A program made the position numbers and the translations under genes. Positions 1 to 64,000 of a stretch of 64,000 nt of DNA are shown piece by piece. Source of the DNA: Vibrio algicola (GTDB taxonomy: Bacteria; Pseudomonadota; Gammaproteobacteria; Enterobacterales; Vibrionaceae). Numbering within the stretch: position 1 is the first letter of the stretch; every line of letters starts with the position of its first letter. The notes under the pieces are model-generated. The model ran no database searches, was not told the DNA's origin, and worked only from the letters and a program-made list of their open reading frames with translations. Location of the stretch: NCBI RefSeq assembly GCF_009601765.2, contig NZ_CP045700.1:372001-436000 (forward strand), in the 5' to 3' direction.

Positions 1-1590
1 TATGCTCAGCGCGACATCGGGTTTGGCGTGTTTTTTTAATACTCGATTAATTACCTTTTTCGCGGATACCGGTTGATCAATAGGAATATTAATTAAATCG
101 CGAAAGAATTTTTCAAAGCCATGATGATAGAGGAAGTTTTCGATATCTTTATCTGGCAGCTCAGTTAATCGATGCTGTTCAAGATCTTGTTCGAGTAGAG
201 AACGCACCGTCGTGGCGTATTTATTGCCGGCCGCGTCGCCATCGGTCACCACATGCCAATCAATCTTTAAGGCTTTAGCGACTTTGATTAACGATTTCAA
301 GCCAGACTGAGCAAATTCAACCAGTTGGATCCCTTCATTGGCGAGTTGGTAACCGCACACTTTGGCCAATTCATTAAATAACCAAAATTCCGTTTCACCT
401 TCCACCAATAACCAACTGCGAGCAAAAAGCGCATTGGGACGATGAAAACGAATATGAAAACTAATACGGCGTAATTCATCATGACTGAGTAAGTGGTGCG
501 GAATCGAAAGGGCGACGGTTTTATCTGATTGCCTGACTAACCGGCGTATGGAGAAAAAAGGCACAGCACTGAGCAATATACCACTATTGGTGGTGACAAT
601 TTTTTGCATAGGGATCATTTGTAATAACTCCCATGATTTTAATAAATTGGTAGGGTGCAAGCGACTTTCAGGATCTTCTAAAATCATTATAGGGCGAGCA
701 GATTGGCTAATGTCAGCAGCCCCTTTGGCTTGAAAGTACGCATTAAGTAAGCCCATTAACAGCAATTTACTTTGATGATTTTTATTGCTTTTTAATAAAT
801 GAATTAAACTGTCTTTATTGGGGTTAATTGATTCACTCAGACCACTAAAAAGACCGTCTCTTGCTTCGCGTGGATTTTGTTTCGGCTGATTTTGAAAGGA
901 GAAATAATGGTCAATTAAGTGTTGCATCGCATTGATGGTGCTTTTTAGTTCGGCTTTATTCACATGGCCCGGCATAGCGGATAAACGACGATAGGTATTG
1001 TTGACTCGGCGTTCGATCTTTTCTTTGTCATTGTCATCGCTAAATATGACTTCTTCATTTTGCTGGTGCAATCGTCGAGCATCGCGTAAACGGATCACGG
1101 GATGCAACCGACTTAACTCAAGGGCCAATTGCTCGCAATCGTGAATAGCGAGCACATTGCCTTCCCAATCTAAAAATTGATAATGCGTGCTGACTTTATG
1201 CTCATTGCGGATTGCGCTGATCTGAAAAAGAAAGCTTTTTGTGTCTTCGGAGTCGGAGTTTTTATCATTATCCGCATGATCAGAATCGATCCAAATTGGT
1301 TTTAAGCGGCGATAACGAGCGCTAAGATGTTCCGATTTATGCTGAGTGCGCCATTGGGTTACAATTTGAATATGTTGGGTTTGCGGTTGTGACAAGGCGT
1401 AATTGACATGAAAATCTTGGATCTGAAAAGGATATAACTGACCATTATGAGGCAGCGCAATACACAGGGCATCCAGTAGAGAGGATTTACCCCAAGTGTT
1501 TTCACCTAGCAATGTCGTGATCTCATCAAAGCCGATGGATAAACGTTGAATACCTCGAAAACCCACAATTTCAATTCGTTCTAATTGCAT
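1..1590 (-). CDS. ybjD: YbjD-like OLD-family ATP-dependent nuclease (3' end outside window)
   Basis: The reading frame starts at ATG 1590 and stays open to base 1, so about 530 codons are visible; E. coli YbjD is about 550 residues, so only a short C-terminal tail should be missing. Near the N terminus is an SMC/RecF-like ATPase start with a Walker A of the form GENTWGKS at about residues 29-36. Around residues 446-460 is an acidic TDGDAAG segment that fits a TOPRIM metal site. ATPase plus TOPRIM is the arrangement of OLD-family nucleases, inferred to act on DNA. The gene is monocistronic as far as seen and diverges from the phosphoesterase at 1786. Family assignment is firm; the substrate is unknown. 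Confidence 0.85.
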   Translation of the reverse strand, partial: MQLERIEIVGFRGIQRLSIGFDEITTLLGENTWGKSSLLDALCIALPHNGQLYPFQIQDFHVNYALSQPQTQHIQIVTQWRTQHKSEHLSARYRRLKPIWIDSDHADNDKNSDSEDTKSFLFQISAIRNEHKVSTHYQFLDWEGNVLAIHDCEQLALELSRLHPVIRLRDARRLHQQNEEVIFSDDNDKEKIERRVNNTYRRLSAMPGHVNKAELKSTINAMQHLIDHYFSFQNQPKQNPREARDGLFSGLSESINPNKDSLIHLLKSNKNHQSKLLLMGLLNAYFQAKGAADISQSARPIMILEDPESRLHPTNLLKSWELLQMIPMQKIVTTNSGILLSAVPFFSIRRLVRQSDKTVALSIPHHLLSHDELRRISFHIRFHRPNALFARSWLLVEGETEFWLFNELAKVCGYQLANEGIQLVEFAQSGLKSLIKVAKALKIDWHVVTDGDAAGNKYATTVRSLLEQDLEQHRLTELPDKDIENFLYHHGFEKFFRDLINIPIDQPVSAKKVINRVLKKHAKPDVALSI

Positions 1591-1785
1591 ATCAAGTCCT
1601 TATCACTAAGCCATCCACTTTAGATTATAGGAATCAATCCAATCAAGAGGGTGTTTTGCTCACAAATTTGAAATAGTCATAGAGTTGTCATGCTTGAAGG
1701 CTTATGATTAAGAGTAAAGAAAAGAGCATAAGATTGATCTTAAAAAATACAGATCGTGATGACAGATACAACCATAAGAAGAACT

Positions 1786-3543
1786 ATGACAGATATAACG
1801 CACCATTCCGTGAGCCTAACGCTTGCGCATATCAACGATACCCATTCCTATTTTGAACCAACATCATTGCAGTTACAGCTTAAAATTGGTCAACAAACGC
1901 TATCTCCGTATGTGAGCGCGGGTGGATTCGCGCGTATTGCCACTCGATGTGATCAATTGAGAGAACAAGCAAAGCAAGACAATAAAGGTTTCTTGTTTTT
2001 ACACGCCGGTGATTGCTTTCAAGGCACATTGTATTTTTCCTTATTCAAAGGCAGAGCCAATGCCGACATGCTGAATGCTTTAAACCTTGATGCGATGGCG
2101 CTGGGTAATCATGAACTCGATATGGGGAATGAGCCGGTCGCACATTTTCTTAAACGAATCGAATTTCCATTGCTGGCTGGCAATTGGGATGTTTCCAACG
2201 AAGATAAAACCAAAGCCTATAAAGTGAGTGACTCAACTCAATTGCATAGCTTTGCATCGCAGCATCAACACGCCACTTGGGTTGAAAAGCAAATCAACGG
2301 CGAGCGCATTGCTATCTTTAGCCTTGCCTTAGATAAAATGGCCGATATTTCTAACCCTGATGTGGATACGCCTTTTATTAATGCCATTGATGTGGCTAAG
2401 GCAACCGTGGCGGCTATTCACAAACAAGGTATAAATAAAATCATTTTGCTCAGCCACTTAGGTTATGAAGCTGATTTAGAAATGGCAGCCCAAGTCGATG
2501 GTATCGGAATTATTGTGGGTGGGCATTCGCACCGTTTGCAAGGTGATTTCTCCGAGCTTGGTTTAGGTAAAGATGATGATTATGGCCAAAAGATCAATGA
2601 TACATACGTGGTGCAAGCCGGCTTTCATGCCCAAACGATGGGACATTGTGACGTTACCTTTGCTGCCAATGGACGGGTGAGCGACTTTAACGGCAAGAAC
2701 GAATTATTACTCGGACGCCGTTTATGTTTAGACGCCACATTAAGCCAAACACATGGTGATAATGCTCATGCCAAAGCGTGTCAGTTTGTGGCACAGCACC
2801 CTAATGTGGTGGTGTGTAAAAAAGATCGTGATGTGCAAAGCATTCTGATTGATAAATACATGCCGAAAGTTCGAGCATTGCAACAAACGGTCGTCGGTAA
2901 AACGGATTATAAATTGCGTCATGTTCGCATTCCCGATGAACAAGGGTGCAGTGAACTGGCGCCATTAGTGGCAGAATCTTTCGCATTTACCTTAAATCAG
3001 CAAGGCCATAATATTGAATTTGCCGTTCATAATGCGGGCGGAGTACGGTGCTCTTTAAATCCTGGTGATATAACCATTGATGATGTGGCAGGAAAATTAT
3101 TGCCCTTTGCGGTACCGATTGGGTTCTATCAAATACAGGGGCGCTATATTGGCCAAGTTCTGGAAGGTGCCATTAATAATGCATTAAGTAATGGTGTGGT
3201 TGGAACGGGATCAGGCAGTTACCCTTATGTGCATAATTTGCGTTTTGAATATTGCGCAGAGAAACCGTTAGGCCAACGAATTCAAGCTTTGCAGATTTAT
3301 TCCTCATCAAGTCAGTCGGAGAATAAGTGCTGGCAAACTATTGATGATAAACGTTTTTATACCGGTTCTTCCTCGGCTTACACCATGAAAGGAAAAGAAG
3401 GCTATGGCGCAATAGTCAATATGAAGCAACAAGGTCAAGTCACCTCGTTTTCGATGGCGGATTGTTTTATTGAATTCTTAAAACAAAATCCACAGCGTTT
3501 ACTTCAATCGCAATTAATGGGGCGAGTTAATCGCAATCGTTAA
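1786..3543 (+). CDS. 5'-nucleotidase / UDP-sugar hydrolase family metallophosphoesterase
   Basis: Two-domain protein of about 585 residues. The N-terminal calcineurin-like domain shows the metal-binding blocks NDTH, GDCFQG, GNHELDMG, LSHLG and GGHSHR in order. The C-terminal 5'-nucleotidase domain shows HNAGGVR and a GSGSYPYVHNL substrate loop. The family hydrolyses nucleoside 5'-monophosphates and nucleotide sugars. Most relatives are periplasmic, but no signal peptide is visible here, so a cytoplasmic location is inferred. The frame also offers GTG 1756 and ATG 1759; ATG 1786 was chosen because AGAAG lies just upstream and the family homology begins soon after. It is convergent with moeA across a hairpin. 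Confidence 0.85.
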   Translation: MTDITHHSVSLTLAHINDTHSYFEPTSLQLQLKIGQQTLSPYVSAGGFARIATRCDQLREQAKQDNKGFLFLHAGDCFQGTLYFSLFKGRANADMLNALNLDAMALGNHELDMGNEPVAHFLKRIEFPLLAGNWDVSNEDKTKAYKVSDSTQLHSFASQHQHATWVEKQINGERIAIFSLALDKMADISNPDVDTPFINAIDVAKATVAAIHKQGINKIILLSHLGYEADLEMAAQVDGIGIIVGGHSHRLQGDFSELGLGKDDDYGQKINDTYVVQAGFHAQTMGHCDVTFAANGRVSDFNGKNELLLGRRLCLDATLSQTHGDNAHAKACQFVAQHPNVVVCKKDRDVQSILIDKYMPKVRALQQTVVGKTDYKLRHVRIPDEQGCSELAPLVAESFAFTLNQQGHNIEFAVHNAGGVRCSLNPGDITIDDVAGKLLPFAVPIGFYQIQGRYIGQVLEGAINNALSNGVVGTGSGSYPYVHNLRFEYCAEKPLGQRIQALQIYSSSSQSENKCWQTIDDKRFYTGSSSAYTMKGKEGYGAIVNMKQQGQVTSFSMADCFIEFLKQNPQRLLQSQLMGRVNRNR

Positions 3544-3580
3544 TATCAACCGTTAATAGGTTGGTTGACCATTTCGCGTC

Positions 3581-3640
3581 AAAAAAAGGCTGATCCCACT
3601 TCTCATTAAAAAGAGCATGTCAGGTATCAGCCTATTTTTT
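3581..3640. terminator. Likely bidirectional terminator between phosphoesterase and moeA
   Basis: GGCTGAT (3588-3594) pairs with ATCAGCC (3626-3632). An A-run precedes the stem and a T-run follows it, which suits both converging genes. The loop is long at about 31 nt, so strength is uncertain. Confidence 0.5.
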
Positions 3641-3685
3641 ATTTGTTCGGTTTGCCGAGCTTTTATTTGCTCGGGTCACCGCGAT

Positions 3686-4957
3686 TTAAGCATAAAATAC
3701 GGGAGCAAACTGCTGAATATAAACCGTTTCGCCAGCTTCTACTTTACCGCGCTCTCTTTCTAGAATGATAAAGCAGTTGGCCAGGCTCATTGAACGGAAC
3801 GCACCAGAGCTTTGATTACCGGTGCTACTAACTTCAAATTGACCTTGCTCGTTAATCGTATAAATACCACGTTGGAAATCGGTACGACCAGGCGCTTTTT
3901 TAAAGCCAGTTAACGCTTTGGCAGGAATACTTGGTTGGGCTTTCCAATCGGCATGTCCTGCCAGTTTTGCTAATAAGGGTTGTACTAAAATATACAAGGT
4001 TAAAATTGCAGAAACTGGGTTACCAGGCAGACCACAAAAAATGGCATCAGCGCTATCATCGGTTGCCAATAGTTTTCCAAACGCAAAAGGTTTACCCGGT
4101 TTCATGGCAATCTTCCAAAAACCAATTTGTCCAAGTTCTTCTAAAATGATTTTAGTGTAATCGGCTTCACCTACACTAACACCACCAGAGGTTATCACCA
4201 CATCAGCTTGCTGTTGTGCTTGAATAAAGGCTTGACGCAGTTGGTCTTTATCATCAGGGATCACGCCCAAGTCAATCGCTTCACAACCAAATTGTTCTAG
4301 CATGATCTTAATGCCATAGCGATTACTGTCGTAGATTTCACCTTCTTGAAGAGGTGTTCCTAATGGTTTTAATTCATCACCGGTCGAGAAAAATGCCACT
4401 TTAGGTTTGTTTAATACTGTTAAGCTTGGAATGCCTAAGCTTGCGATCATTGGAATATCGCGCGGGGTTAAACGATGACCCTTTGGCAGCACTAAATCGC
4501 TTTGGCCAATATCTTCACCTAATGAACGGATATTTTGTTGATCACGAACTGGCAGAGCTTGGCTAAAATCGACAATGTTAGGAGTAGTGGCATCTATTGT
4601 CGCTTGTTCTTGCATGATCACAGCGTCACAACCGGCGGGTATTTTGGCGCCCGTCATAATGCGAATACAGCTTGCTGGTGGCCATTCACCTTTATATGGA
4701 ATACCGGCGAAAGATTTCCCTACGACTTCTAACGTGGTTGTATTGGAAAGATCCGCGATACGAACCGCATAACCATCCATCGCTGAATTATCAAAAGGCG
4801 GCACATTAAGTGGAGAATGCAGGTCTTGTGCTAAAACATAACCAACCGAATCGGAAAGCAATTTTTCAACAGTACAAGTGACTGGGGTAATGGATTTCAG
4901 CATATTGGCTAAAGCATCATCAATTGGCATTAGGCCGGGAGTGCTACAAATGTCCAT
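3686..4957 (-). CDS. moeA: Molybdopterin molybdotransferase MoeA
   Basis: A 423-residue protein of normal MoeA length. MoeA inserts molybdate into adenylylated molybdopterin in the cytosol, the last step of molybdenum cofactor synthesis. Visible family blocks are PFDNSAMDGYAV near residue 55, the MoCF domain TSGGVSVGEADY around residue 255, and GLPGNPVSA around residue 310. The start has AGGA upstream. The gene diverges from folE, as in other Vibrio, but moeB, its usual operon partner, is absent: the next gene is the convergent phosphoesterase. Cofactor from this pathway would serve MsrP at 25930. Confidence 0.96.
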   Translation of the reverse strand: MDICSTPGLMPIDDALANMLKSITPVTCTVEKLLSDSVGYVLAQDLHSPLNVPPFDNSAMDGYAVRIADLSNTTTLEVVGKSFAGIPYKGEWPPASCIRIMTGAKIPAGCDAVIMQEQATIDATTPNIVDFSQALPVRDQQNIRSLGEDIGQSDLVLPKGHRLTPRDIPMIASLGIPSLTVLNKPKVAFFSTGDELKPLGTPLQEGEIYDSNRYGIKIMLEQFGCEAIDLGVIPDDKDQLRQAFIQAQQQADVVITSGGVSVGEADYTKIILEELGQIGFWKIAMKPGKPFAFGKLLATDDSADAIFCGLPGNPVSAILTLYILVQPLLAKLAGHADWKAQPSIPAKALTGFKKAPGRTDFQRGIYTINEQGQFEVSSTGNQSSGAFRSMSLANCFIILERERGKVEAGETVYIQQFAPVFYA

Positions 4958-5176
4958 AGTATTTCCTGTTTAAAATTGAGACTGGTGGCGTGAGTCGGAT
5001 TTAACTTGTTGGCAGCATTTATAACAACAAATAGGCCTTCAAAAATCAAAAGAGCACACGCAATTTATGGATGTAATTATGCTTGAGAACGAGTATCCTT
5101 GTCATCAACTCAATAGTGGTATTTAGCTTCTAGTCGAGTTTTTATAGATGTTCGATTCGAACGAAAGGGAGTAGTG

Positions 5177-5851
5177 ATGGGATCTCAAGCAGTGAATAAA
5201 CAAGGTTTAAGCGAATCAGCGTTGTTAGTGAAAGCAGCATTACAACAGCGCGGAATTGAAACACCAATGCGTTTAAATGACATTCCTCGCCAAGAAAAAA
5301 AACAACGCATTGAGCATCACATGCGAGAGATTTTAACGCTGTTAGAGTTAGATTTGAGTGATGATAGCTTGGAAGAAACCCCCCAGCGCATTGCAAAAAT
5401 GTATGTGGATGAAGTATTTTCGGGGCTAGATTACAAAAACTTTCCTAAGATCACTATGATCGACAATAAAATGTCGTGCAGTGAGATGGTTCGAGTAAAA
5501 GATATAACCGTCACCAGTACCTGTGAACATCACTTAGTGACGATTGATGGTCAAGCTGCCGTGGCTTATATCCCGCGCGGAAAAGTCATTGGTTTATCTA
5601 AAATTAATCGTATTGTGCGTTTCTTTGCTCAACGCCCACAAGTTCAAGAACGCATGACTCAGCAAATTTTAGTCGCGTTACAAGCACTACTCGAAACCGA
5701 TGATGTTGCCATTACTATGGATGCCACTCATTACTGCGTAAAATCTCGCGGCGTGATGGATGCTACCAGTGTGACCACCACCACAGCCCTAGGCGGCATT
5801 TTCAAATCCAACCCAGCAACCCGTGCTGAGTTTTTCCATGGTTTAAGATAA
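5177..5851 (+). CDS. folE: GTP cyclohydrolase I (FolE)
   Basis: Converts GTP to 7,8-dihydroneopterin triphosphate, the first step towards folate and also the entry to queuosine through QueD and QueE (41 kb). The 224-residue protein shows zinc ligands in TSTCEHH and HYCVKSRG, plus the [13 protein letters not shown] and [10 protein letters not shown] blocks typical of the homodecameric type I enzyme. ATG 5177 is preferred over GTG 5174 because an AAAGGGAG ribosome-binding site sits about 5 nt upstream. The stop codon lies inside the first copy of a short tandem repeat. The gene diverges from moeA. Confidence 0.97.
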
Positions 5852-5893
5852 GAGCTCATGGTTTAAGATAATGAGTTTCACGGCTTAAGATCA
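5837..5893 (+). repeat. Short tandem repeat spanning the folE stop codon
   Basis: The 15-mer at 5837-5851, which contains the folE stop, recurs exactly at 5857-5871. A diverged third copy lies at 5879-5893. Spacing is 20 and 22 bp. The downstream copies look like replication-slippage duplicates outside the gene. Confidence 0.75.
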
Positions 5894-5924
5894 ACACATG
5901 GATAAAAGAAGAAAAACGCCCGTC

Positions 5925-5961
5925 ATCCCACACATGAGCCTAAGCGAAGAAGATGCGGGAT
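5925..5961. repeat. Intergenic imperfect palindrome
   Basis: ATCCCACA (5925-5932) faces TGCGGGAT (5954-5961), separated by 21 bases. The arrangement resembles dispersed intergenic hairpin elements in Vibrio genomes, but only one copy was noticed here, so its dispersed nature is inferred. Confidence 0.35.
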
Positions 5962-6026
5962 CTCGCTTTTGATTTCCTTACGCATATTGTCAGCTCGCGG
6001 ATACTTTTCACGTTATACCAATACAA

Positions 6027-6056
6027 AAAATCGCACCTTTGAGTGCGATTTTGCTT
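6027..6056. terminator. Bidirectional Rho-independent terminator, folE/arfB
   Basis: Perfect 10-bp stem AAAATCGCAC (6027-6036) and GTGCGATTTT (6043-6052) with a 6-nt loop. A- and T-tracts flank it on both sides between the convergent folE and arfB. Confidence 0.85.
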
Positions 6057-6083
6057 ATTAAATTTAATATCTAGCAATTACCA

Positions 6084-6497
6084 CTAATAAGAAACTTTAC
6101 CGCGCAGTTGTTTTTTTTGCCCTTGTTGTACTTTCTTATCGGTACGCTTTCTTTGCGATGAGCGAGTCGGCGAAGTGGCTCGGCGCACCTTGACGATTTT
6201 CGTCGCTTCTAATATCAACTCTTTCAAACGCAGCAGTGCATCTTCTCGATTTTGTTCTTGAGTACGATATTGTTGCGCTTTAAGCACGATTACGCCATCT
6301 CCGGTTAAACGCTTATCGGAGATTTTAAGCAATCGTTCTTTATAGAAGCCAGGCAAGCTTGATGCATTAACATCAAAGCGTAAATGAATCGCAGAAGACA
6401 CTTTATTGACGTTTTGGCCACCCGCACCTTGGGCACGAATTGCCGTCAGTTCAATTTCATTATCAGGTATTTCGACATTATTTGAGATTTTGAGCAT
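6084..6497 (-). CDS. arfB: Peptidyl-tRNA hydrolase ArfB (ribosome rescue)
   Basis: A 137-residue release-factor-like protein that frees stalled ribosomes lacking a stop codon. The catalytic GGQ lies in [15 protein letters not shown] at about residues 22-36. The basic C-terminal tail, rich in Lys, Arg and Gln, is the part known to enter the empty mRNA channel. Length matches E. coli ArfB (YaeJ). No strong ribosome-binding site is seen before ATG 6497. It is transcribed alone and diverges from the YqaB-like phosphatase. Confidence 0.93.
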
Positions 6498-6714
6498 AGT
6501 TTTATTAAAAATTGATGAATGAATGTAGTTAAGTTATCGAATTGTTATTAACACTAATGATATGCTATATCGTATTCGATAGACAGCGCTAGTATGAACG
6601 CGGTTTTGAAATGTTCGACAGTGGTGTTTAAAAAAGCAGTAGACTTATGTGATTGGTCGGTTGGTATTTATTGTATCGACTAACATATCAGTGCAATGGA
6701 TTTAAGGTGGTAAT

Positions 6715-7320
6715 ATGACCGTAGATGTATCTCATTATAAAGCACTCATTTTTGATATGGATGGCACTTTAATCGATACCATGCCATCGCACTTAAAAGC
6801 GTGGCAACAAACGGCAGAGCAATATAACTTTCCATACGAACAAGAATGGATCCACAGTATGGGAGGGATGCCCACCTTAAAAGTGGCTAAGCAGTTAAAT
6901 GCAAAGTATAACATCGATATCGATCCCGCAGTGGTGGCACAAACTAAGATAGGTTACTTTGCCTCTCTTATCCATGACGGAAAAGTTATTGATTGTACTT
7001 ACCAAGTATTAGAGCAGTTCCAAGGGCTGAAAAAAATGGCGATTGGCACCGGAAGTAACCATAACAATGCCATGAAGTTATTAGAATACAACGGTATGTT
7101 GCCAATGATAGATGCGTTAGTTACTTCGAAAGATGTGACCAATCATAAGCCCAATCCCGATACCTTTTTATTGGCAGCAGAACGCTTAGGTATCGAGCCA
7201 AAAGATTGCGTGGTATTTGAAGACACCGAGATTGGACGCCAGGCTGCTATAGCGGCAGGAATGGCGTGTATTATGGTGGTTGATGGTAAATTAGTTGAAA
7301 GCAGTACTCAAGTCGCTTAG
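6715..7320 (+). CDS. yqaB: HAD-superfamily sugar phosphatase, YqaB-like
   Basis: A 201-residue HAD hydrolase with nucleophile motif DMDGTLIDT (about residues 14-22), motif II GTGS, Lys in NHKPNPDTF and acidic motif FEDTEIG. The sequence tracks E. coli YqaB, which dephosphorylates fructose-1-phosphate and 6-phosphogluconate among other small sugars. The cytosolic location follows from the lack of a signal or membrane segment. GGTGG lies upstream of ATG 6715. It is a single-gene unit ended by a strong hairpin. The natural substrate here is inferred only. Confidence 0.85.
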   Translation: MTVDVSHYKALIFDMDGTLIDTMPSHLKAWQQTAEQYNFPYEQEWIHSMGGMPTLKVAKQLNAKYNIDIDPAVVAQTKIGYFASLIHDGKVIDCTYQVLEQFQGLKKMAIGTGSNHNNAMKLLEYNGMLPMIDALVTSKDVTNHKPNPDTFLLAAERLGIEPKDCVVFEDTEIGRQAAIAAGMACIMVVDGKLVESSTQVA

Positions 7321-7394
7321 TGTCCATTTTTTCGATCATTAAACATCTGTAATGGTTTGCTCTTGTTCAGCTGACACTAATATTAAGCAGACAC

Positions 7395-7447
7395 AAAAAA
7401 ACCTGAAAACGAAAGCTCTTTCTAGCTAACAAGTTTTCAGGTTTTTT
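7395..7447. terminator. Bidirectional terminator, yqaB/FKBP
   Basis: The 15-base arm at 7396-7410 pairs with 7433-7447 (core ACCTGAAAAC and GTTTTCAGGT) across a 22-nt loop, with A/T tracts on both sides. It lies between convergent genes. Confidence 0.8.
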
Positions 7448-7479
7448 ATGCCGAATTCTAGATTTCTGTCAAACAGAAA

Positions 7480-7953
7480 CTACTTAACAATATCTAATAA
7501 TTCCACTTCAAAAATCAAGGTTGCACCAGCAGGGATAGGGCCGCTACCCGATTTACCGTAACCCAGTTGATAGGGCACAAATAAACGGATTTTCTCACCG
7601 ACAACCATGTGTTGTAGACCTTCTTGCCAGCCCTTTACCACTTGATTTAACTTAAATTCAATTGGCTCACCACGTTTGTATGAGCTATCAAATTCCGTAC
7701 CATCGAGTAATGTACCTTGATAATGAACGCGCACTTTACTGTTGGCGCTTGGGTGTTCTTCACCGCTACCTTTTTCTAATACCAAATACTGCAAACCGCT
7801 TGGGGTTGTGATCACGCCTTCTTTATTGGCATTATCCGCCAGAAAGGCTGTACCCGCTTTGATATTTTCTTCTGCTGCTTTTTGATCATTCATTGAACGA
7901 TACAATAAAAACAGCACGCCTAGAAGTAACAGTACAGGCAATAAAATCTTCAC
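7480..7953 (-). CDS. Membrane-anchored FKBP-type peptidyl-prolyl isomerase
   Basis: A 157-residue protein with one hydrophobic N-terminal helix (residues 2-18), likely a signal anchor, then a short spacer and a complete C-terminal FKBP domain (about 50-157) with [27 protein letters not shown] and [13 protein letters not shown]. It should speed proline isomerisation of proteins in the periplasm. The start is GTG 7953, supported by GGA upstream. It follows the DsbA-like lipoprotein by 22 bp on the same strand, so the two probably form an envelope-folding operon. Confidence 0.88.
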
Positions 7954-7975
7954 TTAACTTAATCCTTTAATCGAT

Positions 7976-8602
7976 TTATGGTTGTTTTAACAAGTAGTTT
8001 ATCGTGTTTGCGATATCTTGAATATCTTTATGACCAGGAATGAGAACTTGATATTTACCGTTAACGATAAAGGTAGGTACTGCATCAAATTTAGCTTGGT
8101 TGGTGATCGCCATTGCGCCTTTTAAGTACTCTAATAATGCTTTCTTTTGCAGTTCATCAAAGTTGTATGGACTAATGATATGACGAGAGGTGAATACTTG
8201 CTCAACCGCTTGTTGTTGCTGAGTTAAGGTCGAACCTTCACCTAATTGAACCGCTGCGAATAATTCAGACATCATTTTTTCGTCTGGAATATGGTTTAGC
8301 TGCATTACCCCTGCATAATAGAATAAGGCTGCAGTTTGAGCTTGGTCGTTGAAGGTAACGTGTACCTTGCCAAATTTTTGATGAGTTAAGCCTTCGAGCT
8401 CAGCAAGGGACGGTTCTAAATTACGGCAATGACCGCAAGTTAACGAGAAAACTTCGGTTACCGGTTTAATATCCGGTTGGGTTAATGCAGTTGGTAATTT
8501 CTTATATTGGACACCTAACTCTGGCTTGCCATTATCAGAACAAGCAGATAAAAATGTTAAGGTTATCGCAAATAAAAACAGACTTTTTAAATGTTTTGGC
8601 AT
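7976..8602 (-). CDS. DsbA-like thiol:disulfide oxidoreductase, lipoprotein
   Basis: A 208-residue protein whose N terminus has a hydrophobic stretch ending in a lipobox-like LSAC near residue 21, so it is probably anchored in the membrane as a lipoprotein. The thioredoxin fold carries a CGHC active site (TCGHCRNLEP, about residues 56-65) and a cis-proline in VPTFIVNG. DsbA enzymes oxidise cysteines of exported proteins; CGHC is closer to PDI than to the CPHC of E. coli DsbA. It is first in a probable two-gene operon with the FKBP isomerase. Confidence 0.85.
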   Translation of the reverse strand: MPKHLKSLFLFAITLTFLSACSDNGKPELGVQYKKLPTALTQPDIKPVTEVFSLTCGHCRNLEPSLAELEGLTHQKFGKVHVTFNDQAQTAALFYYAGVMQLNHIPDEKMMSELFAAVQLGEGSTLTQQQQAVEQVFTSRHIISPYNFDELQKKALLEYLKGAMAITNQAKFDAVPTFIVNGKYQVLIPGHKDIQDIANTINYLLKQP

Positions 8603-8829
8603 GAGATTCTTTATAAAGTTAAGTTAAGAGACAAGCAAGTAGAGCGCAAAGCATAAGAAAAGTTCCGCTTGATGTAAAACAAAAACGATAGGTTGTGATC
8701 TTAATAGGCTAGATTTACTTTATTTGCCTAAATAACTCGCTATTCAAACATGATTTGGTGATAAATTAGCTAAATGGAAGCGTTGGTAAATGGAGCCAAC
8801 AATAAGAGACGACATTATTTTTTAGATGA

Positions 8830-9897
8830 ATGGATTTTAAAAGCATGGATGTGATGAAATTTTTTACGGTATCAAATACCTCAATGTGTTGTGCTTTAGC
8901 ACTAAGCGCAAATGTCTACGCCAATGAAGATGCGAAGGGCTACTCAATTGTTCCTTATATCATTAATGGTAATGAAGCGGATGTTGCTGCATTTCCTTAC
9001 ATGGGGCTATTGCTCAAAGACTATTTAGATACCACAACCACAGAATATCCTAATGGTTATCTTGTTACTTTGTGTGGCTCAACTGTACTGGACGAACGTC
9101 ATGTGTTGACCGCTGCCCATTGTGTTGAGGCGATCACTGATGCTCAAAAAGAAGAAAACAAAAGATTGGCGGTGGTATTTAAGGTGCAAAATATCAATTC
9201 CGATATATTTGCTAATACTAAGTATTCGGTTGAATCTATCTATTATCACGATGATTACAACATCAATAATAATTTATCCCATGATATTGCAATTCTAAAT
9301 CTCTCAGAGCCCATTAGCAGTGATGATGTTTCGCGTAATAGCTATGTTGCAATAGCGGGGAGTGAGAGTGACTACCGTAGTAATGATTTTCAATTTACTC
9401 TGATCGGCTACGGTAATACCGGGCCTGCAACCTCCAATCCAAATGAAAACAATTCTAAAGTATTACAAAAGACTAAAGTCAGTTATATAACAGCAGATGA
9501 GTGTCAGAAAAACTACCCTGATGTAGATGATGCACAAATTTGTGTAACAGGTTCCATAGCGAATATGCTGCGTACAGGAGCCTGCCAGGGAGATTCAGGT
9601 GTGCCATTGCTTTACAGGCGAAATAATACGACATACCAAGCTGGTTTAGTCAGCTTTGGACCTGAATCGTGTGGTGATACCAGCCAAGTTGTCCAAAGTG
9701 TATATACTGAACTGGTGGATTATCAAGGCTGGATCAGCTCGGTATTAAATGGTACGGCTACCCCAAAACAGGCTATGAATGAAACCGATGATGATAGCAA
9801 TAACGAATCCTCTAATAGCAGTTCTGGTGGTGGCTCTTTAGGTGGTTTTGGATTGGCATTGTTAGGTTTGATTTATTGGAATCGTCGTCGTAGGTAA
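8830..9897 (+). CDS. Trypsin-fold serine protease with GlyGly-CTERM anchor
   Basis: A 355-residue S1-family protease. The triad reads His97 (TAAHC), Asp152 (SHDIAIL) and Ser256 (CQGDSG). The residue six before the serine, which sets S1 specificity, is Gly250 rather than the Asp of trypsin, so cleavage after Lys/Arg is not expected. GDSGV replaces GDSGG. The tail from about 327 is Ser/Gly-rich with GGG..GG, one hydrophobic helix and a basic end: a GlyGly-CTERM signal, processed by rhombosortase in this group and associated with type II secretion. Starts at 8845 or 8854 would give a cleaner signal peptide. Confidence 0.88.
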   Translation: MDFKSMDVMKFFTVSNTSMCCALALSANVYANEDAKGYSIVPYIINGNEADVAAFPYMGLLLKDYLDTTTTEYPNGYLVTLCGSTVLDERHVLTAAHCVEAITDAQKEENKRLAVVFKVQNINSDIFANTKYSVESIYYHDDYNINNNLSHDIAILNLSEPISSDDVSRNSYVAIAGSESDYRSNDFQFTLIGYGNTGPATSNPNENNSKVLQKTKVSYITADECQKNYPDVDDAQICVTGSIANMLRTGACQGDSGVPLLYRRNNTTYQAGLVSFGPESCGDTSQVVQSVYTELVDYQGWISSVLNGTATPKQAMNETDDDSNNESSNSSSGGGSLGGFGLALLGLIYWNRRRR

Positions 9898-10024
9898 GAA
9901 AATCAACAAACTCAATAATGCAATTGTGATTATTTGGTTGCGGTGTTTTTCAAGGTAGTAGTGATAATTTTTCAAGGTAATTGTGATAAACTGATTTAAA
10001 ACAATATGAATTTAAAGGAATAAA

Positions 10025-10519
10025 ATGAAAAAGTTAATTGTGGCTCTAAGCTTGGTGACCATTTTAGCAGGGTGTGATAACAATGAGGTTGGGGATGTGT
10101 CTTTAGGGCTATTCACCACCAAAGATATTAAATTGAACACTTTAATTGATCCAGAAGTTGCCGGTGTGACCTGTCATATAGCCTCAATTGAAGCGAATTT
10201 AAGTTTATCTGATCCGAGTGATAGCTCGATTTCTTGCCGTCAAACCGGAGAAATTACCCCTGAAATGATTGCGGGTATTGATCGCTCAGAATCAGGTGAA
10301 ACGGTCTTTAAAAAATCAAAAAGCGTGTTCTTTAAGACCATGAAGATCCGCCGTATTTTTGATGCTAAGAGCCAAACCTTAATGTACCTTTCTTATTCGA
10401 CTAAAGAGACATCGGGCAGTTTCAAACATAGCCTATCAACGGTTCCTCTATGGGGCACGAAAGCGTATAAAACACCAGAAATGCTGGCGCAAGAAAAAGC
10501 CCTTAAAGATGCAGAATAA
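10025..10519 (+). CDS. creA: CreA-like periplasmic protein / lipoprotein
   Basis: A 164-residue exported protein. The N terminus has a signal with a lipobox-like LAGC at about residues 14-17, followed by the conserved CreA core: VSLGLFTTKDIKLNTL, GVTCHI, SISCRQTG, and SVFFKTMKIRRIFD. CreA is a widespread family whose molecular function is not known; the name comes from the E. coli creABCD locus, but creB, creC and creD are not here. AAGGAAT precedes the start. It is transcribed alone and followed by a clear terminator. Confidence 0.85.
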   Translation: MKKLIVALSLVTILAGCDNNEVGDVSLGLFTTKDIKLNTLIDPEVAGVTCHIASIEANLSLSDPSDSSISCRQTGEITPEMIAGIDRSESGETVFKKSKSVFFKTMKIRRIFDAKSQTLMYLSYSTKETSGSFKHSLSTVPLWGTKAYKTPEMLAQEKALKDAE

Positions 10520-10600
10520 AGCAAGTTAAGTCTTGGGTTTAAATTCATGATCAGATTAATAAATCATTGATTTTAAATAGCAACTGTTATTAGTGATCCT

Positions 10601-10633
10601 AAAAGCCTAGTGAATATTTACTAGGCTTTTTTA
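10601..10633 (+). terminator. Rho-independent terminator after creA
   Basis: AAAAGCCTAGT (10601-10611) pairs with ACTAGGCTTTT (10620-10630) around an 8-nt loop and continues into T residues. Confidence 0.85.
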
Positions 10634-10724
10634 TTGGCAAGTATCCTGTTACTTATTGCTTGAAAGTGCTATGGTCATTGGCTCTTTCTGATCAGAAAAA
10701 ATTTGATGGATGATAGGAAATATT

Positions 10725-11273
10725 ATGGAGTCGCGAGTATCTCAGTTAATTGCACAAAAGATACAATGGTTATCTCACCATGTTGATGTAGCATTCCCAA
10801 CGCCAGAAAGCCTACAAGGGCGAGAGTTATACCTTGCGGCGCAAGCGACAAAGACCTTTACTACTCAAATTTCTAGCGAGCTATTATCTCAAGCCAGTCA
10901 ATATCCAATTTGGTTAGATGAAGTGGTGTTGGTTGATTTTCATCGCTTAACCATTATGTTTTCGATTCTGCAAGCAAAAGCGTGGTCACAGCAACCAGAA
11001 CAAGAAAAGTTGGTGATCGAGTTTTTAACTCAAATTATGTTAGATGATGATTACCAATTGTACATGGGGTTTAAACAAGGTGAAGCGGTGGCAGCATTGA
11101 TTGTACATAAAAGCGTGGCAACGACCGAAGATCCTTCTGAGTATTTATTGCTTTCAGATGTGTATTTATCAAGCGGCTATCAAGTAGAAACAGCATTACC
11201 ATTTTTTGCCTCTGTAATTGATTTATACCAACAGCCAAATGATAAAAAAACAATCATAGTTTATCCATTATAA
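10725..11273 (+). CDS. Uncharacterised soluble protein
   Basis: A 182-residue acidic protein without a signal peptide or membrane helix and with no motif I recognise. It has several predicted helical stretches, for example SRVSQLIAQKIQWL near the start. ATG 10725 is chosen over ATG 10710 because AGGAAA lies 6-7 nt upstream of it. It is flanked by the creA terminator and a 178-bp gap before the YieH-like gene, so it is probably monocistronic. Codon use does not stand out from its neighbours. Function is unknown. Confidence 0.65.
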   Translation: MESRVSQLIAQKIQWLSHHVDVAFPTPESLQGRELYLAAQATKTFTTQISSELLSQASQYPIWLDEVVLVDFHRLTIMFSILQAKAWSQQPEQEKLVIEFLTQIMLDDDYQLYMGFKQGEAVAALIVHKSVATTEDPSEYLLLSDVYLSSGYQVETALPFFASVIDLYQQPNDKKTIIVYPL

Positions 11274-11451
11274 AGTCATATTAACCATATCAATGGGATG
11301 TTTGCTCTCCTTGTATTGTTAACAAAAGTGATCTTGTTTGAATTTCTAGAGTTTGATTCGGTTTGATCTAACAGTTTACCTAACCTTTGCTTTCTTAATT
11401 TATCTCTCAAAGCCAGACTGAAAGTATAAATTTTAAAAGAGGGTAGCAAGG

Positions 11452-12114
11452 ATGTCTCAATCCCAGATCAAATGCGTTATATTTGATTGCGATGGCACGC
11501 TAGTGGATAGCGAAACGCTATGCTGCCAAGCATTAGTACAAGTATTTGCCAATTACGGTGCTAAAGTAAGTTATGACAACTGCATGGCGAACTTTCAGGG
11601 CGGGAAAATGTTCGATATTCTCAAAGATATCAGTGAGAGTGTCGGGTTGACTATTCCAATGGAAATACTGGAGCCTCAGTATCGTGAAGTTATGCGTCAA
11701 TTATTTACCGACCAACTCAAACCTATCCCGCATGCGCTAGAAACCGTTCAATATCTAATTAGTCAAAATATTGCGGTGTGCGTAGTTTCCAATGGACCAA
11801 CCGCGAAGATGCAACAATCTCTTGAACTGACCGGAATGTTTGATCTTTTTGAAAATAATATCTTCAGTGCATTTGATATTAATTGCTGGAAACCCGAACC
11901 CGATTTACTGCTGTATGCGGCCATGCAGATGGGCTTTAAACTTGAAGAGTGCTTATTTGTGGATGATACCGAAAACGGAGTAAAAGCGGGTATCAATGCA
12001 GGGATCCAGACTATTCATTTTACACCATTAGAAGCTAAAGTGATTCAGCACCCATTAGTGAGTCATATTGCGAATTTATCTGAACTGCAAAAATTACCGC
12101 TATTTCATCATTAG
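11452..12114 (+). CDS. yieH: HAD-superfamily phosphatase, YieH-like (6-phosphogluconate phosphatase)
   Basis: A 220-residue HAD enzyme with nucleophile motif FDCDGTLVDSE (about residues 10-20), SNGP motif II, a WKPEPDLL lysine block and VDDTENGVKAG. Its order and spacing follow E. coli YieH, which dephosphorylates 6-phosphogluconate and some other phosphates in the cytosol. A good GAGGG ribosome-binding site lies before ATG 11452. This is the second YqaB/YieH-type sugar phosphatase in 5 kb, though the two are not in one operon. Family is firm; substrate is by analogy. Confidence 0.85.
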   Translation: MSQSQIKCVIFDCDGTLVDSETLCCQALVQVFANYGAKVSYDNCMANFQGGKMFDILKDISESVGLTIPMEILEPQYREVMRQLFTDQLKPIPHALETVQYLISQNIAVCVVSNGPTAKMQQSLELTGMFDLFENNIFSAFDINCWKPEPDLLLYAAMQMGFKLEECLFVDDTENGVKAGINAGIQTIHFTPLEAKVIQHPLVSHIANLSELQKLPLFHH

Positions 12115-12243
12115 CTAATATTATAAATACTCAAACTAATCAGGAGATCTATCATAATAGATTTGTGAGGATTGAACAAAGGGTCGTGTGTGATGTTATA
12201 TCGCCAAATTTCACTACCTATAAACGACCGTTTTGATCGTTAA

Positions 12244-13791
12244 TTATGTTTTATCATCTTTAATATTTAAAGCTTCACCATAATCACCAGCAACCTTTTT
12301 CGCAGGTTTATGTTCATCGGTTAGCTCCGTTGAGATTGCGGATTCAGTTGTTGTCGCCTTAGTCTCATCAATATCAGTTTTTACTTTTACTACTGGCGTT
12401 GTAATTGGAAGATCACCACGCTGTAATTTGGCTTTCTTCAAGGTTCGATGTAGTAATTGGGTGTAAATAGGTTGTCCACCGAGTAACTGCGCCATGATGG
12501 TCGCGCCCAAAGTGGTAATGATCAGTGGCAAGATCAAATGATAGTTATTAGTCATTTCAATAACCAGTAAAATACCGGTGATAGGGGCTCGAACTGTTGC
12601 TGCAAACAATGCCCCCATACCTGCAATCGCAAACATTCCAGGTTCAATGGGTAAGCTTGGGTCAATATAAAGGGCAAATTGACCAAAGAAGGTACCAAAT
12701 AATGTTCCTAGTGCCAGCATCGGAGCAAAAATACCACCTGGAGCACCAGACCCAAAACAAATTAACGTTGTGGCAATACGCGCAAGAAATAGGATCATTA
12801 AGAAACTAATACTGTAGTCACCATTAGTTGCACCAGGAATAAGCTCAACCCCACCACCGGTTAATTCAGGTAAGTAAATCAGTAATAAACCAAATACACC
12901 ACCAATAACAGTACCAGTGATCAAGTAGCGTTTACGTTCATTTCTATGGATCAGCGCGAACATATCTTGCGCCCAAGTAACCAAGCGATTGAAGGTGACA
13001 CCAAAAATACCAAACATCAGACCAAGAACTAAGAAAAGCCATAAAGTGTGTAATTCTGGAGGGTTGTATTGCGGCATGGTGATCACCGCATCTTGACCCT
13101 TTATGCTGCGAAATACTAAGGTCGACATTACAGAGGAAATAATAACGGCTTTAATTGACAATAAGTTGTATCGAAAGTGAGGACGCATTTCTTCAACCAC
13201 AAACATGATACCCGCGAGAGGAGCATTGAATGCGGCAGTTAAGCCACCAGCGGCACCACAAGCTAATAAAGAGTGTCGTCCATCAGGGTCTTTTAAGCGA
13301 AAAATATCAGAAACCATACGTCCAATATTTCCGCCCATTTGTACTGTAGGACCTTCACGGCCTAATACCATCCCCGATCCAAGTGCACCTAGACCACCAA
13401 AGAATTTTACTGGTATAACACGCCACCAGCGAACGGGGCGAATATCATCCATCGCGCCTTCTATTTCAGGAATACCAGAACCGGAGGCTTCAGGAGCAAA
13501 ACGGTTTACAAGGTAGTAACCGACAAAAGCGAGTGCAGCACTAACAAGGATGGCGGTTAACCACAAAGGCACAGCGGAACCAACTTCTTGCTTTAACCAT
13601 TCAGTACGAGTCTCTGATATCCAAGTGACGGCTATTTCAAAAAAGGTGCCGACAAAACCAGCTAAAATACCAACGATGGCAGATAATAACAAAATCGAAA
13701 CGGGGGTTTTATCCCGAGTTAAAATTACTCCGACAAATTTTTTCGATTTGTATTGAGTAAAAGATTTTTTAAACGCTTTTGTTTTAGCCAT
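12244..13791 (-). CDS. clcA: H+/Cl- exchange transporter ClcA
   Basis: A 515-residue ClC-family membrane antiporter with about ten or more hydrophobic segments. The anion-pathway signatures GSGIPEIEG, GREGPTVQMGG (with the gating glutamate) and GAPGGIFAPML are intact. In enterobacteria ClcA exchanges chloride for protons during extreme acid stress. The last 60-70 residues form a charged cytoplasmic tail rich in Thr, Lys and Glu, longer than in E. coli ClcA. The gene stands alone, with a long non-coding region upstream. Confidence 0.95.
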   Translation of the reverse strand: MAKTKAFKKSFTQYKSKKFVGVILTRDKTPVSILLLSAIVGILAGFVGTFFEIAVTWISETRTEWLKQEVGSAVPLWLTAILVSAALAFVGYYLVNRFAPEASGSGIPEIEGAMDDIRPVRWWRVIPVKFFGGLGALGSGMVLGREGPTVQMGGNIGRMVSDIFRLKDPDGRHSLLACGAAGGLTAAFNAPLAGIMFVVEEMRPHFRYNLLSIKAVIISSVMSTLVFRSIKGQDAVITMPQYNPPELHTLWLFLVLGLMFGIFGVTFNRLVTWAQDMFALIHRNERKRYLITGTVIGGVFGLLLIYLPELTGGGVELIPGATNGDYSISFLMILFLARIATTLICFGSGAPGGIFAPMLALGTLFGTFFGQFALYIDPSLPIEPGMFAIAGMGALFAATVRAPITGILLVIEMTNNYHLILPLIITTLGATIMAQLLGGQPIYTQLLHRTLKKAKLQRGDLPITTPVVKVKTDIDETKATTTESAISTELTDEHKPAKKVAGDYGEALNIKDDKT

Positions 13792-14094
13792 TAGGGTTTG
13801 AGATTCCTATGATGATGAGGAAGTGATAAAAATGAGATCCAGATTATAAAATATTATGAAATAATTACATCTAATTGTTACGAAAAGTAAGTTTACTCAT
13901 AAAGTAGTAAAATAGCACAGATTTTATCAGAAAATATTATTTTGGATCAGCTTGTAATTTGAAAGTTATGAACCATACTTTTTATAGGTAGAAGACATAC
14001 TTTACAGGGAGGGAATAGCTTCTGCAGGCGAAAGCCAAATCGACACAGTAATACGTTAACTGACATAGCGCGAAACACTTCAATGTTGTTAGAT

Positions 14095-14300
14095 ATTTAG
14101 ATTTATCGTGACAAAGTAAAAAGAGATACCGCAACAAAATACACAGTAAACGCTACACAGAAAGACGTGACAAAGGCTACATAGTAAAAGGCTACATAGT
14201 AAAAAGTGACAAAGTAATATGTACACCGCTACAAAATAGATACAAAGCAACAAAGCAACATAACAACAAAGATAAGCGCTAGAAACACATATGTTAAAGA
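14095..14300. repeat. A/C-rich degenerate repeat tract
   Basis: Short related words recur (GACAAAG, CAACAAAG, GCTACA, AGTAAAA). One 15-bp unit, GGCTACATAGTAAAA, is repeated exactly in tandem at 14175-14189 and 14190-14204. The plus strand is poor in T. The minus-strand frame across it is only low-complexity Leu/Cys/Val/Tyr text. Confidence 0.7.
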
Positions 14301-14390
14301 CACAAAACGTTTCAAGATACATGCTTTAAAGTAAAAAACACGTGTTAGTAACAAAGAGTACAATGTGGAAAGTGTAACGTAACAAACTGA

Positions 14391-14492
14391 GAAATCCTCG
14401 ACCTATGGTCAACAGGATATATTACCTGATTGACTCGCATACTCACGATTGAGTCTCGAGGGGAAAGCGCACTGCAATTGGTGCGCTTTTTA
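14391..14492 (+). ncRNA. Candidate structured RNA with intrinsic terminator upstream of yeiR
   Basis: CCTCGA (14396-14401) can pair with TCGAGG (14456-14461), enclosing a hairpin GTCAA-C-AGG (14408-14416) with CCT-GA-TTGAC (14425-14434). GACTC (14432-14436) can instead pair with GAGTC (14451-14455), so the two inner stems exclude each other. A 9-bp GC-rich terminator stem follows at 14464-14489. It could be a small RNA or an attenuated leader of yeiR, whose start is about 175 nt further on. No known riboswitch or sRNA family is recognised, and no strong promoter was found. Confidence 0.4.
14464..14492 (+). terminator. Strong intrinsic terminator upstream of yeiR
   Basis: AAAGCGCAC (14464-14472) pairs perfectly with GTGCGCTTT (14481-14489) around an 8-nt loop, followed by TT. 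There is no annotated protein gene just upstream on this strand, so it must end a non-coding or leader transcript. Confidence 0.75.
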
Positions 14493-14667
14493 CTGTCTAG
14501 CATTCGATACAGAGTCATTAATTATTGTTGAAATATAGATGTTAGGGTGTAACCCGACCAATGGATTAACGGGATGAATTGTGGAGGTTATAACCGAGCC
14601 CTCCATCAACTAATACTGCAATTCAACCAATAAAAGTATATACTGCCGGCTCTCACAAGGAGCATCT

Positions 14668-15666
14668 ATGTCACAGCGAGTCGCTACAAATATCATTACC
14701 GGTTTTTTAGGTGCGGGTAAAACCACCACCATCTTACATTTATTAAAGAATAAGCCTAAAGACGAAAATTGGGCGGTTTTAGTTAATGAATTTGGTGAAA
14801 TTGGTATTGATGGTGCCTTGATGACCGAGCAAGGCGCGATGATCAAAGAGATCCCTGGTGGGTGTATGTGCTGTACCGCTGGTGTCCCAATGTCTGTGGG
14901 TATTAATGCGCTATTACGAACCAAGCCCGACCGTTTATTGATTGAACCAACGGGACTCGGTCATCCCAAAGAAGTGACTTCCAAATTACTCTCTGAGCAA
15001 TTCGCTCCTTATGTTGATCTAAAAGCGACCATTGCTTTAGTCGATCCTCGTCATATCTCAGATGAAAAATATACGGCTAATCAAAATTTTAATGACCAAC
15101 TTGACTCCGCTCAAATTATCATCGCCAATAAAGCGGATCAATCATCTGAACAAGATATCGATAATTTAATCCTTTGGTTTGAACAGTTTAAACTCAAGCA
15201 TCCATTAGGCGCTGAACGATTACAGCTAGTGACAACGTCACAAGGTTCAATTGATTTAGTTTTACTTGAACAGGTAAGAGTCGCAGAAGCGTTAACGGCA
15301 TCAGAACATTCAAGTCATAGCCATGGTCATTTAGATCCACAATTTGGCTTACAACCAGGACAAGAATACGTTCGTAAAGAAAATAAAGGACAAGGTTATT
15401 TTAGTTGTGGTTGGTTATTTGGTGCAGAGTTTATTTTCAATTTTGATCAACTATTTTCTATGTTGTCATCGCTCACTGCCGAGCGAGTCAAAGCGGTAAT
15501 GAATACCGATCAGGGCTGCTATGCGTTTAATATGTCGAATGGTGTTGTATCAGTCAATCAAATGACACTGGAAGGTTATGAATCTCGAATTGAAGTGATC
15601 GATAGCGAGTTAATGCCATGGCAACAACTGGAAGATGTTTTATTATCTTTAATTATCAATAAATAG
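14668..15666 (+). CDS. yeiR: COG0523 zinc-binding GTPase YeiR
   Basis: A 332-residue G3E GTPase of the COG0523 metallochaperone family. The P-loop GFLGAGKT lies at residues 12-19 and the signature metal motif GGCMCC at 64-69, with the Walker B and base-recognition regions IEPTGLG and IIANKAD. A His-rich stretch (SSHSHGHL) near residue 215 is typical of metal carriers. It tracks E. coli YeiR, reported to bind zinc and hydrolyse GTP. AAGGAG precedes the ATG. ygbA follows 4 bp after the stop, so they are co-transcribed. Confidence 0.92.
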   Translation: MSQRVATNIITGFLGAGKTTTILHLLKNKPKDENWAVLVNEFGEIGIDGALMTEQGAMIKEIPGGCMCCTAGVPMSVGINALLRTKPDRLLIEPTGLGHPKEVTSKLLSEQFAPYVDLKATIALVDPRHISDEKYTANQNFNDQLDSAQIIIANKADQSSEQDIDNLILWFEQFKLKHPLGAERLQLVTTSQGSIDLVLLEQVRVAEALTASEHSSHSHGHLDPQFGLQPGQEYVRKENKGQGYFSCGWLFGAEFIFNFDQLFSMLSSLTAERVKAVMNTDQGCYAFNMSNGVVSVNQMTLEGYESRIEVIDSELMPWQQLEDVLLSLIINK

Positions 15667-15670
15667 ACCA

Positions 15671-16102
15671 ATGAAAAAAACACTTTCAAATAGCGAATTA
15701 CTTATCGGTTCGTTGCAAACTGAATATAAAACCTTGCAAGCAATGATTGGCATTTATTGTCCTGCCCATCATGCTACTAACTTGGGTGATAAAAATCATC
15801 AGGGGTTATGCCAAGAGTGCCAAAGTTTGTTAGATTACGCAGAAATGCGCTTAGATCGTTGCCCTTATGGTGAAACCAAACCAACCTGCAATAAATGCCC
15901 AATCCACTGTTATAAACCAGAACCAAAAGCTCAAATGCGTGAGGTGATGATTTATGCGGGTCCTCGCATGTTAATGCCACATCCGATCTTGGCGATCCGT
16001 CATTTAATTAAAGAGCGTAAAAAAGCGGCAGGGAAACCCGCCGCGAATCAATCAAACCGTGCTAAAAGAAAAGCAAACTACGAGCGCTCAGGAAATAACT
16101 AG
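15671..16102 (+). CDS. ygbA: YgbA-family protein (nitrous-oxide-stimulated promoter family)
   Basis: A 143-residue protein with conserved cysteines at IYCPAHH, GLCQECQ, RCPYG and CNKCPIHCY, and the MREVMIYAGPRML block. It matches the YgbA_NO family, whose E. coli member is induced by nitric oxide through NsrR. Clustered cysteines suggest a metal or Fe-S site, but the function is unproven. A basic tail follows. It starts 4 bp after yeiR and its stop overlaps the stop of the convergent ylqF by 4 bp. Confidence 0.87.
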   Translation: MKKTLSNSELLIGSLQTEYKTLQAMIGIYCPAHHATNLGDKNHQGLCQECQSLLDYAEMRLDRCPYGETKPTCNKCPIHCYKPEPKAQMREVMIYAGPRMLMPHPILAIRHLIKERKKAAGKPAANQSNRAKRKANYERSGNN

Positions 16103-17049
16103 CGTTTATTACGCAGATAACGTTTACGGCGCTCTTCTTTTTTCTTAATTTGTGCTTCTTTTTTACGTTCAGCTTCAATTTCTACATCAATCAATTCTTG
16201 AGTGATCATTTCTGGTCGCTCAAGAGTGATTTTTCCTAATGTACCGCTGCGTAATTCATGCAATAAAATTTCAGACGATTTGTGTAAATCAATTCGGCCA
16301 CCAGCGCGCAATGCACCACGTTTACGCCCAATCTCTTCCATCAACTCAATTTCTGTTTGTGGTAATTCTTCAATATTGTAGCGCTCTTTCAATAAGTCTG
16401 GGTATTCCTTGGCAAGGTATTCCACTGTATAAAAAGCCACTTCATCATATTCCATTGCCGTATCTTTAACCGCGCCAGTTGCGGCTAAACGAAAACCACT
16501 GTGCGGATTCTCAACTTTAGGCCATAAAATCCCAGGGGTATCCGACAATACTATGCCGTTTTGTAGATTAATACGCTGTTGGCGACGCGTTACCGCTGGC
16601 TGGTTACCCGTTTGTGCAATCATGCGACCGGCCAACGTATTGATAATCGTTGATTTTCCTACGTTCGGTATACCCATGATCATGGTGCGAATATCTTTAC
16701 CAATATCACTACGATGTGGCGCTAACTTTCGACATAACTCCATGATTTTAAACACTTCTTGCGGGTTTTCAGTGGTGATCGCCATGGCTTTAACGCCTTG
16801 CTCTTTTTCAAAGTGATCGATCCATAACTGGGTTAGCTCCGGATCGGATAAATCACGTTTGTTGAGCACTTTAATACAAGGTTTATCACCGCGCAGATGT
16901 GAAATTAACGGATTTTCACTAGAGAACGGAATACGCGCATCCAGCACTTCAATAATTACGTCGATTTTAGGGATAACTTCTTCTATTTCTTTACGAGCTT
17001 TGTGCATATGGCCCGGAAACCATTGGATGCTGTTGTTAATTGTCGACAT
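16099..17049 (-). CDS. ylqF: Ribosome-biogenesis GTPase YlqF/RbgA family
   Basis: A 316-residue circularly permuted GTPase: the G4 motif NKRDL (about 62-66) precedes the P-loop GIPNVGKST (about 126-134) and G3 DTPG (about 171). The N terminus has the family block WFPGHMHKARKEI. Bacillus RbgA, the best-studied member, helps late 50S assembly. The C terminus is strongly basic and helical (KKKEERRKR), as expected for an rRNA binder. Convergent with ygbA, sharing a 4-bp stop overlap. Confidence 0.9.
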   Translation of the reverse strand: MSTINNSIQWFPGHMHKARKEIEEVIPKIDVIIEVLDARIPFSSENPLISHLRGDKPCIKVLNKRDLSDPELTQLWIDHFEKEQGVKAMAITTENPQEVFKIMELCRKLAPHRSDIGKDIRTMIMGIPNVGKSTIINTLAGRMIAQTGNQPAVTRRQQRINLQNGIVLSDTPGILWPKVENPHSGFRLAATGAVKDTAMEYDEVAFYTVEYLAKEYPDLLKERYNIEELPQTEIELMEEIGRKRGALRAGGRIDLHKSSEILLHELRSGTLGKITLERPEMITQELIDVEIEAERKKEAQIKKKEERRKRYLRNKR

Positions 17050-17148
17050 TGAATCGCCTTTAATTGGATGCAGTATTAAGATTTTTTAATTAAGGCGGAT
17101 ATTAACACCTTCTTTGGTTTTAGGGGAGTTTTGCCTACTCTTGCATTC

Positions 17149-17185
17149 AAATCATCACAAGAGTTTACTCACCTTGTGATGATTT
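17149..17185. terminator. Perfect inverted repeat 3' of ltaE
   Basis: AAATCATCACAAG (17149-17161) and CTTGTGATGATTT (17173-17185) are a perfect 13-bp inverted repeat around an 11-nt loop. No long T-run follows on either strand, so it may be an RNA-stabilising hairpin rather than a classic terminator. Confidence 0.5.
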
Positions 17186-17214
17186 AATCACAGATAATTT
17201 AATGTTTGTCACAC

Positions 17215-18222
17215 TTATGCGACTAATGGCGCTAGTACTTGTAAAAATCGCTCAACATCTTGACGATTAATATCTTTATGCAAAACAAAGCGCATCGGTT
17301 GGCTACAACTAATGGTAATGCCTTGTTGTTGAAGGCTTTGTTTTAATGCGGCTTGATCAATGTTGTCATCGATTTTGGCGAATACAATATTGGTATGCAC
17401 CAGCTCAGGCTTTAAACTAAAAGCGTCTAGGGCATTTAAGCCTTTGGCTAAGATCTGAGCATTCTCATGATCGACTTTCAATTGTGAAACTTGCTCAGTT
17501 AATGCCAATTTACCCGCCGCGGCTAAAATGCCAGCTTGACGCATTCCGCCACCCAGCATCTTACGAATACGACGGGCACGCGAGATAAATTCTTTAGTAC
17601 CCAATAATAATGAACCGACAGGGGCCGCTAAGCCTTTGGATAAACATACCGTCATTGAATCAAAGTATTGCGCGATTTCTTTTACATCGACATCCAGTGC
17701 AACCACTGCGTTATAGACACGAGCGCCATCAAGGTGCAGCTTTAGATCATGTTTATGAGTAAATTCACGTGCTTGCTTTAAATAATCTAAAGGCAGTATC
17801 TTGCCGTTGATGGTGTTTTCAAGGCTAAGTAATTTGGTTTGAGCAAAGTGAGCATCATCGGGTTTAATCGCACGCTCTAATTTTTTAAAACACAAAGTGC
17901 CATCAGGTTCGTTTTCGATCGGTTGTGGTTGAATTGAGCCTAATACCGCCGCGCCCCCCCCTTCAAATTTATAGTTGTGTGCTTGCTGGCCACATAAGTA
18001 TTCATCACCACGCTGACAATGCGCCATTAATCCAAGTAAATTGGCTTGGGTGCCCGATGTCACAAACAATGCCGCTTCAAAACCGTGTTGTTGCGCCGCC
18101 CATATTTGCAGATCATTAACCGTAGGATCGTCGCCATAAACATCATCCCCGACAGCGGCGGTTGCCATCGCTTGACGCATAGCTTGAGTAGGGTGAGTAA
18201 CAGTATCTGAACGGAAATCCAT
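17215..18222 (-). CDS. ltaE: Low-specificity L-threonine aldolase
   Basis: A 335-residue PLP enzyme that cleaves L-threonine and L-allo-threonine to glycine and acetaldehyde. It shows the N-terminal RSDTVTHPT block, the LHLDGARV aspartate that contacts the cofactor, and the Schiff-base lysine in CLSKGLAAPVGS. AAGGAC precedes the start. The codons for Gly-Gly-Gly near residue 90 form a run of eight G (plus-strand C-run 17954-17961), a potential slippage site, but the frame is intact. It stands alone, downstream of the NUDIX gene on the same strand. Confidence 0.94.
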   Translation of the reverse strand: MDFRSDTVTHPTQAMRQAMATAAVGDDVYGDDPTVNDLQIWAAQQHGFEAALFVTSGTQANLLGLMAHCQRGDEYLCGQQAHNYKFEGGGAAVLGSIQPQPIENEPDGTLCFKKLERAIKPDDAHFAQTKLLSLENTINGKILPLDYLKQAREFTHKHDLKLHLDGARVYNAVVALDVDVKEIAQYFDSMTVCLSKGLAAPVGSLLLGTKEFISRARRIRKMLGGGMRQAGILAAAGKLALTEQVSQLKVDHENAQILAKGLNALDAFSLKPELVHTNIVFAKIDDNIDQAALKQSLQQQGITISCSQPMRFVLHKDINRQDVERFLQVLAPLVA

Positions 18223-18311
18223 GTTAAGTCCTTATATTATTTAGAAAAAATAGATTATGTGGTGCTGCTTCTTGGTGTTAGTCAGCTTTGTTATATATAA
18301 CTAATAATGGG

Positions 18312-18836
18312 TTAGCGATCAAAATAACCGCATAGCTTGGCTTTACTGATACAAGTAATGGTTTTGGCATCGGTGAGTACATCATCGCAGATCCATTGTT
18401 CTACTTGTTTCAAACTGGCTTGGGTGACATCAATAATTTCATCGTTATCAAGTTGCTGTTGCGCAGGGGCAGATAAGCGGGTAGCAACAAAAAGATATTG
18501 AATCTCATCACAAAAGCCTGCCATTGGGGTGCATTGCCCAAGTGGGTGTATCTCTTGTGCTCGATAGCCGGTTTCTTCGGTCAGTTCCCGTTTTGCACAA
18601 GTGAGCGGGTCTTCGTTATTTTCAATGGTGCCAGCAGGTAATTCTAAAATCCATTTATTAAGGGAAGGGCGAAACTGCTTAAGTAAAATGATTTCGCCAT
18701 TCTCGGTGATCGGTAAAATGACCGCCGCGCCAGGGTGGATAATCGTGGTGTGACAAATCGATTGACCGGTTGGAAGCGTCACCTCTTTTTCAATTAATTG
18801 AATATTTTTCCATTGATGTAAAATTTGCTGGCGCAT
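18312..18836 (-). CDS. NUDIX hydrolase, ADP-ribose pyrophosphatase-like
   Basis: A 174-residue protein with a Nudix box at about residues 74-98, seen as the glycine-rich PAGTIENNED start followed by AKRELTEETGY with the catalytic REL..EE core. Upstream ILLKQFRP and downstream FVATRL fit the ADP-sugar/ADP-ribose branch of the family, which clears nucleotide-sugar metabolites in the cytosol. The exact substrate cannot be told. It lies 90 bp upstream of ltaE on the same strand and diverges from ravA. Confidence 0.85.
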   Translation of the reverse strand: MRQQILHQWKNIQLIEKEVTLPTGQSICHTTIIHPGAAVILPITENGEIILLKQFRPSLNKWILELPAGTIENNEDPLTCAKRELTEETGYRAQEIHPLGQCTPMAGFCDEIQYLFVATRLSAPAQQQLDNDEIIDVTQASLKQVEQWICDDVLTDAKTITCISKAKLCGYFDR

Positions 18837-18934
18837 ACTAAGATCTAATAAAACACAAATGAGGCTTTCATAGTGCCATTTAGGCTGTTAAATTCAAAGG
18901 TAATTGTTCAAGCCATGGATAGCTCTCAGTTTTT

Positions 18935-18970
18935 CTTATTACTGTTTCTTATTACTGTTTCATATTACTG
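18935..18970. repeat. 13-bp tandem repeat upstream of ravA
   Basis: CTTATTACTGTTT is present twice exactly (18935-18947, 18948-18960) and a third time in altered form (18961-18970). It lies in the ravA/NUDIX divergent promoter region, so copy number could change promoter spacing. Confidence 0.75.
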
Positions 18971-19031
18971 ATTGATGAGCTTTATCTTTGATTGATTATG
19001 TATTCAAAATTGTTTTTAAAAAGGGAAAAGC

Positions 19032-20732
19032 ATGGATCGCACATCATCTTCACAACTATCAAACTCTCAAATCCCAAACACTCAACCAGTCAAGCGCACC
19101 GCTTCACAGCGATCACTGCTCTCTGAGCGTATCAATCAACTGGTGAGCGCGTTATCCGAAGGCGTGTACGAAAGGGAAGATACCATTAAGTTGTGTCTGC
19201 TCGCGGCGTTATCGGGCGAAAGTGTGTTTTTATTAGTGCCTCCTGGTATTGCCAAAAGCTTGATTGCGAAACGTTTAATTCAAGCGTTTGATAATAGCCG
19301 ATATTTTGAATATTTGATGACCCGCTTTTCCACTCCTGAAGAAGTGTTTGGCCCATTAAGCATTCAAGAATTAAAAGATAATGGGCGCTATGTGCGCTTA
19401 ACTGACGGCTATTTACCGACTGCGCAAGTGGTGTTCTTAGATGAAATTTGGAAAGCCGGTCCCGCTATTCTTAATACCTTGTTAACGGTTGTGAATGAAA
19501 AAACTTTTAAAAATGGTAATGATATTGAACCGGTGCCAATGCGCTTATTGGTATCTGCTTCGAATGAGTTGCCTGACGAAGACAGCGGATTAGAAGCATT
19601 GTACGATCGAATGTTGGTGCGTGTGTTTGTTAATCGCATTCAAAACAAACAAAACTTTCGCGCCATGTTAACGGTAGGAACCAAACAAGAAGCGGTGATC
19701 CCTGAAGGGTTAGCGATTAAAGATGATGAATACCAACAATGGCTGCAAGAGTTAGATCAACTTGATCTGACCGAAAGCATGTTTGAAAAACTATACCAAT
19801 TAAAATCGATGCTTGAAGCGAAAGAAAATGCCGCCGGTGATGCCAATGATGAAATGTATGTCTCGGATCGCCGCTGGAAAAAAGCAGTTAAGTTACTCAA
19901 AGCCAGCGCCTATTTTAATGGTCGTGATGAAATCAATGCACTTGATATTCTGCTGCTACAAGATTGTTTATGGAACTCGCCACATTCGCGTTTAGTGGTT
20001 CGAGAATGTGTGTCTAACTTCGCAACCCAGTATGCCTATGATCAAATCTCGATCCAACAAAGTGTCGATCAACAACAAATAAAGATGACCGAACTTGATG
20101 AAGAAATCGTAAAACAATATGCGATGAATTTATCGGCCGATACTGAAGGGACGATACGCCGTAAAAATATTTATCAATACGATCTTTCTACTGCTAAGCG
20201 TTATAAAGTGGGTAACACCTCGGATCTGGTCAAATTAGTGTTATTACAAAGTAATATGTCGGTCAGTGAAAGTGATTCTGGTGACAGCCGTTGGGTGTAT
20301 GTGCCTTTTAAAGAACTTGAACAGCTGATCCGCGAAGGCGGCGGAGATGCTTACGGTTTTGTAAATAAAAAATCCACTTTGTGCCGCTTCCGTTTAGAAG
20401 TCGATCATAAACAACATCTAGTGATTAAAGATATTGCTAATCGATCTATATCGGTAGCGGTTGCGACCACTCAAGGTTTTAATAAAGACAAACTTAATGC
20501 TTGGCATCAATTGGCAGAACAAGTGACCAAGGCATTAAAAGAAGCCGATTTTAGTGTGCGCCAGTCAAAAAATGCCTTCCACGCTTCGTTACCACACAGT
20601 TTCTTAGATAAAAACATTCCATTGATGATTGAATCGAGTTTGCAAGATCTTAGCGGCGCGATTGAGTCGGTGGCACAATTGAGTGAACAAGCTTTAAATA
20701 AAGTGACTCGTTTAGATGAAGCGTTTGAATGA
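19032..20732 (+). CDS. ravA: MoxR-family AAA+ ATPase RavA
   Basis: A 566-residue MoxR-type AAA+ ATPase with a C-terminal region matching E. coli RavA rather than generic MoxR. In E. coli RavA binds the inducible lysine decarboxylase and works with ViaA on respiratory complexes. Walker B FLDEIWKA (about 136) and sensor region VSASNELP are present. Walker A reads VPPGIAKS at 69-76: the usual first glycine is valine, while Gly72, Lys75 and Ser76 are kept. AAGGGAAAAGC precedes the ATG. viaA follows by 61 bp. Confidence 0.93.
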   Translation: MDRTSSSQLSNSQIPNTQPVKRTASQRSLLSERINQLVSALSEGVYEREDTIKLCLLAALSGESVFLLVPPGIAKSLIAKRLIQAFDNSRYFEYLMTRFSTPEEVFGPLSIQELKDNGRYVRLTDGYLPTAQVVFLDEIWKAGPAILNTLLTVVNEKTFKNGNDIEPVPMRLLVSASNELPDEDSGLEALYDRMLVRVFVNRIQNKQNFRAMLTVGTKQEAVIPEGLAIKDDEYQQWLQELDQLDLTESMFEKLYQLKSMLEAKENAAGDANDEMYVSDRRWKKAVKLLKASAYFNGRDEINALDILLLQDCLWNSPHSRLVVRECVSNFATQYAYDQISIQQSVDQQQIKMTELDEEIVKQYAMNLSADTEGTIRRKNIYQYDLSTAKRYKVGNTSDLVKLVLLQSNMSVSESDSGDSRWVYVPFKELEQLIREGGGDAYGFVNKKSTLCRFRLEVDHKQHLVIKDIANRSISVAVATTQGFNKDKLNAWHQLAEQVTKALKEADFSVRQSKNAFHASLPHSFLDKNIPLMIESSLQDLSGAIESVAQLSEQALNKVTRLDEAFE

Positions 20733-20793
20733 GATTATTTATGATGTACTTGAGCTGTAAAAATTTCGAGCAGCCAAAAGGCAGGGCTAAATT

Positions 20794-22245
20794 ATGCTAG
20801 GTATTGACGCGCTTGATATCGCCACCATTTTAGCTGACGCGGAAGTGATTGAGTCAGCATTGCACGATTTAATGGCTCGATCACAACTTATGCCATTGAT
20901 TCAAGAGAATAAAAATGTTGCGACCTTAGTGCGCAATCAACTGGATAAATGGAAAAAGAAAGTCTCTAAAACCGTAATCAATGTGGCACCGTCGCAAAAC
21001 TTGCAAACCGAATTGGCACTCTATCAACAAGTGATCCGCTGGCAAGAAACTGAATTTGTAGAGCGTAGCGATGATTTGCTGCTGCAACTAGAGCCTATTT
21101 CGTCGTTTTACCCTAAAGCGCAACGCTTATTATCCGAATCTAACGCCAAGATTAACCCGATGTTACCGCATTATTTTTGTCACCAGTGGTATCAAAATAT
21201 CCTTGGGGAAGTAAAACAAGCGCAACAGGCGGCATTAGAACAAGAAAAAGCTGATCAATTGGAAGATTTATATCAACGTATCGATACTTTGCAAAATATG
21301 GATAAAGTCGATCCAGATATCAATAATGACTCTGTTGCAGGGCGCTTGTGGGATATGTCGTCGGCAACCTTATCTAAAGCCGATTGGTCGGTGATGAAAG
21401 AGCAAGCCGACTTCTTAAAGAAACACCCTAAATTACAAGATATTGCACAAAGTTTAGGTCGAATGGCGAAAGAAAGCCTCGATCCCGAACAGCCAAAGCA
21501 ATATGCCCAACAAATCATATATCAAGAAGAAGTATCACAGCATGCGACTGACGATATTGTGGGCATTCATGAGAGCGACGATCTTAATAAACTTCTACCC
21601 AATGAGACACTCTTTTTAGCCTATCCAGAGCTGGAAGTAGTTTTCTATAAGCATCTTATTGATAAGCGCTTAATGAACTATAAGATGCAAGGCAAAGCTC
21701 GCAAAGTACGAAAAGTAGCCGCGCAGCAACCATTGCCAAGTAAAGCAGACGAAGATACCGGACCGTTTATTATTTGTGTCGATGCTTCCGGTTCGATGGC
21801 GGGTTTTCCCGAGCAATGTGTCAAAGCGATAGCCTTCGCTTTAATGCAAATTGCGTTAGCGGAAGAACGCGACTGTTTCGTTGTCTTGTTTTCTACCGAT
21901 TACGTGACCTATGAATTAACGCGTCCAGACGGCCTACGAGAGGCAAGCGACTTTTTATCTTATACTTTTCATGGTGGCACGGACTTAGCACCCGCTATTA
22001 CCGCGGCATTAACCCAAATGGAAGGGGCAAGATATAACAATGCCGATTTAGTGATACTGTCTGATTTTATTGCGCCTAAGCAATCGAAAGAGATGATCGC
22101 CCATGTGGATGCACTTAAACGTAATAAAAACCGTTTTCATGCGATTAGTTTATCCAAGTACGCAAATCCCGAGTTAATGAATATTTTTGACCATCATTGG
22201 GCGTATGTGCCAACGGTAGGGCAGAGGTTTGTGAAGCAAAAATAA
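20794..22245 (+). CDS. viaA: VWA-domain protein ViaA
   Basis: A 483-residue partner of RavA. The long helical N-terminal half is followed by a C-terminal von Willebrand A domain from about residue 325. A full MIDAS is visible: DASGS (about 330-334), the threonine in HGGTDLAP and the aspartate in LSDFIAP. ViaA stimulates the RavA ATPase in E. coli and associates with membrane lipids and respiratory enzymes. It is the last gene of a two-gene operon; no strong hairpin is seen directly after it. Confidence 0.92.
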   Translation: MLGIDALDIATILADAEVIESALHDLMARSQLMPLIQENKNVATLVRNQLDKWKKKVSKTVINVAPSQNLQTELALYQQVIRWQETEFVERSDDLLLQLEPISSFYPKAQRLLSESNAKINPMLPHYFCHQWYQNILGEVKQAQQAALEQEKADQLEDLYQRIDTLQNMDKVDPDINNDSVAGRLWDMSSATLSKADWSVMKEQADFLKKHPKLQDIAQSLGRMAKESLDPEQPKQYAQQIIYQEEVSQHATDDIVGIHESDDLNKLLPNETLFLAYPELEVVFYKHLIDKRLMNYKMQGKARKVRKVAAQQPLPSKADEDTGPFIICVDASGSMAGFPEQCVKAIAFALMQIALAEERDCFVVLFSTDYVTYELTRPDGLREASDFLSYTFHGGTDLAPAITAALTQMEGARYNNADLVILSDFIAPKQSKEMIAHVDALKRNKNRFHAISLSKYANPELMNIFDHHWAYVPTVGQRFVKQK

Positions 22246-22502
22246 AATTTAATCGCGGCAGGATTGATGGTTTAGTATACACTTTGTTGGTAATTCGATC
22301 GGCTCGGTATGCTTTTTAATCGGTTGAATCAAAAAAGTAAAATTTCTTATTGACTCATTTTTGTAATCAAGTAAAGTACATCTCGTTCCCAAGGGAAAGC
22401 AATTAAAAGCTTCTTGAGAAAATAAATTGAATGATATGGCGAAAGCGGTATCAAGATGGTGTCTTAACTTTGCAGTTAGGCGCATCGCAATAAGAATTGC
22501 GT

Positions 22503-22589
22503 GCCCTGGTGGTGGAATTGGTAGACACAAGGGATTTAAAATCCCTCGGCGTTCGCGCTGTGCCGGTTCAAGTCCGGCCCGGGGCACCA
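22503..22589 (+). tRNA. tRNA-Leu (anticodon UAA), CCA encoded
   Basis: An 87-nt class II tRNA. The acceptor GCCCTGG pairs with CCGGGGC before ACCA; the D-arm carries GGTAGACA; the anticodon loop TTTAAAA gives UAA. A long variable arm (CGGCGTTCGCGCTG) and T-arm GGTTCAAGTCC follow. It reads UUA/UUG leucine codons. A terminator follows at once, and a decayed copy of the 3' half lies 120 bp downstream. Confidence 0.97.
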
Positions 22590-22598
22590 TCTATAACG

Positions 22599-22629
22599 AA
22601 GGCTTACCAGTATTGGTGAGCCTTTTTTA
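22599..22629 (+). terminator. Terminator of tRNA-Leu
   Basis: AAGGCTTACCAG pairs with GGTGAGCCTT around a short loop and ends in six T. It is duplicated at 22722-22752. Confidence 0.85.
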
Positions 22630-22650
22630 TTGGCTATGATTTAACAAAAT

Positions 22651-22712
22651 GGGAATTTAAAATCCAGTCAGTGGTTCGCTCTGTGCAGTATCATGTCAGT
22701 TCGAGAGCACCA
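22651..22712 (+). pseudogene. Decayed tandem copy of the tRNA-Leu 3' half
   Basis: From 22651 the sequence resembles the real tRNA from its anticodon stem (22531) through the variable arm to GCACCA. The 5' acceptor and D-arm are missing and the T-arm is mutated, so no functional tRNA can form. The following 27 bases and terminator (22707-22733, 22722-22752) match the real locus almost exactly, 123 bp away. Confidence 0.85.
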
Positions 22713-22721
22713 TCTATAACG

Positions 22722-22752
22722 AAGGCTTACCAGCATTAGTGAGCCTTTTTTA
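22722..22752 (+). terminator. Duplicated tRNA-Leu terminator
   Basis: Second copy of the hairpin at 22599-22629. It differs in the loop and one stem position but is still a sound stem followed by T residues. It may now shield the MaoC-like gene from tRNA read-through. Confidence 0.75.
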
Positions 22753-22833
22753 TTACCTGCTATTCAAGGAAAGATTCAAGAAAATGTTAAACGTTTGCGT
22801 CTAAGTTGATGGAATTAGAGAAGTATTGGCTTT

Positions 22834-22862
22834 TATGACGGATTGGTAATTTATACTATAAT
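22834..22862 (+). promoter_or_regulatory. Candidate sigma-70 promoter for the MaoC-like gene
   Basis: A consensus TATAAT at 22857-22862 is preceded at 17 bp by TATGAC (22834-22839), a weak -35. Transcription from here would give a leader of about 230 nt. The rest of 22753-23096 shows nothing else clear. Confidence 0.4.
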
Positions 22863-23096
22863 TCCAAGTCATAAATTTATTAGTGAATCATTGTTTTATG
22901 TCAATTCGATGTCAAAGAGTGGATTTTTTTAAAAACCAAGAAAAAGCATAACATCATGTTCTATATGATTTTTTGTTTTTAAGGATACGGGTGTACGCTC
23001 GAAAGTATTTGCACCGCTTTGGGAAGTACTTCAAAATTAAACATAATTGAGCAACTGGTACGAGTTGTAATAGAAGATAAAGGGCAAAGACTCATT

Positions 23097-23777
23097 ATGA
23101 AAGTCGTTGATATTATAAAACATAAAACAGACTCGCTAGCGAAGCATCAGTTTGACTTAAAGGAATTGATGTCACCAGTATTAAGAGCCTACTGGACTGA
23201 TTTTATTAATAGAGCGAATTCTCAACAAATTTTTCCTTGGTTGAAAGAACACCAAGCACCAGCTGTTAACGAAGAAATCGCACCGACTTCACCTATCATT
23301 GAACTGTCTGCAGCAGCGGAAGCACTTTATGTTGAATTACGCACGAAAGTTGGCGAAGAGCTTCATGTTGGTGACTGGTTAACGGTGGATCAAGAGCGGA
23401 TCAATGCTTTTGGCCAAGTGACTGAAGATATGCAGTGGATCCATACGAATCCCGATCGCGCAGCAGAAGAATCACCATTTAAAACCACCATTGCACACGG
23501 TTTTTTAACTTTGTCTTTGCTGTCTCGTTTAACCGATAGTGTCGATGAAAAAAATCCACCATTTCCGACCGCTAAAATGACGGTTAATGTCGGGTTAAAT
23601 GAAGTTCGTTTTCCTTACCCTGTAAAGTCGGGTAACCAAGTACGAGCTCGCAGTAAATTATTAAAAGTTACCCCGATTAAACGTGGGTTAGAGATCGAGC
23701 GTGAAATCAAAGTCGAAATCGATGGTATCCGTCGCCCAGGTTGCGTGGTTATTTCGGTTGTACGCTTGTACTTTTAA
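23097..23777 (+). CDS. MaoC-like (R)-specific enoyl hydratase family protein
   Basis: A 226-residue protein with a C-terminal MaoC hot-dog domain (about 85-226). The hydratase motif reads QVTEDMQWIHTNP, with the catalytic Asp and His in family spacing, followed by IAHGFLTLSLL. Such enzymes hydrate enoyl-CoA to (R)-3-hydroxyacyl-CoA, linking fatty-acid oxidation to storage polymer or lipid synthesis. The N-terminal 80 residues are helical and less conserved. ATG 23097 was preferred over an in-frame TTG at 23019, since the MKVVDII start looks like the natural beginning. Monocistronic. Confidence 0.83.
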   Translation: MKVVDIIKHKTDSLAKHQFDLKELMSPVLRAYWTDFINRANSQQIFPWLKEHQAPAVNEEIAPTSPIIELSAAAEALYVELRTKVGEELHVGDWLTVDQERINAFGQVTEDMQWIHTNPDRAAEESPFKTTIAHGFLTLSLLSRLTDSVDEKNPPFPTAKMTVNVGLNEVRFPYPVKSGNQVRARSKLLKVTPIKRGLEIEREIKVEIDGIRRPGCVVISVVRLYF

Positions 23778-23810
23778 TCATTCGAATTTAAAATCGATCA
23801 CCCAATTTTA

Positions 23811-23845
23811 AGCAGCGCTGACTCACCTCAGCGCTGTTTTATTTT
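23811..23845 (+). terminator. Terminator after the MaoC-like gene
   Basis: CAGCGCTGA (23813-23821) pairs with TCAGCGCTG (23828-23836) around a 6-nt loop, followed by a T-rich tract. Confidence 0.88.
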
Positions 23846-23883
23846 ATCCAACTTATTACATTATTAATTATCGAGGCCTTCCA

Positions 23884-24162
23884 ATGGCAAGAACTGCAGC
23901 AGCACTACATATTTTAGTTAAGCATGAATCTCAAGCACAAGATATTATTGCCCAACTTAAAAAAGGCGCTAAGTTTCAAGCTTTAGCAAAAAAATACTCT
24001 ACTTGTCCATCGGGTAAGAAAGGTGGTGATCTGGGTGAGTTTCCAAAAGGTGCGATGGTACCTGCGTTTGATAAAGTGTGCTTTTCGGCAGAAGTATTAA
24101 CGCCGCATCTAGTAAAAACCAAATTTGGTTGGCATGTGGTCAAAGTGCTATACAGAACTTAG
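23884..24162 (+). CDS. ppiC: Parvulin-type peptidyl-prolyl isomerase (PpiC family)
   Basis: A 92-residue single-domain parvulin without signal peptide, so cytosolic. The family blocks are all present: [11 protein letters not shown] at the N terminus, [23 protein letters not shown] in the centre (read here as FQALAKKYS then [11 protein letters not shown]) and FGWHVVKV at the end. It matches E. coli PpiC in length and order; the enzyme isomerises prolyl bonds. It is flanked by terminators on both sides, so it is its own unit. Confidence 0.95.
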
Positions 24163-24192
24163 TCGTTTTACTTTCATAAAATCAGCTGAAAT

Positions 24193-24233
24193 AAAAAAGA
24201 GTTCCGTTATGTTTAATAACGGAACTCTTTTTT
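24193..24233. terminator. Bidirectional terminator, ppiC/EAL gene
   Basis: A perfect stem runs from 24193-24210 to 24216-24233 (core GAGTTCCGTTAT and ATAACGGAACTC) with a 5-nt loop and A/T tracts on both sides. Confidence 0.92.
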
Positions 24234-24273
24234 GTATTTGAGATTACTGGTTAATCCTAGAGCGAAAACTCGA

Positions 24274-25080
24274 TCATGCTGCAACAGGGATCATAGGTTC
24301 TGGCATTGCAAGGAAATAGCCTTGATACATATCGATATTAAGAGAACGCATGCTATCAAGTTGCTCTTGGCACTCAATGCCTTCAATCACGGTCTTAGCG
24401 CCACAATTATGGGCTACTTTTAATGCATCGAGTAATTTTTCTTTAGAGCCTTGCATAAACTCAGTCAGTAGACCACGATCAATTTTTACAATGTGTGGAC
24501 TAATAAGATTAACGCGATCTTGATTGGAATACTCTTGACCATAATCATCGATTGCAACATGAAATCCATGCTCGTTGATTTTTTTCACCGATGCTCTGAG
24601 CTCTCTGACATCATCACAACGCATTTCGAGTAGTTCTAATACAATTTGAGATGAACTGACATTTAACTGCTTCAGTTGATTAATAAAGCGAACTTCTTGC
24701 TGGCACTGACTATTAATTTTTTGTGCTGAATTTGGCAATAGGTTTAGAAATAATTGCAAATCTTGATATTGTGAATTGGCAAAATTATTGACATGAAGGA
24801 TGCGGCTAATTAAATCAATCGCCATTTTATCAATATTGACTGGGTTTTGATCTGAAAAGTAAAAGCCAGGACAAACCCGATTGCCATTTTGATCTTTGAT
24901 TCGGATCAGTGCCTCAACCCCAATGATATTATTATGTTGGTCAAAAATTGGCTGAAACACGCTGCTAAGGAGCATCTCCTTATATTTCGCAAAGTGATTA
25001 CCAATATCATCCTTGAAAAAGCGCATTTTAAAATTATTGGGCATGGATTCGAGCTCAAAGTAAGGTTGTTGAAGTGGCAC
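24274..25080 (-). CDS. Stand-alone EAL-domain cyclic-di-GMP phosphodiesterase
   Basis: A 268-residue protein that is almost only an EAL domain. Key positions are kept: Glu in EALIRI (about residue 55), Asn in FLNLLPN, Glu in LELLEM, the Asp pair in IDDYGQEY, Lys in VKIDRG, Glu residues in VIEGIE, and Gln in QGYFLAMPEP. This supports c-di-GMP hydrolysis to pGpG. No GGDEF, PAS or membrane segment is present, so the sensing input is unknown. The start is GTG 25080; ATG 25044 is an alternative. Monocistronic. Confidence 0.87.
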   Translation of the reverse strand: MPLQQPYFELESMPNNFKMRFFKDDIGNHFAKYKEMLLSSVFQPIFDQHNNIIGVEALIRIKDQNGNRVCPGFYFSDQNPVNIDKMAIDLISRILHVNNFANSQYQDLQLFLNLLPNSAQKINSQCQQEVRFINQLKQLNVSSSQIVLELLEMRCDDVRELRASVKKINEHGFHVAIDDYGQEYSNQDRVNLISPHIVKIDRGLLTEFMQGSKEKLLDALKVAHNCGAKTVIEGIECQEQLDSMRSLNIDMYQGYFLAMPEPMIPVAA

Positions 25081-25293
25081 AATTTAACAGAGAGTGCATT
25101 TGGTAGCTATAAACTAATATTTAAAATGCTCATTTAATCAGCGATCTCTTAATTTAAATCAAACTTCTGTGTTTGCTGACATTTTGATAACTTTGATTGT
25201 CAGTACAAGTGAGTATTTCGTGCTTGTGGCTGAGGTTCTGATGCAAGTTGACCCAACGAAACCGTCTAGAAAATTGTGAGAAACAGTCACTTA

Positions 25294-25902
25294 TTAATGC
25301 GTTTTAACCTTAAGCCAACGTCTAATTTTTTGCTGACGTAAGTAAAGTAACAAAAGACTGATCATAAGATAAATCACGGGCTCGACAATGCCAGATTTGA
25401 CGGACCAATAATAATGAATAGGGGCCAGTATTGCGGCAAGGTATACCCAGTTATGCAATTGCTGCCATTTTTTTCCTAGCTTTCTTTGCATCGATTGAGT
25501 TGAGGTCAAAGTCAGTAAAAACAAAATAATCCACACACTTGCACCCACAACAAGATACGGACGTTTAATAATTTCACTGCCGATTAATTGCCATTCTAAG
25601 GCTAAATCAAACCATGCAAAACTTGAAAGGTGTAATAATGCCCACACAAAACAATATACTCCCAACAGACGACGTACTCGGATCAATGCACCGAGTTTGA
25701 ATTTCTGCGTAACAGGTGTGATCAGTAGCGTGAGTAATAAACTATTGATCGCGGTTTTACCAGTAAAGTGAATAATAGGCTCAACAGGATCTGCGCCTAA
25801 ATAACCATTCACAACAGCAAAATAGAGCCATAAAAATGCAAAGATATGCCCAGTATGAATGAGCACTTTTAACCATATTGTATGTTTAGGAAGTAACGTC
25901 AT
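25294..25902 (-). CDS. msrQ: MsrQ, haem-binding membrane subunit of MsrPQ
   Basis: A 202-residue inner-membrane protein with about six hydrophobic helices and histidines placed for haem (HTGHIF near 17, LLHLSSF near 90, LHNWVYLA near 145). It is the YedZ family, which passes electrons from the quinone pool to MsrP for repair of oxidised periplasmic methionines. It follows msrP by 27 bp on the same strand, the standard msrPQ order. A basic C-terminal tail (RQQKIRRWLK) is probably cytoplasmic. Confidence 0.93.
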   Translation of the reverse strand: MTLLPKHTIWLKVLIHTGHIFAFLWLYFAVVNGYLGADPVEPIIHFTGKTAINSLLLTLLITPVTQKFKLGALIRVRRLLGVYCFVWALLHLSSFAWFDLALEWQLIGSEIIKRPYLVVGASVWIILFLLTLTSTQSMQRKLGKKWQQLHNWVYLAAILAPIHYYWSVKSGIVEPVIYLMISLLLLYLRQQKIRRWLKVKTH

Positions 25903-25929
25903 AGAGGTCTGCCATCGAATGGTTTAGGA

Positions 25930-26949
25930 TTAATAATTCTTGGTCAAATCGAGGTTTTTATACAGTGATGCCACTTGCTCACCATAACCATTAAACATTA
26001 AGGTTTTTTGTCTGCGCGAGCTAAATAAACTGCCTTCGCCAATAAAACGTTCGCTGGCTTGACTCCATCTTGGATGATCAACATTCGGGTTGACGTTGGC
26101 ATAAAAACCATATTCCTCAGCGGCCAATAAATTCCAAGTGGTAGGGGGTTGTTGTTCAAGTAAATGAATTTTCACAATCGACTTAATGCCTTTAAAACCA
26201 TATTTCCACGGCACGATTAAGCGTAATGGTGCGCCATTTTGTGGTGCTAAGGTTTTACCGTATAAGCCGACCGTCATTAAGGTTAAAGGATTCATAGCCT
26301 CTTCAATGGTTAAGCCTTCAACGTACGGATAATCGATACCACCACCAAGAGAGTACGAAGCTTGCCCTGGCATTTTTTTAGGATCATAAAGGGTTTCAAA
26401 AGCGACATATTTCGCTTTGCTGGTGGGTTTTACTAACTTAAGCAAACTGGCGAGAGTAAACCCAAGCCAAGGCACATTCATTGACCATGCTTCAACACAG
26501 CGATGGCGATAAATTCGTTCTTCAATCATCATGTTTTTCATCACATCATCTATATCTAACGTGACACTTTTGGCGACTTCACCGGTAATTTCGATGGTCC
26601 ATGGTCGAGTTTCAAAGCCTTTGGCTAATTCCGCGGGTTGCCCCTTGCTAGAACCAAATTCATAAAAATTATTGTAGGTTAATACTTTGGGCTCAGGTGT
26701 CAGTTCAAGATCAGAAGTTGAAAGGGATGATGGACGACCGACGAGATCTTGGCGAGGATCCATGACTGCAACCGGATCTTTCTTAGCAGAGAAAACATCA
26801 AATAGACTGGCTTGCGCGTTAGATGTAAAAGGAGTGATCGCCGCTGCAAGACCCAGTTTTTTAACAATATCTCGGCGTTGTTTATAAATAGTCTCGGGCG
26901 TGGCTTGGTTTTCTTTTAACTGCCATGAAAGCGGATTTTTTATCAACAT
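25930..26949 (-). CDS. msrP: MsrP, molybdoenzyme methionine sulfoxide reductase
   Basis: A 339-residue periplasmic molybdopterin enzyme. The N terminus has a twin-arginine signal ([12 protein letters not shown] near 24-35 and a hydrophobic run to NAQA). The molybdenum-ligating cysteine lies in [11 protein letters not shown] near residue 147. Other blocks such as [17 protein letters not shown] match YedY/MsrP. It reduces protein methionine sulfoxide using electrons from MsrQ and needs the cofactor made by MoeA (3686). The start has GGAAG upstream. Confidence 0.95.
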
Positions 26950-27137
26950 AATAAACTTCCTTTTGATAACGTTTTAATTACATGTTCATCGCAATACCAA
27001 TGAGTTATAAATTAAGACCTGTCGTTTTCAAATTTAATTTCAATTACTTGTTGGTGAATTTGCATTCTTTATACTTTAGGTTAAATGTTACATAAATTTA
27101 CAGGTACTTGTTTGGGTTAAGCGCTATGATAAAGTTA

Positions 27138-27163
27138 TTAACAAGGTAAGTGATGGTTGTTAA
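27138..27163. promoter_or_regulatory. Inverted repeat upstream of the b561/YceI operon
   Basis: TTAACAA (27138-27144) and TTGTTAA (27157-27163) form a dyad 60 bp before the b561 start. Spacing suits a dimeric regulator, but the protein is unknown. Confidence 0.3.
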
Positions 27164-27225
27164 CAATTTTGCGGTGAATGTATTATTACTCATTATCCGA
27201 AATATTTATTCAATGTGGTCGCAAG

Positions 27226-27765
27226 ATGAACAAAGAAGTAAAAAATTACCATTGGCTTACAAAAATAAATCATTGGGCTGCCGCCGTTGTGATCATCAGT
27301 TTATTCGCCTCTGGATTATGGATGGTCGAGCTCGATTACTACAGCAGTTGGTATCAAGATGCGCCGCATTGGCATAAATCGGTCGGTTTACTACTGGCAG
27401 GTTTTACTTTGTTTAGGTTGGTGTGGAAGCTATTAACACCTTCTCCTGTAATCGAAGGCACAAAATTTGAAAAGACAGCCGCGAACATCGCCCATGGGTT
27501 AATGTACCTCTTAATGTTCAGTATTTTTATTTTAGGCTATTTAATTTCGACATCAGATGGCAGAGGTATTGATATTTTTGATTGGATGACAGTGCCGTCA
27601 CTTGGACTGCTGTTTGAAGATCAATCGGATATATCCGGTTTGTTACACTATTATTTTGCTTGTGTACTGATTGCTTTAGCTGTGGTTCATGCCGCCGCTG
27701 CATTAAAGCATCATTTTATTAATAAAGACGATACTCTACGAAAAATGACAGGAGTCATAAAATGA
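27226..27765 (+). CDS. Cytochrome b561 family protein
   Basis: A 179-residue four-helix membrane protein. Haem-ligand histidines fit the b561 family: INHWAAAV near residue 13, HWHKSVG near 50, NIAHGLMY near 90 and VVHAAAALKHHF near 160. Such proteins carry electrons between quinol and periplasmic partners. ATG 27226 was chosen over an in-frame ATG at 27178 because family homology (YHWLTKINHW) starts right after it; neither has a strong ribosome-binding site. Its TGA overlaps the yceI ATG, so the two genes are translationally coupled. Confidence 0.87.
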   Translation: MNKEVKNYHWLTKINHWAAAVVIISLFASGLWMVELDYYSSWYQDAPHWHKSVGLLLAGFTLFRLVWKLLTPSPVIEGTKFEKTAANIAHGLMYLLMFSIFILGYLISTSDGRGIDIFDWMTVPSLGLLFEDQSDISGLLHYYFACVLIALAVVHAAAALKHHFINKDDTLRKMTGVIK

Positions 27766-28340
27766 TCAAGATGAAAAAATGGTTAACAACTGCAGGTCTG
27801 TGCGCCTCTATGGTTTTACCCGTGAGCGCGATAGCGGCAGATTATGCAATTGATACCAAAGGGGCGCATGCTTCGGTGAACTTTCGTGTCAGCCACTTAG
27901 GTTACAGCTTTACTCAAGGTCGTTTTAATACTTTTGATGGTACGTTTTCCTACGATCCGAGTAATGTTACTGCGTCAAAAGTGAATGTTGTGGTCGATAC
28001 CACCAGTGTAGATTCTAATCATGCTGATCGTGATAAGCACATTCGTAGTGATGATTTCTTAAATGCGAGTAAGTTTAGCAAAGCAACGTTTTCAAGCACC
28101 AAAGTAACCGATAAAGGCGATGGGAAATTAGTCATAGACGGTACATTAGACTTACATGGCAAGAAAATGCCTGTGACAATTGATGCACAATTTATCGGCG
28201 GTGGTGAAGACCCATGGGGTAAAGAGCGCGCCGGATTTAAAGGTACAACCCGTTTAGAATTAAAAGATTTTGGGATCAAAGAAATGGCAGGGGCGACTTA
28301 TGTTGATCTTGACCTATATGTTGAAGGCATCAAGCAGTAA
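27762..28340 (+). CDS. yceI: YceI-family periplasmic lipid-binding protein
   Basis: A 192-residue secreted protein. A signal peptide ends at about SAIAA, residues 22-26, and is followed by the YceI lipocalin-like barrel: GAHASVNFRVSHLGYSF, DKHIRSDDFLNASKF, and a C-terminal VDLDLYVEGIK. The family binds isoprenoid chains, probably quinones, and often accompanies cytochrome b561 as here. The ATG overlaps the b561 stop; a second ATG at 27771 could also serve as start. A strong terminator closes the operon. Confidence 0.93.
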   Translation: MIKMKKWLTTAGLCASMVLPVSAIAADYAIDTKGAHASVNFRVSHLGYSFTQGRFNTFDGTFSYDPSNVTASKVNVVVDTTSVDSNHADRDKHIRSDDFLNASKFSKATFSSTKVTDKGDGKLVIDGTLDLHGKKMPVTIDAQFIGGGEDPWGKERAGFKGTTRLELKDFGIKEMAGATYVDLDLYVEGIKQ

Positions 28341-28378
28341 TACGAGATAGAGCCAAAAAGAACCGTGACAATTTGAAT

Positions 28379-28428
28379 AAAATAAAGGCTGCCGATTGTA
28401 ATTAAACTCGGCAGCCTTTTTTATTTTA
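28379..28428. terminator. Bidirectional terminator, yceI/nadE
   Basis: AAAGGCTGCCGA (28385-28396) pairs with TCGGCAGCCTTT (28409-28420), with A-rich and T-rich flanks. It lies between convergent genes. Confidence 0.92.
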
Positions 28429-28460
28429 TATCATCACGTTAATCAAAAGAATGATTAGTG

Positions 28461-29297
28461 TTATTCGTCATCATAAATCGTGGGGATAGGTTGGCGCTTA
28501 TGTTGAGTCTTGGTATAAATGCTCACCAAGCGATCGGATGCTTGCTTAGATACTGGTTTGCCTTCTAAGAAATCATCTATTTGATCATAAGTCAGCCCTA
28601 ATGCCGCTTCATCGGCTTTTTGAGGATCGAGCTCTTCTAAATCAGCTGTCGGCACTTTTTGCACTAACGTTTCTGGTGCGCCTAATTCAGCCGCCAGTTG
28701 ACGAACTTGGCGTTTGTTTAAACCAAACAATGGCGCAAGATCGCAAGCGCCGTCACCAAACTTAGTATAAAAACCGGTGATATTTTCTGCCGAATGATCG
28801 GTGCCTAAGACTAAACCGCCAACATATCCTGCCACTTCATATTGGGCCACCATGCGAGCACGCGCTTTGACATTGCCTTTTACAAAGTCGAGTTTTTCTG
28901 CGCTTGTTGGTAGTAAATTAGTATGCTCAAGGGCTTGATGAGTCGCACTGTTCATGCCATCGACACTTGGTTTAATATTTACTGAAATAGAATGGCTTGG
29001 CTGAATAAACGACAGAGCTAATTGCGCTTCATCTTCATCTTTTTGTTCGCCATACGGCAGACGTACTGCAATAAATTGGTAGTCGTTGGAGGATGATTGC
29101 TGGTTGAGTTCATTAATTGCTAATTGCGCTAATCGACCGCAAGTGGTGGAATCAACGCCACCGCTGATACCCAAAATTAAAGATTTGCAACCCGATGATT
29201 GCAGACGATTTTTGATAAATGCAATCCGACGTGAGATTTCAAATTGCGCATCGATAGAAGGCTGAACGCGCATTTCTTGACGAATTTGTTGCTCCAT
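28461..29297 (-). CDS. nadE: NAD synthetase, ammonia-dependent
   Basis: A 278-residue NadE. It adenylates and amidates nicotinate adenine dinucleotide to NAD in the cytosol. The N-type ATP pyrophosphatase P-loop SGGVDSTT lies near residues 45-52, and [22 protein letters not shown] and [14 protein letters not shown] blocks (here [12 protein letters not shown]) are present. Length equals E. coli NadE; there is no glutaminase domain. AAGGAATC precedes ATG 29297. It diverges from a second NAD-pathway gene. Confidence 0.96.
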
Positions 29298-29445
29298 GAT
29301 GATTCCTTATAGCCACAGATGTAAGACGTTTTAATCATATACTTAAAAGGGGGAAGGTTACTAGTTCAAATCTAGTTCGAATCAAGCCTTTTCGGTGTTA
29401 AACTCATGCATTAAATATCATCTTAGTTGTTTACAGAGATCCAAT

Positions 29446-29982
29446 ATGACCACCATAGCAGTGTTTGGCAGCGCATTTAATCCACCGAGTTTGGGGCATA
29501 AATCGGTGATCGATTCATTAATGCATTTTGATCGTGTGTTATTAGTGCCAAGTATTGCGCATGCGTGGGGTAAATCGATGCTGGACTTTGATGTCCGCTG
29601 TCGCATGATTGAAGGGTTTATCGATGAAATCGGGCAAGAAAAAGTGCAATTGTCACGTATTGAGGAGGCGCTCTATCAACCTGATGGGGTAGAGGATAAC
29701 CGGAGTGTTACCACCTTTGATGTGCTTGGCGCTCTGCAACAACGTTATCCAGACGCGGTACTAACTTTTGTCCTCGGTCCTGATAACTTGATGAATTTTT
29801 CCAAGTTTTATAAAGCGGATGAGATTGTGCAACGTTGGTCGGTATTGGCGTGTCCTGAAAAATTAGCGATCCGCAGTAGCGATATTCGCCAACGCTGTAT
29901 CAATAATCAAACCATTGCAGAGTTCACCACGCCATCGGTTCAGCGTTATATTCAGCAAAAAAAACTCTATATTCAACAATAA
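29446..29982 (+). CDS. NadD-like nicotinate-nucleotide adenylyltransferase
   Basis: A 178-residue nucleotidyltransferase. The N-terminal GSAFNPPSLGH carries the conserved GxFNPxxxGH phosphate motif, LGPDNLMNF follows in the centre and the C-terminal AIRSSDIR replaces ISSTxIR. The family joins nicotinate or nicotinamide mononucleotide with ATP, the step before NadE, which lies divergent 150 bp away. A longer frame begins at 29395, but ATG 29446 is where homology begins. Vibrio usually also have a canonical nadD near rlmH/holA, so this may be a paralogue. Confidence 0.8.
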   Translation: MTTIAVFGSAFNPPSLGHKSVIDSLMHFDRVLLVPSIAHAWGKSMLDFDVRCRMIEGFIDEIGQEKVQLSRIEEALYQPDGVEDNRSVTTFDVLGALQQRYPDAVLTFVLGPDNLMNFSKFYKADEIVQRWSVLACPEKLAIRSSDIRQRCINNQTIAEFTTPSVQRYIQQKKLYIQQ

Positions 29983-29986
29983 GCAG

Positions 29987-30607
29987 TTATAAAAGTTGAT
30001 CGGCAACTAATTGGCAAAGTTGATCGGCTTGAACCTCGTTACCATTGAATAAAGTGGTAATAATATTGGCGCGTGCTTGACCTGATTTTTGCATTTTAAA
30101 CGCTTCTCGTACCTTGAGTGCTAGCTGCAATGCTTTATCTTCTGATTTGTCGTTTAGGTTTTGGCTTACGGTTGGGTGATTATTAGCAAGCTTAGGCGCA
30201 TGTTCTTTTTTATGACAACTTGCGACTAATTCTTGAATAAACACGGTATACAAAGCTTGCAACGATGGATTATTCGCCTCAAAGCGTAGGGTGCGAAACT
30301 TGTTGACCAATGCAGTCAATAACTCGGTTGGATTGAATAAACCGGCTTGATGTGGATAGGCGTGTTGTGAGCGGATCGAAATGTTGATTTCAGTGATCCG
30401 GCTATTGGGTAGATAACTTATTGCCACTAAGCACTCAATCGGCAGCCACAACAATTGTCCGGCAGTAAACAAGTATTCCTCTTTGCCTAACCGCACCGCA
30501 ATCTCGCCTTGTTCAACAGAGATCAGTTTATGTTTGCTGGTCTTTTTTCGCGCAGTGGTGGTCAGAAAAGGATGTTGAGTACTGGTATGGGAAATAAGAT
30601 AATTCAT
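29987..30607 (-). CDS. Cupin-like AraC-family-related protein, no HTH seen
   Basis: A 206-residue protein. The first 100 residues look like an AraC-type cupin sensor (KLISVEQGEIAVRLG, FTAGQLLWLPIE, ISYLPNSRITEINISI). The C-terminal half is helical, but the paired helix-turn-helix block of AraC regulators is not recognisable and length falls short of the usual 270-300. It could be a truncated regulator or a distinct helical family. Convergent with the NadD-like gene with 4 bp between stops. Function is uncertain. Confidence 0.55.
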   Translation of the reverse strand: MNYLISHTSTQHPFLTTTARKKTSKHKLISVEQGEIAVRLGKEEYLFTAGQLLWLPIECLVAISYLPNSRITEINISIRSQHAYPHQAGLFNPTELLTALVNKFRTLRFEANNPSLQALYTVFIQELVASCHKKEHAPKLANNHPTVSQNLNDKSEDKALQLALKVREAFKMQKSGQARANIITTLFNGNEVQADQLCQLVADQLL

Positions 30608-30868
30608 GTGTTAAGTTCGGCGTACGAGTAAGATGGGCTAAGACTAGCGTTTTCTTGATCCCGATGCCAATTTTTGTGGCTAAAATATCAGAATTTAAAC
30701 ATAAAAAGGCTCAATATGGTCATTCTGGACGATGTTGTTATTCACTATTGGCGCTATTTCAGGTACTTTACCTGTCCAGTTTTAAGCTTTGTATGGTTGA
30801 ACTCGCTAAAAAATTAAAGCGATTTTTCAAGCGTACAAATTATGTTCTATTCATAACAGCAGTAAATA

Positions 30869-31975
30869 ATGAGTATTGAAAACGATCCGTATAAAGAAAT
30901 CCGTCCTTACAACGATGATGAAATCCCTGCCGCATTAGATCGGCTGATCAATGATGATGAGTTTATCAATGCCATCATCAAATATCGTTTTTCCGAAAAA
31001 TCGGCTTGGTTTAAAAAGCTGGTGTCCCCGATCTTGAAGTTTTATCTCAAACTGAAATGGTCCAAACTGAAAACGGTTAATGATATTCAAATCGAAATCG
31101 AAAATTTCATGGGCTCGACATTAGATAAAACAGCCAATGGCATCACTTATACGGGGCTGGAAAACTTAGATCCGAAACAAGCGTATTTATTTGTTTCCAA
31201 TCACCGTGATATAGCGATGGATCCTGCGTTAGTTAATTTGGGACTGTTTAATAACGGCCATCAAACCGTGAGAATTGCGATTGGTGATAACTTATTAAAA
31301 ATGCCTTGTGCGACCGAAATGATGAAGTTAAACAAAAGCTTCATTGTAAAACGTTCCGCTAAAGGTCCGCGTGAAATGATGAAAACACTGGGTCAATTGT
31401 CCGGTTACATTAAGCATTCACTTGAAACCAATAATTCGATTTGGATCGCGCAGCGTGAAGGGCGTGCCAAAGATGGCAATGATATGACCGAGCCGGCGAT
31501 TTTAAAGATGTTTCATGTAGAAGGCCGTCGTCAAAAAATCCCATTTGCGGATTACATCAAGTCATTGAAAATTGTGCCGGTGTCTATTTCGTATGAAAAC
31601 GATCCACTGGATGTCGCCAAAGCCAATGAGTTATACCAACTCGAAACACATGGTCATTATCAAAAAACAGAATTTGAAGATATTGAAAGTATTGTTAAAG
31701 GTATCATTGGAAAGAAAGGGCGCGTCAATGTTAGCTTTGGTGACGTTGTCACTGGTAACTTTGAAACACCAGATTTATTAGCGCAAGAAATTGATCGTCA
31801 GATACATGATTTATACCGTTTGTACCCGATTAACTTGCTTGCCGCTGGGAAAAAAAGTGATTCGATCACCGAAGAAACCAAAGCGACATTGGCAGAAAAA
31901 CTGCGTCAATTACCTGAAGGTGCGCAAGAAAAGCTGGTTGCGATGTACGCCAATCCAGTCGAGAAGAAGCAGTAA
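30869..31975 (+). CDS. Glycerolipid acyltransferase-like protein (PlsC superfamily)
   Basis: A 368-residue protein with a PlsC-type domain. The active-site block is SNHRDIAMDPAL (about residues 110-121), in which His and Asp are separated by five residues rather than the usual four, and the later AQREGRAKDG carries the glycerol-3-phosphate-binding pattern (EGR). No membrane helix is clear. It probably transfers fatty acyl groups to a lysophospholipid or related acceptor. The start codon lacks a strong ribosome-binding site. Monocistronic with a strong terminator. Confidence 0.75.
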   Translation: MSIENDPYKEIRPYNDDEIPAALDRLINDDEFINAIIKYRFSEKSAWFKKLVSPILKFYLKLKWSKLKTVNDIQIEIENFMGSTLDKTANGITYTGLENLDPKQAYLFVSNHRDIAMDPALVNLGLFNNGHQTVRIAIGDNLLKMPCATEMMKLNKSFIVKRSAKGPREMMKTLGQLSGYIKHSLETNNSIWIAQREGRAKDGNDMTEPAILKMFHVEGRRQKIPFADYIKSLKIVPVSISYENDPLDVAKANELYQLETHGHYQKTEFEDIESIVKGIIGKKGRVNVSFGDVVTGNFETPDLLAQEIDRQIHDLYRLYPINLLAAGKKSDSITEETKATLAEKLRQLPEGAQEKLVAMYANPVEKKQ

Positions 31976-32007
31976 AAACGAGAAATAAACAAAAAATTAA
32001 AGACAAT

Positions 32008-32043
32008 AAAAAAGCAACCAACTGTGAAGTGGTTGCTTTTTTT
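32008..32043. terminator. Bidirectional terminator after the acyltransferase
   Basis: AAAAAAGCAACCA (32008-32020) pairs with TGGTTGCTTTTTT (32030-32042) around a 9-nt loop, lying between convergent genes. Confidence 0.92.
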
Positions 32044-32076
32044 ATTTCAAAAATCGATGATTATTTTAAACCGCGA

Positions 32077-32397
32077 TTAACGGTTTAATGAGCGACTTTT
32101 GAGTTCGAAAATTAATTTTTCAGCGCTGCATTCAAATTTAATACGAGCGGTTAAGGTCGTTGCGTCATCCGCCATTGCTTCAATTTCATGTTGGAAATCG
32201 GCATTCACTTCTTTTGCTAATGCAAGGTAAGGGGCAAAGTGAGCCAATAAGGTCTCTTTGTTTGGTCCTTGGATATGAACATCAGCCACATCATCACCTT
32301 CTTTGATGATAAAGCCCATTTCTGCACTGCAACCACATGCTTCACAAACTTCGTTTTCACCAGATACTAATTCGAGTTCTTGTCTTTCATTGCTCAT
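32077..32397 (-). CDS. YfcZ/YiiS family protein (DUF406)
   Basis: A 106-residue small acidic cytosolic protein. It has the CEACGCSAEMGFIIKEGDD block near residues 18-36 (three cysteines in CEACGC) and the HIQGPNKETLL and AKIKFECSAEK-like pattern of the DUF406 family represented by E. coli YfcZ. The function is unknown; the cysteines could hold a metal. AAAAGGC is upstream of the start. Monocistronic. Confidence 0.85.
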   Translation of the reverse strand: MSNERQELELVSGENEVCEACGCSAEMGFIIKEGDDVADVHIQGPNKETLLAHFAPYLALAKEVNADFQHEIEAMADDATTLTARIKFECSAEKLIFELKSRSLNR

Positions 32398-32570
32398 TAT
32401 ATTTTGCCTTTTAAGTGACTAATGCGATTATTTTACGCTTCATTTTTTGGCAACACTAGTAAAAAACTATGATAAAGATTAAAAAAAAGTTGATGGTTGA
32501 ATAAGTAACTAAAACAACTTAGCCCGATGATAATTGAAATAAGCTGTTCAACCATAAACTTAGATCAAAT

Positions 32571-33222
32571 TTAAACGGGGTGTACTACCGGAAAATCATA
32601 GTGAGGATGCGCTTGTACTAAAGTTTGATAGCCATACACTTGCAAAATATTGTCAGGGGTTAAAGTGTGCCAAGGCGCGCCATCGGCGACAATATCGCCT
32701 TGATTTAATAACAAGATCCGATCGGCATATTGAGCGGTAAGATTAAGATCATGCAACACGACAATCACGGCTGCGCCTTTACTTGCCATCGATTTAGCTA
32801 ACGCTAAGGTATTGTGCTGGTGGGCGAGATCTAAGGCCGACGTGGGTTCATCCAACATAAAAATACAGTTATGTTGCGCGTGACTGAGTTGGGTTAATAC
32901 TCGAGCTAGATGGACTCGTTGCTTTTCACCTCCCGATAGCGAGGGGTAGGAACGCTCACTTAATTCAGGTATACCGACTTGTTGCATCATCTTGGTTGTG
33001 GTGTGTTTTAAATCGTGGTTATTGAGGCCTAGAGGGATCCCTCCGAGTTCGACCACTTCTTTAGCTAGAAATGGAAAGGTGAGGGTGCTGTGTTGCGGCA
33101 ACATGCCAAGTTGCTTCGCTAACTGCGATTTCTGCCAATCTTTTTGCGCTCTACCAAAGTAATGCAAACTCGGCGTTTTACCTGCATGACGATTTATTGG
33201 GTTGGACAGGGCTTGTTCGCCA
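32571..33222 (-). pseudogene. hutD: hutD remnant: haem ABC transporter ATPase lacking Walker A
   Basis: The C-terminal three quarters of a HutD/HmuV haem-import ATPase are intact in sequence: the Q-loop region (GMLPQHSTLTFPF), signature SLSGGEKQRVHLAR, Walker B CIFMLDEPTSALD and switch histidine VVLHDLNLT. The N-terminal part with Walker A (GPNGAGKS) is absent. Homology starts at about 33222, where the DNA runs straight into hutC in another frame. The open frame does run to 33380, but that part is only the shadow of hutC. Such a protein could not bind ATP normally. Confidence 0.85.
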
Positions 33223-33739
33223 CCCCTGCCAGTAACATTACCGTGACAGACGTACCAAATTGACTGGTTCCAAGTTTGTAAATCATGATGGTGGTTAATG
33301 CGCCACCTAAAAAAGCAAATACCGGTACGGCGGCAAGATCCATAAACAGCGGATAATCTTGCTTTAAGCCCGCAAAACAAACAATCGCAAACGCCGCGCC
33401 GAGTGCCGCGCCAGAGGATACCCCAATAATGCTAGGCTCAGCTAATGGATTACGAAATAGCCCCTGCATCACAGCGCCACAAAGCCCAAGGATCGCGCCA
33501 ATGAATAGACACAATAAAGTACGAGGCAAACGAACCTGCTGAATGATTAGCTCAACATGAACCGGCAATTGGTTCATTGTTGGCATGATAGCGGTTGGAA
33601 ATAGGCGCTCAATGCTGCTTTGTAGAGCGTGGCTAAAGGAAATATTCATCGGACCAACTGAAATCGACATCACGATCATGCTGCACAGTAAGAATAAAAA
33701 GGCAGCAAACAAAATACGAATGGGAATATGGCGTAACAT
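33194..33739 (-). pseudogene. hutC: hutC remnant: truncated haem ABC permease
   Basis: It encodes 181 residues against about 340 for HutC/HmuU. The N-terminal FecCD-type permease is clear (VRLPRTLLCLFIGAILGL, GLFRNPLAEPSIIGVSSGAALG) and follows the family to VMLLAGVA. The reading then turns into a short foreign tail and a stop at the fusion with hutD. About half of the membrane helices are missing, so transport is not expected. The upstream start is preceded by AAGGAC. It overlaps the hutD remnant at the junction, about 33202-33222. Confidence 0.88.
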
Positions 33740-33740
33740 G

Positions 33741-33869
33741 TCATGTCCTTATGGATAAATTGCTGCCTGCTGGCATCGCAAAGGCTTTTTGCTGATCGAA
33801 TTGAGTGAACATCAAGATGTGCGCACCAATCGCAATGCTTGCCGCTACTGTATACCGATTGAAATTCAC
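33741..33869 (-). pseudogene. tonB1: tonB1 remnant (N-terminal 42 codons)
   Basis: GTG 33869, with AGGAC upstream, opens a 42-codon frame. Its product resembles the N terminus of Vibrio TonB1: a hydrophobic anchor (YTVAASIAIGAHILMF) followed by the KAFAMPAG motif. It then stops at TGA 33741-33743, next to the hutC ATG. The proline-rich and C-terminal domains of tonB, and exbB, exbD and hutB that follow in Vibrio, are all gone. This stub cannot energise a receptor. Confidence 0.8.
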
Positions 33870-33929
33870 AAAGTGTCCTTACTGGTAGAGAATGTTAAAT
33901 AAATGATCGAGGTGATCATTGATCAAGAT

Positions 33930-33954
33930 GCAAATAATATCAATTATCATTTGC
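33930..33954. promoter_or_regulatory. Fur box between tonB1 remnant and hutX
   Basis: GCAAATAATATCAATTATCATTTGC is a 25-bp near-palindrome; its core AATAATATCAATTATCATT fits the Fur consensus built from GATAAT repeats. It sits in the divergent promoter region, so hutX/hutZ and the remnant operon are both probably iron-repressed. Confidence 0.75.
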
Positions 33955-34033
33955 ATTGTTATTTGGGTGAAATTAAGATGCATCTCATCAACACGATCAG
34001 CAACATTGTGATAACAAATAAGAGAAGGTCTTA

Positions 34034-34546
34034 ATGGAAGAGAGACAACAAATGAATAGCGCAGTGATGAGTATGATTGACAGCGATCCGAGTTTATTGC
34101 CAGCCGCTATCGCACAACAACTGAAGATTTCAGAGCTTGAGGTGGTGGTCGCATTACCAAGTGAAATGGCGGTCGTTGTCGATGGGAAGCACGCCCAAAG
34201 CCTGTTAGAGCATTTGGTCGGTTGGGGGAATATGACCAGCATTGTGCATTCGGGCGGATCGATTTTTGAAGTAAAAGCACCGTTTCCAAAAGGGAAAGTC
34301 GCCCACGGATATTATAACTTAATGGGGCGCGAGTGCGAGTTACAAGGTCACTTAAATTTATCCAAAATGTCTAAAGTCGCTTTAGTCTCTAAACTATTTC
34401 GCGGTAAAGAAAGCTATTACTTTGGCTTTTTTGATTTGCAAGGAGACAGTATTTTTAAAGTGTACTTAGGGCGGGATAACAAACGAGCCTTGTTGCCAGA
34501 ACAAGTTGAAAAATTCAAACAGTTGGTGGTTAAGTTTACATCCTAA
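34034..34546 (+). CDS. hutX: Haem-utilisation cystosolic carrier HutX
   Basis: A 170-residue cytosolic protein of the HutX family, which in V. cholerae binds haem and hands it to HutZ. Core blocks VVALPSEMAVVVDG, WGNMTSIVHSGGSIFEVK, YYNLMGRECELQGHL and SYYFGFFDLQG are present and the length is normal. AGAAGG lies 5 nt before ATG 34034. The gene sits first after the Fur box; hutW, usually upstream of it, is missing. An 18-codon frame (33978-34034) that ends at the hutX ATG occupies the gap. Confidence 0.9.
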   Translation: MEERQQMNSAVMSMIDSDPSLLPAAIAQQLKISELEVVVALPSEMAVVVDGKHAQSLLEHLVGWGNMTSIVHSGGSIFEVKAPFPKGKVAHGYYNLMGRECELQGHLNLSKMSKVALVSKLFRGKESYYFGFFDLQGDSIFKVYLGRDNKRALLPEQVEKFKQLVVKFTS

Positions 34547-34652
34547 ACGACTTAACCATTGGAAATTATTATATAAAGATTCAGTCTATCGTTATCGAGT
34601 AAACAGCAATAAAGCAAGATAGTCACTCTAATACTAGCTAAGGGAAGAAATT

Positions 34653-35174
34653 ATGGAAAATGAAGTAAAACAACAAAGGTTGCAGAATCGACTCGGCCCA
34701 GAGATCCAAGAATTTCGCGATGAGCGTAAAACCATTCAACTGGCGACTATTGATAAAAACGGGCAACCGAACGTGAGTTACGCGCCATTTGTGTCAAATA
34801 AGCAAGGTTACTTTGTGTTAATTTCTGAGATAGCTCGTCATGCGCGTAATTTATTAGATCAGCCGAATGTTTCATTGATGTTGATCGAAGATGAAGAGTC
34901 CGCCAAACAATTGTTTGCTCGTAAACGTTTAAGTTTTGATGCAAAAGCCAGTGTCGTTGAGCGTGATACAGCGCAATGGCAAGGTGTGATTGAACAAATG
35001 GAACAGAGATTTGGTGAGATCATCACCAGCCTTAGCCAATTAGAGGATTTTAAACTGTTTTGTTTAAGCCCGCAGCAAGGCCTATTTGTAAAAGGCTTCG
35101 GACAAGCATTCCAAGTCTCGAGCGATGACCTAGTCGATGTAGTGCATTTAGAACAAGGGCATAAAAAGTGGTGA
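34653..35174 (+). CDS. hutZ: Haem-degrading enzyme HutZ
   Basis: A 173-residue split-barrel protein of the HutZ family; in V. cholerae HutZ opens the haem ring with oxygen to release iron. The sequence is complete: ATIDKNGQPNVSYAPFV, YFVLISEIARHARNL, EDEESAKQLFARKRLSFDA, and the C-terminal QGLFVKGFGQAFQVS. The family haem-ligand histidine region near the C terminus, VVHLEQGHKKW, is kept. AAGGGAAG precedes the start. It follows hutX by 106 bp and ends in a strong terminator. Confidence 0.93.
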   Translation: MENEVKQQRLQNRLGPEIQEFRDERKTIQLATIDKNGQPNVSYAPFVSNKQGYFVLISEIARHARNLLDQPNVSLMLIEDEESAKQLFARKRLSFDAKASVVERDTAQWQGVIEQMEQRFGEIITSLSQLEDFKLFCLSPQQGLFVKGFGQAFQVSSDDLVDVVHLEQGHKKW

Positions 35175-35220
35175 GTAGCTAAACTCTATTACGATCTTAA
35201 TAATAGACGGTTTTAAGATG

Positions 35221-35264
35221 AGAAAAGGGTCAGTTCGCAGTGAACTGACCCTTTTCCCTTTTTT
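35221..35264 (+). terminator. Terminator after hutZ
   Basis: GAAAAGGGTCAGTTC (35222-35236) pairs perfectly with GAACTGACCCTTTTC (35242-35256) around a 5-nt loop, followed by a T-rich run. Confidence 0.93.
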
Positions 35265-35603
35265 GCAAGCAAAGGTGTTTTACGTTCCCATCGAGGGGAA
35301 TATTGTTGTTCGGAAATCATACACCTTTTTGGTTATCAAAACCATACAAATTATCAATAGATTGGATATGTTTTGTATTTTGTGAATGTTCTTATAATTT
35401 GAGCCATTTTAACCGCATTTTGGGGCAGTTAGTGGGTATGAGTCTGTAAAACTCTGTTGAAATAGTATTGTTTGAACTATCAGTATTTAAGTGGTCACCT
35501 TGCAGTTCACCTTAGATGATAATATCTTAAGCCAAATAGTTTGTTTTGTGCAATTGGAGCACAGAGTTTCAGACCAACAACAGATATACCACAAGGAATG
35601 CAC
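35265..35603. other. Non-coding gap before the thioesterase
   Basis: Plain AT-rich sequence. A TATAAT-like box lies at about 35391-35396 without a good -35. No gene, repeat or strong hairpin is seen. Confidence 0.5.
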
Positions 35604-36023
35604 ATGATTTGGAAGAAACCCGTTACTCTTGAAATACTGAATGCGACGTCTAAAAATACCATCATGGAGCATTTAAACATTGTGTATAGCGAGTTAACGG
35701 AAGACAGCATTTCTGCCACTATGCCAGTTGATCATACTACCCATCAACCACTAGGCATGTTACATGGTGGCGCTTCGGTGGTACTGGCAGAAACATTAGG
35801 CTCGTTAGCGGCTAATATGTGTGTTGATGATAATGCGTATTGTGTTGGGCTTGATATTAACGCTAATCATATTCGCGCTAAGCGTCGTGGAGTGGTGACA
35901 GGCACGACTAAACCTATTCATATTGGCGTGTCGACTCAAGTGTGGCAGATTGAAATTGTGGATGAAGAACAACGCTTATTGTGCACCAGTCGTATTACTA
36001 TGGCGGTGAAACAACGCAAATGA
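35604..36023 (+). CDS. Hot-dog fold acyl-CoA thioesterase (YdiI/PaaI type)
   Basis: A 139-residue single hot-dog domain. The conserved block is GMLHGGASVVLAETLGSLA (about 49-67), with the helix-bound glutamate that acts as catalytic base in MenI/YdiI and EntH. GLDINANHIRAKRRGVV and CTSRITMAVK follow. It should hydrolyse an aromatic or acyl-CoA thioester, possibly dihydroxynaphthoyl-CoA in menaquinone synthesis. ATG 35604 is chosen for its AAGGAA site; the frame extends to 35541. Its stop overlaps the next start (ATGA). Confidence 0.87.
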   Translation: MIWKKPVTLEILNATSKNTIMEHLNIVYSELTEDSISATMPVDHTTHQPLGMLHGGASVVLAETLGSLAANMCVDDNAYCVGLDINANHIRAKRRGVVTGTTKPIHIGVSTQVWQIEIVDEEQRLLCTSRITMAVKQRK

Positions 36024-36256
36024 TCATAGAATTTACTCACGGTAAAGTTATCGCCAATATGCATGAAGTGGTGGTGCGATTAAACGCTGGCGGGCAGGTA
36101 ACTTTGCAGGCTCAAATCGATGCGTTAACTTTAATCGGGCGTGGCGCGAATGTGATCACCGCCTATGACATGCAATGCCAGTGGTCAGTCGCATTAGATA
36201 ACGATGTACAGCTGCAACAAGTAGCGGATTTTATTGGCGTTCCGGTTAAACGATAA
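36020..36256 (+). CDS. Small conserved-type protein coupled to the thioesterase (possibly DUF3389)
   Basis: A 78-residue protein whose ATG overlaps the thioesterase stop (ATGA), implying translational coupling. It is a small beta-rich acidic protein (IIEFTHGKVIANMHEVVVRL at the start) with no signal peptide. I believe it belongs to a Vibrio family annotated DUF3389, but this is from memory and not certain. There is no catalytic motif to suggest a function. Coupling suggests a role linked to the thioesterase. Confidence 0.6.
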   Translation: MIIEFTHGKVIANMHEVVVRLNAGGQVTLQAQIDALTLIGRGANVITAYDMQCQWSVALDNDVQLQQVADFIGVPVKR

Positions 36257-36426
36257 CAATAACGCTGGCACTTAAACGCAGAAACTCACTCAGATAGCCC
36301 GCTTGGTTAGGCTTAAAAGAGGAAATCCACCCCCCAATTTTTTTAGATTTAATCAAAGAAATTCCCAGTTTTGCGTGCTAATCTAGGAAATATTGTTATC
36401 ACCCAAGATAGTTGAGTTTCCTCTTT

Positions 36427-38124
36427 ATGAGCAGTCCTCGTTTACGCATTCAATTTGAACGTTTATTTGAGCATTTTCAAGGTGAAGATGCTTCCATTCA
36501 ACTCGAAGAACTGACGGACATTTTATGCTGTACCCGCCGTAACACTCGTATTGTATTAAATAAACTGGCGGAAGAAGGTTGGGTGGAATGGATCCCAGCA
36601 GCTGGACGTGGCAAACAATCTCAATTGATTTTTAAACGCAATAAATACGATGTCAGTGAAAATCTTGCCAAGCGTTATTTAGAAGAAGGTAAAATCGAGC
36701 ATGCATTATCGGTGCTGGATAACGATCCAGCACGTTTAACTCAAATATTTCAAAGTTACCTAGGTGTCAGTCATTTAGAAGGGCAGCAAGTAGTGCGCTT
36801 GCCTTATTATCGTCAACTGGCCAACTTAAATCCGGTTAAACCGACTCGTCGCTCCGAGCAACATATTATTCACCAAGTATTCAGTGGATTAACTCAGTTA
36901 GACGAACATGAACAAGTTCAACCTGATCTTGCCCATCATTGGGAAATGCTCAGCCCGACTCATTGGCGTTTTTATCTTCGCTCCGGTATTCGTTTTCATA
37001 ATGGCGATCGTCTACAGATCAAAGATATCATTGAAAGCATTGAACAAATGAGTTCGATGTTATTATTCAAACATATCGAATCTGCTTCCTCATCGGCAAC
37101 CAACACGCTGGATATTTTACTCAGTGAAGCCGACCACCATTTGCCACTATTGTTAACTGAGACTCTGGCTAAGATCTTGCCGAGCAGTTCAGAGCGATCA
37201 GATAATTTCGATTTAATTCCTAATGGCACTGGGCCTTACCGAGTGACGCGTAATGATAATATGCGTTTGGTTTTAGAAGCTCATGATCAGTACTTTGGTT
37301 TTCGTCCATTAATTGAACGGGTTGAAGTATGGGTTATTGATGAAACTCACTCGTCGATGGTGTATCCGAGTTTGACCAACCCAATGAAGCCCAAAGAAGG
37401 GCAATTTATTGATGTTGAACTTGATCCTGGTTGCACTTATTTACTGCTTAATCAAATCACCGGTCTGGCAAAAGATCCATTATGGGCAGAGTATTTTGCC
37501 AGTCGTTTGAATTCTTTTAGTTTATTGCGTGAAATCCCCGATCAAAAAGTGATTGAACTGGGTCTTTTGCATGCGCATGGTTTAAAACCCGGTTGGCATC
37601 ATAGTGGTACCTATCATGCTGATATTGAACTGCCATTTGAGCCAGATACCACCAAGCCCGTTATTACCGTGGCTTATCATGCGATGCACCCTTTGTTTCC
37701 TCATGTGGTGGCAGCAATCAAATCACTACTTAGAAAAGATGGCATTGCGATCCGTACAGTAAAATACGATGTAGAGGTTGAAAATCCTCAAGAAATCGAC
37801 ATTTGGCTTAAACCTATGGGGCTGGCGAATAATCGAAAAGATGCCTTGATGGGCTGGTTACTCGGCTATAGTGATATACAGAAGATGAGTAAACCGGAGT
37901 TATTTCAACGATGGCAACAATTAATCAGTGATTGGCGTGGGGATAATAATGTTTCGTTTCCGGCCAAAGCATTGGCTAAAGAGTTAGTGCAGAGTAAGCA
38001 ATTGATCCCGATGTTTCATTGCTGGTTAGGAGTGGGGCAAGATCATTGTGGTTCGTTACAAAACGCCACTTGCAACGCATTAGGTTGGTTTGACTTTAGT
38101 CAGGTGTGGGTTAAGCCTGAATAG
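36427..38124 (+). CDS. sgrR: SgrR-family transcriptional regulator
   Basis: A 565-residue regulator with an N-terminal winged helix (about 1-100: LEELTDILCCTRRNTRIVLNKL-like region and EEGWVEW..GRGKQSQL) and a C-terminal solute-binding-protein domain of family 5 (about 150-560: RRSEQHIIHQVFSGL, HWRFYLRSGIRFHNGD, NGTGPYRVTRN, LGWFDFSQVW). E. coli SgrR senses sugar-phosphate stress and activates the small RNA SgrS; no SgrS-like gene was found upstream here. TTG 36412 in frame is possible, but ATG 36427 fits the family N terminus. Confidence 0.88.
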   Translation: MSSPRLRIQFERLFEHFQGEDASIQLEELTDILCCTRRNTRIVLNKLAEEGWVEWIPAAGRGKQSQLIFKRNKYDVSENLAKRYLEEGKIEHALSVLDNDPARLTQIFQSYLGVSHLEGQQVVRLPYYRQLANLNPVKPTRRSEQHIIHQVFSGLTQLDEHEQVQPDLAHHWEMLSPTHWRFYLRSGIRFHNGDRLQIKDIIESIEQMSSMLLFKHIESASSSATNTLDILLSEADHHLPLLLTETLAKILPSSSERSDNFDLIPNGTGPYRVTRNDNMRLVLEAHDQYFGFRPLIERVEVWVIDETHSSMVYPSLTNPMKPKEGQFIDVELDPGCTYLLLNQITGLAKDPLWAEYFASRLNSFSLLREIPDQKVIELGLLHAHGLKPGWHHSGTYHADIELPFEPDTTKPVITVAYHAMHPLFPHVVAAIKSLLRKDGIAIRTVKYDVEVENPQEIDIWLKPMGLANNRKDALMGWLLGYSDIQKMSKPELFQRWQQLISDWRGDNNVSFPAKALAKELVQSKQLIPMFHCWLGVGQDHCGSLQNATCNALGWFDFSQVWVKPE

Positions 38125-38179
38125 CCAAGCCAATAGCCTAATCTAAGCCAGAAAAACATGAGAATGAAGGAGATAGCCG

Positions 38180-38554
38180 ATGAGTGTTATTACCGAGAGT
38201 GATATTCACAAAAGTGACCAAGGTCGTCTACAACCTTGCGCGGTGGTATTAACCACCACCAACGATGATGAAGTGCGGCAGTTATTGATTGAGCAATTGC
38301 TCGAAAAACAATTGGCGGCTTGTGTGCAAGTGTTACCTATTTCCAGTTATTACCAATGGCATGGCGAGATCAATCAAGATAAAGAATCACTTTTGATCAT
38401 CAAAATGGTTAAGACCCAGTACAAAGCGGTCGAACACTTAATACTGAGCGTGAATACCTACCAAGTACCACAAGTAGTGATGCTGCCAATTGAAACTGGG
38501 TATGCGGAATACTTGCAGTGGATTAATAAGCACGCTCAACCTGATGTTTTATAG
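38180..38554 (+). CDS. cutA: Divalent-cation tolerance protein CutA
   Basis: A 124-residue CutA1-type protein. Family blocks AVVLTTTNDDE, LLEKQLAACVQVLP, SYYQWHGEINQDKESLLIIK and VMLPIETGYAEYLQWI are complete. CutA forms a very stable trimer in the cytosol and affects copper tolerance; its exact role is unsettled. AAGGAG precedes the ATG. It sits 55 bp after sgrR and 23 bp before the NYN gene, so the three may share a transcript. Confidence 0.95.
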   Translation: MSVITESDIHKSDQGRLQPCAVVLTTTNDDEVRQLLIEQLLEKQLAACVQVLPISSYYQWHGEINQDKESLLIIKMVKTQYKAVEHLILSVNTYQVPQVVMLPIETGYAEYLQWINKHAQPDVL

Positions 38555-38577
38555 TTACTATTCAAATTTGGATTTAT

Positions 38578-39051
38578 ATGCAAACTGTTTCGATTTTAGT
38601 AGATGTACAAAATATTTATTACACCACGCGTGATATTTACCATCGTCACTTTGACTACAATGCTTTTTGGGCCAAAGTCATGAAAGATCGCACCTTAGTA
38701 CATGCTAATGCCTATGCAATCGCGCGCAGTGATGATAAACAAAAGCAATTTCATAATATTTTGCGTGGCATTGGATTTGAGGTGAAGTTAAAGCCGTTTA
38801 TCCAACGTCAAGATGGCTCAGCCAAAGGCGACTGGGATGTGGGTATTGCACTCGATGCCATTGAACTGGCTGAAATCTCCGATGTAATTGTGATCGCATC
38901 AGGCGATGGCGACTTTGATTTATTGGCAAAACGTATTCAGCAGCGTTACGGTAAAAAAGTTGAAGTGTATGGCGTGCCGGGACTGACGGCGAATTCTTTA
39001 ATCGAAGCCGCCGATGAATATTTTCCGATCCAAGCTGATTTGTTGCTTTAA
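38578..39051 (+). CDS. NYN-domain (LabA/DUF88-like) putative ribonuclease
   Basis: A 157-residue single NYN domain. The PIN-like acidic residues are seen in ILVDVQNIYY (Asp near 8), the aspartates of KGDWDVGIALDAIEL (near 85) and IASGDGDFDLLAKRI (near 110), which supports metal-dependent RNA cleavage. The family includes LabA-like proteins of unclear targets. It follows cutA by 23 bp. Convergent with the Fe-S membrane protein gene. Confidence 0.85.
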   Translation: MQTVSILVDVQNIYYTTRDIYHRHFDYNAFWAKVMKDRTLVHANAYAIARSDDKQKQFHNILRGIGFEVKLKPFIQRQDGSAKGDWDVGIALDAIELAEISDVIVIASGDGDFDLLAKRIQQRYGKKVEVYGVPGLTANSLIEAADEYFPIQADLLL

Positions 39052-39126
39052 GGCTTCAGTATGTCAATAGAGCTTAACGCTACCCGTTGCAGTCACAAGA
39101 AGATCAGAGAGTGACGACAATAAGTA

Positions 39127-40341
39127 TTAATAACGGATGTAGTCCATAACCTGAATAAGCTGCATCCGAATGTCATTACTGGTTTGACTGTGCCAATAAC
39201 CGCCGGCAAAAGCCAGTAATGGGATCCCAAACATGATCACCAGCACCAATATCATTAAGTGCTTGCTGGATAATTGCCAACCGTTACGAGTTTTAAACCC
39301 TAACGCTTCTTTTTTAGGGCAAGCGGAAACACAGCGCATACAAGCTTGACATTCATCGGTGCGAATTTGGCTTGCAGTATGAATAATAATATTGGATGGG
39401 CAAGCTCGAGTACATTTATCGCAATTCATATCGCCACGTTCATTTAAACAGTGATTCTTTTGACGACGAATTTTAAATGGGCTGGCAAAACTGATTAAGC
39501 CTAATAGCGCACCGTAAGGGCAAAAATACCGACAAAAAGCGCGTTTACGCCATGCTGCCATTAATAAAATCACTGCAAATACCACCAAGGTAATCGTACC
39601 TGGTGCGACAAATACCCATGCGGTTTTGATATCGGCAATCTTGTGATAGTTGCCATTGAGGTAATAGGGAATATTAGCTGGGTGCATGCCTAAAGAAATA
39701 AACGCAAAAAAGGCCAATAATAAGTATTTCATCATCCGCAATGGCCAATCTATCCAGGCGGGTGGTAAATAGGCTTTTTTGATCATTTTTAAACGAAGCT
39801 TATAAATATATTCGCCTGCCAATCCCAATGGGCATATCCAGCCACAAAAGGCGCGTTTGCAGACAATACCAGTAATTAATACCGTAAATAACATCACCGC
39901 GCCAGCAGGGTGGGTTTGATCCCAAAATCCTAAAGTAACAATCGCTTTAAGCTGAATGGCGGCGGCAATTGGCAAGAACGCATCGGTGACATCAGGGCGT
40001 AAAAAACTCGGAGAAATCTGCGCGGTTAATAATGCGGTATGAACGGCATATTGAATGGCAACAAAGAAGAATGACAGTGCCATTGCATGTTGGCAAGCAT
40101 TGCGCAGAATATCGGGCCGTTGGCTAGCTTGGGCAAACTCAGGACGAATTTTGTGTACGCCAGTGATCACCATAACAGCCATCAGCAATGCGACAAATAA
40201 TGGCCAATAAAGAGTGCTTAGCGCCGCCGTGAGTACAACGATAGTGGCTATCGCCGCACCTAATTTTTTACCACTGGTGTAGAGCAAGCTAACGCTGTAC
40301 ACCAAGGCCAGCATTAACGTAAAAGATTCGATAAAAGTCAT
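39127..40341 (-). CDS. NapH/NosR-type 4Fe-4S polytopic membrane protein
   Basis: A 404-residue inner-membrane protein with about seven hydrophobic helices. Two CxxxCP motifs typical of the NapH/NosR family (CGWICPLG near 175 and CRYFCPYG near 275) and two cytoplasmic ferredoxin-like clusters (CDKCTRACP and CQACMRCVSACP near 310-350) are present. It resembles E. coli YccM and should move electrons across or along the membrane. No reductase gene is adjacent, so its partner is unknown. ATG 40341 is preferred over the longer frame from 40419. Confidence 0.82.
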   Translation of the reverse strand: MTFIESFTLMLALVYSVSLLYTSGKKLGAAIATIVVLTAALSTLYWPLFVALLMAVMVITGVHKIRPEFAQASQRPDILRNACQHAMALSFFFVAIQYAVHTALLTAQISPSFLRPDVTDAFLPIAAAIQLKAIVTLGFWDQTHPAGAVMLFTVLITGIVCKRAFCGWICPLGLAGEYIYKLRLKMIKKAYLPPAWIDWPLRMMKYLLLAFFAFISLGMHPANIPYYLNGNYHKIADIKTAWVFVAPGTITLVVFAVILLMAAWRKRAFCRYFCPYGALLGLISFASPFKIRRQKNHCLNERGDMNCDKCTRACPSNIIIHTASQIRTDECQACMRCVSACPKKEALGFKTRNGWQLSSKHLMILVLVIMFGIPLLAFAGGYWHSQTSNDIRMQLIQVMDYIRY

Positions 40342-40554
40342 AATCGCACCACTTGAGTTTGTGATGCCATTATAAGAAGTTTGAGGATGCAGATCTGGTG
40401 ATAAAATCAGCATCTGCACTTTCTTTGATGTGAGTTAAATTTTACCCGAAATACGCTACTACTTTAGAGTAGAAATAGGCCTAAAAGACGGAGTTGTAGA
40501 GCGGGTATTAGGGTTTTATTGCCGCGAAATTAACCGCGACGACAAACCTGCTTG

Positions 40555-40767
40555 TTACTCTTGTTCGATTTGTTCTTGTTCGATTTGTTCTTGTTCGCTT
40601 TGTTGCTGAGCATCGACTTGTTGATCGTTTTGCTGCTGCGCTTCCAGTACTAACTTTTCACGATCGGCTTTTGATACGTATTTAGGTTTATTCGAGGTGT
40701 GAAGTTTTGAGTTCATCTTCTTAATACGTTTTTTTAAGATCGAATTGATTTTCTTCTTACGATTCAT
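40555..40767 (-). CDS. Small basic-acidic protein, DUF2986 family
   Basis: A 70-residue protein. The first 25 residues are very basic (NRKKKINSILKKRIKKMNSK), then a KPKYVSKADREKL block, and a Gln/Glu-rich tail. The N-terminal half matches the DUF2986 family of Vibrionaceae, whose function is unknown. The basic segment could bind RNA or DNA. The tail EQEQIEQEQIEQE is built from a 15-bp tandem DNA repeat, so its length probably varies among strains. GGAGAG precedes the ATG. Confidence 0.8.
   Translation of the reverse strand: MNRKKKINSILKKRIKKMNSKLHTSNKPKYVSKADREKLVLEAQQQNDQQVDAQQQSEQEQIEQEQIEQE
40559..40603. repeat. 15-bp tandem repeat in the DUF2986 gene
   Basis: TCTTGTTCGATTTGT occurs at 40559-40573 and 40574-40588, and with one change at 40589-40603. 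Being a multiple of three, copy changes lengthen the Glu/Gln tail without a frameshift. Confidence 0.9.
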
Positions 40768-41051
40768 GCTTCTCTCCAGTAAATGTCTACCCTCGAGTCA
40801 GCCGATGGTATTGATGGGGGCGCATCATAGCAATAAACCCAAACCCCTGCTAATGAAATTTAGGCGCTATCGATTGCTTTGTTGTGCTAAAAATGAGCAA
40901 TAAATGCATAAATCGAGCATATATCTTTATTTATAAGGGCAGTATCTATATATTCAGGCGCAAAGAGCATACTCACTTTGCTAACAGTAATAATAAGCAG
41001 TAAAGGCTTTGAGTATTGATCATTCCATCTATTCAACTAAACGGTAACGTA

Positions 41052-41414
41052 ATGACTTGTGAAATTTATAAAGACTTTATTTTTGAAGCCGCGCATCATC
41101 TACCCAATGTACCAGCAGGGCATAAGTGCGGCCGTTTACATGGTCATTCATTTTTTGTGCGTTTATACGTCAAAGGCGAAGTGGATGCGACCACAGGTTG
41201 GGTGATTGATTTTGGTGATATCAAACAAATATTTGCGCCAATTTATGATCGTTTAGATCATTATTATTTAAACGATATTGAAGGGCTTGAAAATCCAACC
41301 AGCGAAGTCTTAGCTAAATGGATTTGGTTACAAGTCAAACCCGCGCTACCCCAACTCAGCAAAGTTGAAATTAAAGAAACCTGTACCGCAGGTTGTATTT
41401 ACGTGGGTGAATAA
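41052..41414 (+). CDS. queD: 6-carboxytetrahydropterin synthase QueD
   Basis: A 120-residue QueD. It turns dihydroneopterin triphosphate, the FolE product, into 6-carboxy-tetrahydropterin for queuosine synthesis. Zinc histidines are seen in FEAAHHLPN and RLHGHSFFV, and the catalytic Cys in [14 protein letters not shown] 41052 begins the family homology (MTCEIYKDF), although the frame is open from 41016. queE starts 2 bp after its stop, so the two form an operon. No preQ1 riboswitch was recognised upstream. Confidence 0.95.
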
Positions 41415-41416
41415 TT

Positions 41417-42085
41417 GTGTATAAAGTGAATGAAATTTTTCAAACTATTCAAGGTGAAGGTCATTTTACCGGCGTACCTTCAGTCTTTATTCGTTTGCAA
41501 GTTTGCCCTGTTGGTTGTGCGTGGTGTGATACCAAACAAACTTGGCAGGCGTTAGCGCAAGATCAAGTGAGTTTTGGTGATATCATCATTAAGCAAGTGG
41601 ATAGTCCGACATGGTGCTTAGCGTCCGTAGATGAAATAATTTCGCAATATCAATCGCTTGGTTTTACAGCCAAACATATCGTGATCACTGGTGGTGAGCC
41701 TTGCCTTTATAACTTACTTCCTTTAACTCAAGCGTTTGAGAAGATGGGGTGTCAGTGCCAAATTGAAACCAGTGGCACCTCTGAAATTATCTGCTCTGAT
41801 AATACCTGGGTGACAGTGTCACCTAAAATTGCCATGAAAGGTAAATTACCCGTATTAACTAGCGCAATGCAACGAGCGAATGAGATCAAGCATCCGGTGG
41901 CAACCCAAAAAGATATCGATCAACTTGATGCGTTATTAACGGCGACCAATTGCCAAGCTAAATCGGGCATTGCATTACAACCGATCAGTCAAAAACCGCG
42001 AGCGACCGAACTGTGTATGCAAGTGTGTATTGAGCGCAATTGGCGTTTGTCGATCCAAACCCATAAATACCTGAATATTGCATAA
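41417..42085 (+). CDS. queE: 7-carboxy-7-deazaguanine synthase QueE (radical SAM)
   Basis: A 222-residue radical SAM enzyme that makes the 7-deazaguanine ring from the QueD product. The cluster site is the gamma-proteobacterial type, CPVGCAWCDTKQTW (about 31-44), which has an atypical spacing for the three cysteines. The SAM-binding GGEP lies near residue 95 and EINEIFQTIQGEG-type start (VNEIFQTIQGEG) at the N terminus. The start is GTG 41417, 2 bp after the queD stop, without a strong ribosome-binding site, so coupling is likely. Confidence 0.94.
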   Translation: MYKVNEIFQTIQGEGHFTGVPSVFIRLQVCPVGCAWCDTKQTWQALAQDQVSFGDIIIKQVDSPTWCLASVDEIISQYQSLGFTAKHIVITGGEPCLYNLLPLTQAFEKMGCQCQIETSGTSEIICSDNTWVTVSPKIAMKGKLPVLTSAMQRANEIKHPVATQKDIDQLDALLTATNCQAKSGIALQPISQKPRATELCMQVCIERNWRLSIQTHKYLNIA

Positions 42086-42102
42086 CGCTATCGGTTGAAC
42101 TG

Positions 42103-42537
42103 CTATTTTTGCAACGCTTGCTCTAACCACTGTTTAAATTGAGCAGGAGGAAGTGCGCCATTAATTGAATCGACACTTTTTCCGCCTTTAAACACCATTA
42201 TGGTGGGGATGCTGCGTATTTGGTAGGAAGCGGCAATATTTTGTTGTGCTTCAGTATCCACTTTTACAAAGCGTACTTGTCCTTCGAAGGCTTGAGCAGT
42301 TTGTTCAAACACGGGAGCAAAGCCGACACATGGATTGCACCAAGGGGCCCAAAAATCAATCACGATAGGTTGCTTTGATTGAAGTAAAGCTTCGATATTA
42401 CTTGAACTGGCGGTGATCGGTTTACCATCAAATAAAGGCTGTTTACAACGGCCGCAAGTGGCGTTATCCGACACCCGCTCAAGTGGCAGTTTGTTGTTGC
42501 TTTGGCAATGTGGGCAAGGCGAAGTAAATGTGGTCAT
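42103..42537 (-). CDS. trxC: Thioredoxin 2 (TrxC) with WCNPC active site
   Basis: A 144-residue TrxC. The N-terminal zinc ribbon has two CxxC pairs (CPHC near 8-11 and CGRC near 28-31), followed by a thioredoxin domain. The redox site at 66-70 reads WCNPC instead of the nearly universal WCGPC: the glycine is replaced by asparagine, which should shift redox potential or partner choice. The cis-proline IRSIPTIMVF is kept. The start has AAGGGAAT upstream. It converges with queE, 17 bp apart. Confidence 0.92.
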   Translation of the reverse strand: MTTFTSPCPHCQSNNKLPLERVSDNATCGRCKQPLFDGKPITASSSNIEALLQSKQPIVIDFWAPWCNPCVGFAPVFEQTAQAFEGQVRFVKVDTEAQQNIAASYQIRSIPTIMVFKGGKSVDSINGALPPAQFKQWLEQALQK

Positions 42538-42674
42538 GATATTCCCTTATGGACTGTGAAGTATGAACGTATCGGTTTGTTAATAACTATCGTATAATCG
42601 AGTTATATTCAATTAAAAAATAGCGATACCCATTCCATACTTGGGCATACATAATCAAATATTAGGATGTTTTT

Positions 42675-43766
42675 ATGGCGAACGTTTACGCTGAAATTAC
42701 AGGCTGGGGCAAGTGCCTTCCACCTGCGACGTTAACAAATGATGATCTGAGTACTTTTCTAGAAACATCAGATGAATGGATCCAATCTCGCACGGGGATC
42801 CAAAGTAGAAGAATTAGTCATGTTGAAACCTCAGATCTCGCCACTGTAGCCGCGAAAAATGCCATGCAGGCGGCGGGTATTAGCGCTCGTGATGTGGATT
42901 GTATAATTGTTGCGACCTGCTCACCAGATACACTGATCCCTAATATAGCCTCTAAAGTGCAACAAAATCTTGGCATTCCTGCCGCGGCCGCGTTTGATTT
43001 AAATGCCGCTTGTACCGGATTTTTGTATGGCTTAGAAACCGGTACTCGTTTAATCCAAGCGGGTAACTACCGTCATGCCATTATTATTGGCGCAGAACAT
43101 TTAAGTTTTTACCTTAACTGGATGAAGCGTGATACCGCCGTTTTATTTGGTGATGGCGCTGGTGCGGTGGTGCTTTCTCGTCGTGAACAGCAACAAGCGG
43201 TGGGCTTACAACAAGCCTCATTGGGTTGTGATGCTGAAGGTCGTGATATTTTAGCCGTGCCAAAATTTGGTACTGCTATGGAACGTTTTGATGAGCAAAA
43301 TGGTAACTGGGATTTTGACTTCGTTGGACGTGATATCTTTAAACGGGCAGTAAAAGGCATGAGCGCGGCTACTCAATCAGTGATTGAACGCTCTGGTTTA
43401 AGCAAAGAAGATATTGATAGTGTCATTCCGCACCAAGCCAATATTCGCATCATTCAAACCTTATGCGACTTTGCGGGTATTCCACAAGAAAAAGCGTTTG
43501 TGAATATTCAAAAATACGGCAACACCTCAGCGGCAACCGTTCCTATTGCCTTGTGTGAAGCAGTAGAGCAAGGCTTTATTAAACCAAACCAAAACATCTT
43601 AGTGGCTGCATTTGGCGCAGGCTTAACCTGGGGAGCGGGTTTAATTAAATGGGGTGAGCGAGTGACACCATTAGAAGCGCAAACGGCCGAGCTTCCTCCT
43701 TGTGACCAAACCGCATTAGAACTGTTAGAGAAAGCGATTGAGCATTGTCGTACTTATAGTGAATAA
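42675..43766 (+). CDS. 3-oxoacyl-ACP synthase III paralogue (FabH family)
   Basis: A 363-residue KAS III enzyme. The catalytic triad is clear: Cys in [11 protein letters not shown] (near 113), His in [10 protein letters not shown] (near 256) and Asn in [10 protein letters not shown] (near 286). KAS III condenses acetyl-CoA with malonyl-ACP or a related acyl starter. It is about 45 residues longer than housekeeping FabH, with a C-terminal extension, and is not in a fab operon, so it is probably the FabH2-type paralogue. TAGGAT precedes the ATG. Confidence 0.85.
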
Positions 43767-43790
43767 GAGATGAGGCTATTCTCATAAGAT

Positions 43791-43832
43791 AAAACCCCGC
43801 ATCGCTTCAATTGAGTGGTACGGGGTTTTATA
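43791..43832. terminator. Bidirectional terminator, FabH/CoA-disulfide reductase
   Basis: AAAACCCCG (43791-43799) pairs with CGGGGTTTT (43821-43829) across a 21-nt loop, with T residues following on the plus strand and A/T flanks on the other side. Confidence 0.75.
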
Positions 43833-43861
43833 TATGAATCTATGGGTAAATATTAATTGTA

Positions 43862-45511
43862 TTAAGCGTTAGCCGCTAGGTAGGTACGATAACCCCCGAT
43901 AAGATTTTTGGCTTTAAAGCCATTGTTGACGAGTTGACGATACGCAACATTACCGCGTAACCCAACTTGGCAGTAAACAATGATTTCCTTGTCTTTTGGT
44001 AGTTCACTTATCCGTTGACGTAATTGATCAAGCGGAATATTGATATCCCCAATGATATGGTTATTGTTTTCTCTCTCGCCAGGGTTGCGAACATCAAGCA
44101 ATATCTGATCATCATTTAAATTGTTAATTTCATCATAATGGATAGGTGCAGCATCACCATTTATAATGTTATTAGCAACAAACGCAGCTTGGTTTAGAAC
44201 ATCTTTGGCACTGCCATAAGGGGGTGCGTAAGTGAGTTCAATATGTTGTAACTGTTCAATTGTCATACCTGCCCGTTGTGCTACTGCTATGATATCAATT
44301 CGTTTATCAATACCATCTTTTCCGATGGCTTGTGCACCAAGAATTTTGCCATTATTTGGGTTATAGATAAGCTTTAAAGATACTGTTTCTGCTCCAGGGT
44401 AATAACTAGCATGACTTGCGGTATGCACATACACTTTTTGATACGGTGTCTTCATTTGCTGTAATTGCTTTTCATTTTTTCCTGTCGAGGCGACGGCGAG
44501 ATCGAATACTTTACAAATCGCAGTCCCTTGAGTTCCTTGATAGCTTTGTGCTCGGCCAAACATATTATCTGCTGCCATTCTTCCTTGGCGGTTTGCTGGA
44601 CCAGCAAGAGGCACTAAAGTTGCTTTTCCGGAGACAAAATCCATTTCCTCAATAGCGTCACCTACCGCATAAATACTTGGATCGCTAGTTTGCATCATTA
44701 CATTGGTTTTGATGCCACCAAGTTCTCCAATCTCTAAACCGGCTTGTTTGGCGAGAGTGATTTCAGGCTTAACACCAATAGCCAAAATGAGTAACCCCGT
44801 TTGTAGTTCCTCACCATTACTTAATGATAGTGTTAATAGGTTATCCTTCGACTGGTGTTGTATAGACTGCAGCGAAACGCCTAATCGTAAATCAATGTTT
44901 TTAGCTCTGATTTCTTGGTGAACGAAACCCGCCATTTCACGATCTACAGGTGTCATCACTTGATCCGCCATTTCGATCAAGGTCGTTTTAATCCCAAGCT
45001 GATGGAAGGCTTCCATCATTTCAAGACCAATAAAACCACCACCAACCACGGTTGCATGTTGTGGCTGATATTGTTTGAGACTTGTAAGTATGGCGTCCAT
45101 ATCTGGAATATTCCGTAAAGAATGCGTTAATGGATTATCAATACCATTAATCGGTGGAACAATAGGGGAAGCGCCAGGGCTTAATAGTAAAAAATCGTAC
45201 GACTCTGTGTATTGGCTACCTTGTAAAAGATTAGTGACCGTAACGCTTTTATCTTCTTTATTAATCGCTACAACTTCATTCATTACCCGGACATCAACAT
45301 TAAAACGGGCTAAAAAACTATCTGGTGTCTGTAATAACAGCTTATTTCGATCAGTAATATCACCACCGATATGATAAGGGAGACCGCAGTTTGCGAAGGA
45401 AACATGAGGACCGCGCTCAAACATAATGATTTCAGCGTCTTCACTTAATCTGCGCGCCCTTGCTGCCGCTGATGCACCTCCAGCTACTCCACCAATAATG
45501 ATAATTTTCAT
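43862..45511 (-). CDS. CoA-disulfide reductase fused to rhodanese domain
   Basis: A 549-residue fusion. The N-terminal 450 residues are an FAD/NAD(P)H disulfide reductase: IIGGVAGGASAAARARR binds FAD, Cys in SFANCGLPYHIGG (near 43) is the redox cysteine, and GGGFIGLEMMEA binds the pyridine nucleotide. The last 100 residues are a rhodanese domain with active Cys in VYCQVGLRG. This CoADR-RHD type reduces CoA persulfides or polysulfides. GAGGTAAC precedes the ATG. It diverges from two sulfur-transport-like genes, so the trio likely handles sulfane sulfur. Confidence 0.92.
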   Translation of the reverse strand: MKIIIIGGVAGGASAAARARRLSEDAEIIMFERGPHVSFANCGLPYHIGGDITDRNKLLLQTPDSFLARFNVDVRVMNEVVAINKEDKSVTVTNLLQGSQYTESYDFLLLSPGASPIVPPINGIDNPLTHSLRNIPDMDAILTSLKQYQPQHATVVGGGFIGLEMMEAFHQLGIKTTLIEMADQVMTPVDREMAGFVHQEIRAKNIDLRLGVSLQSIQHQSKDNLLTLSLSNGEELQTGLLILAIGVKPEITLAKQAGLEIGELGGIKTNVMMQTSDPSIYAVGDAIEEMDFVSGKATLVPLAGPANRQGRMAADNMFGRAQSYQGTQGTAICKVFDLAVASTGKNEKQLQQMKTPYQKVYVHTASHASYYPGAETVSLKLIYNPNNGKILGAQAIGKDGIDKRIDIIAVAQRAGMTIEQLQHIELTYAPPYGSAKDVLNQAAFVANNIINGDAAPIHYDEINNLNDDQILLDVRNPGERENNNHIIGDINIPLDQLRQRISELPKDKEIIVYCQVGLRGNVAYRQLVNNGFKAKNLIGGYRTYLAANA

Positions 45512-45559
45512 CGTTACCTCAGTCGTTAGTTTTTAATGAAAGAAAAGTATACATAATAA

Positions 45560-45595
45560 ATTAGATATTGCTAATATATAAAATACTAATATACT
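45560..45595. promoter_or_regulatory. AT-rich dyad between the sulfur genes
   Basis: ATTAG (45560-45564) faces CTAAT (45571-45575), with further TAATAT/ATATTA-like elements to 45595. This is the divergent promoter region and could be the operator of a persulfide-sensing ArsR-type regulator. No such regulator gene is adjacent, so this is inference. Confidence 0.35.
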
Positions 45596-45627
45596 GGTGA
45601 GAAATTGCAAAAAGAGAGTAATAATAT

Positions 45628-46053
45628 ATGCAAATCCCGTGGTTTTCTTTAGCTGGTGGGCTGTTATTAGGCGTCTCGGCGACATTATTGATGTTGTTTA
45701 ATGGCAAGGTCGCCGGAATAAGTGGCATTGTTGGTGGGTTGTTTAATCGCCAGCAGGTGGATAAATTATGGCGGGTGTTATTTGTGCTTGGCTTAATTGG
45801 GGGTGGAGCGATCGCCAATGCTTTTTCATCGAGTGCTGGGTTTTCAGGTATTCCACAGCAATACGTTACCAGTTTATTGTTAATGCTGGTGGCAGGGTTT
45901 GTGGTTGGCATCGGGACTAAATTAGGCAATGGCTGTACCAGCGGGCATGGTATTTGTGGCATGGGACGGTTTTCAATTCGATCCATCGTTGCCACTTGCG
46001 TATTTATGCTGGTAGCGGCAGTCACTGTTTTCGTTCGTATTCATCTTCTATAG
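45628..46053 (+). CDS. YeeE/YedE family protein (PmpA-like half-transporter)
   Basis: A 141-residue membrane protein with about four hydrophobic helices. The signature GNGCTSGHGICGMGR (near 96-110) is typical of the sulf_transp family, whose cysteines carry thiosulfate or persulfide sulfur in the TsuA relatives. It is the half-length form that works with a second half-protein, encoded next. The two are 21 bp apart. Divergent from the CoA-disulfide reductase. Confidence 0.88.
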   Translation: MQIPWFSLAGGLLLGVSATLLMLFNGKVAGISGIVGGLFNRQQVDKLWRVLFVLGLIGGGAIANAFSSSAGFSGIPQQYVTSLLLMLVAGFVVGIGTKLGNGCTSGHGICGMGRFSIRSIVATCVFMLVAAVTVFVRIHLL

Positions 46054-46074
46054 GCCACAATTCAGGTAATTAAT

Positions 46075-46500
46075 ATGATGAACTTTAATAAAATGATGCC
46101 ACTTATTGCGGGCCTATTATTTGGTATGGGCATGGTGATCTCAGGTATGGCAGATCCCGCCAAAGTGATTGGCTTTTTGGATGTAGCGGGCAATTGGGAT
46201 CCGAGTTTAGCCTTTGTGATGGGCGGGGCATTACTTGTGTTTACCCCAATGTATCACTGGGTGATAAAACCACGTCAACAAGCGTTAGATAATACAAAAC
46301 TGTGTATTCCAACCAATAAAAAAATCGACAAAAAACTGATTGCTGGTGCGGCTCTTTTTGGTATTGGTTGGGGGATCGCCGGAGTGTGCCCTGGACCTGC
46401 TATTTCATCATTGTCAGGATTTAACATTGGCATACTCGCCTTTGTTGCCGCTATGATTTTTGGCATGGTGCTTACCACTAAAATCTTTAAACGAAGTTAG
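46075..46500 (+). CDS. YeeE/YedE family protein (PmpB-like half-transporter)
   Basis: A 141-residue partner of the preceding protein, with about four hydrophobic helices. It carries the second half motif GWGIAGVCPGPAISSL (near 108-123) with a conserved cysteine, and GMGMVISGMADPAKVIGFLD near the N terminus. Paired halves together match full-length YeeE. It probably imports a sulfur species for the divergent CoA-disulfide reductase-rhodanese. No terminator is obvious behind it. Confidence 0.88.
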   Translation: MMNFNKMMPLIAGLLFGMGMVISGMADPAKVIGFLDVAGNWDPSLAFVMGGALLVFTPMYHWVIKPRQQALDNTKLCIPTNKKIDKKLIAGAALFGIGWGIAGVCPGPAISSLSGFNIGILAFVAAMIFGMVLTTKIFKRS

Positions 46501-46637
46501 CGATTCTGTGCGGATAGAGATTAGATGTAAGCGGAGATCGACGAGGACAAGGAGCAGGCGAGAAATTGACTATCAACTATACTTATAGCGAAGTTACTTC
46601 AATAAATGAGTTATTTTTGATGACAAAGGAGCATTAA

Positions 46638-46886
46638 ATGGAGATGCATAATCACAGTCTAAGCTCACTGTTCGATCAACTCGGTCTTGCTAGCAACGAA
46701 GAAGAAATAAAAGGCTTTATTCGACAGCATCGTATTCACTTATCAGGTGGAGCCAAATTACATCACGCTGATTTTTGGAATGATTCCCAAGCGGCATTTT
46801 TAAAAGAAGCGAAAGCCGAAGATGCCGATTGGTCAGATGTGGTTGATCAACTGGATGTATTGTTACGCACCTCGAGCGAAGAATGA
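46638..46886 (+). CDS. DUF2789 family protein
   Basis: An 82-residue cytosolic protein. The pattern HSLSSLFDQLGLASNEEEI at the N terminus and a central FWNDSQAAFLKEA block match the DUF2789 family, common in marine Gammaproteobacteria and of unknown function. It is predicted to be helical and acidic. AAAGGAG lies before ATG 46638. Monocistronic between the sulfur genes and galE. Confidence 0.83.
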   Translation: MEMHNHSLSSLFDQLGLASNEEEIKGFIRQHRIHLSGGAKLHHADFWNDSQAAFLKEAKAEDADWSDVVDQLDVLLRTSSEE

Positions 46887-47010
46887 AATGGGCTCTTGTC
46901 ATTATGATGACGTTATTAATAAACACTTAATGTTAAACTTAACGATATTCGGTTGTGCTTAGCATTAAATAGGCTAAAATCGAATCAATTTCTTTAATAT
47001 TGAGGTGGTT

Positions 47011-48027
47011 ATGTTGGTATTAGTTACGGGCGGAATGGGATATATCGGCAGTCACACCTGCATTCAAATGATCGAAGCCGGTATGACGCCAATCATTTTT
47101 GATAATCTTTATAACAGCAAATCTAGCGTACTTGATCGCATTGAAGAAGTGTCGGGCCAACGTCCAATCTTTGTTGAAGGTGATGTGCGTAACAAAGCTG
47201 ATTTAGATAAAGTGTTTAGCCAATATGATATTGAATCGGTTATTCACTTTGCAGGTTTAAAAGCGGTGGGTGAGTCGGTCGCAATGCCACTTGAATATTA
47301 TGATACCAACGTTAATGGCTCTTATGTATTAACCGCTGCCATGCGTGATGCAGGCGTTAAATCATTAGTGTTTAGCTCGTCTGCTACTGTATATGGCGAT
47401 CCTGCTTCTGTGCCTATTTTAGAAAGCTTTCCTACTAGTGCGACCAATCCTTACGGCCGTAGCAAGTTAATTATTGAAGAGTGCCTGACGGATTTCCAAA
47501 AAGTTAATCCAGATTGGAGCATTACTTTATTACGTTACTTTAACCCAGTAGGTTCGCACCCGTCAGGACGATTAGGTGAAGATCCTCAAGGGATCCCGAA
47601 TAATTTAATGCCATTTGTTTCTCAAGTTGCGGTCGGCCGCCGTGAGTTTTTATCGGTGTTTGGCAGTGATTACCCAACCGTTGATGGAACTGGTGTTCGT
47701 GATTATATTCATGTTATGGATCTTTCTGATGGCCACTTAGCTGCGCTTAACCATGTTGGTAAAAAAGCAGGTTTGCATATCTATAACTTAGGGACGGGTA
47801 ACGGCAACAGTGTATTAGAAATGGTGGCAGCGTTTGAAAAAGCGTCGGGTAAACCGGTTCCTTATAAACTGGTTGAACGTCGTCCTGGTGATATTGCAGA
47901 GTGTTGGGCCGATCCGGCTAAAGCTAAAGCCGATTTAAAATGGCAAGCAACTCGCACCTTAGATGATATGACGCAAGATACATGGCGTTGGCAATCGAAT
48001 AACCCAAATGGTTATCCTGAAGTCTAA
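47011..48027 (+). CDS. galE: UDP-glucose 4-epimerase GalE
   Basis: A 338-residue short-chain dehydrogenase-type epimerase that interconverts UDP-glucose and UDP-galactose for surface polysaccharides and galactose use. The NAD-binding GGMGYIGSH lies at about 6-14, SSSATVYG near 122-129, and the catalytic YxxxK in NPYGRSKLI near 146-154. ATG 47011 with AGGTGG upstream is preferred over GTG 47005. It is not next to galactose catabolic genes, so a polysaccharide role is likely. A terminator follows. Confidence 0.95.
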   Translation: MLVLVTGGMGYIGSHTCIQMIEAGMTPIIFDNLYNSKSSVLDRIEEVSGQRPIFVEGDVRNKADLDKVFSQYDIESVIHFAGLKAVGESVAMPLEYYDTNVNGSYVLTAAMRDAGVKSLVFSSSATVYGDPASVPILESFPTSATNPYGRSKLIIEECLTDFQKVNPDWSITLLRYFNPVGSHPSGRLGEDPQGIPNNLMPFVSQVAVGRREFLSVFGSDYPTVDGTGVRDYIHVMDLSDGHLAALNHVGKKAGLHIYNLGTGNGNSVLEMVAAFEKASGKPVPYKLVERRPGDIAECWADPAKAKADLKWQATRTLDDMTQDTWRWQSNNPNGYPEV

Positions 48028-48095
48028 GACGTTCTCAACTGTGCATTAAGATGCATGCAACGGTAGATTAATAAATAACAAAAATTGCAGTTATT

Positions 48096-48160
48096 AAAAA
48101 CCATCAGAGTGGTTCATCAAGATCAAAATATCTTATGAACAGCAATGATGGTTTTTTATT
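48096..48160 (+). terminator. Composite terminator after galE
   Basis: AAAAACCATCA (48096-48106) pairs with TGATGGTTTTTT (48146-48157), and GTTCAT (48112-48117) with ATGAAC (48135-48140) forms an inner stem; a T-run follows. Confidence 0.8.
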
Positions 48161-48279
48161 GAACACAAACTGTTAGCTTTCTCTCAAAAATCAAACTGTA
48201 ACTTGTTATTACTAGGTGATGAATTAAAATGCACTGGCTATAACAATTATATTACTTTTTATTAACTTGGGGGTTCCTA

Positions 48280-48357
48280 ATGTCATTAGGTCTTATTATC
48301 ATGTTTATTCTTGCTAGTGTTGTAATGGTTCGACATGAAATGAAAGATAAATCATAA
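48280..48357 (+). CDS. Candidate 25-residue single-helix membrane peptide
   Basis: ATG 48280 opens a 25-codon frame beginning MSLGLIIMFILASVVMV, a continuous hydrophobic helix, then a charged tail RHEMKDKS. The layout (N-terminal helix, short positive tail) is that of known small membrane proteins. A purine-rich GGGGG tract ends 5 nt before the start, an extended -10 box TGGCTATAAC ends at 48244 about 35 bp upstream, and a hairpin terminator follows at 48425. Such an isolated unit suggests a real gene. No family is recognised. Confidence 0.5.
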   Translation: MSLGLIIMFILASVVMVRHEMKDKS

Positions 48358-48424
48358 AGATAGTTCGTTATTTAGCATAGAAATCAATACCTTTTTAATT
48401 AAAAAATTTAGATTTCTACTTTTT

Positions 48425-48449
48425 AAAGTCAGCCTAGGCTGGCTTTTTT
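48425..48449 (+). terminator. Terminator after the micro-ORF
   Basis: GTCAGCC and GGCTGGC flank a tight loop (48428-48443), followed by a run of T. It closes the short unit that holds the 25-codon frame. Confidence 0.75.
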
Positions 48450-48533
48450 ATTGCGTAAAAAACACTCTTCATACAATAAAAGCCAATGAAAATACCAAAA
48501 GTGGCAGTTTCATTGGCAATAATATTAGCTTCA

Positions 48534-50729
48534 TCATCGATTGATTAAAAGAGCCTTAGATTGATAATCTAAGCTAACGCCCCAGTTACGACCTGATTGA
48601 GTATAAAAGTCTTGATTTTCGCCCGATTTTTTACCGTTCAGTTCAGAATATAACCAATATTTTTTATCCAAAGCATTAAATAATCCTGCACGTAAGGTTA
48701 AGTCCTGGATAGGACGATAATAGGTGGTTAAATCGACTAAGCTATAACCTGCCGCCACAAAATTATCATCTTGTGACCAATCATTTTTACTCGCCGCCAT
48801 TGTGATATTAACTAAACCACCAAAAGTATGATTGACACTGTCATAGCCAACGCCAACATTACCGGTGAGTGGGGCAACAGAATCTAGGTGATCGCCACTG
48901 TCTTTGTCTCGACCTTCGGCGTAAGCCACCGAAAATTTACTGTAGATACCTTGCGGAGCGTTAAAAGCTTGATCAAGTAAAATAGTCGATGAAAATTCGA
49001 CCCCATAGATTTCAGCATTGGCGATATTACTTTTACTGTAATGATCTTTATTGCCGACTTTACCTAAATATTGGTCAGTGATGAAGTCACTGTAATCATT
49101 GTAGAAGCCAACTAATTCAAAACGCGCGGATTGACTTTGTCCACGGACTCCTAGCTCATAAGATAAGCTTTTTTCGGGCTGAAGATCGGGATTGGCATCG
49201 ACGATAGCACCTTGATTATAAGAGTAATAAAGATCGTAAACCGTCGGTGCTTTAAAACCTTGGCTAATTTGCGCAAAGCTGCTGAAGTGATCACTAAAAT
49301 GATAAACAGTGCCTATTTTTCCGGTAAACGAGTCACTTTTATTTTCAGGATATTCAGTGGTAAAACCGTCGTCAGTCTTAGGTGAGGTTTTAAAAGAATC
49401 GTAACGCAAACCTGCCGTTAGAATGACACGTTCATCGAGTAAAAAGGCTTGGTCTTGAATAAACGCGCCCCATTTAACTAAGGTAGCATCCGGCATACCA
49501 GTGTTGCCAGGGCCGACGGTGGCGAGATCATATTTATGGTCGCTATTATCAATTTTAAACTTATTGTGCATAAAGTTAGCACCATAAGTGAGCTGATGGA
49601 ACCCATGATTTGCTTCGATTAATTTATCAAATTGGGCATCAAATTGAATGCTATCATCACTGGCATCACGCTTACGCATGCGCTTTCCAGTCCCCATCAT
49701 ACCTGTGGTGGTATCGTAATTTTTCGATAAGGAATCCGACATTTGAGAGTTGATTGACCAAGCCAGTTGATCGGCTAGTAGGGTATTCATGCTCCAATCG
49801 TGCGAGAGTCCAACCCGAAGACGTTCGCTGGTATCTTGATTATAACTATCATTATAAGTGATCAATGGCATCGGCATGCTAGGTATAGTCATTGAGTAGC
49901 CGTCATAAGACAATTCATCTTCATCATATTGACGTTGGTAGTATTCAACCGTTAAGCCAATTCGGTGAGCATCATTAATTTGGTAATAAGCTTTACCTAA
50001 CACATTACCAATGTTTTTATCGGCGGGATCGGCCGCGCCACGATCAGGTCCTGAAATATCGGCGCCATCACCGTAGGTTTCTGTTTCATACCCATCGGCA
50101 TAAGTGACCATCAATAAGGTTTCTAACTTACCTTGACGCATTGCCCAAGTTAAAGTGTTTTTAAAGGTTTCATCGGCTGAAGTGTAGCTCGATTTAATCC
50201 CAAATCGATTTTCGTTGCCATCGTTGATCAATACATCAGAAGGGTCTTTGGTTTTAAATAGCACTACACCACCTAAGGCATCGGAACCATATAAGATTGA
50301 AGAGGGACCTTTGTTAATTTCGATGGCCGATAAGGTATCGATTTCGATATCATTGGGATAGAAACGTTGCTCATTAGACCCTGGGTTGTACGAGGTGGGT
50401 TGTTGGACACCATCGACCATAACCTTGACGCGACTGTCTTCCATACCACGGATGTTATAACCTGAGATCCCAAAGCGACCACTGCCTTGTGCATCCACAC
50501 CTGGTGTGTATTGCAGTGCTTGTTTAGGATCGCTGGCCATAGTGTCATCGATCTCGTTATTTGAAACGGTTTCGACAGAAGCGGAAACATCGTTAATATT
50601 TTGCTCGGTACGGGTGGCAGACACCACAACTTCGTTTAAGGCACTTTTTTCTGCCGCTATTAATGGTGAGGAAAATGAGAAAGCAATCGCAGTAGCCAAT
50701 AGGTTAGGTTTAAAATTGAAGGTAGACAT
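48534..50729 (-). CDS. TonB-dependent haemoglobin/haem-type receptor
   Basis: A 731-residue outer-membrane receptor. A signal peptide ends at about IAA-E, followed by a TonB box (NEVVVSATRTE), a plug domain and a beta-barrel ending in an aromatic-rich strand. The FKAP (near 493) and NPDL (near 513) positions match the FRAP/NPNL loop of haem receptors, but the histidine normally between them is absent, so the ligand may differ. ATG 50729 with GGATAA is chosen over the upstream ATG 50780. A Fur box lies 56 bp before the start. Confidence 0.85.
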   Translation of the reverse strand: MSTFNFKPNLLATAIAFSFSSPLIAAEKSALNEVVVSATRTEQNINDVSASVETVSNNEIDDTMASDPKQALQYTPGVDAQGSGRFGISGYNIRGMEDSRVKVMVDGVQQPTSYNPGSNEQRFYPNDIEIDTLSAIEINKGPSSILYGSDALGGVVLFKTKDPSDVLINDGNENRFGIKSSYTSADETFKNTLTWAMRQGKLETLLMVTYADGYETETYGDGADISGPDRGAADPADKNIGNVLGKAYYQINDAHRIGLTVEYYQRQYDEDELSYDGYSMTIPSMPMPLITYNDSYNQDTSERLRVGLSHDWSMNTLLADQLAWSINSQMSDSLSKNYDTTTGMMGTGKRMRKRDASDDSIQFDAQFDKLIEANHGFHQLTYGANFMHNKFKIDNSDHKYDLATVGPGNTGMPDATLVKWGAFIQDQAFLLDERVILTAGLRYDSFKTSPKTDDGFTTEYPENKSDSFTGKIGTVYHFSDHFSSFAQISQGFKAPTVYDLYYSYNQGAIVDANPDLQPEKSLSYELGVRGQSQSARFELVGFYNDYSDFITDQYLGKVGNKDHYSKSNIANAEIYGVEFSSTILLDQAFNAPQGIYSKFSVAYAEGRDKDSGDHLDSVAPLTGNVGVGYDSVNHTFGGLVNITMAASKNDWSQDDNFVAAGYSLVDLTTYYRPIQDLTLRAGLFNALDKKYWLYSELNGKKSGENQDFYTQSGRNWGVSLDYQSKALLINR

Positions 50730-50784
50730 ATAGTTATCCGTTACTATGTTAATAAATAAGTTCGAACGGATTCCATACAATAAG

Positions 50785-50803
50785 AATGATAGTGACTATC
50801 ATT
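50785..50803. promoter_or_regulatory. Fur box of the TonB-dependent receptor
   Basis: AATGATAGTGACTATCATT is a 19-bp near-perfect palindrome matching the Fur consensus GATAATGATAATCATTATC at most positions of each arm. It lies 56-74 bp upstream of ATG 50729, so iron repression is expected. Confidence 0.85.
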
Positions 50804-50932
50804 TGCATTGGTGGTGAGTTTTATTTGCGTCTACTCTATGAAAGTAACCATTTAGATTCATTAAATCAATGAATTGCTATCAATTAGTTATGTGGAGGTA
50901 GCGGTGTTGTTAATATTTTTAGGTTTTAAATT

Positions 50933-50948
50933 TGTGAGATAGATCACA
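50933..50948. promoter_or_regulatory. CRP site upstream of the TonB-dependent receptor
   Basis: TGTGAGATAGATCACA has both CRP half-sites in perfect form with a 6-bp spacer. It is about 205 bp from the receptor start, further than usual, so it may act on the receptor at a distance or on an unseen transcript. Confidence 0.65.
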
Positions 50949-51118
50949 ATGAATATGAGGCATAATGACTTTTTTTTAAATAAATTATGGCGGCAGAAGA
51001 TATAAAAATGGAGCTCGAATATATAAAAAAAGCAGGACTTTGCGCATTTCAAATGTGAATTAAAAGTACGCAAGGTCTACAAGGGCGAAGAACCCCTAGT
51101 TAATTAATGGATTAGTCG

Positions 51119-53812
51119 CTAGGAATGGCCTTGTTGAAGTTCGAGTAGCATATCCACCAGGTTATCTTCAAAATGAATCGTGGTATGAAAATTCAGCTTA
51201 CGAGACAGCCCAATCATGCCTTTATTGGAAGGCATAGTCATCCCCACCATTCTATGCGAGCCTTTGCTGCGACTATAGTTGATTAGCTTTTCAAGTAATA
51301 TCCGCCCAAGGCCAATGCCTTTTAGATCAGATCGAACCAAAATTGAGAATTCAGCATCATAGTTATGGGGGTCTGCGACCACTCTGGCAACCCCGATAAT
51401 AAACTCTTGGCCGTTGCTATCATATTGTGTGGCGACAAAAGCCATTTCACGGTCATAATCTATTTGAGTCAGATTGGCTAAGGCTTCATGGTTGAATTTT
51501 CCAACATCGGAAAAAAAGCGTTTATACAGATCTTCACGCGATACTTGGGTAATGAACTGCGCCAATTGATCTTCATCTTCCGGCAAAATAGGGCGCAATA
51601 AACACGATTCACTGTTTTTTAACCTTAACGTTTGTTCATGCTCAACCGGATAAGGTTTAATCGCTAAACGTTGACGAGCAGCGCCATCTTTAGCTTGGAG
51701 CTCTAATCTGGCATCAATCACGGTAAACTCATCTCCAGCCGCGAGTAATGGATGGAGATCTAAACTGATGATCTCAGGGCAATCAATCACCATTTGCGAT
51801 AAACGCACTAGCAAACGACATAGGGCCACCGTATCTATAGGGTTGGGAAGTTGCTCAAGACGCAGTTTACCGACACGCATCGCACGAATAATGAGGTAGC
51901 GGGCCAGCGCCATATTCAGTGGCAGTAAGGCGACAGAAGCATCATGCGTTTCATCCCATTCTGAGCCCCCTTGACCTAATTTTATCACCGGACCGAAAAC
52001 AGGATCACTATCAATTTTGATGCGTAATTCTTGCGAGCCCGCATGACTCACCATAGATTGAATGGTTAAACCTTGAATTAATGCTGACGGATAGGCCAGT
52101 TTGGCGCGATCTAAAATCGCTTGTGCTGCATTGGATACTTCGGTGGCATTACGCAAATTCAGCATAACCCCTTGTATTTCAGATTTATGCTTTATATCTG
52201 GTGAACGCACTTTAACAGTGACAGGGTAACCTAAGTTCTCACTAATATGTACCGCTTCACTTGGATCGGCGGCAAGCCATGTGGGAAGCACGTTGATACT
52301 GTAGTTGTGCATTAAAGCCGTTATATGATGGGAATCAAAATACGTATGCTGTTGCTCAACTTGCTGGGCAATCCATTGCTTTGCTTGAGCTAATTGTGTC
52401 GGTTTTCGTAACTCTACTGACAGTGGCGTTTCCATCAATTGCTTTTGGTTACGTCGGTATTCGACCAAATGCATATAAGCGCCCACCGCACCTTCTGGGG
52501 TACGATAGGTAGGAATGCCTGCTTGGGTGAATAAGTTACGCGCCTCTTTAGCGGTTTCTTCGCCAGACCAATTGGTGAGGATATTAAATTGTTTGCTCTT
52601 TTTGTGGTTATTAATCGCATCAATCACCGCATTGGCAGTTTGAGTCGGATGTGAAATAGCCGAAGGGCTGTGCATGATCAAGATGGCATCGATCTCATCA
52701 CTATCAAATAGGCAGGTAATGGTATCAACATAACGTTGAGCATCGGCATCACCGACCAGATCGATCGGGTTGCTATGAGACCAACTCGTGGGTAACAATG
52801 CAGTTAATTTTTCTAGGGTTTGATCGGTTAACTGAGCCAGTTTTCCGCCTCGGTCAATCAATGCATCGACCGCCATGATCGCAGGGCCACCACCATTAGT
52901 GACAATCGCTAATCGTTCGCCTCTGAGTGGAACCGAGTGGGTTAAGGTTTCTAACGCCGCAAATAATTCATGGGTATTGTTTACCCGTAACATCCCAGAA
53001 CGTTTTATCGCAGAATCATAAATGATATCTAAAGTTTGCTCACCGCGAGTATGGGCAAGCACCGCCTGTTGTCCGGCATAACTGCGACCACTTTTTAAGA
53101 CCAAAATACGGCGATTACGCGAGGCGCTTCGAGCAGCCGACATAAAACTGCGGGCATCTTTAATAGAATCGACATACAGCAAAATTGCGGATGTTTTACT
53201 GTCGACCGATAAAGTATCTAACAGCTCGGCATAATCAATATCAATGGCATTACCCAGCGAGATAAAAGCAGAGAATCCAATGTTTTTATCGTTAGCCCAG
53301 TCAAGAATGGTGGTGCAAACAGCCGCTGACTGAGAAATAAACGCAATACTGCCTTTAGAAGCAGTAACCGGAGAAAGTGACGCATTGAGGTTTAACCATG
53401 GCAAGATCATGCCTAAGCTGTTTGATCCTAAAATACGCATATTGGCTTGATGGGCAATGGCTAAACATTCTTGATCTAATGTTTGTTCGCTCTCAAAGTT
53501 CTGATACATATCCGCGGAAATGACAATCACCGCGCCAACACCTTTGTAGGCTAATTTCTGAAAAATATGTTTATTATGCTTTGCGTTGGTACAGACAATG
53601 GCTAAATCGGGCGTTAGAGGCAAGTCATCGATATCTGAATAAGCTAACACACCACAAACCGACTTATAGCGAGGAGTCACCGGCATTATCGCGCCGTGAA
53701 ACCCACCTTGTAATAAATTGTTCATTACAATAGAGCCGGCACGAAAAGGGCGAATTGATGCGCCAACAACGGCGATAGAGGTTGGTTTTAGTAATTTGTT
53801 CAGGTTCAACAT
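51119..53812 (-). CDS. patZ: PatZ-type protein lysine acetyltransferase (ADP-forming acyl-CoA synthetase-like plus GNAT)
   Basis: An 897-residue fusion. The first ~470 residues are the CoA-binding and CoA-ligase domains of ADP-forming acetyl-CoA synthetases (VGASIRPFRAGSIVMNNL). An ATP-grasp domain follows (GYPVTVKVRSPDIKHKSEIQGV near 515). The last ~170 residues are a GNAT acetyltransferase with the acetyl-CoA loop DLKGIGLGRILLEKL. In E. coli and Salmonella such enzymes acetylate and silence Acs. The N-terminal part regulates rather than catalyses. Monocistronic. Confidence 0.92.
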   Translation of the reverse strand: MLNLNKLLKPTSIAVVGASIRPFRAGSIVMNNLLQGGFHGAIMPVTPRYKSVCGVLAYSDIDDLPLTPDLAIVCTNAKHNKHIFQKLAYKGVGAVIVISADMYQNFESEQTLDQECLAIAHQANMRILGSNSLGMILPWLNLNASLSPVTASKGSIAFISQSAAVCTTILDWANDKNIGFSAFISLGNAIDIDYAELLDTLSVDSKTSAILLYVDSIKDARSFMSAARSASRNRRILVLKSGRSYAGQQAVLAHTRGEQTLDIIYDSAIKRSGMLRVNNTHELFAALETLTHSVPLRGERLAIVTNGGGPAIMAVDALIDRGGKLAQLTDQTLEKLTALLPTSWSHSNPIDLVGDADAQRYVDTITCLFDSDEIDAILIMHSPSAISHPTQTANAVIDAINNHKKSKQFNILTNWSGEETAKEARNLFTQAGIPTYRTPEGAVGAYMHLVEYRRNQKQLMETPLSVELRKPTQLAQAKQWIAQQVEQQHTYFDSHHITALMHNYSINVLPTWLAADPSEAVHISENLGYPVTVKVRSPDIKHKSEIQGVMLNLRNATEVSNAAQAILDRAKLAYPSALIQGLTIQSMVSHAGSQELRIKIDSDPVFGPVIKLGQGGSEWDETHDASVALLPLNMALARYLIIRAMRVGKLRLEQLPNPIDTVALCRLLVRLSQMVIDCPEIISLDLHPLLAAGDEFTVIDARLELQAKDGAARQRLAIKPYPVEHEQTLRLKNSESCLLRPILPEDEDQLAQFITQVSREDLYKRFFSDVGKFNHEALANLTQIDYDREMAFVATQYDSNGQEFIIGVARVVADPHNYDAEFSILVRSDLKGIGLGRILLEKLINYSRSKGSHRMVGMTMPSNKGMIGLSRKLNFHTTIHFEDNLVDMLLELQQGHS

Positions 53813-54146
53813 GATTAACCACCGTATGACAGCAATAAAATGTACCCATTAACATGACGTTACCACACTAATTTCTGAGGGTAGAAACAGAAGTAGTGCT
53901 AAGGTTCTAAATACCATCATAATCAAAATAAGCTCAAGCATTAACCTACAAATGCGTGACTGTGATCTATCGCTATTAATAGACTAATTTGATGCAAATA
54001 ATTGGCTTTATAACCGGTTTGATGGAAGATATTTCTAGCAACGTCAGAATATTGATAATTTTTAGATTTCTGTTGGTTTAGACCTTGATATTCAATAGAT
54101 CTATGGGCATGATTAAAGTAAGTTTTTAATGGATATATGGCCTCTC
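53813..54146. other. Intergenic region between patZ and the SPOR lipoprotein
   Basis: A lone CRP half-site-like TGTGATCTA lies at 53961, about 150 bp upstream of patZ. It lacks the second half, so it is not called. Nothing else is seen in this AT-rich stretch. Confidence 0.45.
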
Positions 54147-54830
54147 ATGAAGAAAGTAGTAATAATCTCCCTTTCTGCGCTGTTATTAGCAGCTTGTTCG
54201 TCTAGCGATTATGATTCAGATGTTTCAACTGAATCTTATCAAGAAACCTATAAAACTGACGAAGTCGCACAACCTATTACCGAAAGCAGTGCCGCGCCAA
54301 TGGAGCAGGATGTCAATGCTGAACCATCGATGATAGAACCTGCAATTGCTGCTTCCGATAAAGAAACATCGGCTGCGTCAGCGACAGAATCTAACACCGA
54401 CACCAACAAAAAAGTGGTAAAATTGAGTCCACAATCAAAAGAGGTAATAGATAATAAAGCTGAAGAGAAAAAAAGTAGTGAATCTACCATTCGTGTTTTC
54501 TACCCAGATAATCTATTAAGTAGTGCGACTCAACCGGGTGAAGATAACTACTTAGTGCAAATCGCGGCATTAAGTACCGAGCACAGTTTGGTTGCCGTGG
54601 CGAAAAACCTACCATCAAATCAGCCTAAATGGGTAAATAGCAAAACTGTTAATGGTAAACAATGGTACACATTATTGTTGGGCAATTATGCAACCGCGCA
54701 AGATGCAAAAGATGCTATTTTACGACTATCAATTGATATGCAAAACCTAAAGCCATTTGTTAAAAGCGTAAAAGCAATCAAAACATCAAAATACCCTGAG
54801 CTTAAAAAATTACCCTATATCGTTAAATAA
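54147..54830 (+). CDS. SPOR-like domain lipoprotein
   Basis: A 227-residue exported protein. The N-terminal signal ends in a lipobox (LLLAAC, Cys near 16), giving a lipid anchor. A long acidic Ser/Thr/Glu/Ala-rich linker (about 20-115) follows. The C-terminal part (about 135-215) has the SPOR repeat pattern YLVQIAALST..AVAKNL, then WYTLLLGNYATAQDAKDAI. SPOR domains bind denuded glycan strands at the division septum, so a cell-wall role is inferred. ATG 54147 was chosen over 54129 because it starts the signal peptide. Monocistronic. Confidence 0.8.
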   Translation: MKKVVIISLSALLLAACSSSDYDSDVSTESYQETYKTDEVAQPITESSAAPMEQDVNAEPSMIEPAIAASDKETSAASATESNTDTNKKVVKLSPQSKEVIDNKAEEKKSSESTIRVFYPDNLLSSATQPGEDNYLVQIAALSTEHSLVAVAKNLPSNQPKWVNSKTVNGKQWYTLLLGNYATAQDAKDAILRLSIDMQNLKPFVKSVKAIKTSKYPELKKLPYIVK

Positions 54831-54842
54831 AGCAGGTTAATC

Positions 54843-54869
54843 AAGGAGTTCAATATGGGCTCCTTTTTT
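54843..54869 (+). terminator. Terminator after the SPOR lipoprotein
   Basis: AAGGAG (54843-54848) pairs with CTCCTT, followed by a run of six T. The stem is short, with a loop of about 11 nt. Confidence 0.65.
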
Positions 54870-54949
54870 GTGTGTCGATAATTAAACAAAGTGGCGACCT
54901 TTTCACCTAAAAAAAGTGAAATTCGGCTCTTTTAACAACAGTATTAAAA

Positions 54950-55960
54950 ATGAAAAATATCCTACTTTTATGTGGTGGTGGTTCTTCTGAACATGAGGTA
55001 TCACTGGTCTCTGCTCAATATTTAGAGCAACAGCTGAAGTTAATCACTGATTTTCGAGTTATTAAAGTTGAGTTAACTAAAAATAACGGCTGGCAATTAT
55101 TTGATGAGGTAAGTTCGAGTACCTTATTGGTTGAACTTGATATCATGCATGGTGCGCTAAAAGGAGATGATTTCGCCTCTGTTGTGATCGATTATGTTGT
55201 CCCTTGTATTCATGGTTTTCCAGGAGAAACGGGTGATATTCAGTCTTTGCTTGATCTAGCAAACATCCCATACCTAGGTTGTGGTGCAGAAGCAAGCTCA
55301 AACAGTTTCAATAAAATCACCTCAAAGCTTTGGTATGACGCGCTTAAGGTGCCGAATACGCCTTATCGATATTTAACCGAGAATTCTCAACAATCCATTA
55401 TGATTGCTGAGCAAGCCTTTGATCTGTGGGGGAATGTATTTGTAAAAGCCGCAAGACAAGGATCATCTGTTGGTTGTTACAATGTCACAAATCGTAATGA
55501 GCTCACCTCAACGATTCAAGATGCATTTCAATATTCCGAGCAAGTATTGATAGAGAAATCGGTTAAACCTCGTGAACTTGAAGTTGCCGCTTATCAATAT
55601 CAAGGTGAGTTGATTATTACTAAGCCGGGTGAAGTGATTGCACCAGACGGTGTGTTCTACACCTATGATGAAAAATACAGCGCTGGCAGTCATTCAACCA
55701 CCACACTTGAAGCACAAGGCTTGAGTGATAAGCAATTAGCCGATATCGATCAGTATTCACGTAAAGTGTTTACCCACATGCAGTTAAAAGATTTATCTCG
55801 GATTGATTTTTTCTTAACCGAAGATGATGAAATTTACCTAAATGAAGTTAATACTTTTCCGGGGATGACGCCAATTTCAATGTTTCCTAAGTTAATGGAA
55901 CATAACGGCCATGTTTTTTCTGCATTCTTAGAGCAAGCGGTTCGTGGTGCGATTAAGTAA
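54950..55960 (+). CDS. ddl: D-alanine--D-alanine ligase
   Basis: A 336-residue ATP-grasp ligase that joins two D-alanines for peptidoglycan precursors in the cytosol. The N-terminal CGGGSSEHEVSLVSAQ and PCIHGFPGETGDIQ blocks, ATP-binding VKAARQGSSVG and C-terminal metal-binding NEVNTFPGMTPISMFPKL are complete. It lies outside the mur-fts cluster, so it may be the second Ddl paralogue. No strong ribosome-binding site is seen before ATG 54950. A terminator shared with the convergent integrase follows. Confidence 0.93.
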   Translation: MKNILLLCGGGSSEHEVSLVSAQYLEQQLKLITDFRVIKVELTKNNGWQLFDEVSSSTLLVELDIMHGALKGDDFASVVIDYVVPCIHGFPGETGDIQSLLDLANIPYLGCGAEASSNSFNKITSKLWYDALKVPNTPYRYLTENSQQSIMIAEQAFDLWGNVFVKAARQGSSVGCYNVTNRNELTSTIQDAFQYSEQVLIEKSVKPRELEVAAYQYQGELIITKPGEVIAPDGVFYTYDEKYSAGSHSTTTLEAQGLSDKQLADIDQYSRKVFTHMQLKDLSRIDFFLTEDDEIYLNEVNTFPGMTPISMFPKLMEHNGHVFSAFLEQAVRGAIK

Positions 55961-56030
55961 TACGGCTGTATCGGAACGATAAGTTACAGAGGGCATTATA
56001 CTCATTAGACTTTGATTATGCTCATTTATA

Positions 56031-56074
56031 AAAAAGCTGGGACTGAAGGCATAGTCTTTTAATCCCAGCTTTTT
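56031..56074. terminator. Bidirectional terminator, ddl/integrase
   Basis: AAAAAGCTGGGA (56031-56042) pairs with TCCCAGCTTTTT (56063-56074); an inner GACT/AGTC stem extends it. The right arm overlaps the last codons of the integrase gene. Confidence 0.82.
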
Positions 56075-57024
56075 ATTTGTCTAAATTTCATTTGTTCGCT
56101 ATCCGAGAGCTGATACTTTTCTAAATATTGCGCCGGCATCACAGGGCTCATCCATCGGCCAAAATCTTGGATTTGTTTTAAGTTATAGCCTTGGGCGTAC
56201 AAGTCTTTAGTGGCACCAATTCGGCTTGATTGTCCTGAAAATTGCAAATGCTTGGGTAAACGCAATAGTTCACTAGCACGTCGAAATACACGGTAAATAG
56301 AAGAATCATCGAGTTGGGTGTCGCCTAAATTTTCATATTTATCAATACGACTCAACAGATAAGTGTGGTGGCTCGGGATAAAAGATAACCATTTGTGCAA
56401 TAACTGAGTTAACGCTGGAGTTAATGAATATTGATGATCATTAACCATTAATTGAATGGTTGGATAGCCCGATACTATTAAGTGTTCGAGTTCCACTGCA
56501 CGTAATTGACCACGTTTTAAAGCACATTCAAACATTAAATGATAAATAATGAGATCGCGTAGATCTTTGATTGAATCAGAATGTTCTAGTTTCTGAGTCA
56601 ATTGCGATAAATGTTGACGAGTAAAAGCAGTTGCTTGAGTCGCATCGCCTTTTTTTATCTGTCGCAATTGGGCAAGAGTAAAGTGGATTTGACGGTGATT
56701 AGTAGGATCACTAAGGGCATGCAACCTATGGATCAGACCTATGGTTAAGCTATAACGACGCAGTGTGGCGTATTTTCTCTGCTGACTTTCCTTTTCCAAA
56801 AATAACCGAATCGCAGTGATAGAGGCGGGCAGAGGACTTACATGTTTTGTGCGGCAAAAATGACTAAAGCGATTCCAATCATTAAGCATAGAAAGCAAAG
56901 AGTTATGCGAATACTGCTTATGGGTTAAGGCATCTAATTGTTCATAATCTATCGGCAAAGCAAAGTTAAGTTGGCTCTGCTTTAATTGCTCGGCATTATT
57001 ACTAATAGGAATGTTTTTTCTCAT
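56059..57024 (-). CDS. Solitary tyrosine recombinase / integrase
   Basis: A 321-residue phage-integrase-fold protein with an N-terminal SAM-like core-binding domain (about 1-120) and a C-terminal catalytic domain. Candidate active residues are Arg in KRGQLRAVEL (near 175), Arg in GQSSRIGATKDLY (near 265), the Trp/His position in FGRWMSP (near 292) and Tyr in AQYLEKYQLS (near 305). No attachment sites, cargo, xis or tRNA gene are adjacent, so it is probably a core-genome family rather than the end of an island. Its role is unknown. Confidence 0.8.
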   Translation of the reverse strand: MRKNIPISNNAEQLKQSQLNFALPIDYEQLDALTHKQYSHNSLLSMLNDWNRFSHFCRTKHVSPLPASITAIRLFLEKESQQRKYATLRRYSLTIGLIHRLHALSDPTNHRQIHFTLAQLRQIKKGDATQATAFTRQHLSQLTQKLEHSDSIKDLRDLIIYHLMFECALKRGQLRAVELEHLIVSGYPTIQLMVNDHQYSLTPALTQLLHKWLSFIPSHHTYLLSRIDKYENLGDTQLDDSSIYRVFRRASELLRLPKHLQFSGQSSRIGATKDLYAQGYNLKQIQDFGRWMSPVMPAQYLEKYQLSDSEQMKFRQIKSWD

Positions 57025-57148
57025 AAAAGCCGCCTTTAGTGCACTATAACTTAATTAATCATAGCAAAGACTTGAACCAATCCCAAATACTATTATGATT
57101 AAGCTAATCTATTTTTAGTATTACAAGACACAAATAAGAAGGTTCACT

Positions 57149-57460
57149 ATGTCACTCGTTTATTCCACCGATCTTGGTCGTATCAAACCCGAAGAAAAAG
57201 TCGAACAAAGACCAAAAGGTGATGGTGTGGTTCGAATCCAACGTCAAACCAAAGGACGTAAAGGAAAAGGGGTTTGTATTGTGACAGGTCTTGATCTCAA
57301 CGATACTGAATTAAAACTTATTGCTGCAGAATTGAAAAAAGTGTGTGGTTGTGGCGGCAGTATCAAAGAGGGCACGGTTGAAATTCAAGGTGATAACCGC
57401 GACAAAATCAAAGCCCATTTAGAGAAAAAAGGTCACACAGTAAAACTTTCAGGTGGTTGA
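57149..57460 (+). CDS. yciH: SUI1-family translation factor YciH
   Basis: A 103-residue protein of the eIF1/SUI1 family. The N-terminal region (LVYSTDLGRIK) is followed by KGKGVCIVTGLDL and the C-terminal VCGCGGSIKEGTVEIQGD core. E. coli YciH can assist fidelity of initiation on non-canonical start sites; its normal role is unclear. AGAAGG precedes the ATG. Monocistronic. Confidence 0.95.
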   Translation: MSLVYSTDLGRIKPEEKVEQRPKGDGVVRIQRQTKGRKGKGVCIVTGLDLNDTELKLIAAELKKVCGCGGSIKEGTVEIQGDNRDKIKAHLEKKGHTVKLSGG

Positions 57461-57659
57461 TACAAACAGCTTGACCTGTCATGTTAACTCTCCGATCTAA
57501 TTAAAATTGCGATCTGGCAACAAATGATACCGGCATATTGTGACTCTAACGGATAATTTAATCATTTAATTAACATTACCACTATAAAAAGTAATGAAAT
57601 AACCGCTATAATCAGAGAGTTATTTTAATCATCTAGAATTATAAATGAGAGATAAATTT

Positions 57660-58034
57660 ATGTATAAAAAACTATTGATTGTTAGCGTAGGAGCTCTTTC
57701 ACTTATGGCTTGTAGTTCAACTCCAGCACCACAAGACACTCAAGCTGCCACTAAATGTGAAGTGTTGACATCGAAACCTGGTGGCTGGCAAAAAGTATCG
57801 ATCACGCCTCAAGTCACTGAAGCAGCAACGACAGCTGTCGCAAGTATTGATGGAAGTCATAGCCTGAAAGAAATTCAAAGCGCAACTGAGCAAGTGGTTG
57901 CAGGTATGAATTATAAAATAAACTTTACAACTGAAGATGATACTGCCTATGTTGCAGTAGTATATCGTAACTTAAAATCTGAATACAAAGTGGTTAGCTT
58001 AATGTCTAAAGAAGACGTTGCGGATTGTAAGTAA
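57660..58034 (+). CDS. Cystatin-like lipoprotein
   Basis: A 124-residue exported protein. The signal peptide ends in a lipobox with Cys18 (LMAC), so it is probably lipid-anchored. The mature part shows hallmarks of cystatins: a PGGW segment near residues 40-43 (the N-terminal Gly contact) and the first hairpin motif QVVAG exactly at 78-82, then alternating strands. Cystatins inhibit papain-type cysteine proteases. Cys33 and Cys123 could pair. ATG 57660 has GAGA upstream; the frame reaches 57645. Inhibitory activity is inference. Confidence 0.72.
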   Translation: MYKKLLIVSVGALSLMACSSTPAPQDTQAATKCEVLTSKPGGWQKVSITPQVTEAATTAVASIDGSHSLKEIQSATEQVVAGMNYKINFTTEDDTAYVAVVYRNLKSEYKVVSLMSKEDVADCK

Positions 58035-58500
58035 TCTTGCCGACACAAAACAGACATTAATACCAAAACCAGCAATTGATTGCTGGTTTAATTGTATAGT
58101 AAGCACCATCGCCTGATACTTTTAAGAACTTTCGACGTGTTTGCTTTAGTAAAATGCGTAGACCGGCGATGGGATCAAACTTGTTGTCGGTTTCATCTTT
58201 CTAGCGCTTTAAATTCTATCTGATAAGAACAATGTGTGAACATGAACTGAATGTTATTTAACATAATACGTATAATGCGCACTAAGATGCATTAATTATG
58301 ATACACTGTATTTACGTTATAAATCATAGGCAATATTGCTTATGTTATCATGGCTTGAATGAAATTAATTCTCTGACACATGGAACTAATCATTGTTGTT
58401 ATGCTCTTACTAACTTATACCCAAATGTCTACGTTAGCTTGGGTATATATCCGTTTTTGGATACTCGCTTTACATTCTCTTTTTTTGGATCAGTACATTT
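58035..58500. other. 466-bp gap between cystatin and Com1-like genes
   Basis: It contains a weak terminator at 58066-58090 and a long-range inverted repeat, CCATCGCC (58106-58113) and GGCGATGG (58165-58172). The rest is AT-rich. Overlapping short frames here do not look coding. Confidence 0.6.
58066..58090 (+). terminator. Probable terminator after the cystatin gene
   Basis: AAACCAGCAA pairs with TTGCTGGTTT around a 4-nt loop. Only AATT follows instead of a clear T-run, so strength is uncertain. Confidence 0.6.
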
Positions 58501-59262
58501 ATGAAAAAAATCATCTTACCTTTGGCGTTAACTTTTTGTGCAACGTCTGCATTCGCTGCAAATACCGCTGATTTCACACCAGAACAACAAGCCAAAATTG
58601 GTGAGATTGCCGCGCAATACCTCGTTGACCATCCTGAGTTTTTAATTAAAGCGAGTCAAAAACTTCAACAGCAACAACTTGAGCAACAAGCCAATGGACA
58701 AAAAGCGGCAGTCTTAGCCCATAAAGATGCGTTATTAAATGATCCAACCACACCATTCACGGGTCCAAAAACGGCTAAGGTAAATGTGGTCGAGTTTTTT
58801 GATTACCAATGTATTTACTGCTTTAAGATCTCAACTGCGATTGAGCAGATGCAAAAGCAATATCCAAACGTGAAGTTCATTTATAAAGAGACCCCTATTT
58901 TTGGTAACCGTTGGGAGCCTTCAAAATACGCGGCCCAAATGGGATTAGAAGTATTTGCTCAACAAGGTTCAAAAGCTTATGGCGAATACCATAATGGCGT
59001 ATACGCTACTGGGCTTAATGAAGGTAAATTAACGAAAGCAGTTGTTGATAAACAAGCAAAAGCGGCAGGAATGGATTTATCGAAATTTACTCCCACAGAA
59101 ACGTATCAGAAAAATATTCAGTTGTTCTCCCAGTTAGGCTTCAAAGGCACACCGGCATTGGTTGTGATGCCAACAAATGGTGCAACGACTGAAAACACGT
59201 ATGTTATCAACGGTGCTGATGTGAATGGTTTGAGTAACGCGATAAAAACCCTATCTAAATAG
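58501..59262 (+). CDS. Com1/ScsC-like periplasmic disulfide oxidoreductase
   Basis: A 253-residue secreted thioredoxin-fold protein. A signal peptide ends at about AFAA (residue 20). The region from 25 to 75, ending in a Gln-rich QQQLEQQ helix, resembles the oligomerising N terminus of ScsC/Com1 proteins. The active site is CIYC in YQCIYCFKIS (near 104), with a cis-proline in FKGTPALVV. It should oxidise or isomerise disulfides of envelope proteins; no DsbD-type partner is adjacent. GGATC precedes the start. Monocistronic with a strong terminator. Confidence 0.88.
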   Translation: MKKIILPLALTFCATSAFAANTADFTPEQQAKIGEIAAQYLVDHPEFLIKASQKLQQQQLEQQANGQKAAVLAHKDALLNDPTTPFTGPKTAKVNVVEFFDYQCIYCFKISTAIEQMQKQYPNVKFIYKETPIFGNRWEPSKYAAQMGLEVFAQQGSKAYGEYHNGVYATGLNEGKLTKAVVDKQAKAAGMDLSKFTPTETYQKNIQLFSQLGFKGTPALVVMPTNGATTENTYVINGADVNGLSNAIKTLSK

Positions 59263-59301
59263 AAAATTAAACATTTAACGACAGTACTGAAAAATACTGA
59301 T

Positions 59302-59336
59302 AACGGAGGACTCTCATGGAGTGCTCCGTTTTTTTA
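59302..59336 (+). terminator. Strong terminator after the Com1-like gene
   Basis: AACGGAG pairs with CTCCGTT, extended by ACTC/GAGT inside, and is followed by seven T. It is a clean intrinsic terminator. Confidence 0.93.
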
Positions 59337-59870
59337 TCTCTTGTTCAGCTCCCTTTTCTAACACCTCAATTACTGTGGCAGTCATGCTCGACACAAACAG
59401 CATGATACAAATCTTGAGCAATTATCCAGCATAAAAGTGACACTGTATCTTTTGTGTGTTTTATAAAGAACAAACGAATGCCTACAAAAAACGATTCGAA
59501 AAACTTTTTAACTGCAAAATGGTGAAATAAATGCGTAATTTCATAACGGATGCTATTACAACACACTGTACAGTTTGGTTATTTAATTTCATATTGTGCA
59601 TAAGGTGTGGGTAATAATTAGCATTGAAGACTATTCTTATAAAAAAACCAATAGTCATTCTTTAACTATCTGTATTTTATGGTGTTATTCTCAAGGGTGT
59701 AAATATCCAGTTGGTTACACTGTGTAAGTGTGTTTTGTTTTTTATAGACGAAAAAAAGCCCACCAAAATGGCAGGCTGTCGATGATATTACTTATGTCTA
59801 TCTTATCTTTATCATTTCAGTTTGATCTTGAAATGTCATTACCCTTGGTGCTAATTGCTAATGAGAGTGT
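59337..59870. other. 534-bp non-coding gap before maoP
   Basis: AT-rich sequence with no convincing frame. A hairpin that could end maoP transcription lies at 59750-59777. A short palindrome ACTGTACAGT near 59568 does not fit the SOS box spacing and is left uncalled. Confidence 0.6.
59750..59777 (-). terminator. Terminator downstream of maoP
   Basis: On the minus strand AGCC-T-GCC pairs with GG-T-GGGCT and is followed by seven T. It lies 95 bp after the maoP stop. Confidence 0.7.
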
Positions 59871-60224
59871 TTAGTTATCTAGCAAAAAGTCATCGCTATC
59901 ACCGTTGTTATCATCATAAGAAGAGGCATCAGAATTATTTTTTACCGTACTGCACAAGGTGTAACTGCGTTTACGCTGAGTTTTATTAAGGTACTTTTTC
60001 CAGCAACTTGAATAAGCGCTGTCTATCACCTCCCCTCCTTGTTGAAATGCGGAAGCAAATAATTCTTCATCGGCATCTTGAGCTTCAATAGAGCCCTCGA
60101 ACAACCCCTGCATGGTACGGCCATAATCTTCAAGGATTTGTGCTTCTTTAATAGTGAATTCACCAGAGCGACTAAAGCCGCGTGCGAAATGTTTATTATC
60201 AAAATACTTACCAAGATTTCTCAT
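59871..60224 (-). CDS. maoP: Macrodomain Ori organisation protein MaoP (DUF413)
   Basis: A 117-residue protein with the MaoP/YifE start RYFDNKHYPRGFSRHG-like pattern (here KYFDNKHFARGFSRSGEF) and the KEAQILEDYG block. In E. coli MaoP, with the maoS site, organises the Ori macrodomain of the chromosome. The central part contains several Cys and Lys residues and the tail is very acidic (DDNNGDSDDFLLDN), as in the family. It is divergent from hdfR, exactly as in E. coli. Confidence 0.92.
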   Translation of the reverse strand: MRNLGKYFDNKHFARGFSRSGEFTIKEAQILEDYGRTMQGLFEGSIEAQDADEELFASAFQQGGEVIDSAYSSCWKKYLNKTQRKRSYTLCSTVKNNSDASSYDDNNGDSDDFLLDN

Positions 60225-60390
60225 GATTTATCACTCTATCGGTTACTTTTGTTATAGCGAAAATAGGCGTTTAAACTCATTCTGTACAACAAAATTTTTT
60301 GTTCATTTACATAAAAATTTTTTATCAAATTAAGGTATTCTTATACTCAATATAGACAAGATTTTCACTTTTTGAAATTTTGAGGCATCA

Positions 60391-61254
60391 ATGGATACTG
60401 AACTCTTACGCACCTTTTTAGAAGTTGGAAAAACCCGCCATTTCGGACGCGCGGCAGAAAGCTTGTATTTAACTCAATCGGCGGTCAGCTTTCGGATCCG
60501 ACAACTTGAAAGTCAATTAGGCAGTGCATTGTTTTCTCGTCAGCGAGGGAATGTGCATCTCACCCCGGCAGGAGAAAGATTGTTACCGTATGCGGAATCT
60601 ATCCTGCAAACTTGGGGACGAGCACGTCAAGATGTGGTGTTGTCTGAAAGTTATATGGAACAAATTGCCATTGGCGCGTCATCGAGTGTATGGGAGCTTG
60701 GTGGAATTTCCGATTGGGTCAATGATTTACATGGAAACTTACCTGAAGCCGCTTTTCGGCTCGAATCGATCAGTCGACAAGATATTGTGCGAGCATTACT
60801 CGAAAAAAGTATTGATATTGCCCTATTAGGCGATCCACCAAAAGTCGAAGGATTCAGCTTAAAACAAGTGGCTAGTTTTGAATTTAAGTTAGTGGCAACC
60901 GAACCAGGCTTAACATTTGAGTCTTTAAACACCCAACCTTTGGCTTATTTAGATTGGGGGACTCGTTTTTCTATTGAACATGCACGGATCAGTGAATTAC
61001 AAAAAATCCCAGTCTTACGGGCATCATCGAGCCGAATAGTGCTAAATTACTTGTTAGCCAATAGCGGCATGGCATATCTACCGGAACCGGTTATTTCTAA
61101 AACCGTTGATGCGAATAAATTATTTATTGTCGATGACGCCCCTGTTATGGAACAATCTTTGTATTTGTGTTGGAACGATAGGCATGAAAAAATTGATTTC
61201 ATACAGCAATTATTAGCGGTCCCATTTGAACTTAGAACCACCACAGACGATTAA
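60391..61254 (+). CDS. hdfR: LysR-family regulator HdfR
   Basis: A 287-residue LysR-type regulator with an N-terminal winged helix (ELLRTFLEVGKTRHFGRAAE, QSAVSFRIRQLESQLG) and a C-terminal substrate-binding domain. In E. coli HdfR represses flhDC and is encoded divergently from maoP; that neighbourhood is conserved here. GAGGC precedes ATG 60391. LysR genes often control the divergent gene, so regulation of maoP is possible. The inducer is not known. Confidence 0.92.
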   Translation: MDTELLRTFLEVGKTRHFGRAAESLYLTQSAVSFRIRQLESQLGSALFSRQRGNVHLTPAGERLLPYAESILQTWGRARQDVVLSESYMEQIAIGASSSVWELGGISDWVNDLHGNLPEAAFRLESISRQDIVRALLEKSIDIALLGDPPKVEGFSLKQVASFEFKLVATEPGLTFESLNTQPLAYLDWGTRFSIEHARISELQKIPVLRASSSRIVLNYLLANSGMAYLPEPVISKTVDANKLFIVDDAPVMEQSLYLCWNDRHEKIDFIQQLLAVPFELRTTTDD

Positions 61255-61370
61255 TATTTTTAATCATCACCTGAAAAATTATTTGTTTTACTGTTTGGTT
61301 ATATTTTCATAGTCTGAGAGTGGCTTCAAAATAAATTGTGTTTTTGATAATAATCGTTTTGGATAGAATT

Positions 61371-61544
61371 ATGAGTAACTGGGACAAATGGCTTAGTAAT
61401 GATAGCCGTACTTTAGGAAAGAAACTAAAACGCGATTTTGATGACTTTGATGGTGAAGTCGTTGAAAAAAGTAAATCTAGACGAAAGGCCTATCGAGATA
61501 AACATTTTCAAAGGTTTGATGAATTTGAAGAAACGCGATATTAA
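61371..61544 (+). CDS. Small highly charged protein of unknown function
   Basis: A 57-residue hydrophilic protein, MSNWDKWLSNDSRTLGKK at the start, with many Lys/Arg and Asp/Glu residues and several aromatic ones. No membrane segment, signal or known motif is seen. ATG 61371 has GGAT upstream and is preferred over the longer frame from 61338, whose extra residues look like untranslated leader. A clean terminator follows only 2 bp after the stop, which supports a real gene. Confidence 0.65.
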   Translation: MSNWDKWLSNDSRTLGKKLKRDFDDFDGEVVEKSKSRRKAYRDKHFQRFDEFEETRY

Positions 61545-61546
61545 TC

Positions 61547-61571
61547 AAGAGGGCACAATGCCCTCTTTTTA
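61547..61571. terminator. Terminator after the small charged protein
   Basis: AAGAGGGC (61547-61554) pairs with GCCCTCTT (61560-61567) around a 5-nt loop, followed by TTTA. It may also serve yoaH from the opposite side. Confidence 0.88.
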
Positions 61572-61620
61572 TTTATTGCTACACTTTAGTTATAGTGCGC
61601 AAGAATAAAAAGAAAAAGGA

Positions 61621-61767
61621 TCACTCCCCTTTCTTTTCTGCTCGTATTCTAGCTGCGATTATTTTGATTGCCTCCCCTGTACTCATTCCTTGTTGCATTA
61701 ACTTTTGGATCTCTTCGACTGCTTCTTGTTGTTCTTGGTGGGTTAACGTAGGTATATCATCAAACAT
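61621..61767 (-). CDS. yoaH: UPF0181 family protein YoaH
   Basis: A 48-residue protein. It follows the UPF0181 pattern: [20 protein letters not shown] then [20 protein letters not shown] (compare E. coli YoaH). The helix-rich fold is of unknown function. AAGAGAAC precedes ATG 61767 and TGA lies at 61621-61623. It begins 11 bp after the vxrC stop, in the place where V. cholerae carries vxrD and vxrE, so it may be read from the vxr promoter. Confidence 0.85.
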
Positions 61768-61778
61768 AGTGTTCTCTT

Positions 61779-62666
61779 TTAGTTAGATAAATCATAAGCT
61801 TTATTGATGATTTGCTTATATTCAATTGAAATTAAGCCTTGCCATCGTTTATGTGTCATTGAAACATCAAGCAAATAACGATTATTCGGTAATGTGGATT
61901 GAGGCAGAGTTTCAGGGTATTTCGTTTCAAAGGCTTGCGACCACACCTTTTTATAATGCCCTTCAATATTTCCATATAGGCTAATATCAAGAATAGGTAG
62001 TGGACAAAAGCGATTAAGTAAGGCGGTTTTGTCAATCGCCCAACTGTCTTTAGATACCCATCTAATCGATTGGGCGCTATCAGGTTGCCCTAATACTATC
62101 CAATCCTCCCAGCTATTACCTGATTGTGTTTTAATCCGAATTTTATATAAACCATTTCCAATTTCAGTATTGCGATCAATTTGAACACTATAGTTTAGCT
62201 TACCGGTGCTCGCGCTATTGTCTTTACTGAGCTTAGCATTAGACAGCAGTGCTTTATCTGGCCATTTAACGAAGCTGATTTCACTTACGTTTGAATTGGT
62301 TGATGCTCTAATATTTAAACGATAATTTAAACGATAATTTAAACGGCCCGGACTTTGAATGACTTGTCGCTCAATTACAACATTATTCAACCAACTTGGG
62401 TAACCGGAAGTATCAAAGCCTCGGCCACAATCGCTTTCTAGCCCTTTCCATAGCAAACCATTTAAATGATTGGTTACATGAGCTTCTGGTTCATTTTGCC
62501 AAGCTTCGACCATCGCATCGAAGCTTTTCTTTAAGTCTCCTGATAACAATGCTTTATGAGCATTGGTAATCGAATCTTGTTGTGTAAACCACTCATTATC
62601 CGCCCAACTTTGGTTAGGTAATAAGCTAATACATAAGATCAAAAGACTTGGGTTAATTTTCAACAT
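61779..62666 (-). CDS. vxrC: VxrC-like exported protein (DUF2861)
   Basis: A 295-residue secreted protein with a signal peptide (cleavage after about residue 22, SWADN). The body matches DUF2861, the family of VxrC encoded behind the V. cholerae VxrAB system; the product is presumably periplasmic, and its biochemical role is not established. A 12-bp direct repeat gives the in-frame [11 protein letters not shown] near residues 107-117. The start lies 1 bp after the vxrB stop, so the genes are in one operon. Confidence 0.82.
62317..62340. repeat. 12-bp tandem repeat inside vxrC
   Basis: AAACGATAATTT is repeated exactly at 62317-62328 and 62329-62340, encoding repeated Arg-Leu-Asn-Tyr units in frame. 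It is probably a slippage duplication. Confidence 0.85.
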
Positions 62667-62667
62667 T

Positions 62668-63324
62668 TTATTCTTTCATTTTATAACCAACACCGCGCAA
62701 AGTTTCTATTTTAATGCTCGGTATTTTTTGACGAAGTTGTAAAATATGGGTATCAACGGTACGAGTGGTTGGGAAGTGATTATAACCCCAAACATGATCG
62801 AGTAATTCGTCTCGAGTGAAAACGCGGCCTAAATTGACGGCTAAAAACACCAGTAAATCAAATTCGGTCCGAGTCATGATAATAACTTCATCACCCTCTT
62901 TTACCTCTCTCGTGGTTTTATCCATAAAGATATTGCCAACGGTAACTTTGCTTCCGTCATCTTCTGAATCGGGCGATCTTAACTGTGCTCGAATACGAGC
63001 AAACAACTCGGCTTCTGCAAAAGGTTTGGTTAAATAATCATTGGCTCCCGAATCTAATCCCGACACTTTATCTTTTACAGAGACTAACGCGGTTAAAAGA
63101 ATAACCGGTATATCTTTAATTTGTTTCCACTCGGCTAAAAAGGTGACCGAATCACCATCGGGTAATTGTCGATCCAAAATAACAAGATCGGCTTTGTCCC
63201 ATAACGCTGCCACATCTTCAGCGCGCTCTACATGTAAGCATTCATAACCCGCCTGTTCTAAACTGACTAATAGTCCATCTGCAAGGTTGCGATCATCTTC
63301 AACGAGTAGCAATGTCTGTTTCAC
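62668..63324 (-). CDS. vxrB: Response regulator VxrB (OmpR family)
   Basis: A 218-residue response regulator with receiver and winged-helix domains. The acidic pair Glu9/Asp10/Asp11, phospho-acceptor Asp51 (VILDRQLPDG) and switch Lys in YLTKPF are present. The C-terminal half (from about 125) has the OmpR-type helix (RTEFDLLVFLA, TRTVDTHILQLRQKI). In V. cholerae VxrB controls cell-wall synthesis, biofilm and type VI secretion genes. GTG 63324 with GGAGA upstream is chosen; the frame reaches 63360. It overlaps the end of vxrA by 26 bp. Confidence 0.9.
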   Translation of the reverse strand: MKQTLLLVEDDRNLADGLLVSLEQAGYECLHVERAEDVAALWDKADLVILDRQLPDGDSVTFLAEWKQIKDIPVILLTALVSVKDKVSGLDSGANDYLTKPFAEAELFARIRAQLRSPDSEDDGSKVTVGNIFMDKTTREVKEGDEVIIMTRTEFDLLVFLAVNLGRVFTRDELLDHVWGYNHFPTTRTVDTHILQLRQKIPSIKIETLRGVGYKMKE

Positions 63325-64000
63325 AGGGAATCTCCAATTTAAATGTTGTCGGTGGTCCACTTAGGCTCATTTTGCCATCCATACGAGCAACCATCGATTC
63401 TACAATAGTTAAACCAAGACCCAAACCACTTTTACTAACAAAGGGTTTGCGAAGTTTCGCCCAATCTTTTTTTGTTAATAGCCCTTGATCAATAACTTCA
63501 AGAACCAATTTATTTGAATGTGTCGTCGCTTTTAATAACACTGGTGCTACGCCATATTTACAAGCATTTCTAACTAAATTGTCAACACAGGTTCCTAGCC
63601 AATAAATATTAATTTTCACTGCTAGATCTTGGTTCAACTCAATGGCGATATCAAATTCTGATCCCTCATAACGATACCGTAACCATTCCCCCACAGAGGG
63701 TATCCATTCTGTTGCTAGGGTTTGGTTATCCGACTGTAGATAATCTTTACTCGCTTCAGCCAATTGCCTTAAACGACGAGTGTCTTCACATAAACGTCTA
63801 AATTCATCGTAAACAGTATCCGGTAAATGTTCAAATTCACGTCGAAAACCTTCTACCGTCAGTGACAGACTTGCGATCGGTGTTCTTAATTCATGAGTTA
63901 AAATTTGCAAAACCAACATTCGGCTGCGAAGATCTTTACGTTTGCTTAACCAACGTGAATAACCCCAACTACAGATTAGGATAATATTGACGATAGCTAA
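63299..64000 (-). CDS. vxrA: Sensor histidine kinase VxrA (C-terminal part; 5' end outside window)
   Basis: The last 234 codons of a sensor kinase. A hydrophobic segment (AIVNIILICSWGY) at the window edge marks the final transmembrane helix. It is followed by the H-box ILTHELRTPIASLS, an N-box region (VDNLVRNACKYG) and the G-box SGLGLGLTIVES. In V. cholerae VxrA (WigK) responds to cell-wall damage. Its periplasmic sensor domain lies beyond the window. The kinase is encoded first, overlapping vxrB, as in the known vxr operon. Confidence 0.9.
   Translation of the reverse strand, partial: LAIVNIILICSWGYSRWLSKRKDLRSRMLVLQILTHELRTPIASLSLTVEGFRREFEHLPDTVYDEFRRLCEDTRRLRQLAEASKDYLQSDNQTLATEWIPSVGEWLRYRYEGSEFDIAIELNQDLAVKINIYWLGTCVDNLVRNACKYGVAPVLLKATTHSNKLVLEVIDQGLLTKKDWAKLRKPFVSKSGLGLGLTIVESMVARMDGKMSLSGPPTTFKLEIPCETDIATR

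Follow-up and report, generated by a model that had tools for sequence, protein, structure and literature searches.

Two recent deletions very probably inactivated the TonB1-HutBCD haem-import operon of Vibrio algicola

What is left of a haem importer when its operon has collapsed beside intact genes of the same pathway, and how did the collapse come about? This question is raised by a locus in Vibrio algicola, whose genome comprises 3.51 Mb in 3 contigs and is 99.98% complete. We analysed a window of 64,000 nucleotides (G000:C2:372001-436000), and positions below are those of this window. Its locus shares gene order, divergent promoter region and the neighbouring hutX/hutZ with the Vibrio tonB1-exbB1-exbD1-hutBCD/hutWXZ locus, as the available portion of a report on the huv cluster of V. 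anguillarum describes it (PMC5524678). In contrast to that locus, the window holds only remnants of tonB, hutB, hutC and hutD, while exbB, exbD and hutW are gone. No report of this collapse was found in the literature searched.

The remnants and their junctions, both of which are known from the assembled sequence, are as follows.

33741..33869, minus strand: tonB1 remnant, a 42-codon open reading frame of 37 native codons (33869-33759) and 5 out-of-frame codons
33749..33760, minus strand: hutB remnant, I-Y-P-stop, in another frame than the tonB stub; site of the first breakpoint, where AT is common to hutB and tonB
33194..33739, minus strand: hutC remnant, a 181-codon open reading frame of native codons 1-174 (33739-33218) and 7 out-of-frame codons
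33217..33223, minus strand: second breakpoint, GTGGCGA, which fits hutC and hutD alike (microhomology of at most 7 bp)
32571..33221, minus strand: hutD remnant, beginning at about codon 59 and running to the stop, with Walker A gone
32571-33380, minus strand: the 269-codon open frame of hutD

These limits follow from tblastn with the proteins of Vibrio sp. S17_S38, which placed TonB residues 1-37 at 33869-33759, HutC 1-174 at 33739-33218 and HutD 59-275 at 33221-32574. The first-pass annotation, made from the sequence alone, had described a 42-codon tonB N-terminus that stops at the hutC start; the open reading frame has that length, but its last 5 codons are not native. It had rightly seen hutC shift frame into hutD. 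Its statement that hutD lacks everything before the Q-loop did not hold, as approximately 42 hutD codons still precede this motif (motifs read by eye in an alignment with relatives) and Walker A is what was lost.

We then compared the remnants with the parts of a working importer. With Pfam and NCBIfam models the tonB piece gave no match, and its identity rests on its alignment to the TonB of relatives (S17_S38, 72.97% over 37 residues, E 5e-13; V. proteolyticus, 37.8%, E 0.018). With residues 1-37 only, a TonB with its C-terminal domain is absent at the locus. ExbB and ExbD had no match within window positions 28001-41000, and three codons of HutB leave no periplasmic protein. The HutC remnant covers 49% of HutC in a coverage survey and matched FecCD (PF01032) at model positions 2-138 of 311 only, so that a full permease is absent. 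The HutD remnant matched NF010068 over 59-259 of 261 (256.3 bits, below the cut-off of 261) and begins after GPNGTGKSS, the Walker A of relatives; an ATPase with this motif is lacking. Judged from its sequence, the remnant locus retains in working form none of the parts of a TonB1-HutBCD haem importer that were looked for, namely TonB, ExbBD1, HutB, permease and ATPase. Because HutC amounts to half a permease and HutD is without Walker A, the locus is predicted to be unable to import haem, and haem import has probably been lost or weakened in this strain.

The ancestral arrangement can be read from relatives. By HutZ, the closest named ones are V. hibernica (L002) and Vibrio sp. S17_S38 (L081), at 87% each, followed by Vibrio sp. 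CK2-1 (L003, 82%), V. rumoiensis (L004) and V. litoralis (L005), the last two at 79% each; we take this group to be the Rumoiensis clade. At the syntenic spot, with hutX/hutZ divergent, S17_S38, CK2-1, V. rumoiensis and V. litoralis all carry tonB-exbB-exbD-hutB-hutC-hutD, the order that had first been assumed for Vibrio, and many other Vibrionaceae have the same genes (survey of gene coverage in 80 loci plus the window). V. hibernica has the six genes in the same order, but its tonB carries a 1-bp frameshift: near position 9037 of its locus, tonB1 is 1 bp short relative to S17_S38, which may be decay or a sequencing error. The hutW gene is missing here from the window and from all five clade relatives and is present in two other loci (L006, L007); its loss is thus older. 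The V. algicola genome gave two matches to the HutW model, neither over cut-off.

Alignment to these intact loci placed both breakpoints to within a few bases. Relative to the S17_S38 locus, the first deletion lacks positions 6561-9181 (2,621 bp) and spans tonB codon 38 through hutB except for its last three codons. The sequence is native tonB to codon 37 (Asn, 33761-33759), then reads ATT TAT CCA TAA (33760-33749) in the hutB frame, and the hutB stop is followed by the region that precedes the hutC start. Thus, of the two deletions first proposed, the one that was thought to reach the hutC start ends inside hutB, whereas the one from mid-hutC to early hutD stands as described. The latter lacks 5292-6008 of the same locus (717 bp), that is, hutC codons 175-353 and hutD codons 1-59, Walker A included. 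Overlap at the breakpoints was judged by comparison with relatives, since any repeats lost with the deletions would be missing from the present sequence. At the first breakpoint, the overlap of tonB and hutB comprises at least AT. At the second, the bases GTGGCGA (33223-33217) fit two readings, hutC Gly-Val-Ala with one further base and hutD Ser-Gly-Glu; the overlap is stated as at most 7 bp because ancestral wobble positions are not fixed. The microhomology at the junctions is thus 2 to at most 7 bp.

From these comparisons, we consider it very likely that the locus is a TonB1-HutBCD haem-import operon which two recent deletions, each between sites of low homology, have put out of function. 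One deletion would have run from tonB codon 38 through exbB and exbD to almost the end of hutB. The other would have joined hutC after codon 174 to the region of hutD codon 59, with a shift of frame. This is ordinary pseudogenisation, and a clear case of gene decay.

Several measures bear on the age of the deletions. The 390 remaining codons contain no stop, and 3.5% of single-base changes in the remnants would create one; together, these values limit neutral divergence to at most 85 changes (7.3% per site) at 95%, or to 2.5% per site if indels are included at an assumed rate of 0.1 per substitution. The synonymous difference to the sister is large (pS = 0.66-0.75), and the divergence of the hutC and hutD remnants from S17_S38 is rich in third-position changes (0.72 and 0.63, respectively). 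Amino-acid identity of the hutC remnant to V. rumoiensis was 0.741 (S17_S38, 0.748) and to V. litoralis 0.667 (S17_S38, 0.709); for the hutD remnant the values were 0.634 (0.639) and 0.635 (0.616). Codon-model branch lengths were near saturation and LG protein lengths were used instead, which gave 0.147 for the window's branch versus a stem of 0.130 plus tips of 0.004-0.028 for the intact sister. By parsimony, the remnants had 10 window-only versus 6 sister-only changes and seven controls had 29 versus 32, a comparison of low power that leans slightly towards a faster rate in the remnants. On these sequence measures, there is no clear excess of amino-acid change in the remnants.

The most direct evidence of recency is HutC of Vibrio sp. 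S11_S32 (P0242), in which 143/144 residues ahead of the breakpoint are identical to those of the window and a normal C-terminal half, aligned without gaps to S17_S38 HutC, follows beyond it. This comparison covers the HutC protein only, from its annotated start at Met31, and bears on the hutC-hutD deletion alone. The initial suggestion that the deletions are recent is thus upheld by the absence of stops, by a branch about as long as that of the intact sister and by this near-identical HutC that passes the breakpoint. With intact orthologues in close relatives and little decay, the remnants have the sequence features of a recent pseudogene.

Database searches were also made with the remnants. 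Among the best 120 matches to HutD, the only one above 78% identity was P0121 (242 aa, 4 cluster members), which corresponds to the window's own frame; its 4 cluster members were not counted as truncated copies, and the cluster may include full-length members. P0121 starts with Met where the window has ATT at 33299, which points either to an uncommon choice of start codon when the source was annotated or to a variant. A statement that the species has no intact copy, drawn from this search, was dropped once S11_S32 HutC had been found. The search with truncated HutC gave no near-identical match among the best 120; the top match covered 96% of the query at 60% identity, and shorter ones, some of which may be contig-edge partials, reached 80% over 46%. 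Of these matches, two (P0002 and P0003) were inspected at the level of their sequences.

It is also possible that one complex event left hutC as an island, a variant compatible with the main explanation. The two junctions lie only ~540 bp apart, as such an event might leave them. The order and orientation of the remnants are ancestral, however, as two simple deletions explain, and the timing of the two losses is not separable; all that S11_S32 reveals is that it does not carry the hutC-hutD deletion. We regard a single event as rather unlikely and keep to two deletions.

Other parts of the haem pathway are still present in the window.

34034..34546, plus strand: hutX, intact (TIGR04108, 194.6 bits against a cut-off of 110)
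34653..35174, plus strand: hutZ, intact (TIGR04110, 288.6 bits against a cut-off of 225)
33932..33949: AAATAATATCAATTATCA, the invariant core of a Fur-box-like block between tonB and hutX
48534..50780, minus strand: TonB-dependent haem/haemoglobin receptor gene, an open frame of 748 codons

HutX and HutZ, the cytosolic haem carrier pair, both exceed their equivalog cut-offs and have intact frames. Their combined protein branch is 0.164 in this genome versus ~0.07-0.09 in the sister pair, while four other flanking genes have 0.069 versus ~0.08-0.10; the longer hutX/hutZ branch possibly reflects relaxed selection. All 18 bases of the AAATAATATCAATTATCA core are unchanged in 6/6 aligned sequences, and the block, by its resemblance, is a candidate Fur box. 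The receptor frame scores 448.1 bits with TIGR01786 (cut-off 323.75) and 370.5 bits with TIGR01785 (cut-off 316.85). It is nearly full length in three relatives (G177, G070 and G012) at 66-73% identity; in a fourth (G174), only the receptor end is visible, in a locus of 2,266 bases. The receptor gene and HutX/HutZ are thus still there, and it is the dedicated step at the inner membrane that has been lost.

We next searched the genome for replacement parts. TonB_C had one match, which closes a ttpC-exbB2-exbD2-tonB2-type cluster beside fhu-like genes, in which gene names rest on order and resemblance. In this cluster the TonB domain was over cut-off and a long frame matched TolQ/ExbB models below cut-off; a 180-codon ExbB2-like frame had no NCBIfam match at 1e-10 and was matched by V. 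proteolyticus ExbB at 36% identity. ExbD had two matches genome-wide, one in the same cluster and the other at C1:1471098. The five FecCD matches were a single-domain permease that is 38% identical to HutC, the two halves of a 668-codon FhuB-like frame, the hutC remnant and one sub-cut-off match. PF01497 had two matches, both on C1, and tblastn of V. proteolyticus HutB against these sites (L138, L140) gave nothing at E <= 1e-3. Nothing genome-wide exceeded the NF010068 cut-off, the remnant having an E-value of 3.8e-76. Thus, the TonB_C, FecCD, PF01497, NF010068 and tblastn searches revealed no second HutB, HutC, HutD or TonB1 in this genome. Another conceivable haem route is the dipeptide permease, and the available part of one report describes E. 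coli Dpp as a haem transporter (PMC3792355); for DppA, no match was over cut-off, and the best of 5 weaker ones had 139.7 bits against 1005, which counts neither for nor against this route.

These searches also bear on an assembly error, by which two false joins within ~540 bp would conceal an intact operon in the living strain. In its favour, the near-identical S11_S32 has HutC past one of the breakpoints. Against it, the genome is in 3 contigs at 99.98% completeness, and no separate HutB, HutC, ExbD1 or TonB1 turned up elsewhere, the ExbD match at C1:1471098 being left aside. Moreover, a repeat-collapse mechanism is missing because the breakpoint sites share so few bases. We therefore hold an assembly error to be very improbable.

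Some DNA match to the collapsed region occurs in 201/227 genomes of the genus, and of the matches listed, those across the junctions came from the window's own genome alone; no relative keeping these exact short genes was seen there or among the 80 loci. That the short frames (a TonB N-terminus, half of HutC and a HutD without Walker A) were kept for some use is suggested by the open, third-position-rich hutC and hutD remnants, but selection that acted until a recent deletion leaves just such a pattern, the Walker A, half of the HutC membrane domain and the TonB C-terminal domain are missing, and the arrangement was seen outside this genome neither in the 80 loci nor among the matches listed, so that we give this reading almost no credence.

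How often is the importer lost in the genus? HutZ was over cut-off in 197/227 genomes and HutD (NF010068) in 187/227, the two tables being compared by hand using per-genome E-values rather than bits. Seventeen of the 197 HutZ genomes, this one included, had no HutD over cut-off, so the importer-less state recurs. Neighbourhoods of HutZ were inspected in the 10 of the other 16 genomes for which the place of HutZ was listed. No importer lay beside HutZ in five (G096, G102, G138, G224, which had a distant ABC match only, and G175, where a hutC relic with stops remains). Importer genes were split between frames in four others (G086, G090, G197, G221), some of which may be sequencing errors, and in the tenth (G213) the neighbourhood ends at a contig edge. 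In two genomes (loci L136 and L137), some of hutB, hutC, hutD and hutW are split between frames beside intact hutX/hutZ. The window's receptor had weak partial matches in G175, G224, G096 and G138 and a 36% match in G102; because of this, its retention here is not part of a general pattern, and these matches speak against a general receptor route.

Two losses elsewhere resemble this one. Vibrio sp. S9_S30 (L018, the G175/L129 locus) likewise has intact hutX/hutZ beside a lost importer. Only the hutC relic was found there (L018 8313-8607); this loss is apparently older than that in the window and independent of it. In Aliivibrio salmonicida LFI1238, the available portions of two reports (PMC2627896, PMC4324432) describe a haem locus with a tonB1 frameshift, a tonB1 that is still induced by iron limitation and a haem receptor annotated as a pseudogene. 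TonB1 is thus lost from a Vibrionaceae haem locus in both cases, there by a frameshift, whereas in the window deletions also took ExbBD1 and HutBCD and the receptor frame is open.

How the remaining genes might function can be considered from related species. According to the available parts of three reports, haem uptake in V. cholerae and V. anguillarum can be served by TonB2 systems (PMC4496571, PMC5524678, PMC2627896), and in V. algicola the TonB2-type system may power the remaining receptor. By the same partial accounts, hutBCD stimulate haem use in V. cholerae and are not essential (PMC4496571), and HuvBCD are required for haem use in V. anguillarum (PMC5524678). HutX and HutZ may serve another haem source or be in a first stage of decay. 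We think it doubtful, though worth entertaining, that the pair is useful without HutBCD and TonB1, perhaps also in others of the 17 genomes, with haem arriving via the receptor, TonB2 and another inner-membrane route or coming from the cell itself. If true, recurring loss would mark HutBCD as a dispensable step. The simplest account is that the pathway is under weak selection and has begun to decay.

In V. algicola, a dedicated haem importer has thus been lost recently and in nature, and the other parts of the pathway persist. Together with a near-identical relative whose HutC extends beyond the breakpoint, this natural loss of HutBCD is well suited to asking what, if anything, takes haem through the inner membrane in its place.
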